64,000 bases of DNA from Nannochloropsis salina CCMP1776. Its lineage: Eukaryota; Sar; Eustigmatophyceae; Eustigmatales; Monodopsidaceae. Position numbers and translations under genes: made by a program. The notes beneath the pieces were generated by a model, which was given only the letters and a program-made list of their open reading frames with translations, was not told where the DNA came from and ran no database searches. Location: the NCBI GenBank assembly GCA_004565275.1, contig SDOX01000021.1, forward strand, positions 1,164,230-1,228,229. Reading direction: 5' to 3'. Shown here in pieces: positions 1 through 64,000 of this stretch. Position 1 is the first letter of the stretch; every line of letters starts with the position of its first letter.

Positions 1-173
1 GAGTAGCACCGGGACTTTTTTTCCTCTAAAATTCATCGCAACCTCTTCCTTTTTTAATGCCTGTCGATGCAGGCGGGGGGCACAGGGCGCGCGGTGGCTT
101 TGCAGCGGAAGGCAGGTAGTCAGGAAGGAGCAGCCTGACTAGAGCTGTTCTTACTCCCGCAGCACACATCATC

Positions 174-1318
174 ATGGCCCCCGGGGTTTCAAGGAGAAAG
201 TGTCCTTTGTTTCAGCTTCTTGTCCTCCCCATGGCCTCGTGCATTGCCTTTGCAGGCCATTTGCCCTCATCGGCGTTGCATACCAGCATGGGCGCGGCAG
301 GGATGGCAAGATCGCCTTTGCTTGTCCCCCATGGGATTGGGGTCGGGGGCCGATCGTGCCACAGCCTTGGTAGAGGAGACCCTGATTTTTTGCCTTCGCA
401 GTACAGACCAAACTATTTCAAAATGCGTACATTAGGGCGGCAGGTAAGCGTGGAAGGTCAAGAGGAGCTGCGTGTGATCAATGTAGTCTCATATGTAACG
501 CGCTGCGCGTCCTCATTCCACACGGACAGCTTTCAAGCTCCCCACGCGGCTCCACCTTGTGGCTTAGCCAGGATGGACTTGGCTTGGTACGCGGAGGAGG
601 GGGCGGCGGAGGTAACTTATCCGGGGGCGATGGGTACGGCGGTAATGGAAACGGTGACAATGAGCACGGTGCCAGCTCAGGATCGTTGCTGCTAATGGCA
701 GCTCTAGGCACATTTAAAAGCTTGTGGGGGCAGTATGCAGAGCTACTAGAAAGTAAGCCAGTTTTAACCAAGGCGATCACGGCGGGGCTGATTGCCCTGT
801 TCGGCGACCTCCTGGCCCAAGTTTTTGAGTATAAACTTACCTGCCGTCGCCTCGCCAAAGGGGAGGAGCCAGCTCCTTTCCACTTAAATTTCCTTCGGTG
901 CTTGGCTGTAACGATAGAGGGCGTGGTCATTACAGGTCCAGGCCTCCATTACTTGTACACGGCTTTGGAAAGCTGGATGCCGGCGCAACGCGGCTTTCTG
1001 GCGGCCTTCACCCACGTCGCAGTGGACGAATTCATCTTCGACCCCCTGTTTGTGCTTTGTTTCTTCTTCCTCTGCGGCTTGATTGAAGGGAAGCATTTGA
1101 GCCGGGACATCTTCCCGCAAGTGCAGCGGGAGTATTGGTCGGCGTTGAAGGGCGGGTGGGGGGTATCCCTTATGTTCTTGCCTCTTGAATTCGCTACCTT
1201 CCGGTGCCTACCCTTGCGCCTGCGGGTGCTGGTGGTGAATCTGACGGACGTTGTATGGACGGCGGTCGTGTCGTTTTTCGGACACCGGGAGCATGTGAGG
1301 GAAGTGCGGGGCAAGTGA
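174..1318 (+). CDS. Mpv17/PMP22-family membrane protein, probably plastid-targeted
   Basis: Two exons, 174-443 and 530-1318, joined in phase 0 across an 86-bp intron (donor cag|gtaagc, acceptor gacag|ctt) give about 352 residues. The second exon carries the Mpv17/PMP22 core: LLESKPVLTKAITAG followed by FGDLLAQ, then hydrophobic segments and a C-terminal part with WTAVVSFF. Family members are small four-helix membrane proteins of mitochondria, peroxisomes or plastids, often linked to channel function. The N-terminus has a basic start, the hydrophobic stretch CPLFQLLVLPMASCIAFA and the string CIAFAGH, resembling the ASAFAP-type cleavage motif of heterokont plastid signals. A Gly-rich linker (about residues 110-130) separates leader and core. 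The family call is firm; the first exon and plastid location are inference. If exon 1 were wrong, the protein would start at the ATG at 557. Confidence 0.8.
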
Positions 1319-2485
1319 GGAGACGGAGGGAGGGGAGGAGGGAGGAAGGGAATGTATATGGGTCCGGGCCGCTAAGGCGCATGCATAGACGAAGATTCAT
1401 AGTCTGATAGGCACGATCATGTAGGATTTGCGAGGGCCATGCTGATACGGCGTCTGAGGATGAGAAATACAATGTACCATTTTATGATGCTAATTGGCTT
1501 ACGGTAGTGCCCTTTCTTTACTTTTTCTAGGAAGAATATGGAAAAGCAAATGATTGTGTCGACCACGATCTTCTTGCTTTCAGTATTTCAATTCATGCGT
1601 TTCTATGAATAGGATCCATGCCTATATGACCCTCTTTTTCTATTAACACACGCTACATCTGCCCCTGGAAATTTTAGTTTATCCTCCACAACGCTAAAGA
1701 TAAGCCTGGATTCCTGCCCATTCCCTGCTTCTCGGCCAACCTCCTCCGTTTGTATGCGAGAGACTGCCTGGGGCTTCCACATCGTCCAGTCCAGCTGCCG
1801 GCCGATCCCGAGGCGTTCGTCTTCCCAACGTGCGAAGTTCACGCCCCGAATACGCGCATTGTGGTACCGACCTCTTGCCGGCACGACCGTTCAGTCTATT
1901 TATGCAATCACTTTCCCAAAATTTTCTCTTTAATACCCGGTCCTCGTGGTTTCCATACCACAGTCTTTTGCCATGCATTCCCACCCTTGACTACCGGAAC
2001 TCCTGTTCGATCTCTGCGCATGATTTGAAGATTTTCTACCCTGGAAGATCAACACATTATTGCTTTCCAGCAACATGTTCTCTTGCCCGGACTCTCGCCT
2101 CCTACACCTTCGAAAGGGCTCTCGTGGAATTTCTCAAATTCGACGACATTCCCACAAGCAATACTTCATGGTTCCATCTCCCGCACACATTTGTATTTCA
2201 ATACTGCAATTAAAAAAACAAGAGATTATTCATGGTTTCGCGTGCGCTTGCTGTACCGAATGACGACGAAGGACAATTCCTGCGTCCCGCACGCTCGCTA
2301 TGAAAAGAGCTCGGGTCAGCGACGCTCCTCCCACATTCTTGATGGAGGTATGCGAGTCCTTACAACACAAGCGCAGCCAGTACCCTAAACCTCGAGGAAA
2401 TGAGAACTTTTACCTTGAACGCGGTTTTTACGGAGGCAATACAGGCGCCGAGACTGTGGGAAGCTTCCGACATGACCACAAGCTC
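1319..2485. other. gene-free stretch between convergent genes
   Basis: It lies between the 3' ends of the Mpv17-family gene and the minus-strand LRR gene. Several open frames up to about 130 codons occur, but none resembles a known protein and none has matching splice partners. I see no RNA gene or repeat. Confidence 0.5.
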
Positions 2486-3751
2486 CTACATATACACTTG
2501 ACAATCGCGCAGGCGCATCGCCTCGAGCACGTGCCGGGAGCGCGGGGCGTCCGCTGCAAATCGATTGTCGGCCAGGTCCAACACGTGCAAATGTTCGAGT
2601 TTCTTCAGGTCATACGGGAGCTCGCCCTCAAGTTTATTAGCGCTCACGCTCAGTTCCTCCAGCTGCCGAAGCCCCCCTAGAAAGGGAGGGAGGGGCCCCG
2701 TGAATCGGTTGTGCGAGAGGAGGAGTATTTGTAGGGCGAGGCAGGAGCCCAACGCCTCAGGTATGGGCCCTTCCAGCTCGTTTTGGAAGAGGTAGAGGGC
2801 ATGGATGTGGCTGAGAGCTCCCAGGGAAGCGGGAAGGGAGCCGTTGAACTTGTTTCCTCCCAGCATGAGTGCTTCCAAGGCGGGCAGGGAGGAAAAAAAG
2901 GAGGGGATGGGCCCCGAGAGCTGGTTGTATGAGAGGGAAAGCAGGCGAAGAAACCGCATTCCGGCCCACGTCTCTGGGACGTTGCCCTCAAGGCGATTGA
3001 AGGAGAGTTTTAGGTCTTCCAGACGAGAAAAGGCTCCCCATTCCACCGGTAGGCTTCCACTCAGCTGGTTGTTGCTGAGAGAGAGGCGGCGTAGGAGGGG
3101 AAGGTGTTTGCTCAACGACCGGGGTAAGGGGCCCTTGAGGCCGTTACTAGAGAGGTCGAGCTCTTGAAGGCCGTGCATGCAGCTGACCTGCTGGAAGAGC
3201 ACGCCTGTGGCCGCAAGAAGGCAGACAGGGCGGCGAGAGGTGATAAAAAGGCAAGTAGAGTGAGGCAAGCACCGCGTACAAGGGACATAAGACGGTCAGG
3301 TGAAGAGCACAACAACGGCTCGTGCAGAACCCCCCTCCCTAAAAATGCCCCATCGGACAGAGGCCATGCGCACGGTGCAAAGCGGGGCGATTTAATACCC
3401 TTGGGGCTTTTCCTTCATCGACCTACCTGTGCAAGGGTGCGGAACGTTGACAAGGCTCAAGGTCTTCAGCCCAGTGGTCGCGCGTAGCTGGGAGAAGAGG
3501 GCCCGGCGCTTGCGTTTCCCCGCCATATTCTCAACCCGTATGCTTTCAAGTCGGCCTTGCACTCGAAAGTACGCCAACCATGCGTCTACATTTGTCATGG
3601 ACACTCGCACCAGCTTATGTTGCGGGGGAAAGGGAAGAAAAGAAACATAAATGAGATTTCAGAGATTTATGAGGTTGAAGAAGAGGTGATAACTCAGCCC
3701 TCGTCATGCCTCTCCACTACACGTTTTCCTCACGCCCATAGATCCTGCCAT
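2486..3751 (-). CDS. plant-type leucine-rich repeat protein
   Basis: The minus-strand model has three exons: 3751-3734, 3613-3427 and 3204-2486, about 307 residues. Intron 2 (3426-3205) joins a phase-1 donor (acag|gtaggt) to the acceptor ccacag|gc and restores an unbroken LRR register. The last exon holds about eight repeats of the LxxLxLSxNxLxGxLPxxL form (for example LDLSSNGLKGPLP and LSLSYNQLSGPIP), spaced about 24 residues apart as in plant receptor-like LRRs. It ends shortly after the last repeat, with no membrane helix or kinase. The short first exon (MAGSMG) rests only on a gggc|gtgagg donor and phase agreement. The first exon lacks a signal peptide, so an intracellular scaffold is as likely as a secreted protein. 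Ligand and role are unknown. Confidence 0.75.
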
Positions 3752-5332
3752 CACGCAAATAAAAGTGACTGGAGCCCTCAAAAAGCCCTTGCGTTAATAA
3801 CGCCGCAAATCTGGCCAAAAGGATGTCGAGGGCAAACGGGTACTTCAAGCAACAACGGCCCTTCGATGGATGACCACAGGGAACATAGGCACGATTACGA
3901 GCACACTCCACAATGATTCTAGTGAACCCACTTTAAAACATAGCAGTTGATGATAAAGTTGATGCTACATGAACGATCACAAGTCGCAGTAAGTCATGAC
4001 AAATGCCCCTCCTGCCCTTTTCGCCACTATTAACAGACAACGGCCCCCTCACCGCGGCGTCCATCACTTACATCTTTATAGCGTAAAAAGCTCAAAATTT
4101 GGTCGTGACACTCAGCTGGTAGTAAGCTGAAAGTAGCAGGCACCATATCGTCTGGCAATGGGGATTAGTGGGGTTAGTGTGAAAGCTTTGTGGTTGTGAC
4201 ATATTTCATGTCATGGGAGGCGGTTGAAGTCGGTCGTTCAAGAAGTGCGTTGAAGACTGGCTGGCAAAGAGCAAGGGGAAGCCCGGAAAGTGACACATTA
4301 CGTCAAATTCCGTACGAAACGAAAGACATTCAAACTCAAAAAGGTTGTAAAAGCCATCAAAAATGTCCGATCGAAGCATTGGTGCCATGAATTGACCAGT
4401 AACGGGTTGCGCACGCGGGACTTGCAAATGCAGGTCCAGTCGCTCAGACCGGCCAGGGTGCGGCAAGTGAGACTTCAAGTGACCTGATATGCTTTACTTC
4501 GTCACAGGCATGGGGCGCCTGCCTGGTCTTTTCCGTTCGCGCAGTGGCTCAGGGTGCAAATATAATGGAAACATTGTCTTGAGAAATGGGTCCTGATTTA
4601 AGTAAAGCGCCATTTTCCGGACCTTGTTTTTTGCCTTCCAGGACAAAGGACGATGATCCAGGGCGGTTTAAAAAAGAGACATCAAACGACTTCTGGAAGA
4701 AATTGCGCGAAGAAACTGGCAAATTATTAGTCATAATCAAAATAACTGCAGCTATGCCCAAGCATTGTTCAATTTCTTCAGAGGAAAACGTGACATGAAA
4801 TCACAAAACTGCAAAAGTTCAATTCATCAGATTGACAGAGCGAACGGAGCTATTGAGGCACACAAAAAGCAGCCAGTCAACGATGCTGATTGTGAGGCCA
4901 AAGTTGACATCGGTTCATAAGTTTTGTTGTGTGCTATGAAGGAATGGCTAAGAAGACAAGAATAAGACTGTACGTATTGAGTCACATTACGGTATTTTTT
5001 TCTGCAACCTAAGCTGTACTTGTGCGTGGCTTGTCTTCTCTCCTTCCCTCTCTCTGGTACGAGAAACATCGCCTGACGCGCTATAGCTCCTGAGTACGAG
5101 AAACATCGCCTCTTAGCAACCGTTAAACTCGCTGCTGTCCGTTACAGTTTCCTATGCACGCGAGACACGATCAAAAGGAGAAGCCTATACCAGCGCCTGC
5201 CTTTTTCGCTTTCCTCCATGTTGCGACGAAGTCGTGCTTCTAATTGTCTGCTTCTGTGCTCCCCTCCTCTTTTTTTTTTAACGAATTCTGTTTCATCCAT
5301 TTAGCCATTTAACCCTCTTTTCTCCAGGACAC
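3752..5332. other. divergent intergenic region upstream of LRR and acyltransferase genes
   Basis: No gene is recognised in these 1.6 kb. Small open frames of 65-90 codons (for example near 4206-4487 on both strands) match nothing I know. The right part contains an 18-bp direct repeat, listed separately, about 220-275 bp before the acyltransferase start. A pyrimidine tract ending ctccag lies just before that start and could be an intron end in the 5' leader. Confidence 0.45.
5057..5111. repeat. two direct copies of an 18-bp element
   Basis: The 18-mer gtacgagaaacatcgcct occurs at 5057-5074 and 5094-5111, 37 bp apart start to start. It lies upstream of the acyltransferase gene. It may be a regulatory element pair or a chance duplication. 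Confidence 0.6.
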
Positions 5333-7294
5333 ATGGCTGGTACGAACTTACATACGGAGGACGGACACGAATGGCATGACGCTCGGGAAGAAGAATTTGC
5401 AACCGTTCCATCTTGGGCTTTGTCCTCCCCTAACCCTTTGAACGAGCTCCGTCAGAGGAAGAACCACGACGCCTCCGACAAAAGTGTACCTTTGACCCCC
5501 GCGACGCCTGAGACGTCGTCTACGTGGTCTTCATGGCTTTCGTCCTCCTCCCCGACGCAGTCTTCAGCCGTGAAAAGGGACTGGTTAATCGAGGCTCGCC
5601 GCCGCTTAGGGGGATTCGAAACGTTCTTCCGCACGACTGTACCGTATGGATTGGGGTGCATCTATTATATTGTGGACTTTGAAGGCCCTCCGGACACAGA
5701 CCTCCTGGCTGAAGCCATGCGTTTCCAAGTCAAACAGCACCCTAACCTCCGCTCTCGTCTGCATGGAGACTATTTGGAAGCCGTTGCCTTCGAAGACTGC
5801 CCTCAAATAGTCGTCCCATACATCGAATCAGAGGACGTAGTGGGGTACACAGAGCGGGCCATGAAGGCAGCGAAGGAGCTGAAGGCTGGTCGCGACCCGT
5901 ACTTGTGGCAGCTGGCTTTGCACCACACGCCCTCGTCCGAGTCCCACCATCTCCTCTTCCTTATCCATCACGCCATCTCCGACGGCGACTCCATCCTCCG
6001 CTGCCTCCAGTCTTTGATGGAGGGCATGGCCTCCCTCTCTCCATTATCTCCTCACGAGCGCGAACGGAAGCTTGCACAGGTAAAGGCCTTGCCACAGCTA
6101 GCCAGCGCCGATGAGCAGCTATACCCCCTATATAATGGGTACTACCTGGTCTACCATTTCCGGACGTTGTTTCGTGAAGTGTGGCGTGTAGTGCTTCGGC
6201 CTCGCCTTCCTCGTCCTTGCCAAATGACCTTGACAGAGGCACCGCGAGTGACCCGTTGCCTGTCCTTTGTCCTGGACGCCCCCGACTTCAAACGCTTGCT
6301 GAAAACGTGCAAAGCCAACCAGACTTCTGTGACGGGAGCATTGGTAGCAGCGACCTCGCAGGCGATGGAAGGCTTTATTGAGGGGCCACCCTCTTCTTTC
6401 AAAATGAAGGTGGAAGTGCTGGTCAATTTTCGCGGCAAGGCAAGTGCCACGTTGGGTTCCAAGGATTCCCACCAGCTCTACGCGGCCCCCATGGACATGC
6501 TACTGCCGGCGGGGAACAAGGCTGAGACCAGACTTGAATTTTGGCGGACCGCCCGGGAGGCCAAGCGCGAGATCGACGCCTTCGCTACGGAACCCCATCG
6601 GATCGTGGACACTTTGGAGTTCTTCTACATCATGGGCCACCATCCCATTGCCATGCCGCTGATCCGCCTCTTCGGTGCCTCTCCACGGCAAGGCCGGCAA
6701 AAGGCCCTCTCAATCTCCAACCTGGGGTCCACGGACAAGCTTTTCCAGCCGGCGGGGCCCTGGCGCTTGGGCCGGATGCAGATGGGCATCGACGAGCTTC
6801 TCTTCGGTCACAGCGTCTTCTTGGCCATGGCTTCGCACGAGGGACGGTTAAATTTCAGCCTGTCCTACATCGAACCCATCGTCTCCAAGGCCATGGCCGA
6901 GAATTACTCGCAAGCAGTTATCCGCGCCCTGATCGACGCCTGCCCTCCGGCAAGCGAAGACGCGCCTCCTACTCCTCAGACGCCGGTGTCCATCACGGCC
7001 AAGCCCTCTATCTCCGTTCCTTCCGCCCAGCCGTCCACTCCGTCAACGCTCCGAAGGGGCCTGAGAGAAGGAGAGAGGCTGGTCAGTGGTGCCGGGAGGA
7101 CGGGGATGGGTGGGATCGTGTCCCCGATAGGGGGCGGTACCGCATCAGCTACAGGAGGAGGAGGTGGGGGTGGGTTGGTCTCTGGCGGGGGCGCGGGAGA
7201 GGTAGGGGTTGCGAGTCCTGCGGCAGGAGGGGGTGCATCCTCCTCCTTGTCGTCGGGCAGCTCCAACGTGCATCGCATGGCCGCAGGATCGTAA
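5333..7294 (+). CDS. HHxxxDG acyltransferase (condensation/alcohol-acyltransferase-like)
   Basis: A single exon encodes 653 residues. The catalytic motif HHAISDG (residues 212-218) and the surrounding fold-like pattern place it in the CoA-dependent acyltransferase superfamily, which includes wax-ester synthase/DGAT, alcohol acetyltransferases, PapA-type enzymes and NRPS condensation domains. In these families the second His acts as base to move an acyl group to an alcohol or amine. The first 80 residues are Ser/Thr/Pro-rich without clear homology. The enzyme core runs from about residue 85 to 550, with GGFETFF and LSISNLG near its ends. The last 100 residues are Ser/Pro-rich and then Gly-rich, with low complexity. 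There is no obvious signal peptide. Wax-ester or triacylglycerol synthesis is possible in an oil-forming alga, but the core looks closer to the alcohol-acyltransferase branch, so the substrate is left open. Confidence 0.8.
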   Translation: MAGTNLHTEDGHEWHDAREEEFATVPSWALSSPNPLNELRQRKNHDASDKSVPLTPATPETSSTWSSWLSSSSPTQSSAVKRDWLIEARRRLGGFETFFRTTVPYGLGCIYYIVDFEGPPDTDLLAEAMRFQVKQHPNLRSRLHGDYLEAVAFEDCPQIVVPYIESEDVVGYTERAMKAAKELKAGRDPYLWQLALHHTPSSESHHLLFLIHHAISDGDSILRCLQSLMEGMASLSPLSPHERERKLAQVKALPQLASADEQLYPLYNGYYLVYHFRTLFREVWRVVLRPRLPRPCQMTLTEAPRVTRCLSFVLDAPDFKRLLKTCKANQTSVTGALVAATSQAMEGFIEGPPSSFKMKVEVLVNFRGKASATLGSKDSHQLYAAPMDMLLPAGNKAETRLEFWRTAREAKREIDAFATEPHRIVDTLEFFYIMGHHPIAMPLIRLFGASPRQGRQKALSISNLGSTDKLFQPAGPWRLGRMQMGIDELLFGHSVFLAMASHEGRLNFSLSYIEPIVSKAMAENYSQAVIRALIDACPPASEDAPPTPQTPVSITAKPSISVPSAQPSTPSTLRRGLREGERLVSGAGRTGMGGIVSPIGGGTASATGGGGGGGLVSGGGAGEVGVASPAAGGGASSSLSSGSSNVHRMAAGS

Positions 7295-7853
7295 TAACAC
7301 TTGGTACGCGGAGAAAGCACTTAAAAAAGAGAAGTGTGACTGGGATAGCGAAGGGAGGATACGAGCCAGGAAAGGCCTTAGATGAATAGAGGAAAATTTA
7401 CATGCAAGCAAAGCCGAACCTGTTGTGTGCGCAATACATATGATGGCTCTGCATTCTCACTAGCTCTCGAATCCTGAAAAGTAAATCGCGTGTTCTCATT
7501 GATAACCTTTGGTCCAGCACACTGAAAAGGTCGGAAGAAGTCCTCAACATGCATGCTAATGGCACTCTTTGGAGGTCAAGTATTTATGAGATCAAAGATC
7601 AACAGGAAAAGCAATCAAAATCAAATTCTCTATGGAAGGCGCAAAGAAAACTGCACTCGTCCAAAAGCCATCTACAATACAGACATGTCGCCTGTGCATC
7701 ATGAGCCAATTTTCGTAGTTTTTACTGTACTTTCGTTGCCCGTTCTCAACAACTTTACAATTATACAATGACGTAGCTGCCAAAATCCTTTTCTCATCTT
7801 CCCCTATCACAACTCCAATATTCACGCTTGAGCATTGCGCCTCGCGCACATGC
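7295..7853. other. gene-free stretch between convergent genes
   Basis: This 559-bp stretch separates the 3' ends of the acyltransferase gene and the minus-strand queA-like gene. No coding or RNA feature is evident. Confidence 0.5.
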
Positions 7854-9455
7854 TCAGTCAGGCAACTTGACCCATCGCTCCTCTTTCACCCCTGCTGCCC
7901 ACCCTCTCCTGGGCCAAGCAACCGCACACTTGCCTGAAACGCTGCCCCTTTTTGGTCGTACGGGCAATATTACTCGTGCTGGTGGGATCATCAGATTGGA
8001 ATCACCGAAGCTTAGAAATCGGTATGATCCTTTGGAAAGTGCGTGCCGGTAAATTCGATGCACAGGACCCAATCCACCCAGAAAAGCCCCAACCAACAAC
8101 AGCAAAGTCGATCGAGGCTGATGGAAATTCGTGATCAAACCATCGCAGAGCGCAAAACGATAGCCCGGGGCGATCATCAATTGCGTCTCTCCTCCTACGT
8201 GGTCCACCCCCTCCATCTTCGCTCGATCCCGCAAAGCCTCCAGGGCATGCACAGCAGGGACCAACGAGGAAGCTTGCGTTGGCCATTTTGCTCCGTAATG
8301 ATAAGCATCCCATTGTCCCAAACTCAGGTTCGTGACGCTGTCTTCAGACAACAGGGTGGAAGGTCGCTGGGCGGAGCAAGAGGAGGGAAGGGCAGAGAGA
8401 AGCCGCACACCCCACCAATACAACGTTTCCAGCGTGCGCACGGACGTAGTACCTACCGGGACCATAGGTCGCCCACTCCCAGTTGCTTCGATGAGAGTCT
8501 CTAAGGCGTCCATAGGGACTTGGATTCGCTCCCAGTGCATCGCATGCTCGCCCACTTCCTCCCCGGCGACAGGCTGGAACGTGCCCGCCCCCACGTGCAA
8601 GGTCAGGTAGCAGGTTTCGATTTGCTGAGGCCCGTTCCGCAGCTGTTGAAGAAGGGAGTGGGTGAAATGCAACCCAGCGGTTGGGGCCGCCACGCTGCCC
8701 CTGGCAGTCGCGTACACAGTCTGGTAGTCTTGGAGGTCCGCCGTGTCCGAGGCACGGTTCATGTAGGGCGGCAAGGGAATCTTCCCCACGTCCTCCAGGA
8801 CGTCTCCAAAGGTTCGGGGCGACTCTTTACCGTGCGCAGTGTGTGTCCAAGAAAAGCGGACGAGGCCATCTTTCCCCTCGCGGGCCTCCACCTGCCCCGT
8901 CAAGCACAGTCCATTCTCTGTGGTTAGGACAAGCCGGCTTCCTGCCTTTATGTTCCTTCCGCCGATCATACAACGCCAGACACTTCGGTTCGACAAGGCT
9001 GTCAAAGCGAGTGCAGGATCCCAAGAGGGTGACACGGGAGAGATGCATAAGACCTCGGCCTTCCCTCCCGTTCCCTCTTTACGCATGAGAAGACGGGCAG
9101 TAATCACTCGCGACTGGTTCAGGACAAGAAGGGATTTGGCCGGCAAAAAGGACGGAAGCTCTCGAAATATCCCATCAAAGACCCATGTGTCTACAGTGTC
9201 TGCTGTAGAAGATGGAGACGAAGCATCTGACACCAAAAGCAACGAGGCATCCCGGGGCTCCGCAGGCCGCTTGGCAATGCAAGTCTCTGGCAATGGGTAA
9301 TCTAGGTCATTTGCAGGGGGGAGTTCAAAAGGACATACACTTATTTCATCGTAGATAGGGGGAAAAGCTGGTTGTGGTGGTCGCAGTGCCACCATACCCC
9401 CCACCTGTGTCATGAATAGAGATGGTTTAAGCTTCAGCTCCCAGGATGATAGCAT
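7854..9455 (-). CDS. queA: S-adenosylmethionine:tRNA ribosyltransferase-isomerase (QueA-like)
   Basis: A single exon encodes 533 residues. QueA transfers the ribosyl part of SAM to 7-aminomethyl-7-deazaguanine in tRNA, forming epoxyqueuosine, in the queuosine pathway. Family signatures are collinear: YPLPETCIAKRPAEPRDASL (52-71), VLNQSRVITARL (111-122), GKIPLPPYMNR (224-234), GSVAAPTAGLHFT (253-265), LHVGAGTF (286-293), VPVGTTSVRTLE (332-343) and ITNFHQPRSTLLLLV (441-455). Bacterial enzymes are usually about 340-410 residues. This one has an extra N-terminus of about 50 residues and an insert after YWWGV (about 350-380). The WRCMIGG and LGQWDAY segments recall the longer Bacteroidota form. 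Eukaryotes normally salvage queuine and lack de novo enzymes, so a transfer origin is likely. The N-terminus is not a textbook organelle signal. It is divergent from the next gene, with 284 bp between starts. Confidence 0.92.
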   Translation of the reverse strand: MLSSWELKLKPSLFMTQVGGMVALRPPQPAFPPIYDEISVCPFELPPANDLDYPLPETCIAKRPAEPRDASLLLVSDASSPSSTADTVDTWVFDGIFRELPSFLPAKSLLVLNQSRVITARLLMRKEGTGGKAEVLCISPVSPSWDPALALTALSNRSVWRCMIGGRNIKAGSRLVLTTENGLCLTGQVEAREGKDGLVRFSWTHTAHGKESPRTFGDVLEDVGKIPLPPYMNRASDTADLQDYQTVYATARGSVAAPTAGLHFTHSLLQQLRNGPQQIETCYLTLHVGAGTFQPVAGEEVGEHAMHWERIQVPMDALETLIEATGSGRPMVPVGTTSVRTLETLYWWGVRLLSALPSSCSAQRPSTLLSEDSVTNLSLGQWDAYHYGAKWPTQASSLVPAVHALEALRDRAKMEGVDHVGGETQLMIAPGYRFALCDGLITNFHQPRSTLLLLVGAFLGGLGPVHRIYRHALSKGSYRFLSFGDSNLMIPPARVILPVRPKRGSVSGKCAVAWPRRGWAAGVKEERWVKLPD

Positions 9456-9739
9456 GCTCGTTTTGTGGCTGCAGCGACAAGTGACATGAAAAAGCGATCA
9501 GTGAGTCTAACAACGCAGATTCGGAAAACAAGATGCTCTCAATGTCCTACTTGTCGGCTTTATCACGCTGGAAAGATGTTCATCTTCACAATTGCGAAGC
9601 ATTTCAAGTATGTTAACTTCAATATTGAGCGCTGACGTACGCGTGACCTCCTCAAGCTTTTCTTAACGCTGGAGACACACAAGCTATCCCCCTGGGATGA
9701 AGGGCAATATTTCCACACGATCACCCATCCACCCGCAGA

Positions 9740-10943
9740 ATGGCAAAGAGACTTACGGCACACATGGAAAAAACAGGTCGGCCAATGAACAAGCTCAAGA
9801 AGGACGAGACTACGACAGGGCCGAGTCCAGTTAGCGTCACGCGGACCATCTCGTCCCCGGCCCGAAAATACCGTGCGAAACCCCTGACCAAGCAGGATGT
9901 GATTAGCAATGAGTCTTTGCACTTTTGGCGGAAGAAATATGAGGACATGATCCACTACGTGCGGGAGTCTGGCGTCTCCGTTGAAGATGCCGACGACGAT
10001 GAGGTGAGGAAGTGGGTAAGCGATATGAAATAATGGTTGTCCTTCTGGGAAGATATGGTGTTGCGTCGTGTCATGCCTCCTCATCGGTACGAGGCGTAAA
10101 TAGCTCAGCGTAGTAATTCACGGAAGAAAAGAAATTGAGGGGCACTTGGGACAGCTGGGCTCTTGTCATAGTACTGGCTGGTTCTGGCAGGATAAGCAAA
10201 GTAAATGCCTATCATCCTCTTTACATACTCATTCTCCTACAATATTTTAGGTGATACGCTTGCTGGCTGAATGGAATGGGAACGTCAAGGACGCGGTCTT
10301 AAACGGAGAGAAAGGAAGGGCATGGAAGAAGGAAAACTTACCCATTCCACGTGCGGAGGTCCTTCCCACACTGAAAACTGGCAAGTTTGTTTTTGCCGGC
10401 TACGACAAAGTCGGTCGGGCCATCTGCTACTATCGCGTCAAGTTTCACAACCCTCGTCTATTCGCGCCGCTGCAATCCGTCAAAGCTGTGGTCTATCTCT
10501 ACGAAGAGATGCGGGCGGAAGGCAGGCTGCGGGGGGCGGAAGAGATTTGCGTCGTGGTGGACCGGACCGATGCCAAGAGCGCGAATATGGACATCGAGGT
10601 TCGTACCGTTGGCAAAACCGCTGAGCGCTCCATGTTAAGTTTGAGGCGACAATTTCATGTATCTTTCGTTATGACCCACTCGCAGTTCATGAAGCTCCTG
10701 TACACCATGCTCAAAGAGTCCTATCCCGCCCGAGGAGAGCTCTTCCTTGTGCTTGGAGTCAACTTCATCTTCCGTAAAATTTGGGAGAACCTTGTCTCGG
10801 TGTTCTTAGACGCCAAAAGTCGATCCGCTACACACCTGTTGAAGGACAAGAAGGAGCTGCTTGATTTCATCGAAGAAGGGGAATTGGTAGAGTGGTTGGG
10901 TGGAAAACTTCCGTACACCTTTGTACCACCATCAGATGAATAA
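9740..10943 (+). CDS. Sec14-like CRAL-TRIO domain protein
   Basis: Two exons, 9740-10015 and 10251-10943, are joined in phase 0 (donor agtgg|gtaagc, acceptor attttag|gtg) and give about 322 residues. The junction rebuilds EVRKWVIRLLAEWNGNVKDA, a CRAL-TRIO N-terminal helix pattern. The CRAL-TRIO lipid-binding domain covers about residues 125-300, with VGRAICYYRVKF, a lipid-pocket strand region and EELVEWLGGKLP-like terminal residues (GELVEWLGGKLPY). Sec14 relatives bind phosphatidylinositol, phosphatidylcholine or other hydrophobic ligands and move or present them at membranes. The first 50 residues are basic and disordered-looking. No membrane helix or second domain is present. An alternative donor 12 bp upstream (gatgag|gtgagg) is also in phase, so two isoforms differing by four residues are possible. 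Ligand unknown. Confidence 0.85.
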
Positions 10944-11600
10944 TGCTTCGATCCGACGTGGACATTTTGCGGAAGCGTGCGTGTCTTGCCTGGGTACGCA
11001 TCTCGGTCGCCAGCTGCATAGCACATGAAAAGGAGTAAGGGTCGTGAAAGTCAGCGCATTTGATTCATCTCACGAAATACAACAAAATAAAGTTCTTTCA
11101 ATCTCAGTGAAACCAAGGTCTTGTTCCGTTTGATAGCTTTTAATCGTAATTGAAGTCGTGTTACAAGTCTAGAAGGGGATCATCCCATTAGTCGCGTCGA
11201 AAGACCAGGCTGTTCGTCCATTACCCCAATGTCGCGCACACCAATATCTCTTGTTCTGCGCGTATATCCGAGAAAAGTTAATTTCTATTACGTTCCCTGA
11301 ACATTAAAACTACTGGCGTCCGGGGTCCCGGGAGGTTTTTGGAGACCTTCGTTAAGTACTACTAAACGTTACCGGGGAAAATCGCGTGACAGATAAAAGA
11401 GAAGCCACCACCGGTTGCTGTCATGCGTCCAAGGTGCTGCCACCTGACACTTCAGTGTCGCGTAGCGTACGGGAGTAGTCTGAGGGGTCAATCGTCGACA
11501 CAGGGAGAGTAAGAAAAGAGGACATCGTTCGGGACGTGATCTCTCGGAGAGTACCAACAAGCCTGCCTTTTCCCCCTTCATCTACAGGGCTCTTTAAAGC
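10944..11600. other. intergenic region between two plus-strand genes
   Basis: This 657-bp stretch follows the Sec14-like gene. An aaataaag sequence near 11084-11091 could serve as a polyadenylation signal. No coding sequence is evident. The right half is presumably the promoter of the following membrane-protein gene. Confidence 0.45.
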
Positions 11601-12467
11601 ATGGCAAAATCGACTTCGGCAACCAGCACGTGGTCGCAGGCTCTGCCTCCACAGTACGCTTTGCTTCTGGGAAATTTGTTGGTACTTGCCAACTTTATCG
11701 CTGCCCTCCTTGTACCCTGGGTCGAGGCACGATACAAGGTATTTGATGCATGGTTCCCTGTATACATGCCGGTGAAAATTGGCCTCCTTAAATGCTTTGG
11801 TGACATGTGTTCAGCATTATACGGTGAGACGGGTCAACAACAAAAGGGTCAGGGCAAAGGAAACGACAGACCACCCATTCCAGGCTGGGGCCCGACGGGA
11901 GGAGGAGGAGGATCACCGTTAAACGACAGCGGTGGAGGTGCCAAAGCTCTTTTTGAGATAGCTGCTATATTCGCAATAATCTTTCTGAGCGTCTCTGTGC
12001 TTGTGGCTATGGGTGGGGCCTTGGTGGAAGCTGCCCGTGTTCAAGGCCGTCGAGATATCAGTGGCCTATTTCCTTTGCAGCTATCGGGTGCTTCGGCGCT
12101 CATTTGTTTGGTGGCTTTGCTCCAATATCTTTTCATTACTTTGGCCGGCTTGCATGGTGGCCGTTACGAGGTGGGCTTTTGGTTAACACTTGCCACAGCC
12201 GCGGCGGTCGGTGTATTGACCACTGGGCAATATTTGATAAGTAAGAAATTTTTTGATGAGGAGTACACGGACGGAAACGGCGGGAAAAGCTTCTTTTTGC
12301 CGTCACATCTAGGGAGAGGGGAAAGGTCCAACAGTCCAAGCGAACAGCTGCACAAATTGAGAGAAGAAAGTACGGGCTGTGCAAAAGGTTGCTGTGGAGG
12401 AGGGGGAGGGGAAGGGGGAGGGGAAGCCAGTCACGCCCTGAATCGGCCCAGCTATGGTGCAGTTTGA
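11601..12467 (+). CDS. four-transmembrane protein of unknown function
   Basis: A single exon encodes 288 residues, and I do not recognise the family. Four hydrophobic segments are visible at about residues 20-41, 116-142, 159-182 and 191-213. A Gln/Gly/Pro-rich loop (75-113) lies between the first two, which fits a claudin/PMP22/tetraspanin-like four-helix layout with one large loop. That loop has no CCG motif, so it is not a typical tetraspanin. Cysteines at 65, 70 and 169 are the only ones before the tail. The C-terminal tail (about 215-288) is hydrophilic with a Cys/Gly-rich patch (CAKGCCGGGGG), which could be palmitoylated. The ATG is followed by a short polar N-terminus without a signal peptide. 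Membrane location is well supported; function is not. Confidence 0.75.
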   Translation: MAKSTSATSTWSQALPPQYALLLGNLLVLANFIAALLVPWVEARYKVFDAWFPVYMPVKIGLLKCFGDMCSALYGETGQQQKGQGKGNDRPPIPGWGPTGGGGGSPLNDSGGGAKALFEIAAIFAIIFLSVSVLVAMGGALVEAARVQGRRDISGLFPLQLSGASALICLVALLQYLFITLAGLHGGRYEVGFWLTLATAAAVGVLTTGQYLISKKFFDEEYTDGNGGKSFFLPSHLGRGERSNSPSEQLHKLREESTGCAKGCCGGGGGEGGGEASHALNRPSYGAV

Positions 12468-12634
12468 ACTCAAACAGCGTAGAGCTCAACTGAGAGTTGC
12501 AGGCGGATTGGAAAGAAATTCATACCGGAAGAGCGTGAGGTATATGCTACATCGACTTTGTTGCCTTGTCCAGGATGTGTATGGTTTTTTGCTTCATCTT
12601 TCTCCGGCTAACTTGCTTGTGTCGGCCTTCTTCA

Positions 12635-13894
12635 TCATTTTAAGAAGTAGTCCGGATCCGTGAGAGGATTGTAGAGCACGAGAGAACACGTACACCGTGG
12701 GACCACGTTTATGGGCCCGCATTCTTGGCACACCACCTCCCGGCTGCACACACGCACGATGGCGATCTCCCCGACCAAACCCAGATCCGCTACGTCAGGA
12801 GGCGCTGCGGGATCCGGAGAAGGTGTTGGAATATCAGCAGAGGGTATCTCAGAAGTGGTGGAATCGGCTTGATTATCGCTAGAGCCATTATCACCCGCAT
12901 CCGCCCCCGGGTCTAATCCAGTCACGTCAGGGTCCCCGTCTATTGCCGTTCCAGGAACCGTGCCCGCACCCTGTTCCCCCTGTCCAACGTCCTGAGGATT
13001 CTCTACATCAGCGGCATCATCGTCTTTCATCTCAACAGACTCTGCCACAGCCCCAGCAGCATCTTTCAAGGATGCCCTCCCGCTGACCTCCTGCCCCGTG
13101 AATCCCGTACTTCCTCCTTTTCCGGTGTCTCCTTCGAAGATATCCTTTTCCATGCCTATCTGTGACCCTCGAAACCTCTGGCGTCTGAAATCCCATTCAC
13201 TTAACTCAGTGGTAGACAAAGCCTCCGCTTTATCTTTCTCCTGCCTTATCACTCCCTTCTGACCTCCGTACACATTACCGTCTCCTGAGCCTCGCAGTGG
13301 CTTAATTCCAAAGGCCCGTGACCTTGACGATCCCATTTCTGGCTCCAAGGCAGGTATATCTTCTCTTTCAATAGACTGGTTATCTGTTATTCCAGATACT
13401 TATTAAGATGAGGAGTAAAGTGAAGGGCCACGACATTGGATAGTAACTAAAAATAAAATGAATGATAGCTGCCGACAAATTGACCTACCACTTTCGGCAC
13501 CGCTTCCGAAATAGGGGCTTTCGATTTCGCCCACATCCTTTTTATTCTGCGAGGCTTCTCTGGGAGAAGTTTTTTCTATGCCTAGCGCCTGAGGACTTGC
13601 TGACGGCGTGGATCGATTCGACGGTAGGATGGTTGGCGGAGGCCTAATTACGTCCGAGGCTACAGGTTGGTCGATGCATACGGTGGCATGGTAGCATTCA
13701 GTGAGGCCGTAAACAGGGTCCGTTTTTTGTTGATTTTCAGGTACTACGAGTGTGCATGGAATTGTCAGAAGCCTCGTAGCGGAAGGTTGCCCTCTGACGA
13801 CGAACGGACACCCAAGGAAGGCAGCCGCCAAAGCCCATCCACATGCGCACTTTCTTCTTGGAATTTTGGGACGGTAAGACACGTTTCTTGACAT
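12635..13894 (-). CDS. secreted acidic protein with Cys-rich C-terminus, unknown
   Basis: Two minus-strand exons, 13894-13489 and 13383-12635, are joined across a 105-bp intron (donor agtg|gtaggt, acceptor aacag|at; phase 1 in both) and give about 384 residues. The N-terminus is basic with a hydrophobic core (CACGWALAAAFLGCPFVVRG), fitting a signal peptide cleaved near residue 35. The middle is Ser/Pro/Asp-rich, acidic and probably disordered (about 90-330). The last 50 residues hold six cysteines (VCSREVVCQECG and then CTCSLVL), which suggests a small disulphide-bonded or metal-binding module. No catalytic domain is recognisable. A cell-wall or surface role is possible but not shown. The exon join depends on phase and consensus only. 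Confidence 0.65.
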
Positions 13895-16131
13895 TTATAC
13901 CTTATATGATTTATAATCGTACAATTTTGAGTTTATTCGTTGTTTAAGTCTATAGTAATTCCGCCGGAAGGAAATGAAATGACAGGCCCACCCAGCCAGG
14001 TCATCTCAAAATTCAAACATTTGAAAAATGCCGACTTCAACTTGATAGCCTCCCCGTAGAGATATCCACTACCGAGCCGGGGAATTACCACCGGAAGCGA
14101 TTCCGCAGCGGTACAAATCGAGGAGAAAAGCATAGGTGCTTCTAATATCTCTTTTCTTTCCGTGAGTATACTCTCTGTTCTCGGTCACGGGCCCTCGCTA
14201 GCTTCCTCCAGAACAAAATGAACGCGGACCGCCCCATCGCCCTGGACGGAAGGTGATTTATATAGATATAAAAACAGAAAATGTAATGTGAAGCCCCTGT
14301 CTATTTCATGGCACATATCATTCCCACGATGCAGGATGGCACTCCGGCATGCGCGTTCATAAGAGAACCGCACAGCTGCGTCCAACTATACCTCGTTTAA
14401 CAACATTTGGCGAATCCAAAGAGCACAATGACCTGCATCATAAAAGTTAGACTAGGGCTGCGACCGCATTATCATTACAAGATTAGATACGAATCAATGA
14501 TCTTGCCAAAACATACATACACCCCTTTACCACGCGTTTGGTAGAAAAGAAAAACGTCTAATCAATATTCCTAACCTAAGAATATGATTTTCTCACACCT
14601 CACATAGTAACTATCGAGTGGTTAACGCTCGATGAAATTCGTACATGTTATCCTTCCTGCTTGTCAGCCGTATAAGATTTCAGAGGTACACAGCGTTAAA
14701 TGTAGATCTTTTCACACAAAGGCACCAAAATAAATTCCCATTTTAGCATCGTATCTGACCGCAGAACAGTAGCAAGTTCGAGCTAATGCACTCCACAAAT
14801 TGAATTAGACTCAAAAATGCTCGGAATTACAACAACCAAGTCATCATTCATAGAAAGGGATATTTTTGTCCCCAAAGCCGTGCGCTTACCGCATGTGTCT
14901 CGAATCATGTAAAGGAGTACAGGGTACTTATCTCTCTGATCTCATTAAGTCACTTGGCGGAAGGCATGTCGCTGAGGAGCTTGCACTCCTGCTGCATGAT
15001 TCTCTATGCTCAAGATCGCCTTTACCATCGGTCGTTCAAATAATTATTGAAGCTATAATCTGAAGACATGCGCCTTCCTTGGATGTTCCCTCCATTCACA
15101 GTTTGTGCCGACGTTTATTCTTACTCAAAAGTAATCATCTCAACGGAAGAACCATTCTTTTTATGTAATTGTTTTTAGTGAATGTTTACATGATCAATGC
15201 ACAGGTAAAGAACCTTGCGTTGTGCCTTCAGTGACACTTCTTCAAACAATTTCGCGTTCCATTCGGGCAAGTTGAGAGAGGCATGTAATTACGCGAAATC
15301 CCGTCTTTCGAAGCTGAGAAATCCGAAAGTGCGCTCACTAAAATCGTTATTATCACAAACATGGCGTATAGGCAGCGGAACATTTCGGGAACTCACATGT
15401 GGGAGGATGACCGCAAGCGTACCTCGCGATGTAACGTCGGCAAGCTTCGTAAATTCCTGATGGGGTGAACATTGGCAGTACAGATGAAGTTATTAATATT
15501 TCTATCCAATGAAATTGAGCAATAGAGTAAGATTAAGAAAAATCAAGGTACAAGAATTGGAAAGAGACGGGAAACGTTATTTCGCCCGTCCCATCCACCA
15601 TATATGGCATAAGTACGACATATCCTATCAATATTGAGCGCAGAAGACCCAACGTCAACTCTGTAAGTAGTAAGGGTAACTGTCCAGTCAATTAAACGCT
15701 GGTTTCACTGCCTCCCACGCTGTGCTTTAAAAGGTCCGACGGTCTCGAAAGCCCCGAGCTTATCGGTTTGAGAGGGAGCGAGGGCTGTTCGGACAACGGA
15801 TTACGTCAAGACGACCGCAGATCCATGCCACTCCATCACGATGCCTCGGCAGAAGGCGTCTTCAAAGTGGGAAATGTAGGAAATAAGCACAACTTTATTG
15901 TCGCCATCTCAATTTCCCCTCTATGTTGTTCATGTCCGGTTACCGTCCTTTATCATCCACGTAGATACTTAGTCATGTTGGTCGCCGGCTACGATAACTA
16001 CACATGATAGTTCCTATTGCGCTGCCGCTGCCCGCCGCTCGTTGCCACTTCTTACCGAGCTGGTTGTCTTCAATTCGGTCGTTGCCTCTGTCCGACTGAT
16101 AAATAATTTTGTCATCACTGGTGGTAGCATC
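13895..16131. other. long AT-richer gene-free region between divergent genes
   Basis: These 2.2 kb separate the start of the acidic secreted-protein gene from that of the receptor-phosphatase gene. By eye the base composition between about 14.4 and 15.7 kb is clearly more AT-rich than the flanking coding DNA. Only short open frames (65-80 codons) occur, none recognised. I found no tRNA, repeat array or transposon ends. Confidence 0.5.
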
Positions 16132-19100
16132 ATGGCGTTCGACTTGATAAACAGGGGATGTGTCTCAAGCTCCTACGAGTACATGATGAAGATAGTCTAC
16201 GTCGGAATATCCTCATTTTCCATCTCCTGTTCCCTGCTCATCCTTGTGCGCATGTGGTGGCGGCATCACCGTAAAAAATTTGCCACCGCCATAGGTCGTT
16301 TGGTTGAGCGGTTGGTGGTAATCGGAGCCTTCCTCGATGTTACTTTTCACGCTGTTGACGTCCTCTTCGCCCTGGACTGCAGTGCCCCTCCGTTACTATT
16401 CTTACTATCAGCATATAAAGAAAATATTCACGCGGCGGTAGGTAGGGGGCTACGGGGAAGACGCAGTCCTGCTTTCCTTTTACACGAATCTTGTGCCTGC
16501 TTGTCATCTTACTGTATAACATGTCCCTTCCCCGTGCCATTGCAAATTAGGCGACCATTACCTTCAACATCATCAAAGAAGGATTTGGATTGTTGTCTTT
16601 GAGCTGGCATGCTCATTTAGCGTACTGCCTCTACAGTTGGATCGTCTTGAAACGCTCTGCCGGGCGATTACAACGTCACCGACTACCTTTTATGATGTTG
16701 ATCATGGCTATCATCACAGGAATTCGACTCACCCTGTACAAGGAGCTACGAAAGGGTCTATTGGGTCTTTACTTATCTGCGATCATTTATGATGTGATTC
16801 TGCTACCTGGGATAATCGCCGCCATGCTGCGATGGTACTTCTTAACTATCTCTGTCTTGCGTGCTGGTGACCGGGAGCAGCGGCAGCAGCGAGAGCAGCA
16901 GGAGCGAGAGCAGCGAGGAGAAGCGAACCTTGCCGATACAGGCGAGCATGTGGTGGTTGATATGGCCGGAGTTGCTGCCAGAGAAAACGTCCTTGACCGC
17001 ACGAGTGTGTCGTCGTCTGTCTCGTCAGCTCAAGGATCCACCCGTCCACGGCTGTCGCACCGATCCGAAGGCAATGAAGATTCGCGCGCACAGAGAATAC
17101 AACGTAGAAAATCTTCTTTCCACTTTTCATCCTGGTGGCCTTCAATCAATGGACCTTCCGGATGTAAGGAGAGTCAGAGCCGAAGCCATGTCGTCAGTGG
17201 AGACAGCGGGAACGTAAGTCAGACCTTTCGACCCCCACGAGCAGATTCGCTTTCGCCACCTTCGAACTTTGCGGATGGACAAACGATCTCGCGTGTACCC
17301 ATGGAGGTGGAGCCTGTCCCGACTGCAACTTTACATGAGATGGGGGCCACGCGACGGGAGCGAGTACGGAACAGCAGCACCATCCGCCGACTGCTTCGCA
17401 TCTCTTTGACCGTTGCCTGCCTCTGGACTTGTATCGCCGTGGTGGATATTCTCATCTGGGTACGTTTCTACCTAGGTGAGAATACGATTCGGATGAAGAC
17501 TCCTTTCTTGATCCGCATGGTGCTCATGCGGGCTGTAGGGGCCGTCGACGCCGTCATCCTCGGGGACCTCTTCATTCTCTGCCTCCCCTGTGCCCGCATT
17601 CTGTCGCGCGTGGTCAACAGACTGCGCCGGTCCGATCTTTCTTATGTGCCAGGAGGTAGAGCCAGTGTTGGCAACGTCGCGGGTCCTAGTTCTGTCATGT
17701 CCGTCTCCAAAATGCGCGCCAGCATGGTCGGGGACGGGGGCAGAGGTCTTCTCAAAAATGCTAACATGCTCCAGAAAGAGGAAGAGGCATCCCGAACAGA
17801 GCGGAAACTGGACGCGATAAATTCGGTTCGGGCTCCTAATCGGCAAATGAAAAACGTGGACTTCTTCGCCACCACCTGGAATATGGGCGGGGTGGACCTG
17901 GAAGCCCTCGAGGCAGGGCATTTCCGCGAGGCATTGCTTCCTCAGTGGTTGCCCCCCGACTTTTCTCTCTACGTACTGGGTGTGCAGGAGTGTCAATGCC
18001 TCCGACAATTTCGAGCGGACGTCCACTCGCATTTGGGTGGACCGGAAGCCTTTGTCATGTTCGGGGACGAACTAGGGGATGATCAATTTTTGCATGGTTT
18101 CATCGCGATTACCCTCTTTGTCCGAGCAGATGATGTCGCCACGGGCGCCTTCCATCTTCACAAAGGCGCCGTGAACAAGGTTGCTGCTGGGGTATCTCTG
18201 GGCGCTCTGGGTCATGCGCCTAATAAAGGGATGGTTGGACTTTCCTGCCGGTATTACGATGTCTCGCTCGCCTTCGTCACTGCTCACTTTGCAAGTGACT
18301 CGAAGGGCCGAAACCGCGTCTCAAAAAGGAACCAGCACGCGCGGACTACCCTGCAGGCTTTATCGCTTCACAATGACTCGGATGATTTCGAGGTTCACCA
18401 CCAGCATCACCATCAAATCTGTTTGGGGGACTTCAACTACCGTCTCTCTCCGGCCACACCGACGGAAGTATTGCAGCTCGTGGCCCGCTCTGCACAAATA
18501 TCGCAAGAAATCATCGCGAATGAGGCGTCCGAATCAAATGCAAACCCCACTTCAGAAAATTGGCGAAAACTCAGCTATAAACACTTCTTTGAGCGGCCCA
18601 CGGGTTTAACTTTCAGCCTTGGCAGCATTCCCGAGTTGCCTCCATGTTTGGGCACACGATGTTCGTCCAGCTCCTCGCAAAATGTTAGCCAACCCTCATA
18701 CGGTACCAGCGGACTTGGTTGGCCCAATTCGACCTCCAGCAAAAGCTACCTGGGCGGGAAATTGCCGCACCTCTTTCTCGCTAGAAGTGGCAGCAATGCA
18801 GCCAAAGATGAGTCGAATCGGCCGCCTGAGGCGCATGGGTTAGGTGCTGGTTTCAGCAACGTTTTGAGGCGCCGTCCATCCATGGAATTGTACTTGTCCT
18901 CTCCACTCTCGCGCTTTGGGCGGCAGGGGTCCAGTAACCCAGTGTATGGCATTGGAAGTCTTACTGATGGCGAAGGGCCACAACAACAAATTTCCGTTGC
19001 AGGCAGCGGCTCACCTTCACTCCGGAAAAACGTGAAACCTTCGATCGTAAACAGCTCAAGTACCCGAAGCATTGAGGATTTGGGTGTCGATGTGGCATGG

Positions 19101-20276
19101 AACTGGGTGGGTAGCTTTGACGAGCTAAGCCGGAGTATGCGAGGACGGGTGGTTTTCTACAATTTTACCGAGGCGCCTATAACCTTTCCACCGTCGTACC
19201 GGTGGAACCGTTCGATTCACGGCTTTGACCTGGCTGGCGATTACACAGACGTCGAGCAGCTAATGCACGCGTACAGCACATTCGTGGCGGACCATCCCAA
19301 GCTCATCAGCCGGCTTACCAAATCTTTCGTATCCCACAACGAAAGAGGAAACGGCACAGTGTCGCCACTTAGCACCTTACCCCGTTCCCTCTCCTCCTCG
19401 AAGAAGAGGAAGGGTGTTTCCCTACGGACACCTTCTTACACCGATCGGATCCTCACTCACTCTATGCCTGGTAAGGGCGCTAATCTTCGGTGGCGCCATT
19501 ATGATATGATGGATGCCGTGCCGTTGTCAGACCATCGACCTGTCTGTGCGCATTTTACGCTCTTCGTGGACGCGAATTGTCGAGGTTTCCAAACGTTCTC
19601 GACACCACCGCACTCGGTTGTTCCACCGGATGACAAATTTTCTCGGGTCGATGAGCCTCTGGCCATGCAAACTGCAAACAAAGAAGAGCTAGCGCTCTTT
19701 ACAATCGTGCTGTCGCATCCCCACGTCACGTTGAAAGGTGGGTCGAACATTCTTTCAAATCTGAGTGCTGCCACGATACCGCATGAGGCAACGATCCTAT
19801 TTCCACTCGTTTCCGAAGACCCTTTGGCTGCAGAGCGTCTAGCGTCATCCCTGGGAGAGGTAATACCTGGTGGAACATCGCACGAGCAATCATCATTTAG
19901 CTCTTTAAGCCACCATGAATGGTCGTCATTTCCAGTCCGGCTCAAGACCCTCGCCTCCCCGAGGTTCAGCGAGCATTTGCTTCTCAAAGTGTCAAATGAT
20001 CGCGGCAAAGAAATCGGTCAGACCATCATTCCCTTGGCTCTAGGCATCTCTTCGAAGGAAGTTCCGCAAGAAACACATCTTTACCCTTCTTCGTATGCCA
20101 ATTCTTCTCTATGTAGTTTCCGAGTTGATGAAATTGTGCAGGGACTTCATGGAAAAGAGGATAACCGACGATTTTCACTACCTCTTACCAAGGGCGGATC
20201 TTTGAGAGGCTGGATCACTTTGACGCTCAGAACTAAGATCAAACCAATACGGCAACAGCACCGCTCACAGCCATAA
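16132..20276 (+). CDS. 7TM receptor fused to inositol polyphosphate 5-phosphatase (GPCR-INPP5 type)
   Basis: Two exons, 16132-16437 and 16551-20276, meet in phase 0 (donor gcggcg|gtaggt, acceptor aaattag|gcg) and encode about 1,343 residues. Seven hydrophobic segments precede the enzyme: IVYVGISSFSISCSLLILV, RLVVIGAFLDVTFHAVDVLF, FGLLSLSWHAHLAYCLYS, LPFMMLIMAIITGIRL, YLSAIIYDVILLPGIIAAML, then after a loop of about 190 Ser/Gln/Arg-rich residues LLRISLTVACLWTCIAVVDI and VGAVDAVILGDLFILCLP. The 5-phosphatase domain (about 535-1110) has all signature blocks: FFATTWNMGG, GVQECQ, CLGDFNYRL (Asp/Asn catalytic), TPSYTDRIL and LSDHRPVCAHF. It contains a long Ser-rich insert at about 790-940. The predicted reaction is removal of the 5-phosphate from phosphoinositides or inositol phosphates. 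The remaining 230 residues may hold a C2-like fold. The layout matches oomycete GPCR-bigrams. The start at 16132 follows the first in-frame ATG after a stop; an extra 5' exon is possible. Confidence 0.88.
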
Positions 20277-20619
20277 TTATCGCCACGACAGCTTGGAAGG
20301 TCGTTGCTACAAGGCGCATGGGCTTGTGAATTCATGTATTGTAAACCTAGAGGAAGGGTTGAATTAGTCCGTACACAGTAAACGCGTGTGAGAACTGCTC
20401 GCGATAAATCAATAGCAACAAATGTGAAACTATGTTTGTAAGGCGGAACTCCCAAATTTTACATTGAATTTCAGCTTTCTCAAAGGAAAAAATTCCGGAT
20501 GTACGCTCGAGCTGGTGAGAACAAAGCACTCTGGTCTTGACTTTGTTGACATAAAAAAAATACACGGCCACTCTCTTTTTACTTTCTCTTCACTTTTGAA
20601 TGGATTCTACAGGCAGCAT
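20277..20619. other. short gene-free stretch between convergent genes
   Basis: This 343-bp AT-rich stretch lies between the 3' ends of the receptor-phosphatase gene and the large secreted-protein gene. No feature beyond likely 3' processing signals is seen. Confidence 0.5.
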
Positions 20620-23600
20620 CTATTCACTCTCTCGTTGTAGCGCTTGCATGTAGCACATGGCGAAGGACGGTGTCCCGTCCGGACGTCGTAACCAATATCC
20701 TGCCAGCGTCTCTGTCCAGGGTCCTGCCATCTCCCCTTCTGTCTCTTCTGTCGACACCTTTCCATCATATCCAGCCCAGAGCAAAGCAATAGGCACGTTG
20801 GCCATCACAGCCCCCTTAGTCATACCAGGAATCACTATCTTGGCGCGTTCAGGCATACCACTGAGGCCTGCATCCGGCTCGCCAATCTCGGCCAGATAGA
20901 CCCTTATCTCATCAGCGGCAGGGTCTGGAAATCGTAATCCATCCAGGGAGTAGTTTGTGGAAGAGAACCGTACTGCTCTATTCAGGCTCGCCACGCCAGA
21001 CGCCATCGATGACGCAGGGTCGACGCTACGGCTTGTCTCGTATGCTGACCAGCCCACGAGATCCGTGGTGATGATAGGCAGGATCCGGTCGACCGCCCAA
21101 CCTGTTGTTTCCCCGTGTGTCTTGGCCAGGATTCCTCGGTCTACTTGCACGGCATGGTAGATCGCAACAGAAGACGCAGGTTCACCCACGTCATCCCTGC
21201 CAGCCTCCACGCCCGCTTGGCGCGCCTTCAGCCAGGTGGCGGCGCGCGACGCCAAAGCGGGGGGGATTTCCTTTTGGTCATCGTCGCTCAGAAAGTGGTC
21301 GAGAGACCAGGCCTGAAGTATGAAAGTTTTCCCAGAGCCTTTATAGGTCTCAGCCAAATACGAAGTGAGCTCACGGAATTCCTCCGTTTCCTTCGCGGCA
21401 TCCGCAGCGGAATAGGTGTCGAATCGAAGTTTCAAGTTCAGACCAACGGTCGACACTGCCTTCGCGTTGATGACATATGTTTTGATTGCCGGGTTGGCGA
21501 AGAGAGACTCATAATAGGGCAACTTGGCTAGTTCTGTGAGGGAGCTTGGCGATCCAAAGGGCCAAGCAGGTGCATTGAATGGGTAGAGGAGAGAAGGGGG
21601 CATCTCTCCGCCCATGTAAATTCCTATACTTTCAGCCCCAGCCTCCCTCGCCAGAGCGGCACCTTCAGCGAGATAATCTTTGCTTGGGTCCAGTGAGTAG
21701 GATCCGCCCCAAAAAGTGATTCCCAGGGGCTTCATTTTCCCAAGAGCCACGCGCAGGTCAGCGAGGAGGCTCTGAGGGACCTGGGCCAAGTGATGAGCAC
21801 AGTCGCCCATGAAGGCCGGATACCCCGAAAAGCGGAGCGCGTGCAATTGCTCGGACATGGAGTTTGAGTTGTGGTTCATGTAGAAAAGCGAAGACGGGAA
21901 GGCGGCGGCGTCCACCTCCCGGAAAACCGACGCCACAGTACCCACCACTCCCCCAGAGAATGTTGGTTTGGCAGCCTCCACCTCCACGTCAATGTAGTAC
22001 ACGTCCAGACTTTTCGCGGGGAAGCTGCCTGCGGCCTCGTTCATCACGGGCCTCCTTGCTGAAGAGAGGTCCTCCCCGTTGTCCAATGCACTCCACGCCC
22101 CATCCCAAACCGTGGCAATCGTAAGATTATTATGGGGAAAGTAAGGCAAGATGCCCACGGCCCATCGATTGAGATTGAGCGAGACAACATATTCGACCCC
22201 TGCTTCCAGCTCGACAGGCGTTGCCAAACTTGCCAGACACCACCCTTCTTTTCCCGCCTTTTCCACAGGAAATACAATGGTGGCGAACGCCACGCCTTGC
22301 GAGGTCCACAGCGTGGCCGTATGTTCACCCGTCTCTCCAGACGCGCGGTAGAAGCGCACGCCGGTCAAGAGAGATGAACGCGCCACCGCAAATGGTGTTC
22401 CCACCTCTACAGGGGAGTCAAGCTGAACAGGGGTCAAGAACCCTCGGGTGCTCATACTGTCGAAGAAGCGTTGTGTCGAGATTCCAGTACAATCCTCTTC
22501 CCCATCTCGGACCCCCATCCGGTGCCAGACCTGTCCTTGTCGGTCCATTACCACCAGCTGCTGCAGACCCTCATCCATCACGTACGCCAGGCCGCGGAAT
22601 GAGTCGACACTGATCACGGAAGGGGTCTCCAGGAAGCCCTCCTCCCCGCCCAGGGTTGACAGGTGCACACCATCTCGCGTGAAAAGTTCTACTGTGCTTG
22701 TACCTTGATCCAGCACCCACAATGTTGCCTGCGCTTCCGAACCAGTTTCCGTAAAAGAAATCGCTATATCGACAGGCATATCCAAGCACTTCTCCTCGAT
22801 GTTAAGGCCCTCTTCCCCCTTCCCTTTACCCTCTGTCGCCTCTCCGAGCACAGACCAACAACCTGCCAGGCGCACCGTCTCATTTGTCGCCGTGTTGAAG
22901 CCCACAACACCGTCATCCTCAGTGAGGACGTACACCTCGGTCTCGTTCCCCTTCCCTGCGAAAGGAAAGACGGCCAGACCTCGAGATCCTTCCACAGGGC
23001 CCCAAGCGCCCAGTACTTCCCCTGTCCTCCTGAACCCTTTGATCATCATTTCATCCACCACGTACACCTCTCCATTCGAGCCCACCGCCACCGCTTCCGG
23101 TGCTACCAATGTGGCCAAGGGCCATCCGAGCGACGGGAGACCTTTCTGCTGTCCCTCTGTCAATACAATACGAGACAAAGTCGCATTTCCGTCTACATTT
23201 TCCCACGCCACATACATCATCTCGCCCACCGCGTCCACAGCCATGTCCCTAAATTCAACGCTCACATTGCCCAAATCCAGCTGCAGAGCCGTGCGGACGG
23301 CCGCGCTACATATACCTGTCGCTGGACTCATCTCGGGTAGGGACGTAGTACGATAATGGGGAGCTTCTTCTCGATCGGGGAATTTGTCGGGGCAACCTCC
23401 ATGGGAAAGGCCAGCAAAATTGACTCGAAAAGCCGTGCGGAAATCGGCCTGAGCATCTGCCAACACCGCAAACGACAAAACATTCCTCCCGTGCCGCCAC
23501 AGGGTTTCAGGTTCCAAATCCTCTCCCTCGTCCTCCCAATCGTCCTCAATGGTGAATAAGGTGCTTGTGTCCCGTCCGGCCTGCTCCTCCATGGCTGCCC

Positions 23601-24747
23601 CGGCGGAAGAAAAAGGGTCGGGATTTACCCATACAGGCCTTTTATTCAAGTACACGGCTAACACTGTCAGCATACTTTCATGCCGCCCAACGACGCTCAC
23701 ATCCTCTAATATCGCATCGGGCGCGAGGGTGAAAGTTGTTTCGTAAAACAAGACATTCGCCAAGCTCGGTTTGCTCAAGCTGAGCCAAGCTTTTGGCTCC
23801 ACCACGGGATCCCAAGGGCCTTGTGCCGCCCCTTTGAGTGCACGAAACCAAACCTTCCAGGCGGATGCGTTGTCGGTGGGTAGCAAACTCGGGATTCCAC
23901 ACCCGGTCTCTTCCTCTTCTTCCTCTAGAGGCGTGGTAAAGCTGCCATCGTCCACCATGTACAAGGTTGGGGTAGCAAAAGATTGCGGCACCGCTTCCAA
24001 TGCTGGTTTTATTTCCTCCACGACCTTTTCCGTGAGCGCCCGCAATGGCTCACCCAAGGAGTCTCTCCCACACGCCGTCCCTACCGCTTCGTAGGTGGCG
24101 ACAGGGAACCAGACATTCAGTAGAGCCGGCTTACCAGGACCGCTCGGGAGCACTACCAAAGAAAGTCTGTTCGTTCGCTCCTTCAATTTTGGCAGGGTGA
24201 TACTGGCCGCGAGGGTGCCGGGGGCGAGGCCCATGACGGGGTCTTCGCATGTCCAAATGTTCACGTCGTTCAACAGGAGCGCAACGACAGCCGCGTCCGC
24301 TGCGAAGGCCACCTCAATCCGAGCTGATTTTACATCCGCCTCAGCTGGGAGCGTAAAGCTTTGGTGAAATCGGTAAATGGATGCGGTTGCAGAGAAGCCA
24401 GCGATCCACTGGCTGGTCGATAGACTGAGACTACCGCCACCGCCGGGCTTTTTTTCAGGCTCAGAAATCAAATCCTTGGATGGGGCGTCCTCTTTGGCGA
24501 CCACCATAGGTGCTACATCCAGGGCTTTAGGCGGCTTACCAGGCTCCAACGCTTTCCAGTGCAAATCAGCCATTTGCTCCCCGGCAGCTTTTCCTGCTGC
24601 ATCCGCGCCGGTTGGAAAAAGAACGCTGTGCAAAGAGCAGAGAGTCCGGGATGCCGTAATCGTCTCGGCGAATGCGTACTGGACGGTCGTTGTGAATATT
24701 AAGAGCTTCAGAAGAAATGCGACACTCCCGCGATCAATACACGCCAT
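20620..24747 (-). CDS. large secreted multidomain protein (beta-propeller, DUF4082, glycosidase-like C-terminus)
   Basis: A single exon encodes 1,375 residues. A signal peptide is evident (LLKLLIFTTTVQYAFA, cleavage near residue 27). Two related beta-rich modules follow at about 100-230 and 315-460, each with an aromatic-plus-Asn pattern like galactose-binding folds (inference). Residues 485-750 contain repeating strand motifs such as PEAVAVGSNGEVYVVDEM and SVDSFRGLAYVMDEGLQQ, typical of NHL-like propellers. A DUF4082-type module (about 785-885) is marked by LLTGVRFYRASGETGEHTAT and SLATPVELEAGVEYVVS. The C-terminal part (about 950-1260) has alternating helix/strand segments with GITFWGGSYSLDP, GAESIGIYMGGEMP and DLVGWSAYETSR, resembling a TIM-barrel glycosidase. 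Catalytic residues cannot be assigned. DUF4082 is mostly bacterial, so transfer or deep divergence is possible. A cell-wall or extracellular polysaccharide role is an inference. Confidence 0.72.
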   Translation of the reverse strand: MACIDRGSVAFLLKLLIFTTTVQYAFAETITASRTLCSLHSVLFPTGADAAGKAAGEQMADLHWKALEPGKPPKALDVAPMVVAKEDAPSKDLISEPEKKPGGGGSLSLSTSQWIAGFSATASIYRFHQSFTLPAEADVKSARIEVAFAADAAVVALLLNDVNIWTCEDPVMGLAPGTLAASITLPKLKERTNRLSLVVLPSGPGKPALLNVWFPVATYEAVGTACGRDSLGEPLRALTEKVVEEIKPALEAVPQSFATPTLYMVDDGSFTTPLEEEEEETGCGIPSLLPTDNASAWKVWFRALKGAAQGPWDPVVEPKAWLSLSKPSLANVLFYETTFTLAPDAILEDVSVVGRHESMLTVLAVYLNKRPVWVNPDPFSSAGAAMEEQAGRDTSTLFTIEDDWEDEGEDLEPETLWRHGRNVLSFAVLADAQADFRTAFRVNFAGLSHGGCPDKFPDREEAPHYRTTSLPEMSPATGICSAAVRTALQLDLGNVSVEFRDMAVDAVGEMMYVAWENVDGNATLSRIVLTEGQQKGLPSLGWPLATLVAPEAVAVGSNGEVYVVDEMMIKGFRRTGEVLGAWGPVEGSRGLAVFPFAGKGNETEVYVLTEDDGVVGFNTATNETVRLAGCWSVLGEATEGKGKGEEGLNIEEKCLDMPVDIAISFTETGSEAQATLWVLDQGTSTVELFTRDGVHLSTLGGEEGFLETPSVISVDSFRGLAYVMDEGLQQLVVMDRQGQVWHRMGVRDGEEDCTGISTQRFFDSMSTRGFLTPVQLDSPVEVGTPFAVARSSLLTGVRFYRASGETGEHTATLWTSQGVAFATIVFPVEKAGKEGWCLASLATPVELEAGVEYVVSLNLNRWAVGILPYFPHNNLTIATVWDGAWSALDNGEDLSSARRPVMNEAAGSFPAKSLDVYYIDVEVEAAKPTFSGGVVGTVASVFREVDAAAFPSSLFYMNHNSNSMSEQLHALRFSGYPAFMGDCAHHLAQVPQSLLADLRVALGKMKPLGITFWGGSYSLDPSKDYLAEGAALAREAGAESIGIYMGGEMPPSLLYPFNAPAWPFGSPSSLTELAKLPYYESLFANPAIKTYVINAKAVSTVGLNLKLRFDTYSAADAAKETEEFRELTSYLAETYKGSGKTFILQAWSLDHFLSDDDQKEIPPALASRAATWLKARQAGVEAGRDDVGEPASSVAIYHAVQVDRGILAKTHGETTGWAVDRILPIITTDLVGWSAYETSRSVDPASSMASGVASLNRAVRFSSTNYSLDGLRFPDPAADEIRVYLAEIGEPDAGLSGMPERAKIVIPGMTKGAVMANVPIALLWAGYDGKVSTEETEGEMAGPWTETLAGYWLRRPDGTPSFAMCYMQALQRESE

Positions 24748-25326
24748 GATTCAACGTGTTATCGAAGGCCAGGGTAATCGAATGTCGAAGTGAACGGGCG
24801 CGATTTCTTTACTTTCAACCCGGGAAAGACCTGATGACTCCTGACACGAGTATATGGTCAAAAGACATAATAGGAGGTAAGAAATGGATTGTAAAGGAGA
24901 CATACTAATGGCTTTGATGCCTGGTATTCGAGCACGGGGCAACTTATATGGCACATAGGTCATAGGCTCGCGAGAGGGCCCATATCCGATTGCCTTTCAC
25001 AATGCGTGGATGCTGATAGGAATTTGTACGACACACAGCGGTTAACTTTTAAATTGTTATCCTTCCAGCCGGATCAGAACTACCGACAACATCGAGTTTG
25101 GCCATCAAAGATGTTGCTGTTCGGCTTCAACTCCTTTCTAGGTTTATCTTGCTGCAGTTGGAGTGCGCTGTTGGCGAGGAGCGACGTCGCGAGCCCAGCC
25201 ACACGGAGCGAGAAAAGCTTTCTTCTGTGACGTAGCAAAAATCCTAACCCTATCAGGTGAATCCTTAAACATGGTTTTAATCTCACCACCCTAACCTGTC
25301 AAGTATCAGGACAGACAGGGACAGGC
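24748..25326. other. divergent promoter region
   Basis: This 579-bp stretch lies between the starts of the large secreted-protein gene (minus) and the release-factor gene (plus). No additional coding sequence or RNA gene is seen. It presumably holds both promoters. Confidence 0.5.
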
Positions 25327-26628
25327 ATGCCGGTCTCATGCGCCCTGAGGCGGCTCGGAGGCACCCGGCGGACTGCCACTACCACATTTGCATTCAGCCA
25401 TGTCCCATTTTGGCCGTGCATCCGGCGTCGACCAAGGCCGCAAACAAGGGCGCTTCCATCAACATCATGGAGCCCCTTCTCCACCTTCACGCCTGCAGTA
25501 TTGACTCGACTAGACCAGATGCGGCAACGTTATGCACAGGTCGAAAAGGAACTGAGTGCCCTTCACACTGGTAATGACGGGGGCACCCACCAACAACATC
25601 TGCCTCATCAGCACCACAGCGCAGCCAATACCACGCGCCTGGCTGCCTTGTCTAAAGAGCTCTCAGAACTTTCAGATCTAGTAGAACTCACACAGGACTT
25701 GGAAAAGCACCGGTCGAATGTACGTTTTCTGGAGGAGACGGTCAAAGGTGACCCCGACCCAGAAATGGCGGCCATGGCGAAAGAAGACGTCGGGAGTGCC
25801 AGGGACGCAGTGACTGCGCTTGAAGAGAAGATTTTGCGGCAGCTACTCCCAAAAGAGCTTAAAAATGACGATCGGGGCGTCATTTTGGAAGTACGCGCTG
25901 GGACAGGAGGGGACGAGGCATCTTTATTTGCGGGAGAGATGTTCGACATGTATGAGCGATTCGCAGCCAGACAAAATTGGCGTTTTGAGATATTGAATGT
26001 ATCCAAAAATGAGTTTGGAGGTCTCAAAGAGGCAGCTGCTGCTGTGCAGGGCCACATGGCTTATCCTCTGCTGAAATTCGAAAGCGGGGTTCATCGGGTA
26101 CAGCGCGTACCAGTCAATGACAGCCGTCTGCATACCTCGGCCGCAACGGTGGCAGTGCTGCCCGAACCCCAGGATGTCGACTTCAAGTTGGACGCCCGGG
26201 ACTTGAAATTTGACGTGTATAGAGCCAGTGGTGCAGGAGGGCAGCACGTGAACACCACCGAAAGTGCCGTTCGCGTGACGCATACGCCGACTGGCCTCGT
26301 GGTGTCCATTCAGGACGAGCGTTCGCAGCACAAGAACAAGGATAAGGCAATTAAGATATTGCGCGCACGAGTGTACGAGATGGAACAAGCACGGGTTATG
26401 GCCGCGCAGGCTTCGGCGCGCAAGTCCCAAGTGGGCTCAGGGGACCGATCGGAAAGAATTCGAACGTACAATTTCTCGCAGGACCGGGTGACTGACCACC
26501 GGATTAGCCTGAGCAAACATGGCATCGATAGAATGATGGATGGAGATCTCCTGGGGGAGTTTGGTGAGGCATTGAGGAGTGCAGAGGAGGCGGAGCGGCT
26601 TCGACTGTTGCTTGAGGGTGAGGTTTAG
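25327..26628 (+). CDS. organellar peptide chain release factor 1 (RF1 family) with unusual codon-reading loop
   Basis: A single exon encodes 433 residues. Class-I release factors read stop codons and trigger peptidyl-tRNA hydrolysis. The hydrolysis motif GGQ is intact (304-306, within SGAGGQHVNTTESAVRV), and RF1 signatures GTGGDEASLFAGEMFDMYER and RIRTYNFSQDRVTDHRI are present. The first 45-50 residues are Arg/Ser/Thr-rich with few acids (LRRLGGTRRTATTTF), fitting a mitochondrial presequence; a plastid location is less likely. In RF1 the stop-codon tripeptide PxT sits in a loop such as RVPATESQGRIHTSA. Here the sequence reads RVPVNDSRLHTSA (260-272), so the Thr is replaced by Asn and the loop is two residues shorter. 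This loop is seen directly in the DNA (26107-26145). Family membership is certain; changed codon specificity is inference. Confidence 0.93.
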   Translation: MPVSCALRRLGGTRRTATTTFAFSHVPFWPCIRRRPRPQTRALPSTSWSPFSTFTPAVLTRLDQMRQRYAQVEKELSALHTGNDGGTHQQHLPHQHHSAANTTRLAALSKELSELSDLVELTQDLEKHRSNVRFLEETVKGDPDPEMAAMAKEDVGSARDAVTALEEKILRQLLPKELKNDDRGVILEVRAGTGGDEASLFAGEMFDMYERFAARQNWRFEILNVSKNEFGGLKEAAAAVQGHMAYPLLKFESGVHRVQRVPVNDSRLHTSAATVAVLPEPQDVDFKLDARDLKFDVYRASGAGGQHVNTTESAVRVTHTPTGLVVSIQDERSQHKNKDKAIKILRARVYEMEQARVMAAQASARKSQVGSGDRSERIRTYNFSQDRVTDHRISLSKHGIDRMMDGDLLGEFGEALRSAEEAERLRLLLEGEV

Positions 26629-26808
26629 ATAACCGGACACGGATACAAAAAAGCACTAGATGTGACAAAATTTTATACATATTCAAGTGCGTGTTTGATT
26701 AAATATGTAGCAGGTGGACTCTTCTTGATAATTTCATCCAATTTTATTTACTTGCTTTGTTGGGACATGGTCGTGACATATTTGTAAAGGTGTCGCTTTC
26801 TGTGTCCT

Positions 26809-29800
26809 TCAGACGTCTATCGTCTCCACTGCCCCATCCGGGGATGTTTCTCGGTTAGGTTCGCGAAAGGAAGCTGCCACACGCTGATGCTCGACCAGTA
26901 AAAAATACGCAAAAAGGCGAGTTTGGAAGATATCCGTCCAGAATGCGTGCGTAGGTTCAGGTTGCGAAGCCAGAAAGCTGTCCGCGTGGAAAGCCACCAT
27001 TTGCTCCTCCAAGTAGCTCAAGGTGTACTCTCGGTACCGGTCAAGGAGCAACTGACGGAAGAATGTCACGAAGGCTGCATGCAGCTGGACATTTCCTGTC
27101 ACTTTCTTCATTGCATTATCTTTTGACTTTGTCTGCTCAGAACTGGGCGCTGCACCTCCATTTCGGAGCATGCTCTCATGATTAGTCTTCTTCGCGTCGG
27201 TCGATCGCGCAACGTGCACTGCATGGTAACCATAGCCTAAGGCATCTCCATTACCCGATCCTGTCGAGAATCCCATGCTGGGATTCACAATCTGCTGAAT
27301 TGAGGTCAACAAGGTGCAAACGGCTGCTCCGGGCAATACAGGAAGCGTGGCGGTCGCCGGATCCCCCCGCCGCGGTCCCTCCACACAGTCATTGTCCAAG
27401 TCTACGATGAAAGCACTGGCAAGGAGTTCTCGCGTTGAGGCTCGTACACAGGGAGGAAGCTCGCCGTACTTGGTCGTGCTCGTATTTCGGGCGGCGTGTC
27501 CTGCCGTCGCGATACCAGAAGGACTGAGCCCGTGACCACCTTGACCGCGTGTGGACAAAGGCATCGAGCGGGTCGAAAGCGGGGACGGATTGCCGGGGCT
27601 GAAGGGCGAATCCACGTCAAAGGAAGGTACACCATCCATGCCGGAAAACACACCCATTTCATGCACGTCACAAGTGGCACAAGCCCAGGCATGGCAGCCG
27701 CTGCTGCTGTTCGCACTGTCCCCATCTCCATCACTGTATGCGGGCGAGACGATCTTCGTGGCAGTAAGCGCAGCGTCGACAATGCATGTTTCTATGCCGA
27801 CCAAAAAGCCGGGCACTTGACGCATCGCCGAGGATGTCGTCATCGGTTCCGCATAGCTTCTTCTTCCAGCTATCCTCATCAGGGACTCGTCTAGCCCGTC
27901 CTCTTCGAAGACGTAGTCATACCAGCTCCTCCCTCCTGCACCCCGTTTAACATCGTCCCAGAAGCTGCAAATCCCCCCCACAGGTAGCAGAGGTTTGTAC
28001 GGCAACAGCCACGCGAAAGGGTAGATGAGACGACGAAGCCCTTCGCAGGCTACCATGGTGAGGGTGCGCGAGGAGGATTTGACTACCACCGGTCGCTCCA
28101 ACAGGACTGCCGTAAAGGCTTTGAGCAAAATCTCCGGGCTGAGAGCCTGAATGAGAGGGAAAAAGGATGCATCCACGTGCAGGGGCAGGGACGTGAGCAA
28201 AGGTGGAGGTAGAGGACAGGAAGAGGAGCTGCTGCTGGTAGCAGCAGGATCGGGGACCGATAGTCCGGAATTCGTCGTCGGCGCTCTCTTGGGCGAGAAC
28301 AAAGCCGTCGACGCCGAAGCAGCCATCCCTGTCTTCTTCCAGGCCCTCAACCAGTAGGCGGCAGACTCCTCGGTGTCGGTTTTATCCCCAGCGTCCGTCT
28401 TTTGAATGTCAGTCGGTCGTTCGGTCTTCCTCTCGCCGCGGGCCGGCGCGAACAAGCTAGTGTCCAGCATGGTTTGGACGCGTTCAGACTGCTGCCTCAG
28501 CTGCTCATCTTCCAGCTGCCAGGGTGTCTTCTTGGGCGTATCCGGCATGATGGGAGACCCACCAACCCCCGGCTGTCCCATTGACTCCCGCATCCGGACG
28601 ACCGCACGGCGCAAAGAGGCGACGCGGGGCTCGGTGCTGACCAGAACGACGCACCGCGGCAAAAGCACGTCCGCGCCGGCGGGTGCCCATTCCATCAGAC
28701 AGGCTCCATACAGGTCAATAGACTGATCAGCCTTCAGATCCGGAGGCGCCAATTCCCCCTCCCCTGAAGGAGACCTTACGGCGACACGTGGGCTCGCCAC
28801 GAAAGGAGAAGGGCTTCGGTTTCCAAGGGAGGATGCCAAGTCACGTCCGTCCGCAGATCCTATGTCCCTCCGTAGCTCAGGGTCCACGTCTTTGCGGGAG
28901 ATGGGTAGCACAAAGTGGTGGAGAGTGGCTTCGGGGACGACGAGTTTTGGGGAAAAGAGGACGAAAGTGGAGCGTTCGAGAGGCATGAGGCACAGGGAGG
29001 GAAAGGCGAGGCGCTGGATCTCACGGACCAACCGTGTTTCGATCGACGCACACAGGGAAGTTGCGACGTCTTCCTCGTTTTCCGTGGCCGTATCTGCGCC
29101 TGCGACATCATTAGATTCGTACACACTCGGCTTCGGCAGCCCCAAAACCTGAGACGAACGCACCGCACTGCTGAAATGCAGCGGCCGCTTGAACTTCTTT
29201 CGGTGCCCTTGCTCCTGTTCCTGCCCGAGTGAGGTCCCTTTGGAGTTTGGTACCGGCTCATCGAGGTGGAAAAACCCGGAGTTTCCGTCTTCATTTTTGC
29301 TGCAGAGGATCGCCCCTCCCACAGCACCATTCGATTCCTCACCACCCGGGGAGCGGACCCCAGCATCCTCCTTCTCCCCGCCCTCCCCGTCCACCTCTGA
29401 CTCCCGCCTACCCACATCTGTGCGAAGGTCGGCCGCACGCAAGGCCCTTCCTGCCGTCAAGTCCACGGGAAAGACGGCGACATCAAACCCCCACACGAAT
29501 TCATGCGTCAAAGGCTCCGGTTTCCTAAATACGTCCTCCGTGCTCACCAAGACGAGGCCACGCCCTTCGGAGCGAGGGCAGGGAGGGACATACACGTGCC
29601 GAAAGGAGCGTACGGATTTGAAGAGCGTGCGTAGGCGCTTTTTCCGCCGCAAAGGGGCTGACCGTTGGCTCTGAATTTCTCCTGACAAAATGCCGACTAG
29701 ATTGGATTCGAGGAAGGAGGGATATACCTCAGCTTCCAACCAGGCAAGAATCACCCGTTGGGCCTCGATTAGGTAAGTATTTAGTTCCCCAATAATGCTT

Positions 29801-30823
29801 CGGTCAATTTGTCCTATTCCTCCGGTACCCACGCCCGAATAATACCGAGATTGGCTGGCCAACCGGCCCAGACACTCGGCAATGGAATACCGCAACTCGG
29901 GGCCAAGGGCGGTCGCACTCGGCGCGTCTCGTTGGCGACCACCCCCTTCGTAGCCCTGCCCGGAGAATGACCGACTGCTAAGTGACGGTCCACCTGAGAC
30001 CCCTACCTGCGGGGAGGGCTGGATGTAGGCTTCGTACACAGCCTTGGCGTCCATGATGAAAGTGCGGAGGTCGTTGGCGTTTCGGGCATCGCCTGCGGGG
30101 CCCACCAGTCGGTCCCGGGACAGACGTGCGCCTAGAGGTCGCAGGTCATGTTGGATTTTTTTCCATAGATACACATTTCCAACGGTACAAGGGCCTGTTG
30201 GGGAAGTGGAGTTCAAGAGGAAGGCTTCGATGTAGCGGCTCTGGACTTCGTCTAGGAGGACTTCTTTCAGGGGCGTACGGAAAGAATTTTTGAGATGCAC
30301 CAGAAGGGATCGATAGGTTGTCGATAAAAGGAACGCAGGATACCAAGTTTGGTGAAGACGACGGAAGACGAAAGCGTGGACTGCAGCGAATACGTTAATA
30401 TTGGGCGCGCCGGAAGTGATTTCGCCTTCAAGGAAAGTAAGCATGACATCTGGGACATCGATGCGCTTGGGTGCTCCTTCCCCCAGATAAGACTCGTAAA
30501 TTCGCGTTGCCTGCGTTACAAGCGAGGGGCCTCCACCGGCGGCAAGCTCGAATACCTCGACTTCTAGCCAGAACAAGAGAAGATGGGATTGCCCATGCTT
30601 GCTGAGGAAGTCCAAGAAATAAGGCATCCATCCTGGGTCTATGAATAAAGACGTATGAAATTACATTATGGGCTTTTCGCTGGTTCTTTGCTACTTTTTA
30701 TCCATACGCTGTCGTGAATTTGCACACTATTGATGATGTGAAGAAGATGGTGAGCAAAAGGGTAAACGTACCATCTATCAGGTGCTCAAAAGAGATCGAC
30801 GTGCGAATGTATTTGTCCCCCAT
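26809..30823 (-). CDS. tandem RGS plus DENN domain protein
   Basis: Two minus-strand exons, 30823-30772 and 30632-26809, join in phase 1 (donor gatg|gtacgt, acceptor acccag|ga) and give about 1,291 residues. The junction restores SFEHLIDGWMPYFLDFL, the start of an RGS-like fold. The first RGS-like domain (about 10-130) ends with WYPAFLLSTTYRSL; a second (about 140-350) ends with EAQRVILAWLEAEVYPSFL, the typical RGS last helix. A long Ser/Gly/Glu-rich linker follows. The DENN module shows a u-DENN-like part (YGACLMEWAPAG, near residue 665), c-DENN (LLERPVVVKSSSRTLTMVAC and YPFAWLLPYKPLLP, near 860-910) and a d-DENN-like C-terminus (LLLDRYREYTLSYLEEQ). RGS domains speed GTP hydrolysis by G-alpha; DENN domains activate Rab GTPases. 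The pairing suggests a link between G-protein signals and membrane traffic. The first exon is inferred. Confidence 0.85.
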
Positions 30824-31937
30824 CAGAGCCTAGACGGCTTTGACACCTGTGTAAAGCCATATGCGTGTAGAAATTCGGTAAAGATTTTATAACTTTCCAA
30901 TGCTGGCCCCGGAAACCATGCAAGCGATGTATTGAAGAAGAAACGCTACGCCGATGGCGGTGCTACTTTATTCCTTCACCAAACTTCCTCGTCGTCACCA
31001 CACATCAATCAAGCGCATGCCCAGTAACCACACATCAATCAAGCGCATGCCCAGTAGATCCAGACACAGACGAATACAGCAATATTGAAAGTACCAACAC
31101 GCATGCGGACCTTGCAGGGCATGCTGCTTCGCACAAGTGTGGCAGAGCCTGGTCACCTTGAGCTTGACGCACGCGTGCGTGTCCGTTGAGACGTTACAGA
31201 ACCGTTGGAGCCGTGAGGTTTTATGTTCCTTGCGCGTGAAACTTTTCCTTGTAAATAGGATTAAAATTGACGTGGGCGTGTAATTGAACGATACATTCTT
31301 TGTTCGATTATTTTTTGGGGTAGAGTTTTACGCGCAAAAACAAGAAGACAATGGTAAAATAATGACACAGTAATTTATATAATACGTATATACCCTTCCG
31401 CAGAGAGAAAATATAGGAACTACGCGGTCACCCGTTGGTATCCTCTCCGCTGAAAAACAAAAAGGCCAAATGCAGCATACAAGTTTCGTCACAACAAATG
31501 GTTTGTTGGTTCCACTTTTTATCTCTCCTCCCCAAGTCATCAGAAGGATACCTTGCAATCACGCATGCCCGTGTTGAAAACTTTCTTCTCTCATTATTTT
31601 GTGAAAAAAATAGCATCTTACGGTTTAGATTTGAAGGCCTTACATCTGAATCGGATGTCTCAATCCACGTTTCGTGGCAACAACCTTTTTGAGGAGAAAA
31701 AATGTCGTGAGAGTGAGCAGAAGCCAAGGTTTTCCTTCCTTTATCAAAGGGTGAGAATGTTCTACACTCATACCTTCGTCGAAAAGACATGCTTAAATTC
31801 TTTTTAAATACAAAACTTAGGCAAGCGACGAGATTGGCAAGGGCCTCGCACCTATTACTTCATCCCATACCAACAGCCCTATCGATCCGCATGTCGTTGC
31901 TTCCTCTTCTAGCGAAATTCTGAGTAGTGTCAATACT
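30824..31937. other. divergent intergenic region with a tandem duplication
   Basis: This 1.1-kb region lies between the RGS-DENN gene (minus) and the putative first exon of the SANT gene (plus). It is AT-rich, especially from 31.2 to 31.7 kb. A 30-bp tandem duplication is listed separately. No gene is recognised. Confidence 0.45.
30997..31056. repeat. 30-bp perfect tandem duplication
   Basis: Two identical, directly adjoining 30-bp copies occupy 30997-31026 and 31027-31056; each begins accacacatcaatcaagc and ends atgcccagta. It is probably a recent replication-slippage product. Confidence 0.9.
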
Positions 31938-34099
31938 ATGGCAAGTAGGAACAAGTATTTCAAGGATGAGGCAACAGGTGAAAGTAAAGAAAATAAATCA
32001 GGAGGGGTGGCCGAAAAGAACCCGGCGAAATACCTTCGGGCCTACCGTCACGAGACCAAGGCTGAAAATGCACTCTATCGGACAAGTCAAAGCGTGATTG
32101 GTGCCCGTCCACCAACGATCGCAACAATAGTAACGGAAACGCACAAATTTCCTCAGCCTTTCAGCAAGTCTTTGGGATCACTATCGTACAGAAATCAGGT
32201 ATGTATTTGGCGTGTGGAGTGGGACTGCGGCGCGGAAGGCCTTGCACATTCCGCATTGCACTTATAAAGATCTGTTTTGTTGTGTTTGAGGGTCCTGAGA
32301 GGTGTGCTCATCGTTTTTATTCTCCATCTCCTTCCATATTTTTAGAGTCTCAACACTACCATTTCTCGCTCCAAGGTCCATCACAGTTTGGATCCTCAGT
32401 TCTAAATTTTTATTACTGTGACAGATTCGTGATTGATTCTGAAATGGAAGGTCGTGGAAAGTACTTTCTTATTTTTGTCGCTGCTCCGGATCTTTATCTA
32501 GGGAGATGATTTACGTAATGGTGATGTAGAGAACGCTAAGACTGTGTCTGAATGGTCTTTCAAACATTCTTCTAAACAAAAAAAATGATTTATAAGTACC
32601 TAAGCGTCACAAACAATCAAATGTTCAATTGTTTGTGCGGGAGGGGGAAAGAGCAGAGGAGGTTAATGTGGGCCGACTACCGTCAGGCCTGATCTGGCAC
32701 ATGTGAGACGACAAAACGTTTATTTATGCCCTCTCGCGCACGAACACAATTCCTACAAGCAGCTGTGTCGTCCAGGATCTTACGGCACAATTTCCATGTC
32801 CATGTTTCCAAGCAAGGACTTGCATGCCTCCCCGCTGTAACGCCCACTGTTTCCTCGCTCCTTTCTTCAGCGACGCCCGCCGTCCCTCCCCCCTGTGAGA
32901 AAGGGAGACATAAAAGCCAGTGCTTTTGCCCCCTTGTAGCCCCAGTTGGCATGAAAAAGGTTGAAAAGGGATTTGAGAGACTTTTTGGTCCGATAATCGG
33001 CTTTGCTGCTCCTTCCAGTCTTAGCTGAAGGCTTCTAGTGGGTATAAATTTGCGCTTCCCCCATTATTTTATGCTCACAATTCTTGCTTACCAGATCCCC
33101 CCCCTTCCCTGCCTCGTTCAACACTTTCTCGAGTCCGCAGGTACACCTGGTATCTCTCCTTTTGAACTTAGGATAGATCAGATTGAATCTTATGTATCTG
33201 TCTCGTCTCACTCACAAATCTAGGGAGACAGAGCCGAATTCGCAAGTGGTGGCGGCATGACGACTACTATGGAGAGTGACGGGGGTAGCGTTATGATGGA
33301 AGACATACAGGAGAACGACAAGGTAAGCAAGGCCTTCCTCGCGACTTAAATACTTGAATGAAAAACTCGCTTACATGTGCCCCCTTGACCGCAGCAATCG
33401 GAATTGAAACCTGGCATAATGGGAGTGCGAGGAAGCCTCAGGAGTCGAAGACGTGAGGGGGAAGAGGATGTGGATAGCAACGCGAATAACAACAGCAACG
33501 CAAGCGTTAATACTACGATCATAAATGCGGGACATAATGACAAGGAGTCGGTAGGGCGTAGCAGCGCGCGGATAAAAAATAGTGCGGAACGAGACAGCAC
33601 ATCTAGTGGTCCTACTGGCAACACGACAAGCACGAGCGCAGGCAGCAACAAACGCAGCAAAATAGAAGGTGCCGGTAGTGGTGGGGGGAAAGGGAAGCCG
33701 GTGGAACGTTGGCGGGCGCAAAGAATGGCGGAGGACTACGTGAATCTCGTCGGGGATCTCATGTACCCCAAAGTTTCTTTTGGGCCTTATGGCTATGACA
33801 TGGCCAAAGGGGAAATCCCGTTGGAAAGACCGAACACCTTGGGCGTTCTGATGTGCCCTGCACGACGACGGACGGTGATGGAGCACTGGAGCCCTTTCGA
33901 GGTGGCGTGCTTCGAAGGTGCCATTGTCTTGGTGGGTAAGAACTTTTATGAGATCTCCAAATTGCTTCCGAGCAAATCCACGAAGGAGTGCATTGAGTTT
34001 TACTACGTCTGGAAGATGACCAGCCACTACCAGCAGTGGAAGCGAAGTTTTGAGCCCCTGGACCCCCATCCGTTCTCGATTTTGCCTCCGGACGAGTGA
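31938..34099 (+). CDS. SANT-domain nuclear protein (co-repressor/chromatin type)
   Basis: The secure part is the last exon (33395-34099), entered through gaccgcag|caatcg. It is preceded by an exon containing ATG 33257 and ending 33322 (gacaag|gtaagc, phase 0). Residues near the C-terminus form a SANT domain: MEHWSPFEVACFEGAIVLVG, then FYEISKLLPSKSTKECIEFY and YVWKMTSHYQQWKR. This resembles SANT domains of RCOR, MIER and related histone-deacetylase complex subunits. The middle is basic with Ser/Asn-rich low complexity (RGSLRSRRREGEED). A further upstream exon, 31938-32198, can be joined in phase 0 to 33224 (aaatcag|gtatgt to aaatctag|gga), giving about 354 residues, but that intron would be 1,025 bp, long for this region. 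If rejected, the protein starts at 33257 with about 256 residues. No ELM2 domain is clear. Confidence 0.7.
32608..32637. repeat. 10-bp inverted repeat with 10-nt loop
   Basis: The arms cacaaacaat (32608-32617) and attgtttgtg (32628-32637) are perfect reverse complements. They lie inside the putative long first intron of the SANT gene. No transposon ends surround them. Confidence 0.6.
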
Positions 34100-34492
34100 G
34101 AAAGTTTCAGGGGGGTGCAATCTGGGCAAGAGAGAATGGAGGCGCAAAACATGTGGGTGGACGACAGGCCAATTTGTACATTCAAAATGTTAGATCGAGT
34201 GACGAAAAGATCACGATTAATGAAAAAAGAGGTAAAGCGGTCAGAGGTAGTCTCTACAATGACTAAGAGACGGGTGAGGACGAGACGAGGGGGTAACAAA
34301 AGAGCATCTGTCTTTGTGTGAGGGACGGAGAAAGATGAGAGCGTACATGCGACAGACTGGAGGGGAGGCAGTTCTGACGGATGAGTGGAAGCTGTATTTA
34401 AAAAAGCTACGGAAAGCAGAAACACTTCCAGCGAATATTGTGCGATGTCATCCCACGTCCTTGATGGCAAGATCCTTTTCTATGTATTCTTT
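34100..34492. other. gene-free stretch between convergent genes
   Basis: This 393-bp stretch separates the SANT gene from the minus-strand GlcG/HbpS-like gene. It is probably overlapping 3' untranslated sequence; no other feature is seen. Confidence 0.45.
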
Positions 34493-35080
34493 TCATTTCT
34501 CCTTCAGTGAATGGCAGACCGGCTCGGTAAACATGCCTTCTAGATTAGCTGCCTCTACACCTGCGAGTGCACAGTATTCGTCCTCGTCCGCGCTGGCGCC
34601 ACTGACTCCCACCGCCCCCACAACCTTCCCTTCCCTTTCTCTGATGACAATACCACCGGGGAAAGGAGCCATCTGGCGCAAGTAGGAAAAGCAGAAGGTC
34701 GAAGCATGGCACAAAGGAGGAGAGAGAAAAGTAAGCCTCAAATGTGCACAGAAATCGAGAATCATTCACTAAACATCGAAACTTACCTGGCCACCAGTCA
34801 CATCTATCATGCCCAGCATTTGACAATACTTAGTTGGGTCCTTGGCAATCGTGTATTTGTCCCGAAAAGCACGCGTGGATACACCCAGCGAAACACAAGT
34901 AAAAGCTTTAGCATGCGCAAATTTGGGGAAAGCTGCGGGGGCACAATCGTCCATACGCTGCATTGCTATAGGATGTCCGGCCGGATCCATCACTACTATC
35001 GTGATAGGGGCGAAGCCCTTTGTAAGGCATGCAGCGACTGCATTTTCGCAAATTTGGACCGCTTGTGCCAGCGACAACAT
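34493..35080 (-). CDS. GlcG/HbpS-like (Haem_degrading family) protein
   Basis: Two minus-strand exons, 35080-34787 and 34672-34493, join in phase 0 across a 114-bp intron (donor gccag|gtaagt, acceptor cgccag|atg) and give 157 residues, a usual size for the family. The start MLSLAQAVQICENAVAACL, then ITIVVMDPAGHPIAMQRMDD, match the GlcG/HbpS pattern. The second exon supplies the conserved Gly-rich strand FPGGIVIREREGKVVGAVGV followed by GASADEDEYCALAGVEA. Known relatives bind haem or cobalamin, or belong to glycolate or diol operons in bacteria. There is no signal peptide, so a cytosolic location is expected. The family is mostly bacterial, but the intron shows the gene is at home in this genome. 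It is divergent from the methyltransferase gene, with 237 bp between starts. Biochemical role unknown. Confidence 0.85.
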
Positions 35081-35317
35081 AATTGTTAACGATTACTTTT
35101 CCTTCCACTGGAAAGAAAGAGCCGTGAGGATGGATGGTGCCTACATGTTAGACGTTTGCGTTTTGGATGTTCAACAGATCGGGTCGTTTCGTAGCCGAGC
35201 ATCGTTCGTCCAAAAGAAAAATTGAGAGGAAAACAGCGAGGGCTCACTTTTTTTCCATGATAAAACGACGCATGTTTTCACATTTTCTTCCTCGGACAAC
35301 CCCTTCCTAGTGGCTGC

Positions 35318-36268
35318 ATGCGGTCTGCCGTGCGTGAATTCTCAACGCGGCGGCTCCTAATACCGAAGCCGGTGCGCAGACAAGGGAGGAGGTTTTTCAT
35401 GAACATCAGCAAGCACAGTCCTGCATTGAATCGTCCCATGATAGCCAAAGGCGACCCATTTGGTCGCCCTGCACAGGCCGAGGGCTACTCAGCATTTCGT
35501 CCGAATTATCCCGACGCGTTGATGGCAGGTGTGGAGGTCATTCTTCGTGCACAGGGGTGTATGGATAGTAGGGCAAAGGATGGGAGTATGCTAGTCGATA
35601 TTTGTACTGGCTCGGGGCAAGTATTAAGGAAACTAGCAAGGTATTTCGAACACGCCAAGGGTGTTGATCAAAGCGCTGCCCAATTGACGAACGCAACCAA
35701 AGGATCCAACGTTGAATATTTGCAGGCGGATGCACTTTCAGTTCCTTTGCCAGATGGCAGCGCATCGGTGGTAACATGCGCTCAAGCAATGCACTGGTTG
35801 GATATTCCAACCTTTCTGAGAGGCGTTGATAGGCTCCTCCGCCCGGAAGGAGTCTTGGTCGTACTTGGGTATCCGAGAAGTCACATTCCTAAGATGCCAC
35901 AGGCCGACGCAGCCATGATCGAATGGTACGCGTCACTGGACGACGTCTGGGATTGCGATCGGGCCCTGCTGGACATGGAGTTTGCGGGGACAGACTACAC
36001 TCCCTTCGTCCAATTTAGCAAGCAGAAGGTGGAAGAGACGCACATGATGAGTGTGGAGCATTTGGTCGGTTATTTGGACACCTGGTCGTCCTTCAGGACG
36101 TGGAAGGAGAACCACCCAGACGTGAATCCAGACACATTGCAGGTGCTGAGCGCGCGCTTGCAGGCGGCTCTCGCGGCAGAGGGAGAGGGCAGGACCCTGT
36201 TACCTGTGGAATTCTCTTTTTTTGCCATCTTCTTGCGGCGTCCTGGGGATGGTAGAGCATCGAAGTGA
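35318..36268 (+). CDS. SAM-dependent methyltransferase (type 11/Crg1-like)
   Basis: A single exon encodes 316 residues. The class-I methyltransferase core starts near residue 87 with motif I LVDICTGSGQVL, followed by the acidic end of strand 2 (AKGVDQSAAQ), motif II-like VEYLQADALSVPLPDGSAS and the post-I segment VVTCAQAMHWLD. The last is typical of the trans-aconitate/Crg1-like methyltransferases and their UbiE neighbours. The segment AQAEGYSAFRPNYPDAL just before the core is also usual for this group. The N-terminal 40 residues are Arg-rich with almost no acids (STRRLLIPKPVRRQGRRFF), fitting a mitochondrial presequence. An internal Met (MNISKHS) could give a shorter form. The methyl acceptor cannot be told from sequence. 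Confidence 0.85.
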   Translation: MRSAVREFSTRRLLIPKPVRRQGRRFFMNISKHSPALNRPMIAKGDPFGRPAQAEGYSAFRPNYPDALMAGVEVILRAQGCMDSRAKDGSMLVDICTGSGQVLRKLARYFEHAKGVDQSAAQLTNATKGSNVEYLQADALSVPLPDGSASVVTCAQAMHWLDIPTFLRGVDRLLRPEGVLVVLGYPRSHIPKMPQADAAMIEWYASLDDVWDCDRALLDMEFAGTDYTPFVQFSKQKVEETHMMSVEHLVGYLDTWSSFRTWKENHPDVNPDTLQVLSARLQAALAAEGEGRTLLPVEFSFFAIFLRRPGDGRASK

Positions 36269-36496
36269 GGAGAACGTCGCACAGTTTTGAGGCCCATTGG
36301 TGTGTGTCTGTACACGGGAAAGAAATATTTGATTGATGGTGATATCGCTACTTATGGCTGCCGCGTGTACAACTGATGGCAGGAAGACACTTTCTCTGGT
36401 TTCTTTGCAAAATTACCCTCTGACCCATAGCGCAGGAAAATATCGTACGCGTAAAAAACGCGCCTTGCATTCCTCCAATGCTGCATTTAAAACCAG

Positions 36497-37192
36497 CTAC
36501 CCTTTTCTCTGCCTCCCCGCTGTACGCCCCCTGCCAGCTGCCCTCCCACCGCCCGGTGCCTCTCCCCTCCCACGCCCACCTCTCTTATCACCACCTCTTC
36601 CCCCCCGTTTGCCCATCGTCGCTCTCTGAATGGTCCCCCTGTTCAAAAATAAAGTGCCGCCTTTCATCTTCCCGAGTACAGGGTAAGGCGTCTCACCGAT
36701 CTTACCGCTACTGTCATGCTTCCGTCTACCGCCATCGTCTAGAATCTGGTTTGCAAGTGCTGCAGCAGATTGCCGCTTTTTTGCCACGACCACACCCGAT
36801 TCGCGAATGTCATTGTCCCGGCGTGCATCACGTTGCTTTGCTTTTGCACGTTTACCCATCAGAATATTGAATGGAGTCTTGATGGCCGCGGGTGCTTTGC
36901 CTCCCAACTCGACAATCCGACGTGCATCGTAGGCTTTTTTCTCGTAGCCCGTCAATTGCATGGCTCCGAGATCCATCACGCTCTTCCACATCTTCTTAAA
37001 CTCTGCCCGTTCTGCCGCGTTGTTGCCATTAGACAAAGCGCCACCTGAGCGGGCGCGTTTATATGAACCATTGGCTGCCTCATCTTGTCGCTCTCCTTGC
37101 TCCCGTTGAAGCTGCAATTTGTACTCGTAAGGGGAGGGTATTGAGGGCGCAACAACCACTTGAACAGGCGGACGAGGACGCTTACCAGCCAT
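36497..37192 (-). CDS. C1orf131/DUF4602-like nucleolar protein
   Basis: A single minus-strand exon encodes 231 residues. It is strongly basic and mostly disordered-looking. The conserved DUF4602 patch is at about 75-115: DLGAMQLTGYEKKAYDARRI then LGGKAPAAIKTPFNILMGKR, matching the TGY...LG..PP....NYK.LM.K pattern of human C1orf131, a factor of the small-subunit processome. The C-terminus is a Gly/Arg repeat tail (RGGRGGDKRGGRGRG), typical of nucleolar RNA-binding proteins. The start is divergent from the separase gene 340 bp away. The family call rests on one short conserved block, so moderate certainty is given; the nucleolar role is inferred from the family and the RGG tail. Confidence 0.72.
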   Translation of the reverse strand: MAGKRPRPPVQVVVAPSIPSPYEYKLQLQREQGERQDEAANGSYKRARSGGALSNGNNAAERAEFKKMWKSVMDLGAMQLTGYEKKAYDARRIVELGGKAPAAIKTPFNILMGKRAKAKQRDARRDNDIRESGVVVAKKRQSAAALANQILDDGGRRKHDSSGKIGETPYPVLGKMKGGTLFLNRGTIQRATMGKRGGRGGDKRGGRGRGEAPGGGRAAGRGRTAGRQRKG

Positions 37193-37532
37193 GATGTACC
37201 TTCTCTGTGTGTAGGTGCGTGCAGTTGCGTTATGGTGCGCCTTGTGTGCAGTAAAAAAAGACGCGATCGAGGTCTACAACGTACGTCCACGGGCTGGCGC
37301 CAGATGCTGCCCAAGGGAGGGAGGGAAAATAAAATATGAACTTGAGCGCGAGCACGCTGGCACTCGGGAAAGGGTGCACTTCTGGGATGGACACCAGTAG
37401 GAAGTTTGCATGTGGCTTGATTGCAGGCGCTCGTATGCTTGCGCATGTATTGGGATATTCGCCATGTCATTTTTCATGTCCCATCATTGTTAGTTATCCT
37501 CACTGTCAACACCCCTATACGTGCCACAGGCC
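37193..37532. other. divergent promoter region of DUF4602-like and separase genes
   Basis: 340 bp between the two start codons. No coding sequence is supported. The sequence just before the separase ATG (gtgccacag|gcc) could be an intron acceptor, so a non-coding first exon for separase is possible. Confidence 0.45.
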
Positions 37533-40500
37533 ATGTCTGCCGAAGCCCATCTAGACATAAAGGGAGGCGCCGAAGAGCTCCTCGTCGTTGTGAGCAAATC
37601 AAAGTACATTGAGACCCTGGCCCTATCATCTAAAGACCATTGGGACACATTTTTGGCATGTGTCCGTCAAGTGACTACTGCGGAAACGGCCACCAGCAGT
37701 AAGGAGGCAAAGCAAGGAATTCGTGCTCTTCTCAAAGTTAGTCAGCTATGTCTGCAAAAACTGGCCAGCATGGCTATGACATTAAAAGAGTCATCTTCAA
37801 AAGGAAATGTAGAACGATTTTCCATCGTCCTCTACCGCGCAATATCAGTGATGGTGCACGCTCTGGAACCCCGAGTCGCAGGAAGCTGTGGTGAGACTCC
37901 ATCAATCCAATACATAGCGGCGGGTGGTAAGCTAGGTTTTGAGAAAATTTTGTACCATGCTATCGCACGAGGTACGGAATTGGGACAGCATCGTGATGTC
38001 CAGGCTTTCACGCGCATGCTCGCAAGAAGGGTAAAGCTGATAGCGGGGGAAAGCGCAGCGGACGGCTGCGGGACTGTCGCAGAGAGCTCCATTTTGGGGG
38101 TGAAAGAAGACGAATGGAACGGAAAAGGTACTGTCCGTAATCCACTCGCCACGAAGAGGAATGAAAAATTGCAATCCTCCAATAGCCAGGGTAAAAAAAG
38201 CATACACACCAGTGGCACAGACCCGGCCGCCCCTGTCTCCTGCCAATCCACACCTCGTTCTGCCGCCCCTGACCGCAATGAGGACAAATTGTCGAATTAT
38301 AGAGTTGATTATGGCTTTGGTCGTCCCACGCACACCTGCGACTCCACATTGATCAGCACGGTGTGTGGAGCATCCATAAATGGCTTGCGGTCAACGGTGG
38401 AGAACTTCGCAGCCAAGGCGGCTCCGGGCACGCCGTTGGACAAGGATGAATATCAACCTGGCCGAGAATGCACGGGGGACAGAGCGATGGGAGCCCATGA
38501 CTTCGCCATACAAGTAGAGGAAATCATCTGGGAGTGCTTGCCATGGATCAAGGCACTCAGAAGTCGGGGCAGCGTCAGCAAAGAAAGAGGTGGCGAGGGT
38601 GCGGGGGAGGAGGCGACTTTAGCATCTAGAGACATGGACATGGCCGACGAATATTCGGAACGCCTCTACCACGCAGTGCAGAAAGCAGGGGTCACGCTGG
38701 ATAGGATCGGTCCGCGCGGGGGGGGGGGGTTGGAAGGGAGAGGAGGCAATTACCAGGACGCTTTCCGCCTTCGGTCCCGGCTCGTGTCCTTGGCAGCAGA
38801 AACCGGCGTCCCGTCAGTACAGGCGTTCATTCCTCAACTATGGCGGGTTGGAGTCTTTTATGAGAAAGCTGCGGTGGCCACAGCGGCGCCCAAAGGAGCA
38901 AGGCAGGGTAAAAAAGGATCAGAGAATGAAGCTGCCGTGTCTAGTTCGAGAGCGCTATTGCTGGACGTCCTGGGGCTGTACGAACACGCAGCCCAACGCT
39001 TGCTTTTCGGCCAACAAACAGGAAGCAAGGAACGGGCAGCGAACAGGGTGGCTGCAATGCGGGCGGACGGGCTCAGAAGGGAAGGCGAGGACAGCTGCGC
39101 GCTTTCCTCTTTTCCTTCTTCCTCCCCTCCCCCTCCTCCCTCTTCTTGGGCCCTTCATGTGGAAGTCTTGGACTGGCTCCGCCACTACACCACCTTGTGT
39201 CTGAAAGTGGAAGAGCCTGAGCGGGCCGTGAATCTCCTGCAGGAAGCTAGCCAACGGTGCCGCAGCAGTGGTGAGAAAGGTCAGGGAAGCGTGAAGAGGT
39301 ACGGGCCAGGGCCAATGGAAGACACAGGCCTGCTCCTTAGTTTATCCCGCGGGATTTTGCGAGTGATCGCAGCTACTGTATGTTTGCAGCAGCAGCAGCA
39401 GCAGCAGCAGTTAGAATTGTCCCCGTTGAAAGCGAATTGCTCGAAGAGCAAGCGAGATAAAAGTATCGGACAGGGTAAGCGCACCAGGCGCAGGAATGAC
39501 GGCGGAATGAAAGTAGCCCTTGATCTGATGGCCGCGGCATTGACAGACATTGCTAGCGCCAAGTCCCCCTTATCCATTAGCCCCAACGGCGACAACAACA
39601 AAGGCAAAGGAGAAAGGAAGGGTGCAGAAAAGGGAATTAGAGCGGAGGCACACGAAAGCCTCCCTGTAAGATGCAAAGCTCACCTGGTCCGCACTTGGCG
39701 GGCTTTGGCTCGCTTGCCCGCTGTGCTTCCCTCAATTGTCATGGCTGATTCGTACCTTTCTGAGCCAGTGACTGGTCAAGTGCTTATACGAGCTTACATG
39801 GCTTTGGCTGACACCGCGCGTATTCTCCTGTTTTGGGATCAGAAATCCTGCGACAAATCCATCCGAACCAATTTAAGTACCAAGAGCAATCCAGATCCCA
39901 ACCTCAAAGCCACTTTCCTCGAAGGCCTCCTTCGGGCAGCATTATTGCTTATAAACCTCTTCGTGGACAACACCAGCAGCGATTGCGTCATTCCTTCATT
40001 GCCCTCACTTCGACCTCTCCCGTCCTGGTTAGGGTTAACGCGTGACTGCGACGACCCTGCGTTGGTGGCCATGGCGTGTCTACGGCATGCCGAGGATGCC
40101 ATCAACAGAAATGAAACAGGCAAAAGCAGCAACAGCAATCAAATACAACGAAGATTGGGCTCCGCATTCTTCTCCTTGGGGCGTGCTCTCGTCAACTCGT
40201 CGTCCCCTACTGCTCGTTCGGATACACCAAAGGAAAAGCGGCGCTCGCGTCTGCTGTTGGGGCTAGGGCCGCTGGCACGAGGATGCCGGCTTCTCGAAAA
40301 AGAATGCTCTATGAGCACTTCTCCATCTATATCCCCCGCGTCCCCCGAGCCACAGCGTCAAAATCCATTTCAGCAGCTTCAAATCGACATGCGATATGCA
40401 ACGCTAGCAGCCGCCTTCAAAGACGTTGGTGCTGGGCGTATGGCTATGCGGGTAGCTGTCCACACCTTGTCTTTGATGTATCAGCATTGTTCCATCTCCG

Positions 40501-43500
40501 CTGATTCTCAACGGGACTCCCCCTCGGGCCCGACGTCTTGTGTGTCTCTGTCCAGAACTTTGCTCCGAAAATTGGTCCATTGCTACAAAGCGCCCAATGT
40601 TCTTGACGAACAAAGCCTTCAGACAGCTCTACAGAAGGAAGCTCGCACGCCTGAATGGTGCATGGCAGAGCTCCACCAGTGGAGAGATTCTGAGGAGGAG
40701 ACAAAGGAAATGCACGCGGTTTTATGCCTATCCCTCCCTTCACTCGTGGTGCCACCAGTTTTGCGGGAAGCTGTGGCCAAAGCAGAAATGTCAACGTATG
40801 TTGCGATGGTGCACGCCGTGCTCAATGAAGAGGCGCAGGTCAGTTCAGACGCAGAACAAGAAGAACATCGCGGAAGTCAAGCAGCCGAGCAAATGTGCGG
40901 TGTCGTTCTGGCTCACCGGTGTTGTCGTGAGAGTGGGCTGGTAAGTCCACTGTATGCCAGTGTGGAAGGAGCAAGGATGGCACGCATTCTGTGTCACGCT
41001 CCCAAGGAGAGATGCAGATTGTTTTTATCGAAACTTGAACCAGAAATACGTGAAGAACTCGCTGGAGAAGGAGGAATGGAGTTTTGGGTGGAGAGATTGG
41101 ATAAATCTCCCTTGCAGCCGATGGAGAGGTGTTTGGCTCCCAAAAACGTCTACGAGGAGGCCTTGGTGCACGGAATTCGTGGCCTGATTTGTGCGGAGAA
41201 TGATAAGAGAGAGGAAGCTGGTGTAGCAGTAGATCTGGCGTTGCAAGCATGGCGACAGCTCTGTTCGATCGGAGAGGGGGAAACGCAACAGGAGCGATGG
41301 GAAGAAACAGAGGTGCTGCGAACAATAGATTTTCCTGTCACTCGGCAATGTTTCGGAGCTGTGCTTGACCAGCTGAGCGTGGATGGGCCGTCCCTACGCC
41401 AAGCCCAAGTCCTGGAGACGGCAATGTATCTCGATCAGAGAGGATACTTTGGGCAGGGAGGCGGAAGCCGTAGAGGCAACATGAAGACCGCTGAAGAGGA
41501 ATTGCTCGTTTCAATCGTGACTACACTATTCTCCCGTTTGGAGCTGGCCGCATTCTCGGAGGCTCATGCCCAGACCATTCCCTGGACAGGACTTTTCAGG
41601 CGTTTCGTGCCAGATGTGGACATCGTTCCATTGCACATGACCGAATTCGACCGCCCCCCACCTTCTCATTTGCTTTCCTCTGGTCAAGAGCTGAGTCCTG
41701 AAGCAGTTCTCGAAGATGATCTGGGCGAGAGTTTTCTGCAGAGTCTCTCATTACTTCGAGAGACTGACCATCTAATATCGAATGGAAATTTGCCTATGGC
41801 TTTGTCCAGGCTTCGAAAATTAGCAGCGACTTGTCAGGGGCTTTCAGCTCCTTGTAGTGAGGATCAAGCCGCCGGGATGGAAAATCAAAGCGGAGGGCAG
41901 GAAAGTTTGCCCTTTCTGAAAGAAACGAGTGAAAAAATTGTGAGCGCAAGAGTTGACGATGAAGCCGAAAGAAGCCAGGACCGGAGGACACGTTCTCTTA
42001 AGGAGGAGGTGTTTGAAGGAGAGAGTACCAACCTTCGTCCTCCTTCCCGGCACCTTCCCCCTGAAAGGTCCACGGACTTTCTCTCATCAATCCTTAAAGC
42101 AGGAGGATGGCGACGCAGCTGGTGTCTCGCCGAATGTCTGTTGCGGATGGGTCAGGTGTGGGAGCTTCTGGGTAATGGTGGGAAAGCCTCATCCTATTAC
42201 AAGAAAGCCTTGTCCGTTGCACGAAAATGGGTCGCCCTTGGGGTGGCAAAGCGAGCAAGTCGAGGCCGTGCGCGCGTGAAAGGCGAGATAAAAGGTGAAG
42301 AGGACAAAGATTTGGACGATATATCGGTCGTGACTGACGTTCAGGACGACACGCAACTGCGGGGGCCGAGACAGGACTGGCGTTTTGACAAGCTGATAGA
42401 AAAGGTAGAGGTATTGATCCAAAAGGGAGACAACCAGCGACTGTCTATGTCCTTTTGTGAAGCTTTGGATACGTACAAAGAAGCGAGGAAAATTTACAAA
42501 GCTGCATCTGCATTGGAGCTTCGAGACGTGGTCCTCGAACCCCTGCGACTTTCCATTACGCAAACCGAGCGGGCGAAAATCAAACATTGTGAACGCAATG
42601 AATTCAATGGCGAAAATCTGGTCGGAACGAGCAATTCCATAACAGCAGACGAGTGCGAAAGATCTTATGAAGCCACGTCAGCGTCCAAAAATACTCAGAT
42701 TGCCAGAGACAGCGCGCCAAGTCACCGGTGGCGCACACTGGAAACAGCTCTCCAATGGCGTCAGACCTGGACTGCCTGGCTGCACCATTCCGTCTCCAGG
42801 AACGGAGCGGAGCAGAAACTGCGACAAAACACACCCTTTATGGCGACATCAGAGGCCGTAGCTCTAAGGTCATGTGAGCGAGACCTGCAGACATTGATGG
42901 AGCGAAAGGACCTTCCCGTTCTTGAAAGGGTGGAGGCTTGCTTACGGCTGGCGAGAATCACCGCTCATCAGGGATCAGCGGCCGAGGGACTGGAACAAGC
43001 GTGGTGCCTTGCGATACGAAGCCGATGCCCTCGATTGATCCGAGATGCTGGCCGATTGTCGTTTTTGGCGGGAACAACGCGAGTTCCAGCTGTTGCGCCC
43101 GAACCGGCGGCACTGTCGAACTTAGAATTGGCAGGCGGTGAAGGGAGTCAAGGCTGCATGAAAGGAGAGGGACGAGGATCGACAGCAACCTGGCGGCTGA
43201 TCAGTTCAGTAGGGACCAGTTTTGGGAACAGTTTGCGCTTGAATGCATTGCGGACGCCGGAAGGGTTGGGGGAAGTGCTACCTGAGACGTGGACTGTGGT
43301 CACACTGGCCTTGATCCCGTACTTGGAGGAGGAAGGAGAAGAAGAGGCGGGCAGGGGCCATGTGCTAATCGGTAGGATCGAGGGAAGAAAGGAGCGAGGT
43401 GTCGCTGCAGAAAAGAGCAAGGCTCAAACCCCGCGAATGGTGGGCGCCCGGGTCGCCCAAGCTAAGGAAGTAAAGAGGTTGCTCGCTGAGTTCGAAGCAA

Positions 43501-45476
43501 TCATGGATGGGAATCACCAGACTCTGCATGGCCGCTCGGCGGAGCAGGTAGCAGGATACGGCAAAAAGGAAAAAGCTGCCTGGTGGAAAGAGAGGGAATC
43601 ACTGGACGCGCGCTTAGGCTCGCTCATCCAGGAGATGGAGGCGGTGCTGGGTCCATGGCGATGGCTGTTGGGTGGACAATTGGACAAAAATCGAGACGAG
43701 AAGCTGGTCGCAAAAGTTGAAGCGGCCCTGAGTGCACTCGGGATCGATGAAGCAAATCATGGAGAAGACGCGGAACACGCCTCTGTGCCGACCGTCCTCC
43801 GTGCTGCGCTAGCTGGGCTTGTGCACGACCTCCAGAACGGAGGTGAGGAGCGGCAACAGCGACTGAGTCAGGTATGTGAGGCTGCGGGATACTTTCCTAC
43901 CACCAGTCAAATCGAAAGAGCCTTAGATTGCCTGGAAATGGCTTGCACGGAGGTCACGACAAGTTGCCATGCGGACAACGCAGCCACATGCACCGATCGA
44001 TCGAGCGGCCGCAGCAGTGACGGGAGCAGTCAAGAAGGAGACATCCAGGCTATCTGTCAAGATTTTCGGAGACTGACCGTTGCGGGGCTGAAAAAAGAAC
44101 TCGCTGCTCGATCTTTGCCGACCACAGGGCTCAAGGCCACGCTCCTAGCGCGCCTGGAAGCTGCCATGAGTCAAATGCCAGCAAAATACGATGATACATT
44201 GACAACGACTCGCCGCAGACAAAGCTGTTCGCCGTCCGCGAGCCCTTCTCGTGCTCCCTTAGCTTCCCGTGGTGCGCCGTCGTCACCCTCTGAACCGTCT
44301 TCCCCGCCTCCCTCCTCATATTCTCGTCCGCCGGGCCACACGGCGGATAATGCCGACGAACACAGGCAGCCTCGCGGTCCTGTTCTCCTGGTTCTAGATG
44401 AAACATTGCAGTGTCTGCCATGGGAATGTTTGCCCCTCCTTCGAGGTCATTCGGTCTCGCGCTGTCCCTCGATTGAATACATCGAGGCCGCCCTCCGCCT
44501 CCGCGCTACGTCCGCAACAAGGCCCTGCGACACCACGACACAGCCGAGAAAACTGGAAGGGGCCAACAATACCGGCACAAGGAGGGAAATAACGAATACT
44601 GCCACTCCATCTTCTTCTCACCCGCGTGTGGCCTCTGTGAGGATTGGGCTCGATAGGACGTTGCAGGTTCCACGCGCCCCCGGCTTCTACTTACTAGATC
44701 CCGAAAATAATCTCACCAGGACCCGGGCAACACTTCAGCCCACATTGGCTCGTCTGCACAAGCAGATCTCTCATGCACCTTCTCCGAGTCCCTTACTACC
44801 TTCTCAAGCCAATCAAAACCATCCCAAAACGCAGCATCGGGAAGTGTGGAAAGGTCTAATCGGAGAGGCACCCACAGAGGAGTGCTTGAAAAAAGAGTTG
44901 GAGGAATCGACTGTCTTCATTTACTGTGGGCATGGATCCGGTGAGCTTTTTCTGGCCCGAGAAGACGTGGCGACGCTCAAACAAGCGCCCCTGGCGATTT
45001 TGATGGGCTGTTCTAGTGGTCGTCTTCGCGCGCCAGGCGCAAGCAGCATCAAACGAGGCAATGGCAACGAGGTCCCGCTTCTCTCCAACCGTGAAAGCTC
45101 TAGAGATGTCGGCTGGATCGGCCGTAAAATTCCTGTCACGTCTCCAGAGCTATTCGAACCCACGGGAATAGCGCTTTCCTATTTGGGAGCCGGAAGCCCG
45201 GCTGTGATTGGTAATTTATGGGACGTGACGGACCGGGACATCGACCGTTTTTGTGTGGCCTTACTTGAGGAGCTATTCCCAAAAGCCAAAGCATCGACAG
45301 CAACGGACGAGATGCTGGGAGATGAAGGCTTGGTGTTGAAAGGCGAGAGAGCGGTGGAAGACAGCAAGGCACTTATCCTTCCGGCAGTAGCCCGGGCCCG
45401 GGGTGCGTGTAAGCTAAGACATCTCGTAGGAGCAGCTCCCGTCGTGTATGGCTTGCCAAGTGAGCTTGTAGATTAG
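37533..45476 (+). CDS. ESP1: separase (peptidase C50) with embedded SAP domain
   Basis: A single exon of 7.9 kb encodes about 2,647 residues; the start is the ATG at 37533. Separase cleaves cohesin at anaphase. The C-terminal C50 protease has the catalytic His in IYCGHGSGELFL (His 2467) and Cys in LMGCSSGRL (Cys 2493), followed by YLGAGSPAVIGNLWDVTDRD. Upstream blocks LGPWRWLLGG (about 2045) and LLVLDETLQCLPWECLPLLR (about 2287), and FYLLDPENNLTRT, also match separases. The N-terminal 2,000 residues are helix-rich and TPR-like, with low-complexity linkers. Between LGPWR and LPWE lies a SAP-type DNA-binding motif (LTVAGLKKELAARSLPTTGL, about 2181-2210) and a Ser/Pro-rich linker. The protein is longer than most separases (about 1,600-2,200). 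An eight-Gln run is near residue 620. Confidence 0.95.
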   Translation: MSAEAHLDIKGGAEELLVVVSKSKYIETLALSSKDHWDTFLACVRQVTTAETATSSKEAKQGIRALLKVSQLCLQKLASMAMTLKESSSKGNVERFSIVLYRAISVMVHALEPRVAGSCGETPSIQYIAAGGKLGFEKILYHAIARGTELGQHRDVQAFTRMLARRVKLIAGESAADGCGTVAESSILGVKEDEWNGKGTVRNPLATKRNEKLQSSNSQGKKSIHTSGTDPAAPVSCQSTPRSAAPDRNEDKLSNYRVDYGFGRPTHTCDSTLISTVCGASINGLRSTVENFAAKAAPGTPLDKDEYQPGRECTGDRAMGAHDFAIQVEEIIWECLPWIKALRSRGSVSKERGGEGAGEEATLASRDMDMADEYSERLYHAVQKAGVTLDRIGPRGGGGLEGRGGNYQDAFRLRSRLVSLAAETGVPSVQAFIPQLWRVGVFYEKAAVATAAPKGARQGKKGSENEAAVSSSRALLLDVLGLYEHAAQRLLFGQQTGSKERAANRVAAMRADGLRREGEDSCALSSFPSSSPPPPPSSWALHVEVLDWLRHYTTLCLKVEEPERAVNLLQEASQRCRSSGEKGQGSVKRYGPGPMEDTGLLLSLSRGILRVIAATVCLQQQQQQQQLELSPLKANCSKSKRDKSIGQGKRTRRRNDGGMKVALDLMAAALTDIASAKSPLSISPNGDNNKGKGERKGAEKGIRAEAHESLPVRCKAHLVRTWRALARLPAVLPSIVMADSYLSEPVTGQVLIRAYMALADTARILLFWDQKSCDKSIRTNLSTKSNPDPNLKATFLEGLLRAALLLINLFVDNTSSDCVIPSLPSLRPLPSWLGLTRDCDDPALVAMACLRHAEDAINRNETGKSSNSNQIQRRLGSAFFSLGRALVNSSSPTARSDTPKEKRRSRLLLGLGPLARGCRLLEKECSMSTSPSISPASPEPQRQNPFQQLQIDMRYATLAAAFKDVGAGRMAMRVAVHTLSLMYQHCSISADSQRDSPSGPTSCVSLSRTLLRKLVHCYKAPNVLDEQSLQTALQKEARTPEWCMAELHQWRDSEEETKEMHAVLCLSLPSLVVPPVLREAVAKAEMSTYVAMVHAVLNEEAQVSSDAEQEEHRGSQAAEQMCGVVLAHRCCRESGLVSPLYASVEGARMARILCHAPKERCRLFLSKLEPEIREELAGEGGMEFWVERLDKSPLQPMERCLAPKNVYEEALVHGIRGLICAENDKREEAGVAVDLALQAWRQLCSIGEGETQQERWEETEVLRTIDFPVTRQCFGAVLDQLSVDGPSLRQAQVLETAMYLDQRGYFGQGGGSRRGNMKTAEEELLVSIVTTLFSRLELAAFSEAHAQTIPWTGLFRRFVPDVDIVPLHMTEFDRPPPSHLLSSGQELSPEAVLEDDLGESFLQSLSLLRETDHLISNGNLPMALSRLRKLAATCQGLSAPCSEDQAAGMENQSGGQESLPFLKETSEKIVSARVDDEAERSQDRRTRSLKEEVFEGESTNLRPPSRHLPPERSTDFLSSILKAGGWRRSWCLAECLLRMGQVWELLGNGGKASSYYKKALSVARKWVALGVAKRASRGRARVKGEIKGEEDKDLDDISVVTDVQDDTQLRGPRQDWRFDKLIEKVEVLIQKGDNQRLSMSFCEALDTYKEARKIYKAASALELRDVVLEPLRLSITQTERAKIKHCERNEFNGENLVGTSNSITADECERSYEATSASKNTQIARDSAPSHRWRTLETALQWRQTWTAWLHHSVSRNGAEQKLRQNTPFMATSEAVALRSCERDLQTLMERKDLPVLERVEACLRLARITAHQGSAAEGLEQAWCLAIRSRCPRLIRDAGRLSFLAGTTRVPAVAPEPAALSNLELAGGEGSQGCMKGEGRGSTATWRLISSVGTSFGNSLRLNALRTPEGLGEVLPETWTVVTLALIPYLEEEGEEEAGRGHVLIGRIEGRKERGVAAEKSKAQTPRMVGARVAQAKEVKRLLAEFEAIMDGNHQTLHGRSAEQVAGYGKKEKAAWWKERESLDARLGSLIQEMEAVLGPWRWLLGGQLDKNRDEKLVAKVEAALSALGIDEANHGEDAEHASVPTVLRAALAGLVHDLQNGGEERQQRLSQVCEAAGYFPTTSQIERALDCLEMACTEVTTSCHADNAATCTDRSSGRSSDGSSQEGDIQAICQDFRRLTVAGLKKELAARSLPTTGLKATLLARLEAAMSQMPAKYDDTLTTTRRRQSCSPSASPSRAPLASRGAPSSPSEPSSPPPSSYSRPPGHTADNADEHRQPRGPVLLVLDETLQCLPWECLPLLRGHSVSRCPSIEYIEAALRLRATSATRPCDTTTQPRKLEGANNTGTRREITNTATPSSSHPRVASVRIGLDRTLQVPRAPGFYLLDPENNLTRTRATLQPTLARLHKQISHAPSPSPLLPSQANQNHPKTQHREVWKGLIGEAPTEECLKKELEESTVFIYCGHGSGELFLAREDVATLKQAPLAILMGCSSGRLRAPGASSIKRGNGNEVPLLSNRESSRDVGWIGRKIPVTSPELFEPTGIALSYLGAGSPAVIGNLWDVTDRDIDRFCVALLEELFPKAKASTATDEMLGDEGLVLKGERAVEDSKALILPAVARARGACKLRHLVGAAPVVYGLPSELVD
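39387..39410 (+). repeat. (CAG)8 microsatellite inside separase
   Basis: Eight perfect CAG codons encode eight glutamines in a linker of the separase helical region. Length variation among strains would stay in frame. Confidence 0.9.
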
Positions 45477-45946
45477 TCAATGCACATAAATACAGACGAT
45501 TGAGGAAAATTAACGAGTGAAAAAAAAATGTTTCACTCAATGAAGTTCAAAGTATTTCGACACGCACTCCTCTAAAACTGATGTAAAGGAAGCAGAGCAG
45601 AACCACAAATTCCCCATTCCTTCTATAGGCAAATGCGGTCAGTGCCACATTCAAGAAACAGACACATGTCATTTTCGGAAAATTACTCGAGCCTAGCAGA
45701 GAGGGGTGTGGGGAGGTTAACATGAAACGTTTTATATCCCACGGGCATGGCTTGTGACGTAATCACTCTTTTAAGGTTGAGCGACGGGATAAAGACCAAA
45801 TTTCAGCTTACACTATTCTAGCTTTTCCGCACACTCATCCACTGTCATTTTATGGTATCCAGGAGGCCTCCCCTTTCTCCACCACACACGGCTTCCCCTT
45901 TTCTCCTACAAACCTCCCCAATCGAGCTTCAGCCGTACCCTCCGCC
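45477..45946. other. intergenic region before tRNase Z
   Basis: This 470-bp stretch between two plus-strand genes contains an A-run near 45520-45530 after the separase stop and a pyrimidine-rich leader directly before the tRNase Z ATG. No gene is seen. Confidence 0.45.
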
Positions 45947-48541
45947 ATGAGCAACAAGGCATTCGCGCAGGCCAACATTCAGGCTTACATACAAGTCCTC
46001 AGCGTTGGCGCCGCGGAGTCGTCTCCTACATGTTTGGTCATTACAGATCGAGACCGATACATGCTAAATGTGGGGGAAGGCACGCAAAGGCTGGCTATGG
46101 AGCACAAGGTTCGCTTGACCCGTCTTGACCACATTTTTCTGACCGCTCTCACTCCTGAGGCCCTTGGTGGTTTGCCTGGTATGTTATTAACGATGGCAGA
46201 CTGTGGTAAGAAGGCAATAACCATCCATGGCCCACCGGGTATTCGAACTTTACTGAGAGCAACTTCTCATTTTATGCGCCGGGAGGAGCTCAAGATTATC
46301 GTGCGTGAGTACGCTGAGGCAGGCCTCGCGGTGCAAGGCTCTATGTTGGCTATGCATGCTTTACCTCTCTTCTCCATGGGCACTTCGGCGACCTCGTGGG
46401 GGGAGAAGGTTGCCGACAAAGAGCACACCACCAACGAGCATCTTCAGCACGGCAACGTACAATCCGCAAAGCGTCCGCGTGTAGTCGTATGCCAAGGTCT
46501 GTCTCCTACGGTCGCCCCCGGGGCAAGCATACGATCCAAAGGCAGCCTCATAGCAATGGCCTGGGTAGGTCAGACGGCCAGTGTGTTGGGGAAGTTCGAC
46601 GTCCGCCGCGCCAAGGAGCTGGGCATTCCCACAGGGCCCTTGTTTGGGAGACTCAAGGCGGGCTCGGCGGTCACGCTTCCCGACGGCCGCGTAATCCAAG
46701 CCGAGGAAGTGGTGGCGCCTTCCGTCGCAGGGATACTTTTCGGCGTCGTCCACATCCCAGAGAGGGAGGGGGAAGGGGCAGACGGTATTAAAAACGGATG
46801 GCTTCCGACCGGAGTCCTCCCACCCCCTCGCCTGTGGCTGGAAACTGCCTTGGGATGCGCTACAACGGAGGGAAAACCGATACAGGAAGCCAAGATGAGG
46901 TCGTTGACATGCATGATTCACTACACCTCGGCTGCGCTGGTCCGTACTTTGGAATATCAGACCTGGATGAAGAGCTTTGGGTCTGGCACAACGCACCTCC
47001 TTGCTGCCTTGCCCCGCGGCACCCACCAAAGTCCTTACCAGGCAAGCCGTCTGAACAATTTAAAGCTGCATCTATTGGATGCGTGTATTTTCCCGAGGGC
47101 GGCCGTGCCTGCTTCCGTCCCCAAACCCGAGATAAGGACGGGGAGTGGGAGGAAGGGAGACGGAGGACAGAAGGAGGGAAACGGTGAGCAAGAGGGAGTT
47201 CCCGCCGTCTGGGGAAGGAACTTGCTTAAGTATCAACTTTTGCCCGAAAGCCGGAAAGGGTGGGATGAGACCGGGATAGGAGGGGAGGTTACGGAGGAGG
47301 AGGGAAAAATTCGAGCCGACGCCAGGGAGCGGGATGTGAAGCGTGTTTGCCCTGGGAGGGGGGAGAAGGAGATAGAGGGAGGGAGGAGGGGAAACGGCGA
47401 AGGGGGGAGGAGGAAGAAGGAGGGACGGGAGGAGGACATAGAACAAAAAGCGGTAGGAGGAGAGGGAGAGGGAGACGGGAAAGGGGACGAAGAGGTGGAG
47501 ATGGTGTTCTTGGGCACGGGGTCAGCCATCCCGTCCAAGTACCGCAACGTCTCGGGTGTCTACCTGCGGATAGGCGGGGCCGCACAAAGGGAGGGGCCTT
47601 GGCCGGAAGGAGGGCGTGGTCACCCGTCTGAGGAGCGGGCCGAGGAGGCGGGGCGAGGCCGGGTCAAGGGCATGCTCTTGGACGTCGGGGAAGGGTCATT
47701 GGGGCAATTGGCTTCTCTTTACGAGGGTTCCACGCTCTGGGAAGTGCTCGTTTCCTTGAGCGCGATATGGATCTCTCATCCCCATGCTGACCATCACCTC
47801 GGCTTGATGAAGGTCTTGGCCGCCCGTCGACAGGCGGCGGCAGACCTAGGCCTGCTGGGGGGCAAGCCGCCTCCGATGTTGATCATGGCGCCGCGCCCCA
47901 TCCTGGCCTGGCTACGGGAACATCGATCTTGGGATGCAACAGTTGAGTGGGGAGAGGCAGTGGAGGGAGATCGGGGGGGAGGGGAAGGCCTGATGAAGGA
48001 AAATTACCTGGTGGACATGGAGCGCATGTCTCCCTTCGCGTACCAGCACCTAGAGCGAGAGCTGGGCCTCCTGAATCTGACCAACGTCGGCGTGCACCAC
48101 TGCCCTTTTGCCTTCGGAGTGGTTCTGGACGGACGGGCGGGTTGGCGCCTGGTCTATTCCGGCGACACGCGGCCCTGCCGACAGCTGGAGCAAGCAGGAC
48201 GAGGGGCGACCGTCCTCATCCATGAGGCGACGTTTGGGAACGAGAAAGCGGCGGAGGCTGTGGAACGGAAGCACAGCACGGTGGGAGAGGCCTTGGACGT
48301 TGCCAGACGGATGGAAGCGAAGACGGTGATCCTCACGCATTTCAGCCAACGGTATCCTAAATTTCCTGTTTTGCCGCCGGACTACGAATTGCAAGTGTGT
48401 GTGGCCTTTGACTTGATGACATTGCGCTTTAAAGACGTCGGCCGAGCGGCGGCGTTGTTACCTGCGCTGCAAAAGCTTTTCCCTGTGGAGGAAGAAGCCA
48501 GTGATGAGCAAATTCTTATGTCTCAGATTGAAGGGAAGTAA
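45947..48541 (+). CDS. long-form tRNase Z (ELAC2-type)
   Basis: A single exon encodes 864 residues. tRNase Z removes 3' trailers from pre-tRNAs in nucleus and organelles. As in ELAC2, an N-terminal half that has lost the metal site (YIQVLSVGAAESSPTCLVIT and MLNVGEGTQRL; the His motif is replaced by FLTALTPEALGG) precedes the active C-terminal half. That half begins at EMVFLGTGSAIPSKYRNVSG and has MLLDVGEGSLGQL, the zinc motif SHPHADHHLG (His 611, His 613, Asp 615, His 616), VYSGDTRPC, LIHEATF and VILTHFSQRYPKFP. A low-complexity Glu/Gly/Arg/Lys-rich linker (about 400-525) joins the halves and contains the repeats that make the DNA purine-rich at 47.1-47.5 kb. The N-terminus shows no clear transit peptide, so the nucleus or cytosol is the likeliest site for this form. 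Confidence 0.93.
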   Translation: MSNKAFAQANIQAYIQVLSVGAAESSPTCLVITDRDRYMLNVGEGTQRLAMEHKVRLTRLDHIFLTALTPEALGGLPGMLLTMADCGKKAITIHGPPGIRTLLRATSHFMRREELKIIVREYAEAGLAVQGSMLAMHALPLFSMGTSATSWGEKVADKEHTTNEHLQHGNVQSAKRPRVVVCQGLSPTVAPGASIRSKGSLIAMAWVGQTASVLGKFDVRRAKELGIPTGPLFGRLKAGSAVTLPDGRVIQAEEVVAPSVAGILFGVVHIPEREGEGADGIKNGWLPTGVLPPPRLWLETALGCATTEGKPIQEAKMRSLTCMIHYTSAALVRTLEYQTWMKSFGSGTTHLLAALPRGTHQSPYQASRLNNLKLHLLDACIFPRAAVPASVPKPEIRTGSGRKGDGGQKEGNGEQEGVPAVWGRNLLKYQLLPESRKGWDETGIGGEVTEEEGKIRADARERDVKRVCPGRGEKEIEGGRRGNGEGGRRKKEGREEDIEQKAVGGEGEGDGKGDEEVEMVFLGTGSAIPSKYRNVSGVYLRIGGAAQREGPWPEGGRGHPSEERAEEAGRGRVKGMLLDVGEGSLGQLASLYEGSTLWEVLVSLSAIWISHPHADHHLGLMKVLAARRQAAADLGLLGGKPPPMLIMAPRPILAWLREHRSWDATVEWGEAVEGDRGGGEGLMKENYLVDMERMSPFAYQHLERELGLLNLTNVGVHHCPFAFGVVLDGRAGWRLVYSGDTRPCRQLEQAGRGATVLIHEATFGNEKAAEAVERKHSTVGEALDVARRMEAKTVILTHFSQRYPKFPVLPPDYELQVCVAFDLMTLRFKDVGRAAALLPALQKLFPVEEEASDEQILMSQIEGK

Positions 48542-49632
48542 TCGGAGGCATTGTAAAACTTAAGGTCCAGAAAAGTTTGCAAAGTTTACATGTAAACTGT
48601 GTGTTTGTATAATAGGCTTACTATGGACCACAGAAAAAGAAGAGGAAAATTGCTCGGAATGGACTACGCCAACGAAGCGATGTCTTGAGGCACAAATAAA
48701 AGCGTTGTCATTTTTTTTTAACACTTCTTTTAACAAATTCTTCAATCGATGTCAACGTCCTGCGATAGTAAAGCTGCCATCTGAATCCTACCAGGCTCAC
48801 AACGTACCCCCTACAAACCACTGATTGCCTCTGAACTTCCTGCTCTTGTTTTTGCTACACATGTGATCTCAAATTTTCTTGCTGTAGATAGCTTTGAGAA
48901 TTGGTAATCAAAGTGTAATACCGAATCCAGTGGTCTTTTTCTGTCATTTTCGTAAAAGCTGAAATTATTCGTGGTGGATTTGTTTCATAATGAGGCGATC
49001 GTTATCGTGAAAGCCAGCTGAACCAATTCAGAAGCTCTTGTGGTGTGCATTCATTCATACACTTGTAGATTGCTTCTACATGCGAGATCGTCCATCTTGT
49101 GGTGTTCTTTGCCCACCACAAAATGCATACGTACCACTAGCTACTAGTAGGCCTAAGCACAGCACGTGATCACATGAGACGCCCGTCCGAAATGCCACCG
49201 CGCTGTGTTTCCAATGTTGGCTTATGACACATCCAGTTTCCTTGCCCCACAAATCACCCATTCTTCAGTAGTGAGTCGGTTCAGGCGCCAGGCGGACCGT
49301 CCGGCCTTCAGATTTTTGTTTCCGTGTGTAAGTTCACTCTCGTTCCTCCCCCCATGACCGGATCGGCGAGACCCAGGTCCAAACCCGCCACGGGCCTGTT
49401 TTATTCTGCCTGGCAAAAACCTTGTCGGCGCGCGTGGGGGGAAGCATTTTATGCCGGTGCCTGTGTGTCTGTGCTCTGAAATTCATCCCATGAATGCTAC
49501 GCGGAGCTCTCATGTCGCCTCGTTACTCCTTATATCCGCCTTACTCACATGGCTTTCCCCATCAACAGCTGGTGGTACGACAGCAAGGCTTATTAGTTGA
49601 TACGCCGGCCCAGTGCTACCCTCATTCGTACG
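48542..49632. other. intergenic region with a perfect palindrome
   Basis: 1.1 kb between tRNase Z and the small secreted-protein gene. A 16-bp palindrome near the left end is listed separately. The middle is AT-rich. No gene is recognised. Confidence 0.45.
48583..48598. repeat. 16-bp perfect palindrome
   Basis: agtttacatgtaaact reads the same on both strands and lies 42 bp after the tRNase Z stop codon. It could form a small cruciform or be a protein-binding site in the 3' region; the role is unknown. Confidence 0.6.
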
Positions 49633-50714
49633 ATGATTCACGCACGTGGTGTAACTATCGTTGCCTTATCCATCCTAGGCATGGCAGCAGGACAGGTAAA
49701 GTGCGAATGTCACGAGAGGGAGAAGATCTGAAAGAATGTCGGGGGCCCTTTCAGAACAGCTGGAATCGCCCCCGCTCAATCTTACAAATTAGCGTCATTA
49801 AATTGCAACTATAAATGTATGCTGCTTAAATCTTTCATTTATTCGTACACTGAGCGTATTTTAAGCAAGAAATAAGCGGTTGTTGTCAGATGCACATGTA
49901 CAGGAGTAATGCCCGGAGGTGGTAGGGATGCATCTCACTCAGCTATTCTTTGGTTGACAGACACTCTGTAGTGTTAAACTGGACCATCACATCTCCCAGT
50001 CCCATGACCCAAAAATGAATACATCCTCAAACGATGTAGTTACTAGCCTTTTCGTATCATCTCTCCTAATCACAGAACTTGCGGTTCCCGGAGGCTGCCG
50101 ATGGCCTCCGTCTGCCAGAGTCATCTGAAGGCACACTACCAGTGTCAAATAATGCGGCGTCCCACCCTCTGATTGGAGCCCCAGCGTCTGAGAGTAGCCC
50201 CGTCAGGTCATCCGCCCCCTCCGTGTCTGTCTCTCCTTCCCACTTTCCGTCCCCCGTGGTCAGGAAAATGGGACTTTACACGTCGGACGAAATAGAAGGC
50301 ACGGTGCGCTTTATCATGCCAAAGTTTAGGGGGCTCCCAGTGGACTACTGTCTGAGGTACCAGCATGGCCGTGTGCACCGTGAACGGCGTGGGATTGATT
50401 GCGGCGTCCCCGCGGCCTCTCAATATTGCCGCGACCAGGGCATGGACGACTCTATCGACTACGTGGTGACATACTACTCGAGCCAGGCCACCAGCACGCT
50501 CGGCGATGGCGCCGTCCATGCCGCTGATCCCGCAGGTGATGGAAAAGGCCGGCATACGTGGTTCACTAGCATCACCTGCAGGTTCTCCGTCCGGGAGGAC
50601 GTGGCAGTAGCGGAGGCCGGGGGCTGGCCGGTGGAAGAGATCTCCACCCGGTGGGAGGCTGTGGACGTGAAATCGACGGCGGCGGGCCGCTCGATGGAAG
50701 GACATAGTGACTGA
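49633..50714 (+). CDS. small secreted protein of unknown function
   Basis: Two exons, 49633-49695 and 50076-50714, join in phase 0 (donor ggacag|gtaaag, acceptor atcacag|aac), giving about 233 residues. The first exon alone encodes a compact signal peptide (MIHARGVTIVALSILGMAAG), which is why I chose it over a non-ATG start within the second exon. The mature part begins with 65 Ser/Pro/Ala-rich residues, then a denser region (MGLYTSDEIEGTVRFIMPKF onward) with cysteines in YCLRYQH, IDCGVP, YCRDQG and ITCRFS that could pair. No known domain is recognised. An alternative upstream ATG in another frame (MNATRSSHVASLLLISALL) also looks like a signal peptide but ends in a stop without a fitting join. 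Function unknown. Confidence 0.6.
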
Positions 50715-51288
50715 CCAGGGTGAGATCGCTGACTTGATGGGGACTTTGAGGATTCTAAAGATGGGAGCATATTTTCCAGGCGTGGGTGGGGTGTGAAAGT
50801 GTGAAGGCCCGTGGACAGCGAGAATTTGGTTGGTTTCTGACAGTCTGATCGAACAAACAACTATTGGGCTGTCGTGTCTGTGCACCAAGAAGGGTTATAC
50901 ATACGGGAACAGAGAAGACGCGGATCATGATGTAGAGCCTCGCGTCGCAAGGAATGGAAGATGCAGGGAGAATCGGGGAGAAAACTGACGAGAAGGGCAC
51001 TCTGTACATAGTGGAAAATGACACGCGGCGGTGAGCTTTCTTCTGCAAAAGTTAGAGCAGTAAAAAGGAGGATACAAATTTTGAAATGAAGCATTTTAAA
51101 AAAAGAGGGGGGATAGAGGCTGATATACGGCTACCGTTGGCAAAAATCATGATCAAATTTCGTAAGGGTTGCCGTCAAAGCGACAATATTCATGCAGTCT
51201 TCTGGTTCCTTTTTTTCTGTGACCCTCGTCCACACTTTACTCCTATCGATCACCTTTCCCGCGTGCAGTCCGCGTGCTGTGACTTCTA
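50715..51288. other. gene-free stretch between convergent genes
   Basis: 574 bp between the small secreted-protein gene and the minus-strand translocator gene. Open frames here are short and unrecognised. Confidence 0.45.
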
Positions 51289-52768
51289 TTAATGCGTGTC
51301 ATAATACTGTTTAGTCAGGCTGTATATCAGCACCCCCGCTATGCCTACTCCCGAGCCCACCGCCCCTGTCAACGTTATCGGGTTCCGAAAGACCAAAAGG
51401 CTCGCTAAGATAATGAAGACGCGCTTGGCGGTATTGCCCACGGCCAAGGTGATGGGGTGCACGTTATCCAGGGCCAAGTACATGACCTCGTTGTTCAGGT
51501 AATGGAAAAGGCCACTCAGGAGCAATTGGTGAACAAGGGTGGTGCCTTCTATTTTTTCGGTCGCTACACGCCATGATGGCCGCCAGTCGACCCCTTCCCA
51601 CAGACACGTCAGGGGCAGGAGGAGGAAAAACGCGAGGATGGTCACGAGACCATAGACGTTCGCGGGCGACATGCTGCTCTTCCCTTCTTTCCGGTAGCGG
51701 AACAGCGCGCCTTTGGAAAAGTTGGCACGCAGAGCAAAGGCCAGATTGGAAGCCATGGCCGTCAAGAAAGCAAGCCACCCAAAAGACACGTCATTGGCAC
51801 ACGCAACTGCCACCCCGGACACGACTGGGAGGAGGCTCAAGTAGACTTGAGGTTTGAAAACCTGCTTGAAGCACACAGCAGCGACAAGGGCAGAGAAAAA
51901 AGGCTCCAGAGCCTTAACTATATGCGTGAAGCTGACTGCGGCGGCGCCAAGACTCAGTACTGTGAACAGTTGGCCGGAGCCATGGTAGAAAGCGATGGAG
52001 AGGAGGTCCTTTAAGCCGGTCGTGCTGATTCGGGGGGAAGCACGGACGCGAAGAAGCCAAGATAGGGAGACGTAGACAGCACCAATACCCAGCTGAGCCG
52101 TTGCAACCGTGAAAGGTAGAGGGAGAGTATTGAGAACTCGCTTGTTTACAATGTTGTAGTAGACGTTCAGTGCGAACCACAAGGCAAAATAACTGAGTGT
52201 AAGGACGGTGCCTTTCGCATGAGTGCTTACTAACGCCCCTTTACATGTCCCGCTCCCATTCACAGTGTGAGCCTCTGAAATCGCTCCGCCTCCGCGAATT
52301 TTGTTCAGCTTGCTGCCCATGAGTTTGCTGCCGGTGAGCAGGGCCTCGAGAGCAGAAGGAGACGAAGAAGGCGCGCAGAGCGGCACGGGATGGGTCGAAA
52401 GAAGCGAAAGAGAAGACTCGGCATCGCGATTTTGATCTGAAATTGGTGAGCAGCTTTTGGTGACCGCGTTGTGCGCGGCATCCACGTCAACGGCGAGGAC
52501 AGATTTCATTTTTCCCTCAATGTGATGGGCCGAGTGGTATTCTTGATTGATGCGCGATGGGTTCAGTAAGCTAGATATAGCAAGGCCTGCTGAGCTAGAA
52601 GCAAATATTTCGTTTGCTGTATATGATAGTGAGGTGAGGGGGCCGACATTATTCTATGCTGTTCGTTTGTTATGAATCATTAGACATACCTGTTGAAGGG
52701 GCCAGACAAAGGCAAGTGATGAAAAGGATGACAATGGCGTCAAATAAAAAGCCGCGCGACAATACCAT
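51289..52768 (-). CDS. plastid triose-phosphate/phosphoenolpyruvate-type translocator
   Basis: Two minus-strand exons, 52768-52690 and 52589-51289, join in phase 1 over a 100-bp intron (donor caacag|gtatgt, acceptor gctcag|ca), giving about 459 residues. The core (about 150-455) is a TPT/nucleotide-sugar transporter fold with about ten helices. Signatures include FALWFALNVYYNIVNKRVLN, VSFTHIVKALEPFFSAL, SNLAFALRANFSKG, YLNNEVMYLALDNVHPITLA and VGNTAKRVFII. Members exchange phosphorylated C3, C5 or C6 compounds for phosphate across plastid membranes. The first exon supplies a signal peptide (FLFDAIVILFITCLCLAPST), followed by a Ser/Asn/His-rich stretch that can act as transit peptide, as needed for complex plastids. 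If exon 1 is wrong, the start is the ATG at 52509 with 406 residues. Substrate choice cannot be set by eye. Confidence 0.88.
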
Positions 52769-53131
52769 CTAAGATCAGCCACGCGATGAAACAAGGCCCT
52801 TCAATTTTACAGTATCTGTGTTAATAGGATTGGATTATGGAATGAGAAGGAGCGCTTCCAATCCCAGAGGGTAGCGCCAAGAGCAACCCCCCCAAAATGA
52901 TGTAAATGGTCCCTTCGATTGCCACAGTGAGACCATTGCGAATCGGTCCACTCTTGATCATGAAAGTACATCAAACATACATTGAAGAGGTCTTGTATAT
53001 TCTACAGTCTGATGCATGTACGGACTCTCGACAAAACCCTGCTTTTATAGAGTAGCTGACCGTTCATACCTCTCATCGCAACCTCCTCCCCTTTCCCTCT
53101 CCCACTTATTATGTGGCGTTAGACAAACATC
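52769..53131. other. divergent promoter region of translocator and hydratase genes
   Basis: 363 bp between the two inferred start codons. No other feature is seen; it probably carries both promoters. Confidence 0.45.
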
Positions 53132-54224
53132 ATGGCGCTTCGATCGGCAGCAGTTTTGACGAAGTCGTCGGGTAGACCACTGCCATCTTTGCGCAAACTA
53201 CGTCCATGCTTCATGGCGACGACCCCTACAAGTTTCAAGACCGGCAAACCCCATGGTCCTATGCACCAACGCGGGGAGTACCTTGAAGAACCGCCCCGCA
53301 ATCTTAAAGACCTTGAATTTTCTTTGAAAAATGGCATAGCTACAATTAAATTGGACCGACCTCATCGCTTGAACGCCTTGAGCGAAGATATGGCCGAAAG
53401 CTTGATGCGCTTATGCGAATACATTACCGCAGCTCCTGTTGAGAAGGTACGCGTTTGTGTTGTGACGGGTGGAACACGGGCTTTTTCCACAGGACGGGAC
53501 CTCAAGGATTCGAAGCTACACACGACTTTGGAGAAGAGGGAGCGATACATGAAGCTGGCCTTAGAATCTGTCATGGCAGTACATCGTCTGGTACGAGGGG
53601 GGAGTGGGAAGACCAGTCTATGGAGGCATGCTGCTCTCTAGTTCACCTCCTCTCAGCCGCTCACTTTCTCCGGCGTCTTTTGCACTTTCCATCCTTCTCT
53701 CTGTACTCCTTCTCCCGGCATGTGCGATGGATCAGCCACTCCCAACCATCGCCTGCCTCTCCGGTCCTGCCTTTGGGTGGGGTCTCGAACTTGCCCTTGC
53801 CTGTGACCTTCGTGTAGCCCACCCGGCCTCCCTGCTCTGTCTGCCTGAAACCTCCTTGGGCATTTTCCCGGGCGCCGGAGGCGTTGTTCTTTTGCGTGAA
53901 CTCGTCTCGCCCTCCATCGCCAAGGATTTGATTTTTACCGCACGGCGTTTTTCGGGGGCAGACGCCCTATCTTTGGGGGTCGTGAACCGAGTTTCCCCGA
54001 ACGTGGAGGAAAATGCCGAAGAGCTTGCGCAATGCATCGCAGAGAACGGTCCGTTGGGTGTGCGGGGGGCGAAAGAAGTGATGGAGGGTGCGCACAATGT
54101 GGATTTCGGGACTGCTATCGCCCTGGCACGCCAGCTCCGCGCCCCTCTGTCGGAGACGGAAGATTTCAAGGAAGCTTTGCAGGCATTCGAGGAAAAAAGA
54201 AAGCCGACATTTCGAGGGCGGTAA
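53132..54224 (+). CDS. enoyl-CoA hydratase, mitochondrial type
   Basis: Two exons, 53132-53590 and 53736-54224, join in phase 0 (donor cgtctg|gtacga, acceptor ggatcag|cca), giving 315 residues. The crotonase fold is shown by IATIKLDRPHRLNALSEDM, the oxyanion-hole block AFSTGRDLKD and SGPAFGWGLELALACDLRVA. Both general acid/base glutamates expected for a hydratase are present: Glu 171 (in GWGLELALACD) and Glu 191 (in CLPETSLGIFPGAGG), 20 residues apart as in rat mitochondrial enoyl-CoA hydratase. The N-terminus is Arg/Lys/Ser-rich (RSAAVLTKSSGRPLPSLRK), fitting mitochondrial import; no C-terminal peroxisome tripeptide is seen (ends RGR). It may act in fatty-acid or branched-chain amino-acid breakdown; methylglutaconyl-CoA hydratase is a plausible alternative. 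Confidence 0.88.
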
Positions 54225-54924
54225 AGACGGGGGAGGCGAAAAAGAAAAGAGAGGGTGCTGTACATGAGTCGGACATAGGTGGGTGTGGGAGCGGGGTGGG
54301 AAAGAAGGCTAAGAGACACGGGGCGACGCGGGCTTTGTAAACTTGCTTTATCCAGGAAGGGTTAGGATGCGTGGTCGAGCAAGAAAAATTTATCCAGGAA
54401 ATTTCCTGAGAAGCGTGTTGCCATCATTAGTCTCTAGACCAGGTTCCTTTACTTGGAGGCGTATGCTGGCTATAATTGTTGTCCTGTTCCATTGCCCTCC
54501 ATTTGACAGAGATTTCTCCCCTCGCATCTTCTCCTTTGTTTTCTTGGTCTTTATTTCACATTCCGGGTCCACCACGCCGTGACATTTTCGGCTTTGTCGC
54601 TTGGCATGCTCAAGCTCTTCCAATATTATCCTTACTTTCTTCTTTCCCCGCCTCCCTTCTGAGCTGCCAATCTATAGTTTGGCAGCATCTTGCCTGTTTT
54701 TAAAAAAGGGTGACAACCATTGGGTTCCTCTACAACCCCGCTAGTACCGCCTTCTTGACCCTGTCATTCCCAGGCAACAACTGAATTTTCAAGAAAATGG
54801 CACGAGAAGCAAAGTATGACAAATTACGGGACAGGGGTTCAAAGAATTAAATGCTCTCTTCTCCCTGTCGTGCCTAACAAATTTGTCAAGGCCGTCACAT
54901 CGTTTTTCGCAAACAGACGCCAAC
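54225..54924. other. gene-free stretch between convergent genes
   Basis: 700 bp between the hydratase gene and the minus-strand glutaredoxin gene. Nothing coding or structured is recognised. Confidence 0.45.
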
Positions 54925-55574
54925 TTACTTCAGCGCCCCAAGCGCAGAAAGCATCTCTTTCAATTTTCCTGCTCTAGCCAAAGCTACGGTGTCATCCCCT
55001 CCTCCAATGCTTTTTCCCTCAAGGAAAACGTTGGGCACGGTCCGTCGACCAGTCATTTCTGCCAAAGCTGCTTGGATTTCTCCACCGTCACTGCGTTGGT
55101 CGAGTTCGACGACATGAAAGACGGCTCCCTCGGACTGGAGGGCCCGTTTCGCCATGGAAGCGAACGGGCAGTAAGTTTTCGAAAACACGACCACCTTGTG
55201 AGCTTTTGTGGTATGGGAAATGTGATGTCAGATAAAGTGTTTTCAGGTGATAAAACACCCCGACAGCTTTCTGGCAATTCCCTGATTTCTGCCTAGTAAG
55301 ATGATGGTATGCCAGGCTGAAAGGCAAGACACGCACGGGTAATTGTACACGATTTATGATTGTCACGTCCCACGTCCTGTAACAGAGCATCGATTGTGGT
55401 CGTGAATGCAATTTATATGTACTATCGAAATGAATACAGAAGAGGTAGCACCGTATCGAGCCTACTCCATGGGTAAGTTTTTCTTTACAAACGCTTACCT
55501 CTAAGGGTGGTTTTGACAAAATCCATAGCCTCGGCAGTCGCAGCAACAGCAGTCCCTCCGAACAAATTTCCCAT
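54925..55574 (-). CDS. glutaredoxin with CPFA active site
   Basis: Two minus-strand exons, 55574-55499 and 55202-54925, join in phase 1 over a 296-bp intron (donor ttagag|gtaagc, acceptor caaaag|ct), giving 117 residues, normal for a class-I glutaredoxin. The junction restores FVKTTLRAHKVVVFSKTYC. The active site reads CPFA (37-40): the first, nucleophilic Cys is present, but the usual second Cys of CPYC/CPFC is Ala. The other glutathione-site elements are intact: the TVP cis-proline (RRTVPNVFLEGKSIGG) and the GGGDDT end. Such a single-Cys enzyme can still do monothiol deglutathionylation, or bind an iron-sulphur cluster, but not the dithiol route. No transit peptide is seen, so cytosol is likely. 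Confidence 0.9.
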
Positions 55575-56783
55575 GCAGGGTGGCCAATGCAACTCTATTG
55601 TGTTAGAGCAAATGTGACCCGGTGTGAACCGTGAGTCCGCTGCATGGAAAGGAAAAAGACACACAGTCAGCGTATTGCCCTCACGTCATGCGTGTGCGTC
55701 ACAACGCATTGGCAGACGCCGATCATCTCTCTGCTTTGCCTGTGTCACAAGTTTACGTTATTTGTTTCTTTTGTGAATTCACTTTTCGTAGACGTAAATT
55801 CTCTAAGCTATACTCTTTTCTGGCTGGGAACAAAACCCTTGAACTCTGCGTGCGTTGTTTCATTTTTTTCCACTTCATCATCGCCCAACACGGCCTTCGA
55901 TCGAAAGCATGGCCCATGCAGGCAACAAAACAATTTTTGCCATGGGCGTATGTTTTTTCAGCCAATACCCCAAAAAGCGTTTTGCTTCACACGAAACAAG
56001 CCCACTTGATGCCACCGTAGCGGGACAGACTCTTTTGTCAAATGGGAGGAGACATAAGAAAGCACCTGTCGGCGTAAAGTACTGGAGGCTTGGCACTGGC
56101 AAACAAAATCCTATCGAGAGATAGGACAATTGAAGCATCAAAATGACTAGTTCATGATGGAGTGGAAATGAATTTGTGACCAGATCATTTTTTGGGGGCA
56201 ACAATTCTCGATTCTGTTTCAATCCGGGGACTTTACGTCAACATATCATTTTCTACTTCTCTGCTAAAGCCATCAATTTCTGTTCACTCTTGTCCCAAAA
56301 ATTGGGCAGTGCGCCAATGTTTGAATTTATCGTTTTGCTGCTGAGTCAATATGTGCAAAAAACACCCCATCATTGAACGCTTCGCAGAAGATTTTTTGCC
56401 AAGCATTCCATCTAGCCTCATTAAAAAATCTTGCTTTCTGCTTGAAAACCTTGTTCTTTGTGGCATGACTTATGTTCCTGGTTCATTGTCATATTCAATC
56501 TGCGCTCAAGCATTCCCAGTGAAGTGCATTACTAAATTACAAGGCTTCTACATTCTTTGTCCAAAAATAAGCATAAATCGTCGAATCAGTCCTTTCACCG
56601 GGCCTCTCAATCAGATTATCGTTACAGTCTATCACCTGGTGTGATCACAGTACCTGTGTATCGCAAAAGCGTATGGAAAAACATTGCGGAGCATTGTGTG
56701 GTAATAAACTTCATTCTTCCCTCCGAGGGACCTGGCGTCGCTTGTCTGCTTGCTTTTGTCTAGCATCTTCCCGCCATCTCGTC
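55575..56783. other. AT-rich gene-free stretch
   Basis: 1.2 kb between the glutaredoxin start and the 3' end of the zinc-knuckle gene, both on the minus strand. Several short open frames exist on both strands, none recognisable or spliceable to a known domain. Confidence 0.45.
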
Positions 56784-58764
56784 TTACCCCACCCTTGCCA
56801 GCATGATCGCCTCCCGGACGCTGGTGTGCCAGTGCGCAAAGGATTCGGAAGGAAAGAACTCGTCTGTCTGTTCCAACGAAGGCGATCCAGGAGGGGGAGA
56901 ATCGGCCACGATGGCCGAGGAGAGGGAGAGAACGGAAGCACAAGCACATGAGGGACGGAAGAGCGTCTCTCGCGAAACGCCTCCAAAATACAATACAGTC
57001 GACGCCTCAGAATCCCTTTCTCCACTCCCATCGACCGCAGTCCCATCGCGCGCCTCGGAGAAAAAGAAGCTGTCAGTGTCGAAATCCCCTTGCACGCAGG
57101 CCTCGCGTCTCCTGAACATCATGTCCTCCACGCCCTTGACTTTGTCTTCTCCGCTTTCGACAATCTGAGCCCCCTCCTCCCCACTCCTGTCATCCCAAGC
57201 GCTCATCCCGTCGCCCTGACCTTTTGCTACCCCGGTCTCTTCATGGATCAGGTGAGAATGAGCTTCAGGCCTCATTGCCGTCCACACGCCCGCGCCTCCC
57301 GACTGTCCGTCCACCGCTGTATTCGACACACAGGCGGAGGAGTACTGCAGGCTGCCCACATCACCCTTCTCTCCACGAGCCTCCCTCGCCGCACTGCGAC
57401 CGCCTCCTTCCCCTTTGCCGTTACCCCCCGCGTTGTCGGGACCCGGTGCCACTTGATCATCTCCCTCCCTAGGCCCGCTTCCTTCCACGACCATGGCAGC
57501 CTCCTTCATGTCCAATTCCATCAGGCGATGCATATCGCATTTCCCTCCGTGACATTTGGCGCGCGCCACACAAAAGGTATGGGTACAGAAGAAGCCCAAA
57601 TCTCGATGGTTCTCACAGAACCCATGACCCTCCCCCCCCAAGGCATCACGCGTGCAGCCTGGCTGCTGACATTCCGCCCCACTCGAGTCTCCTCCGGCGT
57701 GTCGGACGCAGCGACCTCGCACGTAGCTGTTACCCCTGCAATCGACGCTTCCGCCGCACCTCACCAGAATCAAATGGGTGGGACAATAGAAGGGCAGGCC
57801 TACACTCATCAAGGCCGGTTCCATGCACTGGATGAGTGCGTCGAGTCCACATGCATGCAAGTCACCGGGTGCAATCCCTGTTCTACCTCCCTGCGGGACT
57901 GCTGCCGGAAAGAATCAAGCATGCGTCCATGCACCTGGCACCAGTTCTCTTGTGATTTGATGGCCGGCCGGGCGCAACCAGGGTGCCGACATGGGTCCCG
58001 CCCACCGTGCTTGGCGCACACATTTTTTGTGACTGCCCGCAACTGACAGCCTTGGAAACGGCAGTTGACAAAGCCGCCGTGGCGTGTGCAGCGACCGTAG
58101 AACCGAGCCCGCTTATCGCAGCCCATCACAATACACATCTGCGCCCCGCCGTGCACGGAGCACTTCCCTTCCAGACGCGAAAACCCAGTGCAGCCTGGAA
58201 CGGTGCACATGGCCCCTCCTCCATGCCGACGGCATCGCCGGGTCGACCCTCGGCTCTTCCGCCCACAGCCTTCCACCTCGCAGTTGCCTCGACGCACACC
58301 CACCGTGCTCTCTTCCAGGCTCCCCATGTCAATGCTTCCGCTAGAATGCTCCTCGTCTACGACGGCGTGCGTTCCATGTATCGCAAAGCTCGCAGGCTTT
58401 TGCCTGCTCCTGCTTCTCGTCTGCCTGTCGGAGACCCCCTGCCCATCCGCCTGGTCTCCGCAGGCACCGACGCCTTCAACTCCTTCTTGGCGCGATGCTG
58501 TTGACAAGAATGAATAGTTATCAGCTTAATCGCGCCCCAATATTTCTTCGCTTGTTCGAAACTAATTGCGGTGCACTCACCATGAAGATAAGACGGCGTC
58601 GAACGCTGCCGTAGCATATACGAGGAGCCTCTGGTCCTTACACCCTGAGTTCTAATGGCTGAGCCACCGCCATCATGCCCGAGAAAGTGACCTACGCTGT
58701 TGAGGTTGTTGTGATTGTCTTGCAGCTCTGGCTCTTCTAAGTGGGCTCCGGTAGCTTCCTGCAT
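56784..58764 (-). CDS. CxxxGC...CxxHGG zinc-knuckle repeat protein (WRKY19-like type)
   Basis: The model has three minus-strand exons: 58764-58581, 58497-57887 and 57827-56784, about 612 residues. Intron 1 (83 bp) is supported by atg|gtgagt, aacag|ca and phase 1. Intron 2 (59 bp; gggag|gtagaa to atccag|tgc) is short and its edges are less sure. At least eight repeats of the form C-x3/4-GC-x8/12-C-x2-HGG are seen, for example CTVPGCTGFSRLEGKCSVHG, CIVMGCDKRARFYGRCTRHG, CRFQGCQLRAVTKNVCAKHG and, in exon 3, CQQPGCTRDALGGEGHGFC. Each has three Cys and one His, a likely zinc site. Such arrays are frequent in stramenopiles and are often annotated as WRKY19-like, though no WRKY domain is present. 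The C-terminal 240 residues are acidic and Ser-rich. A role in nucleic-acid binding is plausible but unproven. Confidence 0.75.
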
Positions 58765-61094
58765 TACGAGACAGAAAGCCCTCCTAGATTCGCGCACGCC
58801 TGATGAATCTCGCAAGCAGAAAGACAGGCAAGTGGCCAGCCCCTCTGCGATAGGTATGTGCAGTATGCCGCGTCGAGGATGAGTGAAATACTGAATGTCA
58901 TACACTGCCCTCGCATTTAAAGGTGATCGCCGGAAGCTTCACCATGTGAGCCGCAGAATGGAGCTACGCTCCATGCCACGCAGATCTATGCTGCATGCAA
59001 CGCGCAGAGCGACGTTCAAGGCCTACTACAGCCGTCCGTGGTCGATCACATCGTGTCACAACGACGACAGATCCAAAACTTTGGCACGGACACCTCTTAC
59101 TCACTTGCACAGCACCACGGACTGGGCTCCACCTTCATATCCGTATCACCCATCCCTTTCCTTCCTCTCCCATCTATGCCGCGATGGCTTTCCACCGAAA
59201 ACGTTCAAATGCTGGGGCAAGGACAACAGAATGACACTGAGTTGAATAAGATCGTATATATACCGGAAGGAGGACATAAAGTGTGTTCGAATGGGACCAA
59301 TAGCCGCTCGTCGCGACGGTATGCGCAGTGATATCTCGCGGTCGACGGGGTGGTCGGACTTTATCTCCGGACAGACAAGGGACAGGGGCCGAGGTGATAA
59401 TATTTAAGGACAGGGGCCGAGGTGATAATATTTATTCATTTGGTAGGTAATCAGGAATTTTTGGCAAGAGCGCCAGCTAAACAATGTATATATCTATATG
59501 GAGCTACTATGTCATGCATGCAAGTCTTCCAAAACTTAATCCCTTTCAACAGATTGCGACCCCAACACAGCGCTTTTGAAAAGAGGGGTGTCGGTGATAG
59601 CCCGGCAGTCATTTTCTCGCAAAAACACGGGGTGATTCAGTCCATCAGAGAAAAGATGCTTGGAACGGTTGTCCGCTTCGCTATGCACCTTTGATTTGTG
59701 GTAGTGCTTAATTTTGTCCTTGATTATTCCTAGCGATGGTAACGATTTCTACCAGGACTTTTTTCTTATAAAACGCCTCGCAAATTACAATATTGTAATG
59801 GTGGTAGCCGGCCGATACGCGTCCAGTTTTGTCCATAAATTTCTCGAATAGTGAGTGCGACTGTTGGTACATTCCTTAAAGATTTGCATGCAGTCGATAC
59901 ACCCTGATAAGATCTCTTACCCCCGTTTCGCCTCAAGACGACGGGAGAAAGAACATCATTACACTCCCCTTGAGTTTTATCTGCAATCTACAAACACTTT
60001 CTGGTGGTGTACTTCAAAATTACTGTTGTGTGCCCAGGAGGATGGCTTTGTCTCATTAGTTTCGGCACTCGCTCCCAATAAGTAGCAAAGAGGTAGGGAA
60101 GGAAATGCCTCTAAAACCACAGCGAGGAGATCCTTCTCGCTACCAAAAAATCTCTTTGTGTGGCCTGCCAATATAATAATGCCGCCTTCTTGCTATTTTC
60201 GTCCTCCTTCTCCCTCCGATCTCCCTCTTAGTTACCGTCACCATTGCTCCATATTTTCCTCGTCCTCCTCCTTGTCCTTCCATGCTATCTTCGTTTCCCT
60301 TTTTTGTCCTCCTTTCACTTCATCTTCTCGTACTTGATTATATTTACGTATTGAAGCCGCATACTTCAATAAATGATGATCGACGTACAGATTCACCCAC
60401 GATAGTATGGGCCGTCACTTGCGTGTGGCCTTTCTGGCTACCCTGCATATTCCTTTTCCATCGCGCCGATCTTTCCAATATAGGATAGCGCTACGAACTG
60501 GAGTCCACAATCATTTCCCTTAATGATTTTGAAGATGATTTGTGTTCTGCCTTCCATTTATCCTCTCTTCCATGCTTGTTATTCACCCGTAACCATGAAG
60601 CTTCAGGCAGGATGAAAGGCTTCATATCCGCCAGAATAAACTTCTAAAATCTCTGCCGGGTATTTGAAAGCTCTAAACACCATTAAAGCAATCAGAATTT
60701 AATTCATGTCGAGTGTCAAAATGGTGGCCCCTTGACAAAGCAAATTTATCGAACCTCCTGTGGGCAGTTGCTTCATGTCCTGCCTCCCGGACAGACAGCC
60801 ATGGCCATAGCCGTCGTGCATTTTTCTTTTTACACATTTCAAAGCAGCCAGACCGCAATTGATGGTTGCCTCTATCAGCCAAAGGGGTCGTCTTGTTTCC
60901 CCGCGTCAAGGCTTGCGAGCCTGGGGTTAATTTATGCAAAGGCAGCAGGGAGCTTGTCCTTGCTCGCCCATATCACACGATGTCTCGCCTCGACCTCAAC
61001 TTCCACTTCCTTGTGCCTTCAATTTCTTGTTCTCGTTCGACAATTTCTTCTCACAAATGTACAGGCGTGCGTTATTGCGTGCGCAAGGAGGCGA
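58765..61094. other. long intergenic region with a tandem repeat
   Basis: 2.3 kb between the divergent zinc-knuckle and enoyl-CoA isomerase genes. A 27-bp near-tandem duplication is listed separately. Open frames up to about 115 codons lack recognisable features, and no tRNA or transposon was found. Confidence 0.45.
59380..59434. repeat. two copies of a 27-bp unit
   Basis: The unit starts ggacaggggccgaggtgata and ends atattta. Copies lie at 59380-59406 and 59408-59434, one base apart (period 28). It is probably a slippage duplication. Confidence 0.9.
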
Positions 61095-62339
61095 ATGGCA
61101 GACTTTGTCATACACAGGCACGATGACAATCAAGGCAAGTCCTCTCTTTAAACTCGTGTGGCAATTTGCTTATGTTCTTGCCTGTGCGATACTGTTGTAT
61201 TTATTGCCTGAGGACTGGCGTCCAGGTATCTTTCGCTACCAGATTTGGGTAATATATATGTTCGAAAAGGAATGGCTCACAAAAGCGGGTACATCAGTCG
61301 AGCTGAGGATATGTTTATATTAACTTATTTTGTATGTTTCCTAATCACCTTGTATTGCGTGCGGCAGAGAAGTACTTCCAAGAAGAACGACCTTCCCCTG
61401 GCATCCTGGTCCTTCTCCTTGATCGACCACGCAAGAAAAATGCCATTACCGGCGCCATGTATGTGGACTTGGCCGATGCCATGGATAGGGCGGCAATGGA
61501 CGAGTCGGTGACATGTTTGGTGCTCTCAGGGAAAGGCGATTACTTCTCATCGGGAGCAGATTTGACGGACGAATCGTGGACTCCCGACCCAGAGCATAAA
61601 ATGGAGACGTCACCGGCGGCCATTTTTATGAAGGTAAGTCCTGCACATTGTGGCAGGCTGTCCCGGTGCATGTGACTATCTTTGCATGAATCAGGATCGT
61701 CTCCAAAGACCGCGACTTTGTCCCTCCCTTGACCTTTCCCGTGTGGTGTGTCCTCAGATGCACGCACGCATCAAGCCTCCTGATTCTTTTCTCGGAGTCA
61801 GCGACGCTGACAGTGCTATTCATCCTTCCCCTCTCTCCCAGGCCTTATCCCATTTTCCTAAATTAGTGGTAGCTGCCGTGAATGGCCCCGCGATCGGGAT
61901 CGCCGTCACCCTTCTCTGCCACGTGGACCTTGCGTACGCAGCCCCTCACGCCACGTTCTGGACGCCCTTCTTACGGATGGCCATCGTCCCGGAGTACGCC
62001 TCCTCCGCCCTTTTCCCTCTCACCATGGGCCGTAGCAAGGCGAGCGAGCTCCTCTTCTTGGGCAAGAAGTTCACCGCGACGGAGGCACAAGCCTCGCACC
62101 TCATCAGCGAAATCATCCCCACGGACCGTTTGCTTCCGGAGGTCCTATTGCGGCTGGAGGACATGCTGGCTAAACCGTTGGTTCAAAAATCCGTTGTCGC
62201 TTTCAAGGCCCTCATGAAGAGCCAACGGTTGCGGGAGGTGGACGACGTCATCAAAGCTGAGTTTCGTGCCTTTGACGATCGGATCGCGGAAGGGGACGTG
62301 GCTTTCGCCATCGGCCAGCTCTTACAAAGCCGGCTATAA
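61095..62339 (+). CDS. peroxisomal delta3,delta2-enoyl-CoA isomerase (ECI2/PECI-like)
   Basis: Three exons, 61095-61134, 61368-61633 and 61842-62339, give 267 residues. Intron 2 (atgaag|gtaagt to tctcccag|gcc) is phase 0 and rebuilds SPAAIFMKALSHFPKLVVAA. Intron 1 would be of GC-AG type (atcaag|gcaagt to gcggcag|ag, phase 1). If it is rejected, translation could begin at ATG 61334. Crotonase signatures are LLLDRPRKKNAITGAMY, YFSSGADLTD and AAVNGPAIGIAVTLLCHVDL. The segment FWTPFLRMAIVPEYASSALF with Glu 153 matches the single catalytic Glu of delta3,delta2-enoyl-CoA isomerases, while the hydratase Glu in the Gly-rich loop is missing (Val instead). The C-terminal tripeptide SRL is a peroxisomal PTS1 signal. 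The enzyme would shift double bonds during breakdown of unsaturated fatty acids. Confidence 0.87.
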
Positions 62340-62813
62340 CACATCGTGGGGTTCCCCCATCTTGTCTGCCCTTTCCTCCGCCCAGAACTCGCCCCCCTGC
62401 TGTGCCTGTGTGGCGCGCCCGCTGCCTTGTCCGTGCTGGACTTTTGAGGCCATGACCGAAAAGGTCGAAGAGGAGGAGTGAGAAGAGAGTGAGGTCACGT
62501 GGCGTGATGTACATAAGATCCTTGGGTGGCGGTGTATGACGACAAAAAACAGAGGGCAACGACGGCAGAAGCGTCGACTTTGCTCGGCGCACGCCCCAAG
62601 GGCGACGGCCGGGGAAGGGACTGTGCCCTCCAAAAGAACTAGGACAGGCGGAAGGCTGTTCAAAGGCCCTGCCTGTTCGAGGGCCGCACAGCTTGACCTA
62701 TCCGGCCCAGGCGGAGGGACACGCTTTCCATGTCAAGTTTTCTTTTTGGTACCCTCCGGCTGCCACCAGATGTCCCGTTTCTCCATCCGTCCTCCACCCC
62801 TTCTCCCACCCCC
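62340..62813. other. short gene-free stretch between convergent genes
   Basis: 474 bp between the isomerase stop and the stop of the minus-strand RNA-binding gene. No feature recognised. Confidence 0.45.
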
Positions 62814-64000
62814 TCACCGCCGCCGGTGCACGCCTCCAATACCGGCCATGGCTCCCCAGCTGCTCCCTCCCCCTCCTCGCCTCAGCCCTTGACCGAACAT
62901 GCTCCTGGCTCCCGCCCCCCCGGTATCGAACCCTCTTCCTCCCCTCCCTCCCCTTCCCCCCGCCCCTCTCCCCCTCCCTTGCAGCTCCTGGATGGCCGGG
63001 TCGTACCTCCCTCGCCAAGACGGAAAACCATCCCCCGCGGGCAAGGCCATCCTCGGCGCCTGCGACACCCTTTTCCCCTCGAACGCGTCCTCTCCCTCCC
63101 CCTCCCCCGCCCCCTCCCCCTCCCTCCCTCGCATCCACCGGTCCCCATCCCCTCGCCACGGGCCATCTGGTTCCTCCCTCCCCCTTTCTCGCTCTCTCAC
63201 GTTCCCCTCGTGCTGCCTCTTCGACAGGAAGCCTTCCCTCTCCGAGCTGCTACTCCGCTGCCTCCTCTTCTGCCTCCCATCACTTCCCTCCTCCGTGTCA
63301 CCACGCGCCTCATCCCACCCCTTCGTCTCTTTCTCTTCTCCTTTTCTCCTCTTCTTCTCCTTCTTCTCCCGCTTTTCCTCCTTCTTCCTCCTCTTCTTCT
63401 CCCGCCTCCGCAGTTTCCTCTCCCTGTCGTCCAACCCGGCGTCCTCCTCTTCATTCCCCGAAGACACCAAGCCGTCCTCTTCCGCATCCACCTCCCCCTC
63501 CTGGACCGGCGCGAAAAGATCGACACCTTTGCTCAGGTCATGTCCCTCCACCAGCTCCTTCCCTTCGTAGGCATGCCCTGGCTTCCATCGCGGCCCTCCC
63601 CCCCCTCCATCTTCCCCCGCCTCCAGACGGGCCTTCTCCTTCTCCTCTGCCTTCTCCAACACCTCTTTCGGCAGCGCGTACTTCTCTTTGTGGTCCACAC
63701 GCAGGGTCCTCTCCAGCAATTTAATCCCGTTCATATTGTCCACCGCCAAAATGGTGCTGCGTTGATCTTCGTACTTCAAAAAGGCGAAACCTTTGCTCTT
63801 CCCTGTTCCCTTATCTCGGACCAAGTGCAAGTCCTCGATTTCCCCCCACTGAGACATAACACACAGTACGTCACCTTCGCTCAATTGCAAAGGCAAGCTA
63901 CCAACAAAGACCCAGGCAGAGTCTTTATACTGTCCATGCCAACTGCCCTCCATTCCAGCCGTCCCGCGCTGTAGTTCCTTTTCATTGAGACGCTGGATCT
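62814..64000 (-). CDS. RBMX2: RBMX2/Snu17-like spliceosomal RNA-binding protein (partial, 5' end outside window)
   Basis: The minus-strand frame is open to the window edge; 395 residues are visible and the true start lies beyond 64000. The visible N-terminus IQRLNEKELQRGTAG followed by SWHGQYKDSAWVFVGSLPLQ matches the N-terminus of RBMX2 closely, so only the first 10-15 residues are likely missing. One RRM is present: RNP2 VFVGSL, RNP1 KGFAFLKY, and the family-specific YEDQRSTILAVDNMNGIKLL and RTLRVDHKEKY. The tail (residues 145-395) is Lys/Glu/Arg-rich, then Gly/Arg-rich, and probably disordered. RBMX2/Snu17 is part of the RES complex in the activated spliceosome and helps pre-mRNA splicing and retention. 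The GC-rich tail leaves long open frames on the plus strand that are not genes. Confidence 0.93.
   Translation of the reverse strand, partial: IQRLNEKELQRGTAGMEGSWHGQYKDSAWVFVGSLPLQLSEGDVLCVMSQWGEIEDLHLVRDKGTGKSKGFAFLKYEDQRSTILAVDNMNGIKLLERTLRVDHKEKYALPKEVLEKAEEKEKARLEAGEDGGGGGPRWKPGHAYEGKELVEGHDLSKGVDLFAPVQEGEVDAEEDGLVSSGNEEEDAGLDDRERKLRRREKKRRKKEEKREKKEKKRRKGEEKETKGWDEARGDTEEGSDGRQKRRQRSSSSEREGFLSKRQHEGNVRERERGREEPDGPWRGDGDRWMRGREGEGAGEGEGEDAFEGKRVSQAPRMALPAGDGFPSWRGRYDPAIQELQGRGRGAGGRGGRGGRGFDTGGAGARSMFGQGLRRGGGGSSWGAMAGIGGVHRRR

Follow-up and report, generated by a model that had tools for sequence, protein, structure and literature searches.

We found that the gene on the forward strand at 16132-20276 of the window, the 64,000-nucleotide stretch of a Nannochloropsis salina CCMP1776 contig analyzed here, very probably encodes a GPCR-INPP bigram, a class already known in the same algal clade. 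We are confident of its architecture and class, as distinct from its mechanism: The predicted product would have its N-terminus outside the membrane, seven GPCR-like helices, and a cytosolic inositol-phosphate 5-phosphatase. About seven transmembrane (TM) segments lie N-terminally and an INPP domain C-terminally, both in one predicted polypeptide.

The GPCR-INPP bigrams are known from oomycetes, as the first-pass annotation had stated, and outside the oomycetes they are limited to seven genes of Nannochloropsis gaditana, according to van den Hoogen et al. (2018; PMC5784254). Since those seven genes are already published, the proposal in that annotation that the present gene would add a photosynthetic stramenopile to the known range of the class is not supported. 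Of six N. gaditana primer cores published in PMC11204352 and PMC11678606, five match the genome analyzed here exactly, four in an FBPase locus and one in an Lst8 locus, and the sixth (Lst8 reverse) matches with 2 mismatches in 22; one N. oceanica primer (PMC6432748) has no match within 3 mismatches. We take the genome to belong to the gaditana/salina clade, most likely to N. gaditana or its sister species. This clade is the genus Microchloropsis in taxonomy. Our search of the open-access literature found no functional study of algal GPCR-INPP proteins.

Gene structure

The gene is predicted to comprise two exons separated by a short intron.

16132..16437, forward strand: exon 1 (aa 1-102), comprising the start codon, a short N-terminal stretch, and the first two TM segments
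16438..16550, forward strand: intron, GT..AG, phase 0, 113 bp; absent at the matching site of the paralog L049
16551..20276, forward strand: exon 2, with TM3-TM7, linker, 5-phosphatase, C-terminal tail, and stop (aa 103-1343)

The intron begins with GTAGGT and ends with TTAG. Joining 16132-16437 to 16551-20276 gives a predicted frame of 1343 aa without internal stops. The earliest ATG of this frame is the one at 16132, ahead of which the frame stays open only as far back as 15973. The best support for assigning the two exons to one gene comes from L049, a paralog on another contig, in which a single uninterrupted frame of 1554 aa contains both membrane segments and phosphatase. L049 aligns with the window 7TM part over aa 38-197, across the splice point (tblastn; 43% over 162 aa, E = 1e-29). 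Because it carries both parts without interruption and aligns across this point, the join is supported, and the single phase-0 splice into one frame described in the first-pass annotation is borne out by the 113-bp intron, the stop-free 1343-aa frame, and this alignment. A second single-frame paralog, L051 (1223 aa), has six segments scoring over 1.5 ahead of its phosphatase.

An alternative reading is that two genes have been wrongly joined, exon 1 encoding a short two-TM peptide and a separate TM-phosphatase starting from the ATG at 16692. Exon 2 does have its own ATG at that position, which would give a protein of 1194 aa, and the splice join is predicted from genomic sequence. However, this ATG falls inside TM4, and 96 of the 102 exon 1 residues align with L049, 35 of them identical to a part that sits in the same uninterrupted frame as the L049 phosphatase. 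We therefore consider two separate genes highly improbable, and a real receptor-phosphatase fusion at this locus very likely.

The phosphatase domain and C-terminal tail

Three features make up the C-terminal part of the predicted protein.

17853..19568, forward strand: inositol-phosphate 5-phosphatase domain, about aa 537-1108, placed by Pfam PF22669, PDB 2xsw, and motifs
18444..19154, forward strand: Ser-rich expansion within the phosphatase domain, 237 aa between GDFNYR and FYNFTE, 19% Ser
19569..20273, forward strand: C-terminal tail, following the phosphatase domain and similar in part to those of L049, L050, L051, and L052

The window protein matches the Pfam family Exo_endo_phos2 (PF22669) at 4.4e-28. 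A PDB search with the single sequence gave 14 matches, all of them named inositol 5-phosphatase, synaptojanin, or phosphatidylinositol phosphate phosphatase (2xsw, 1e-13). With a profile of six family members, 18 PDB sequences were matched, comprising 15 5-phosphatases and three salivary nitrophorins; the scores were 5e-34 for INPP5E (2xsw), 2.7e-32 for SHIP2, 2.8e-25 for OCRL, and 8e-18 for synaptojanin. Inositol 5-phosphatases are marked by the motif set WN, QE, KG, H, GDxN, PSYTDR, and SDHxPV. This set is present in the window protein, where we found all eight of the motif blocks sought, from WNMGG (aa 545) through SDHRPV (aa 1095). The Pfam match, the 14 PDB matches, and the eight blocks agree with the complete 5-phosphatase domain originally described.

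The sequence suggests that the substrate would be a lipid. From the top scores of INPP5E and SHIP2 in the profile search, we infer that the enzyme probably strips the 5-phosphate from membrane phosphoinositides, for example, PI(4,5)P2 or PI(3,4,5)P3. The catalytic domain and motifs are shared with these two enzymes; unlike them, the window protein has large inserts within the phosphatase domain, and to our knowledge neither INPP5E nor SHIP2 has a 7TM part.

The stretch between GDFNYR and FYNFTE, at 237 aa compared with about 35 in SHIP2 (counted on the alignment), implies that about 200 aa have been inserted. A Ser-rich insert inside the enzyme domain had been annotated at 150 residues; its presence and location are upheld, and its size is revised upward. 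L049, L050, and L051 also have long stretches at this position. Two further features are absent from the first-pass annotation: Another long stretch, of 74 aa, separates FPPSYR from RTPSYTDR, and a tail of 243 aa follows SDHRPV. Pfam finds nothing in this tail in either the window protein or L049. An AlphaFold2 model of window 17643-20273, built with five paralog rows, has a mean pLDDT of 39.5 and a pTM of 0.32; judging by strands in this low-confidence model and by the look of the sequence, the tail is possibly a C2-like beta domain.

Membrane segments and topology

We assigned seven membrane segments and the long loop between the fifth and sixth.

16186..16251, forward strand: TM1, aa 19-40, hand-set limits around a hydrophobic peak
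16303..16371, forward strand: TM2, aa 58-80, hand-set limits around a hydrophobic peak
16554..16646, forward strand: TM3, aa 104-134, weakest peak (1.16), at the exon junction
16680..16742, forward strand: TM4, aa 146-166, hydrophobic peak
16764..16835, forward strand: TM5, aa 174-197, hydrophobic peak
16836..17390, forward strand: third intracellular loop, long (185 aa, aa 198-382) and predicted to lie in the cytosol
17391..17459, forward strand: TM6, aa 383-405, hydrophobic peak
17514..17588, forward strand: TM7, aa 424-448, contains DAVILGDLF

Across the first 464 aa, the Kyte-Doolittle profile has seven peaks at a threshold of 1.1, a number equaled or exceeded by 131 of 1000 shuffled sequences, and six peaks at a threshold of 1.6, which no shuffle reaches (0 of 1000). 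Since seven low-threshold peaks are not unusual in shuffled sequences, the count of seven rests on the strong peaks, on homology, and on the paralog model described below; with L049 as both homolog and model, it agrees with the seven hydrophobic segments first noticed at this locus. The weak TM3 contains a stretch (WH..(A)Y....WIV) that is common to the window protein and L049 and is partly found in other paralogs. The TM5-TM6 loop is indeed very long, 185 aa by our hand-set limits against the roughly 190 claimed earlier.

The loop charges fit an N-terminus outside and a C-terminus inside. Counts of K+R in the loops predicted to be inside are five for ICL1, four for ICL2, and 27 for ICL3 (185 aa, which also has 22 D+E), and in the segments predicted to be outside they are one for the N-terminus, one for ECL1, two for ECL2, and three for ECL3.

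Similarity of the membrane part to GPCRs

Searched against Pfam, the window 7TM part matched no families (the HMMER filters discard most matches above about 0.1), and a PDB sequence search with the same part matched no chain. The 7TM part of L051 likewise has no relative in Pfam or PDB by sequence. Among the other paralogs, the weak Pfam matches all fell under the cut-off and serve as leads only: Rnf-Nqr (0.012) for L049; 7tm_1 (0.014) and SLATT_5 (0.67) for L050; and DUF3087 (0.13), IRK (0.27), and Dicty_CAR for L059. As a test for class E membership, the Pfam model Dicty_CAR (PF05462) gave no match to the window protein or L049, and matched L059 alone, below threshold (E = 0.44). A genome-wide search with this model came back empty, as did its control, and so carries no weight.

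A structural model of the L049 7TM part (from a six-row alignment, and thus of a paralog and not of the window protein itself) has a pLDDT of 66.6 and a pTM of 0.58. It contains seven TM-length helices if a broken TM5 is counted as one. Foldseek returned 1240 matches to this model at E ≤ 10, only two of them at E ≤ 0.001. The best 50 of the 1240 are all GPCRs (50 out of 50), a result obtained with a moderate-confidence model and without a non-GPCR 7TM control. The top match, 2ycz_A, has E = 6.2e-4 and a TM-score of 0.65 by target (0.51 by query). We take the GPCRs among these best 50 of 1240 to be mostly of class A, together with Frizzled-4 and members of class B. The model thus supports a GPCR-like fold for the 7TM part, with no class assignment.

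Class A (rhodopsin) receptors typically have DRY at the end of TM3 and NPxxY in TM7; strings resembling either are absent from aa 1-464 of the window protein. The usual GPCR disulfide joins a cysteine before TM3 to one in the second outer loop. Cysteines occur at both of these places in L059, L052, and L051. The window protein and L049 are without this pair but have in common a cysteine in the N-terminus (C10 of the window protein) and another in the first outer loop (C83 of the window protein). The earlier reading of the gene as a receptor joined to a 5-phosphatase is supported by the spliced frame, the PDB matches, the single frame and alignment of L049, and the GPCRs matched by the L049 model.

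Paralogs in the genome

By our searches, the phosphatase family has at least 12 loci in the genome (26.5 Mb, 103 contigs): one in the window and the others on C14, C55 (at 1.13 Mb), C1, C99, C13, C11, C36, C7, C72, C47, and C31. Frames at split loci were read separately and not joined. Membrane segments or 7TM homology are found upstream of the phosphatase in nine of the 12 (window, L049, L050, L051, L052, L055, L059, L056/57, and L058), the call for L056/57 and L058 resting on short matches (E = 7.5e-7 and 6.7e-5, respectively). L053, L060, and L054 are outside the nine; the sequence upstream of L054 consists of N.

With the oomycete and N. gaditana GPCR-INPPs, as described in PMC5784254, this family shares an N-terminal 7TM receptor-like part, a C-terminal inositol polyphosphate phosphatase, and multigene organization, and with N. 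gaditana also the algal clade. Likened by description, the numbers are seven published genes in N. gaditana and at least 12 family loci here, nine of them with TM segments or 7TM homology. The GPCR-PIPKs (RpkA type) follow the same logic, in that a phosphoinositide enzyme stands C-terminally to a 7TM part, but their enzyme is a kinase, catalyzing the reaction opposite to that of the window phosphatase. The same paper (PMC5784254) describes N. gaditana as lacking GPCR-PIPKs. PIPK domains are present in the genome analyzed here.

Two further 5-phosphatases, L061 and L062, are without a 7TM part. The OCRL-type L061 belongs to the same catalytic superfamily as the window gene but has ASH and RhoGAP domains instead, and shows one hydrophobic peak and no TM run. 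Within the family, L052 (C99:48001-55500) has FDMA in place of WNMG, QRS in place of QEC, and GNLN in place of GDFN, while SDHRPV and PSYTDRI are kept. Because catalytic residues are lost at these three sites, its phosphatase is probably inactive, and L052 is probably a receptor-pseudophosphatase.

Most of the aligned paralogs that cover the phosphatase motifs retain them. The 7TM parts, the window protein excepted, are only 17%-24% identical to that of L049. Strong divergence of the membrane part beside mostly conserved phosphatase motifs would be expected if the 7TM part were a constitutive anchor, holding the 5-phosphatase at one membrane and sensing no ligand. Yet the divergence also fits a diversification of ligands, and a GPCR-like seven-helix fold would be superfluous for a mere anchor; we think this explanation unlikely.

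Possible modes of action

Most likely, the 7TM receptor would govern a 5-phosphatase that the protein positions on the inner side of the membrane. An external ligand might move TM5-TM7 and so alter phosphatase activity or membrane access within the same molecule, a step that we put forward tentatively. Direct control, which the first-pass annotation suggested would need no G protein, and G-protein-dependent control are both listed as candidate models for such proteins in PMC6033456.

The same architecture could instead signal as a normal GPCR through a heterotrimeric G protein, with the phosphatase regulated by G-alpha or G-beta-gamma, or with the 7TM part serving for address and feedback only. 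Models of this kind are listed in PMC6033456, and we keep it as a reading because a G-alpha match and an RGS-domain gene are present. The G-alpha match in the genome covers model positions 2-333 (1.1e-113) and contains a single TGA, for which an intron or an error may account. The RGS-domain gene lies in the window itself, 6.5 kb from the bigram gene: a 1272-aa frame on the reverse strand (26809-30627) that has an RGS domain at its N-terminal end (7.7e-15) and also a DENN domain (1.9e-11), so that regulation of G proteins and of Rab may be combined in one protein. Nothing in the present sequence data, however, links the window receptor to G-alpha, and we regard the G-protein route as possible but rather doubtful.

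The broadest version of direct control by the receptor would make the family, with its at least nine receptor-5-phosphatases, divergent receptors, and one degenerate member, the main environmental sensing family, in which a ligand switches phosphoinositide turnover intramolecularly and without a G protein. We judge this whole proposal improbable as it stands. N. gaditana is transformable (PMC11204352) and is therefore a practical host for testing direct coupling of sensing to phosphoinositide turnover in GPCR-bigrams, and the two intron-free paralogs, L049 and L051, are identified for cloning.

Other observations

The primers PHsp-Lst8-1F/1R (PMC11678606, Table 1) are the same as the cyFBPase qPCR primers given in PMC11204352, and we counted them as such. 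Their matches lie in the FBPase-like locus L063 instead of the Lst8 locus L065, in which the reverse primer finds none.

Tail to tail with the bigram gene, and about 340 bases from it, is a 1375-aa frame on the reverse strand (20620-24747) with a DUF4082 match (4.1e-21). Elsewhere in the window, a 653-aa frame at 5333-7294 (forward strand) has a Condensation (NRPS-type) match of 5.1e-06, under the curated cut-off. The 533-aa frame at 7854-9455 (reverse strand) matches Pfam Queuosine_synth (QueA-type) at 1.3e-91, and a frame of 2647 aa at 37533-45476 (forward strand) has a Peptidase C50 (separase type) match of 1.9e-63 together with a SAP domain.
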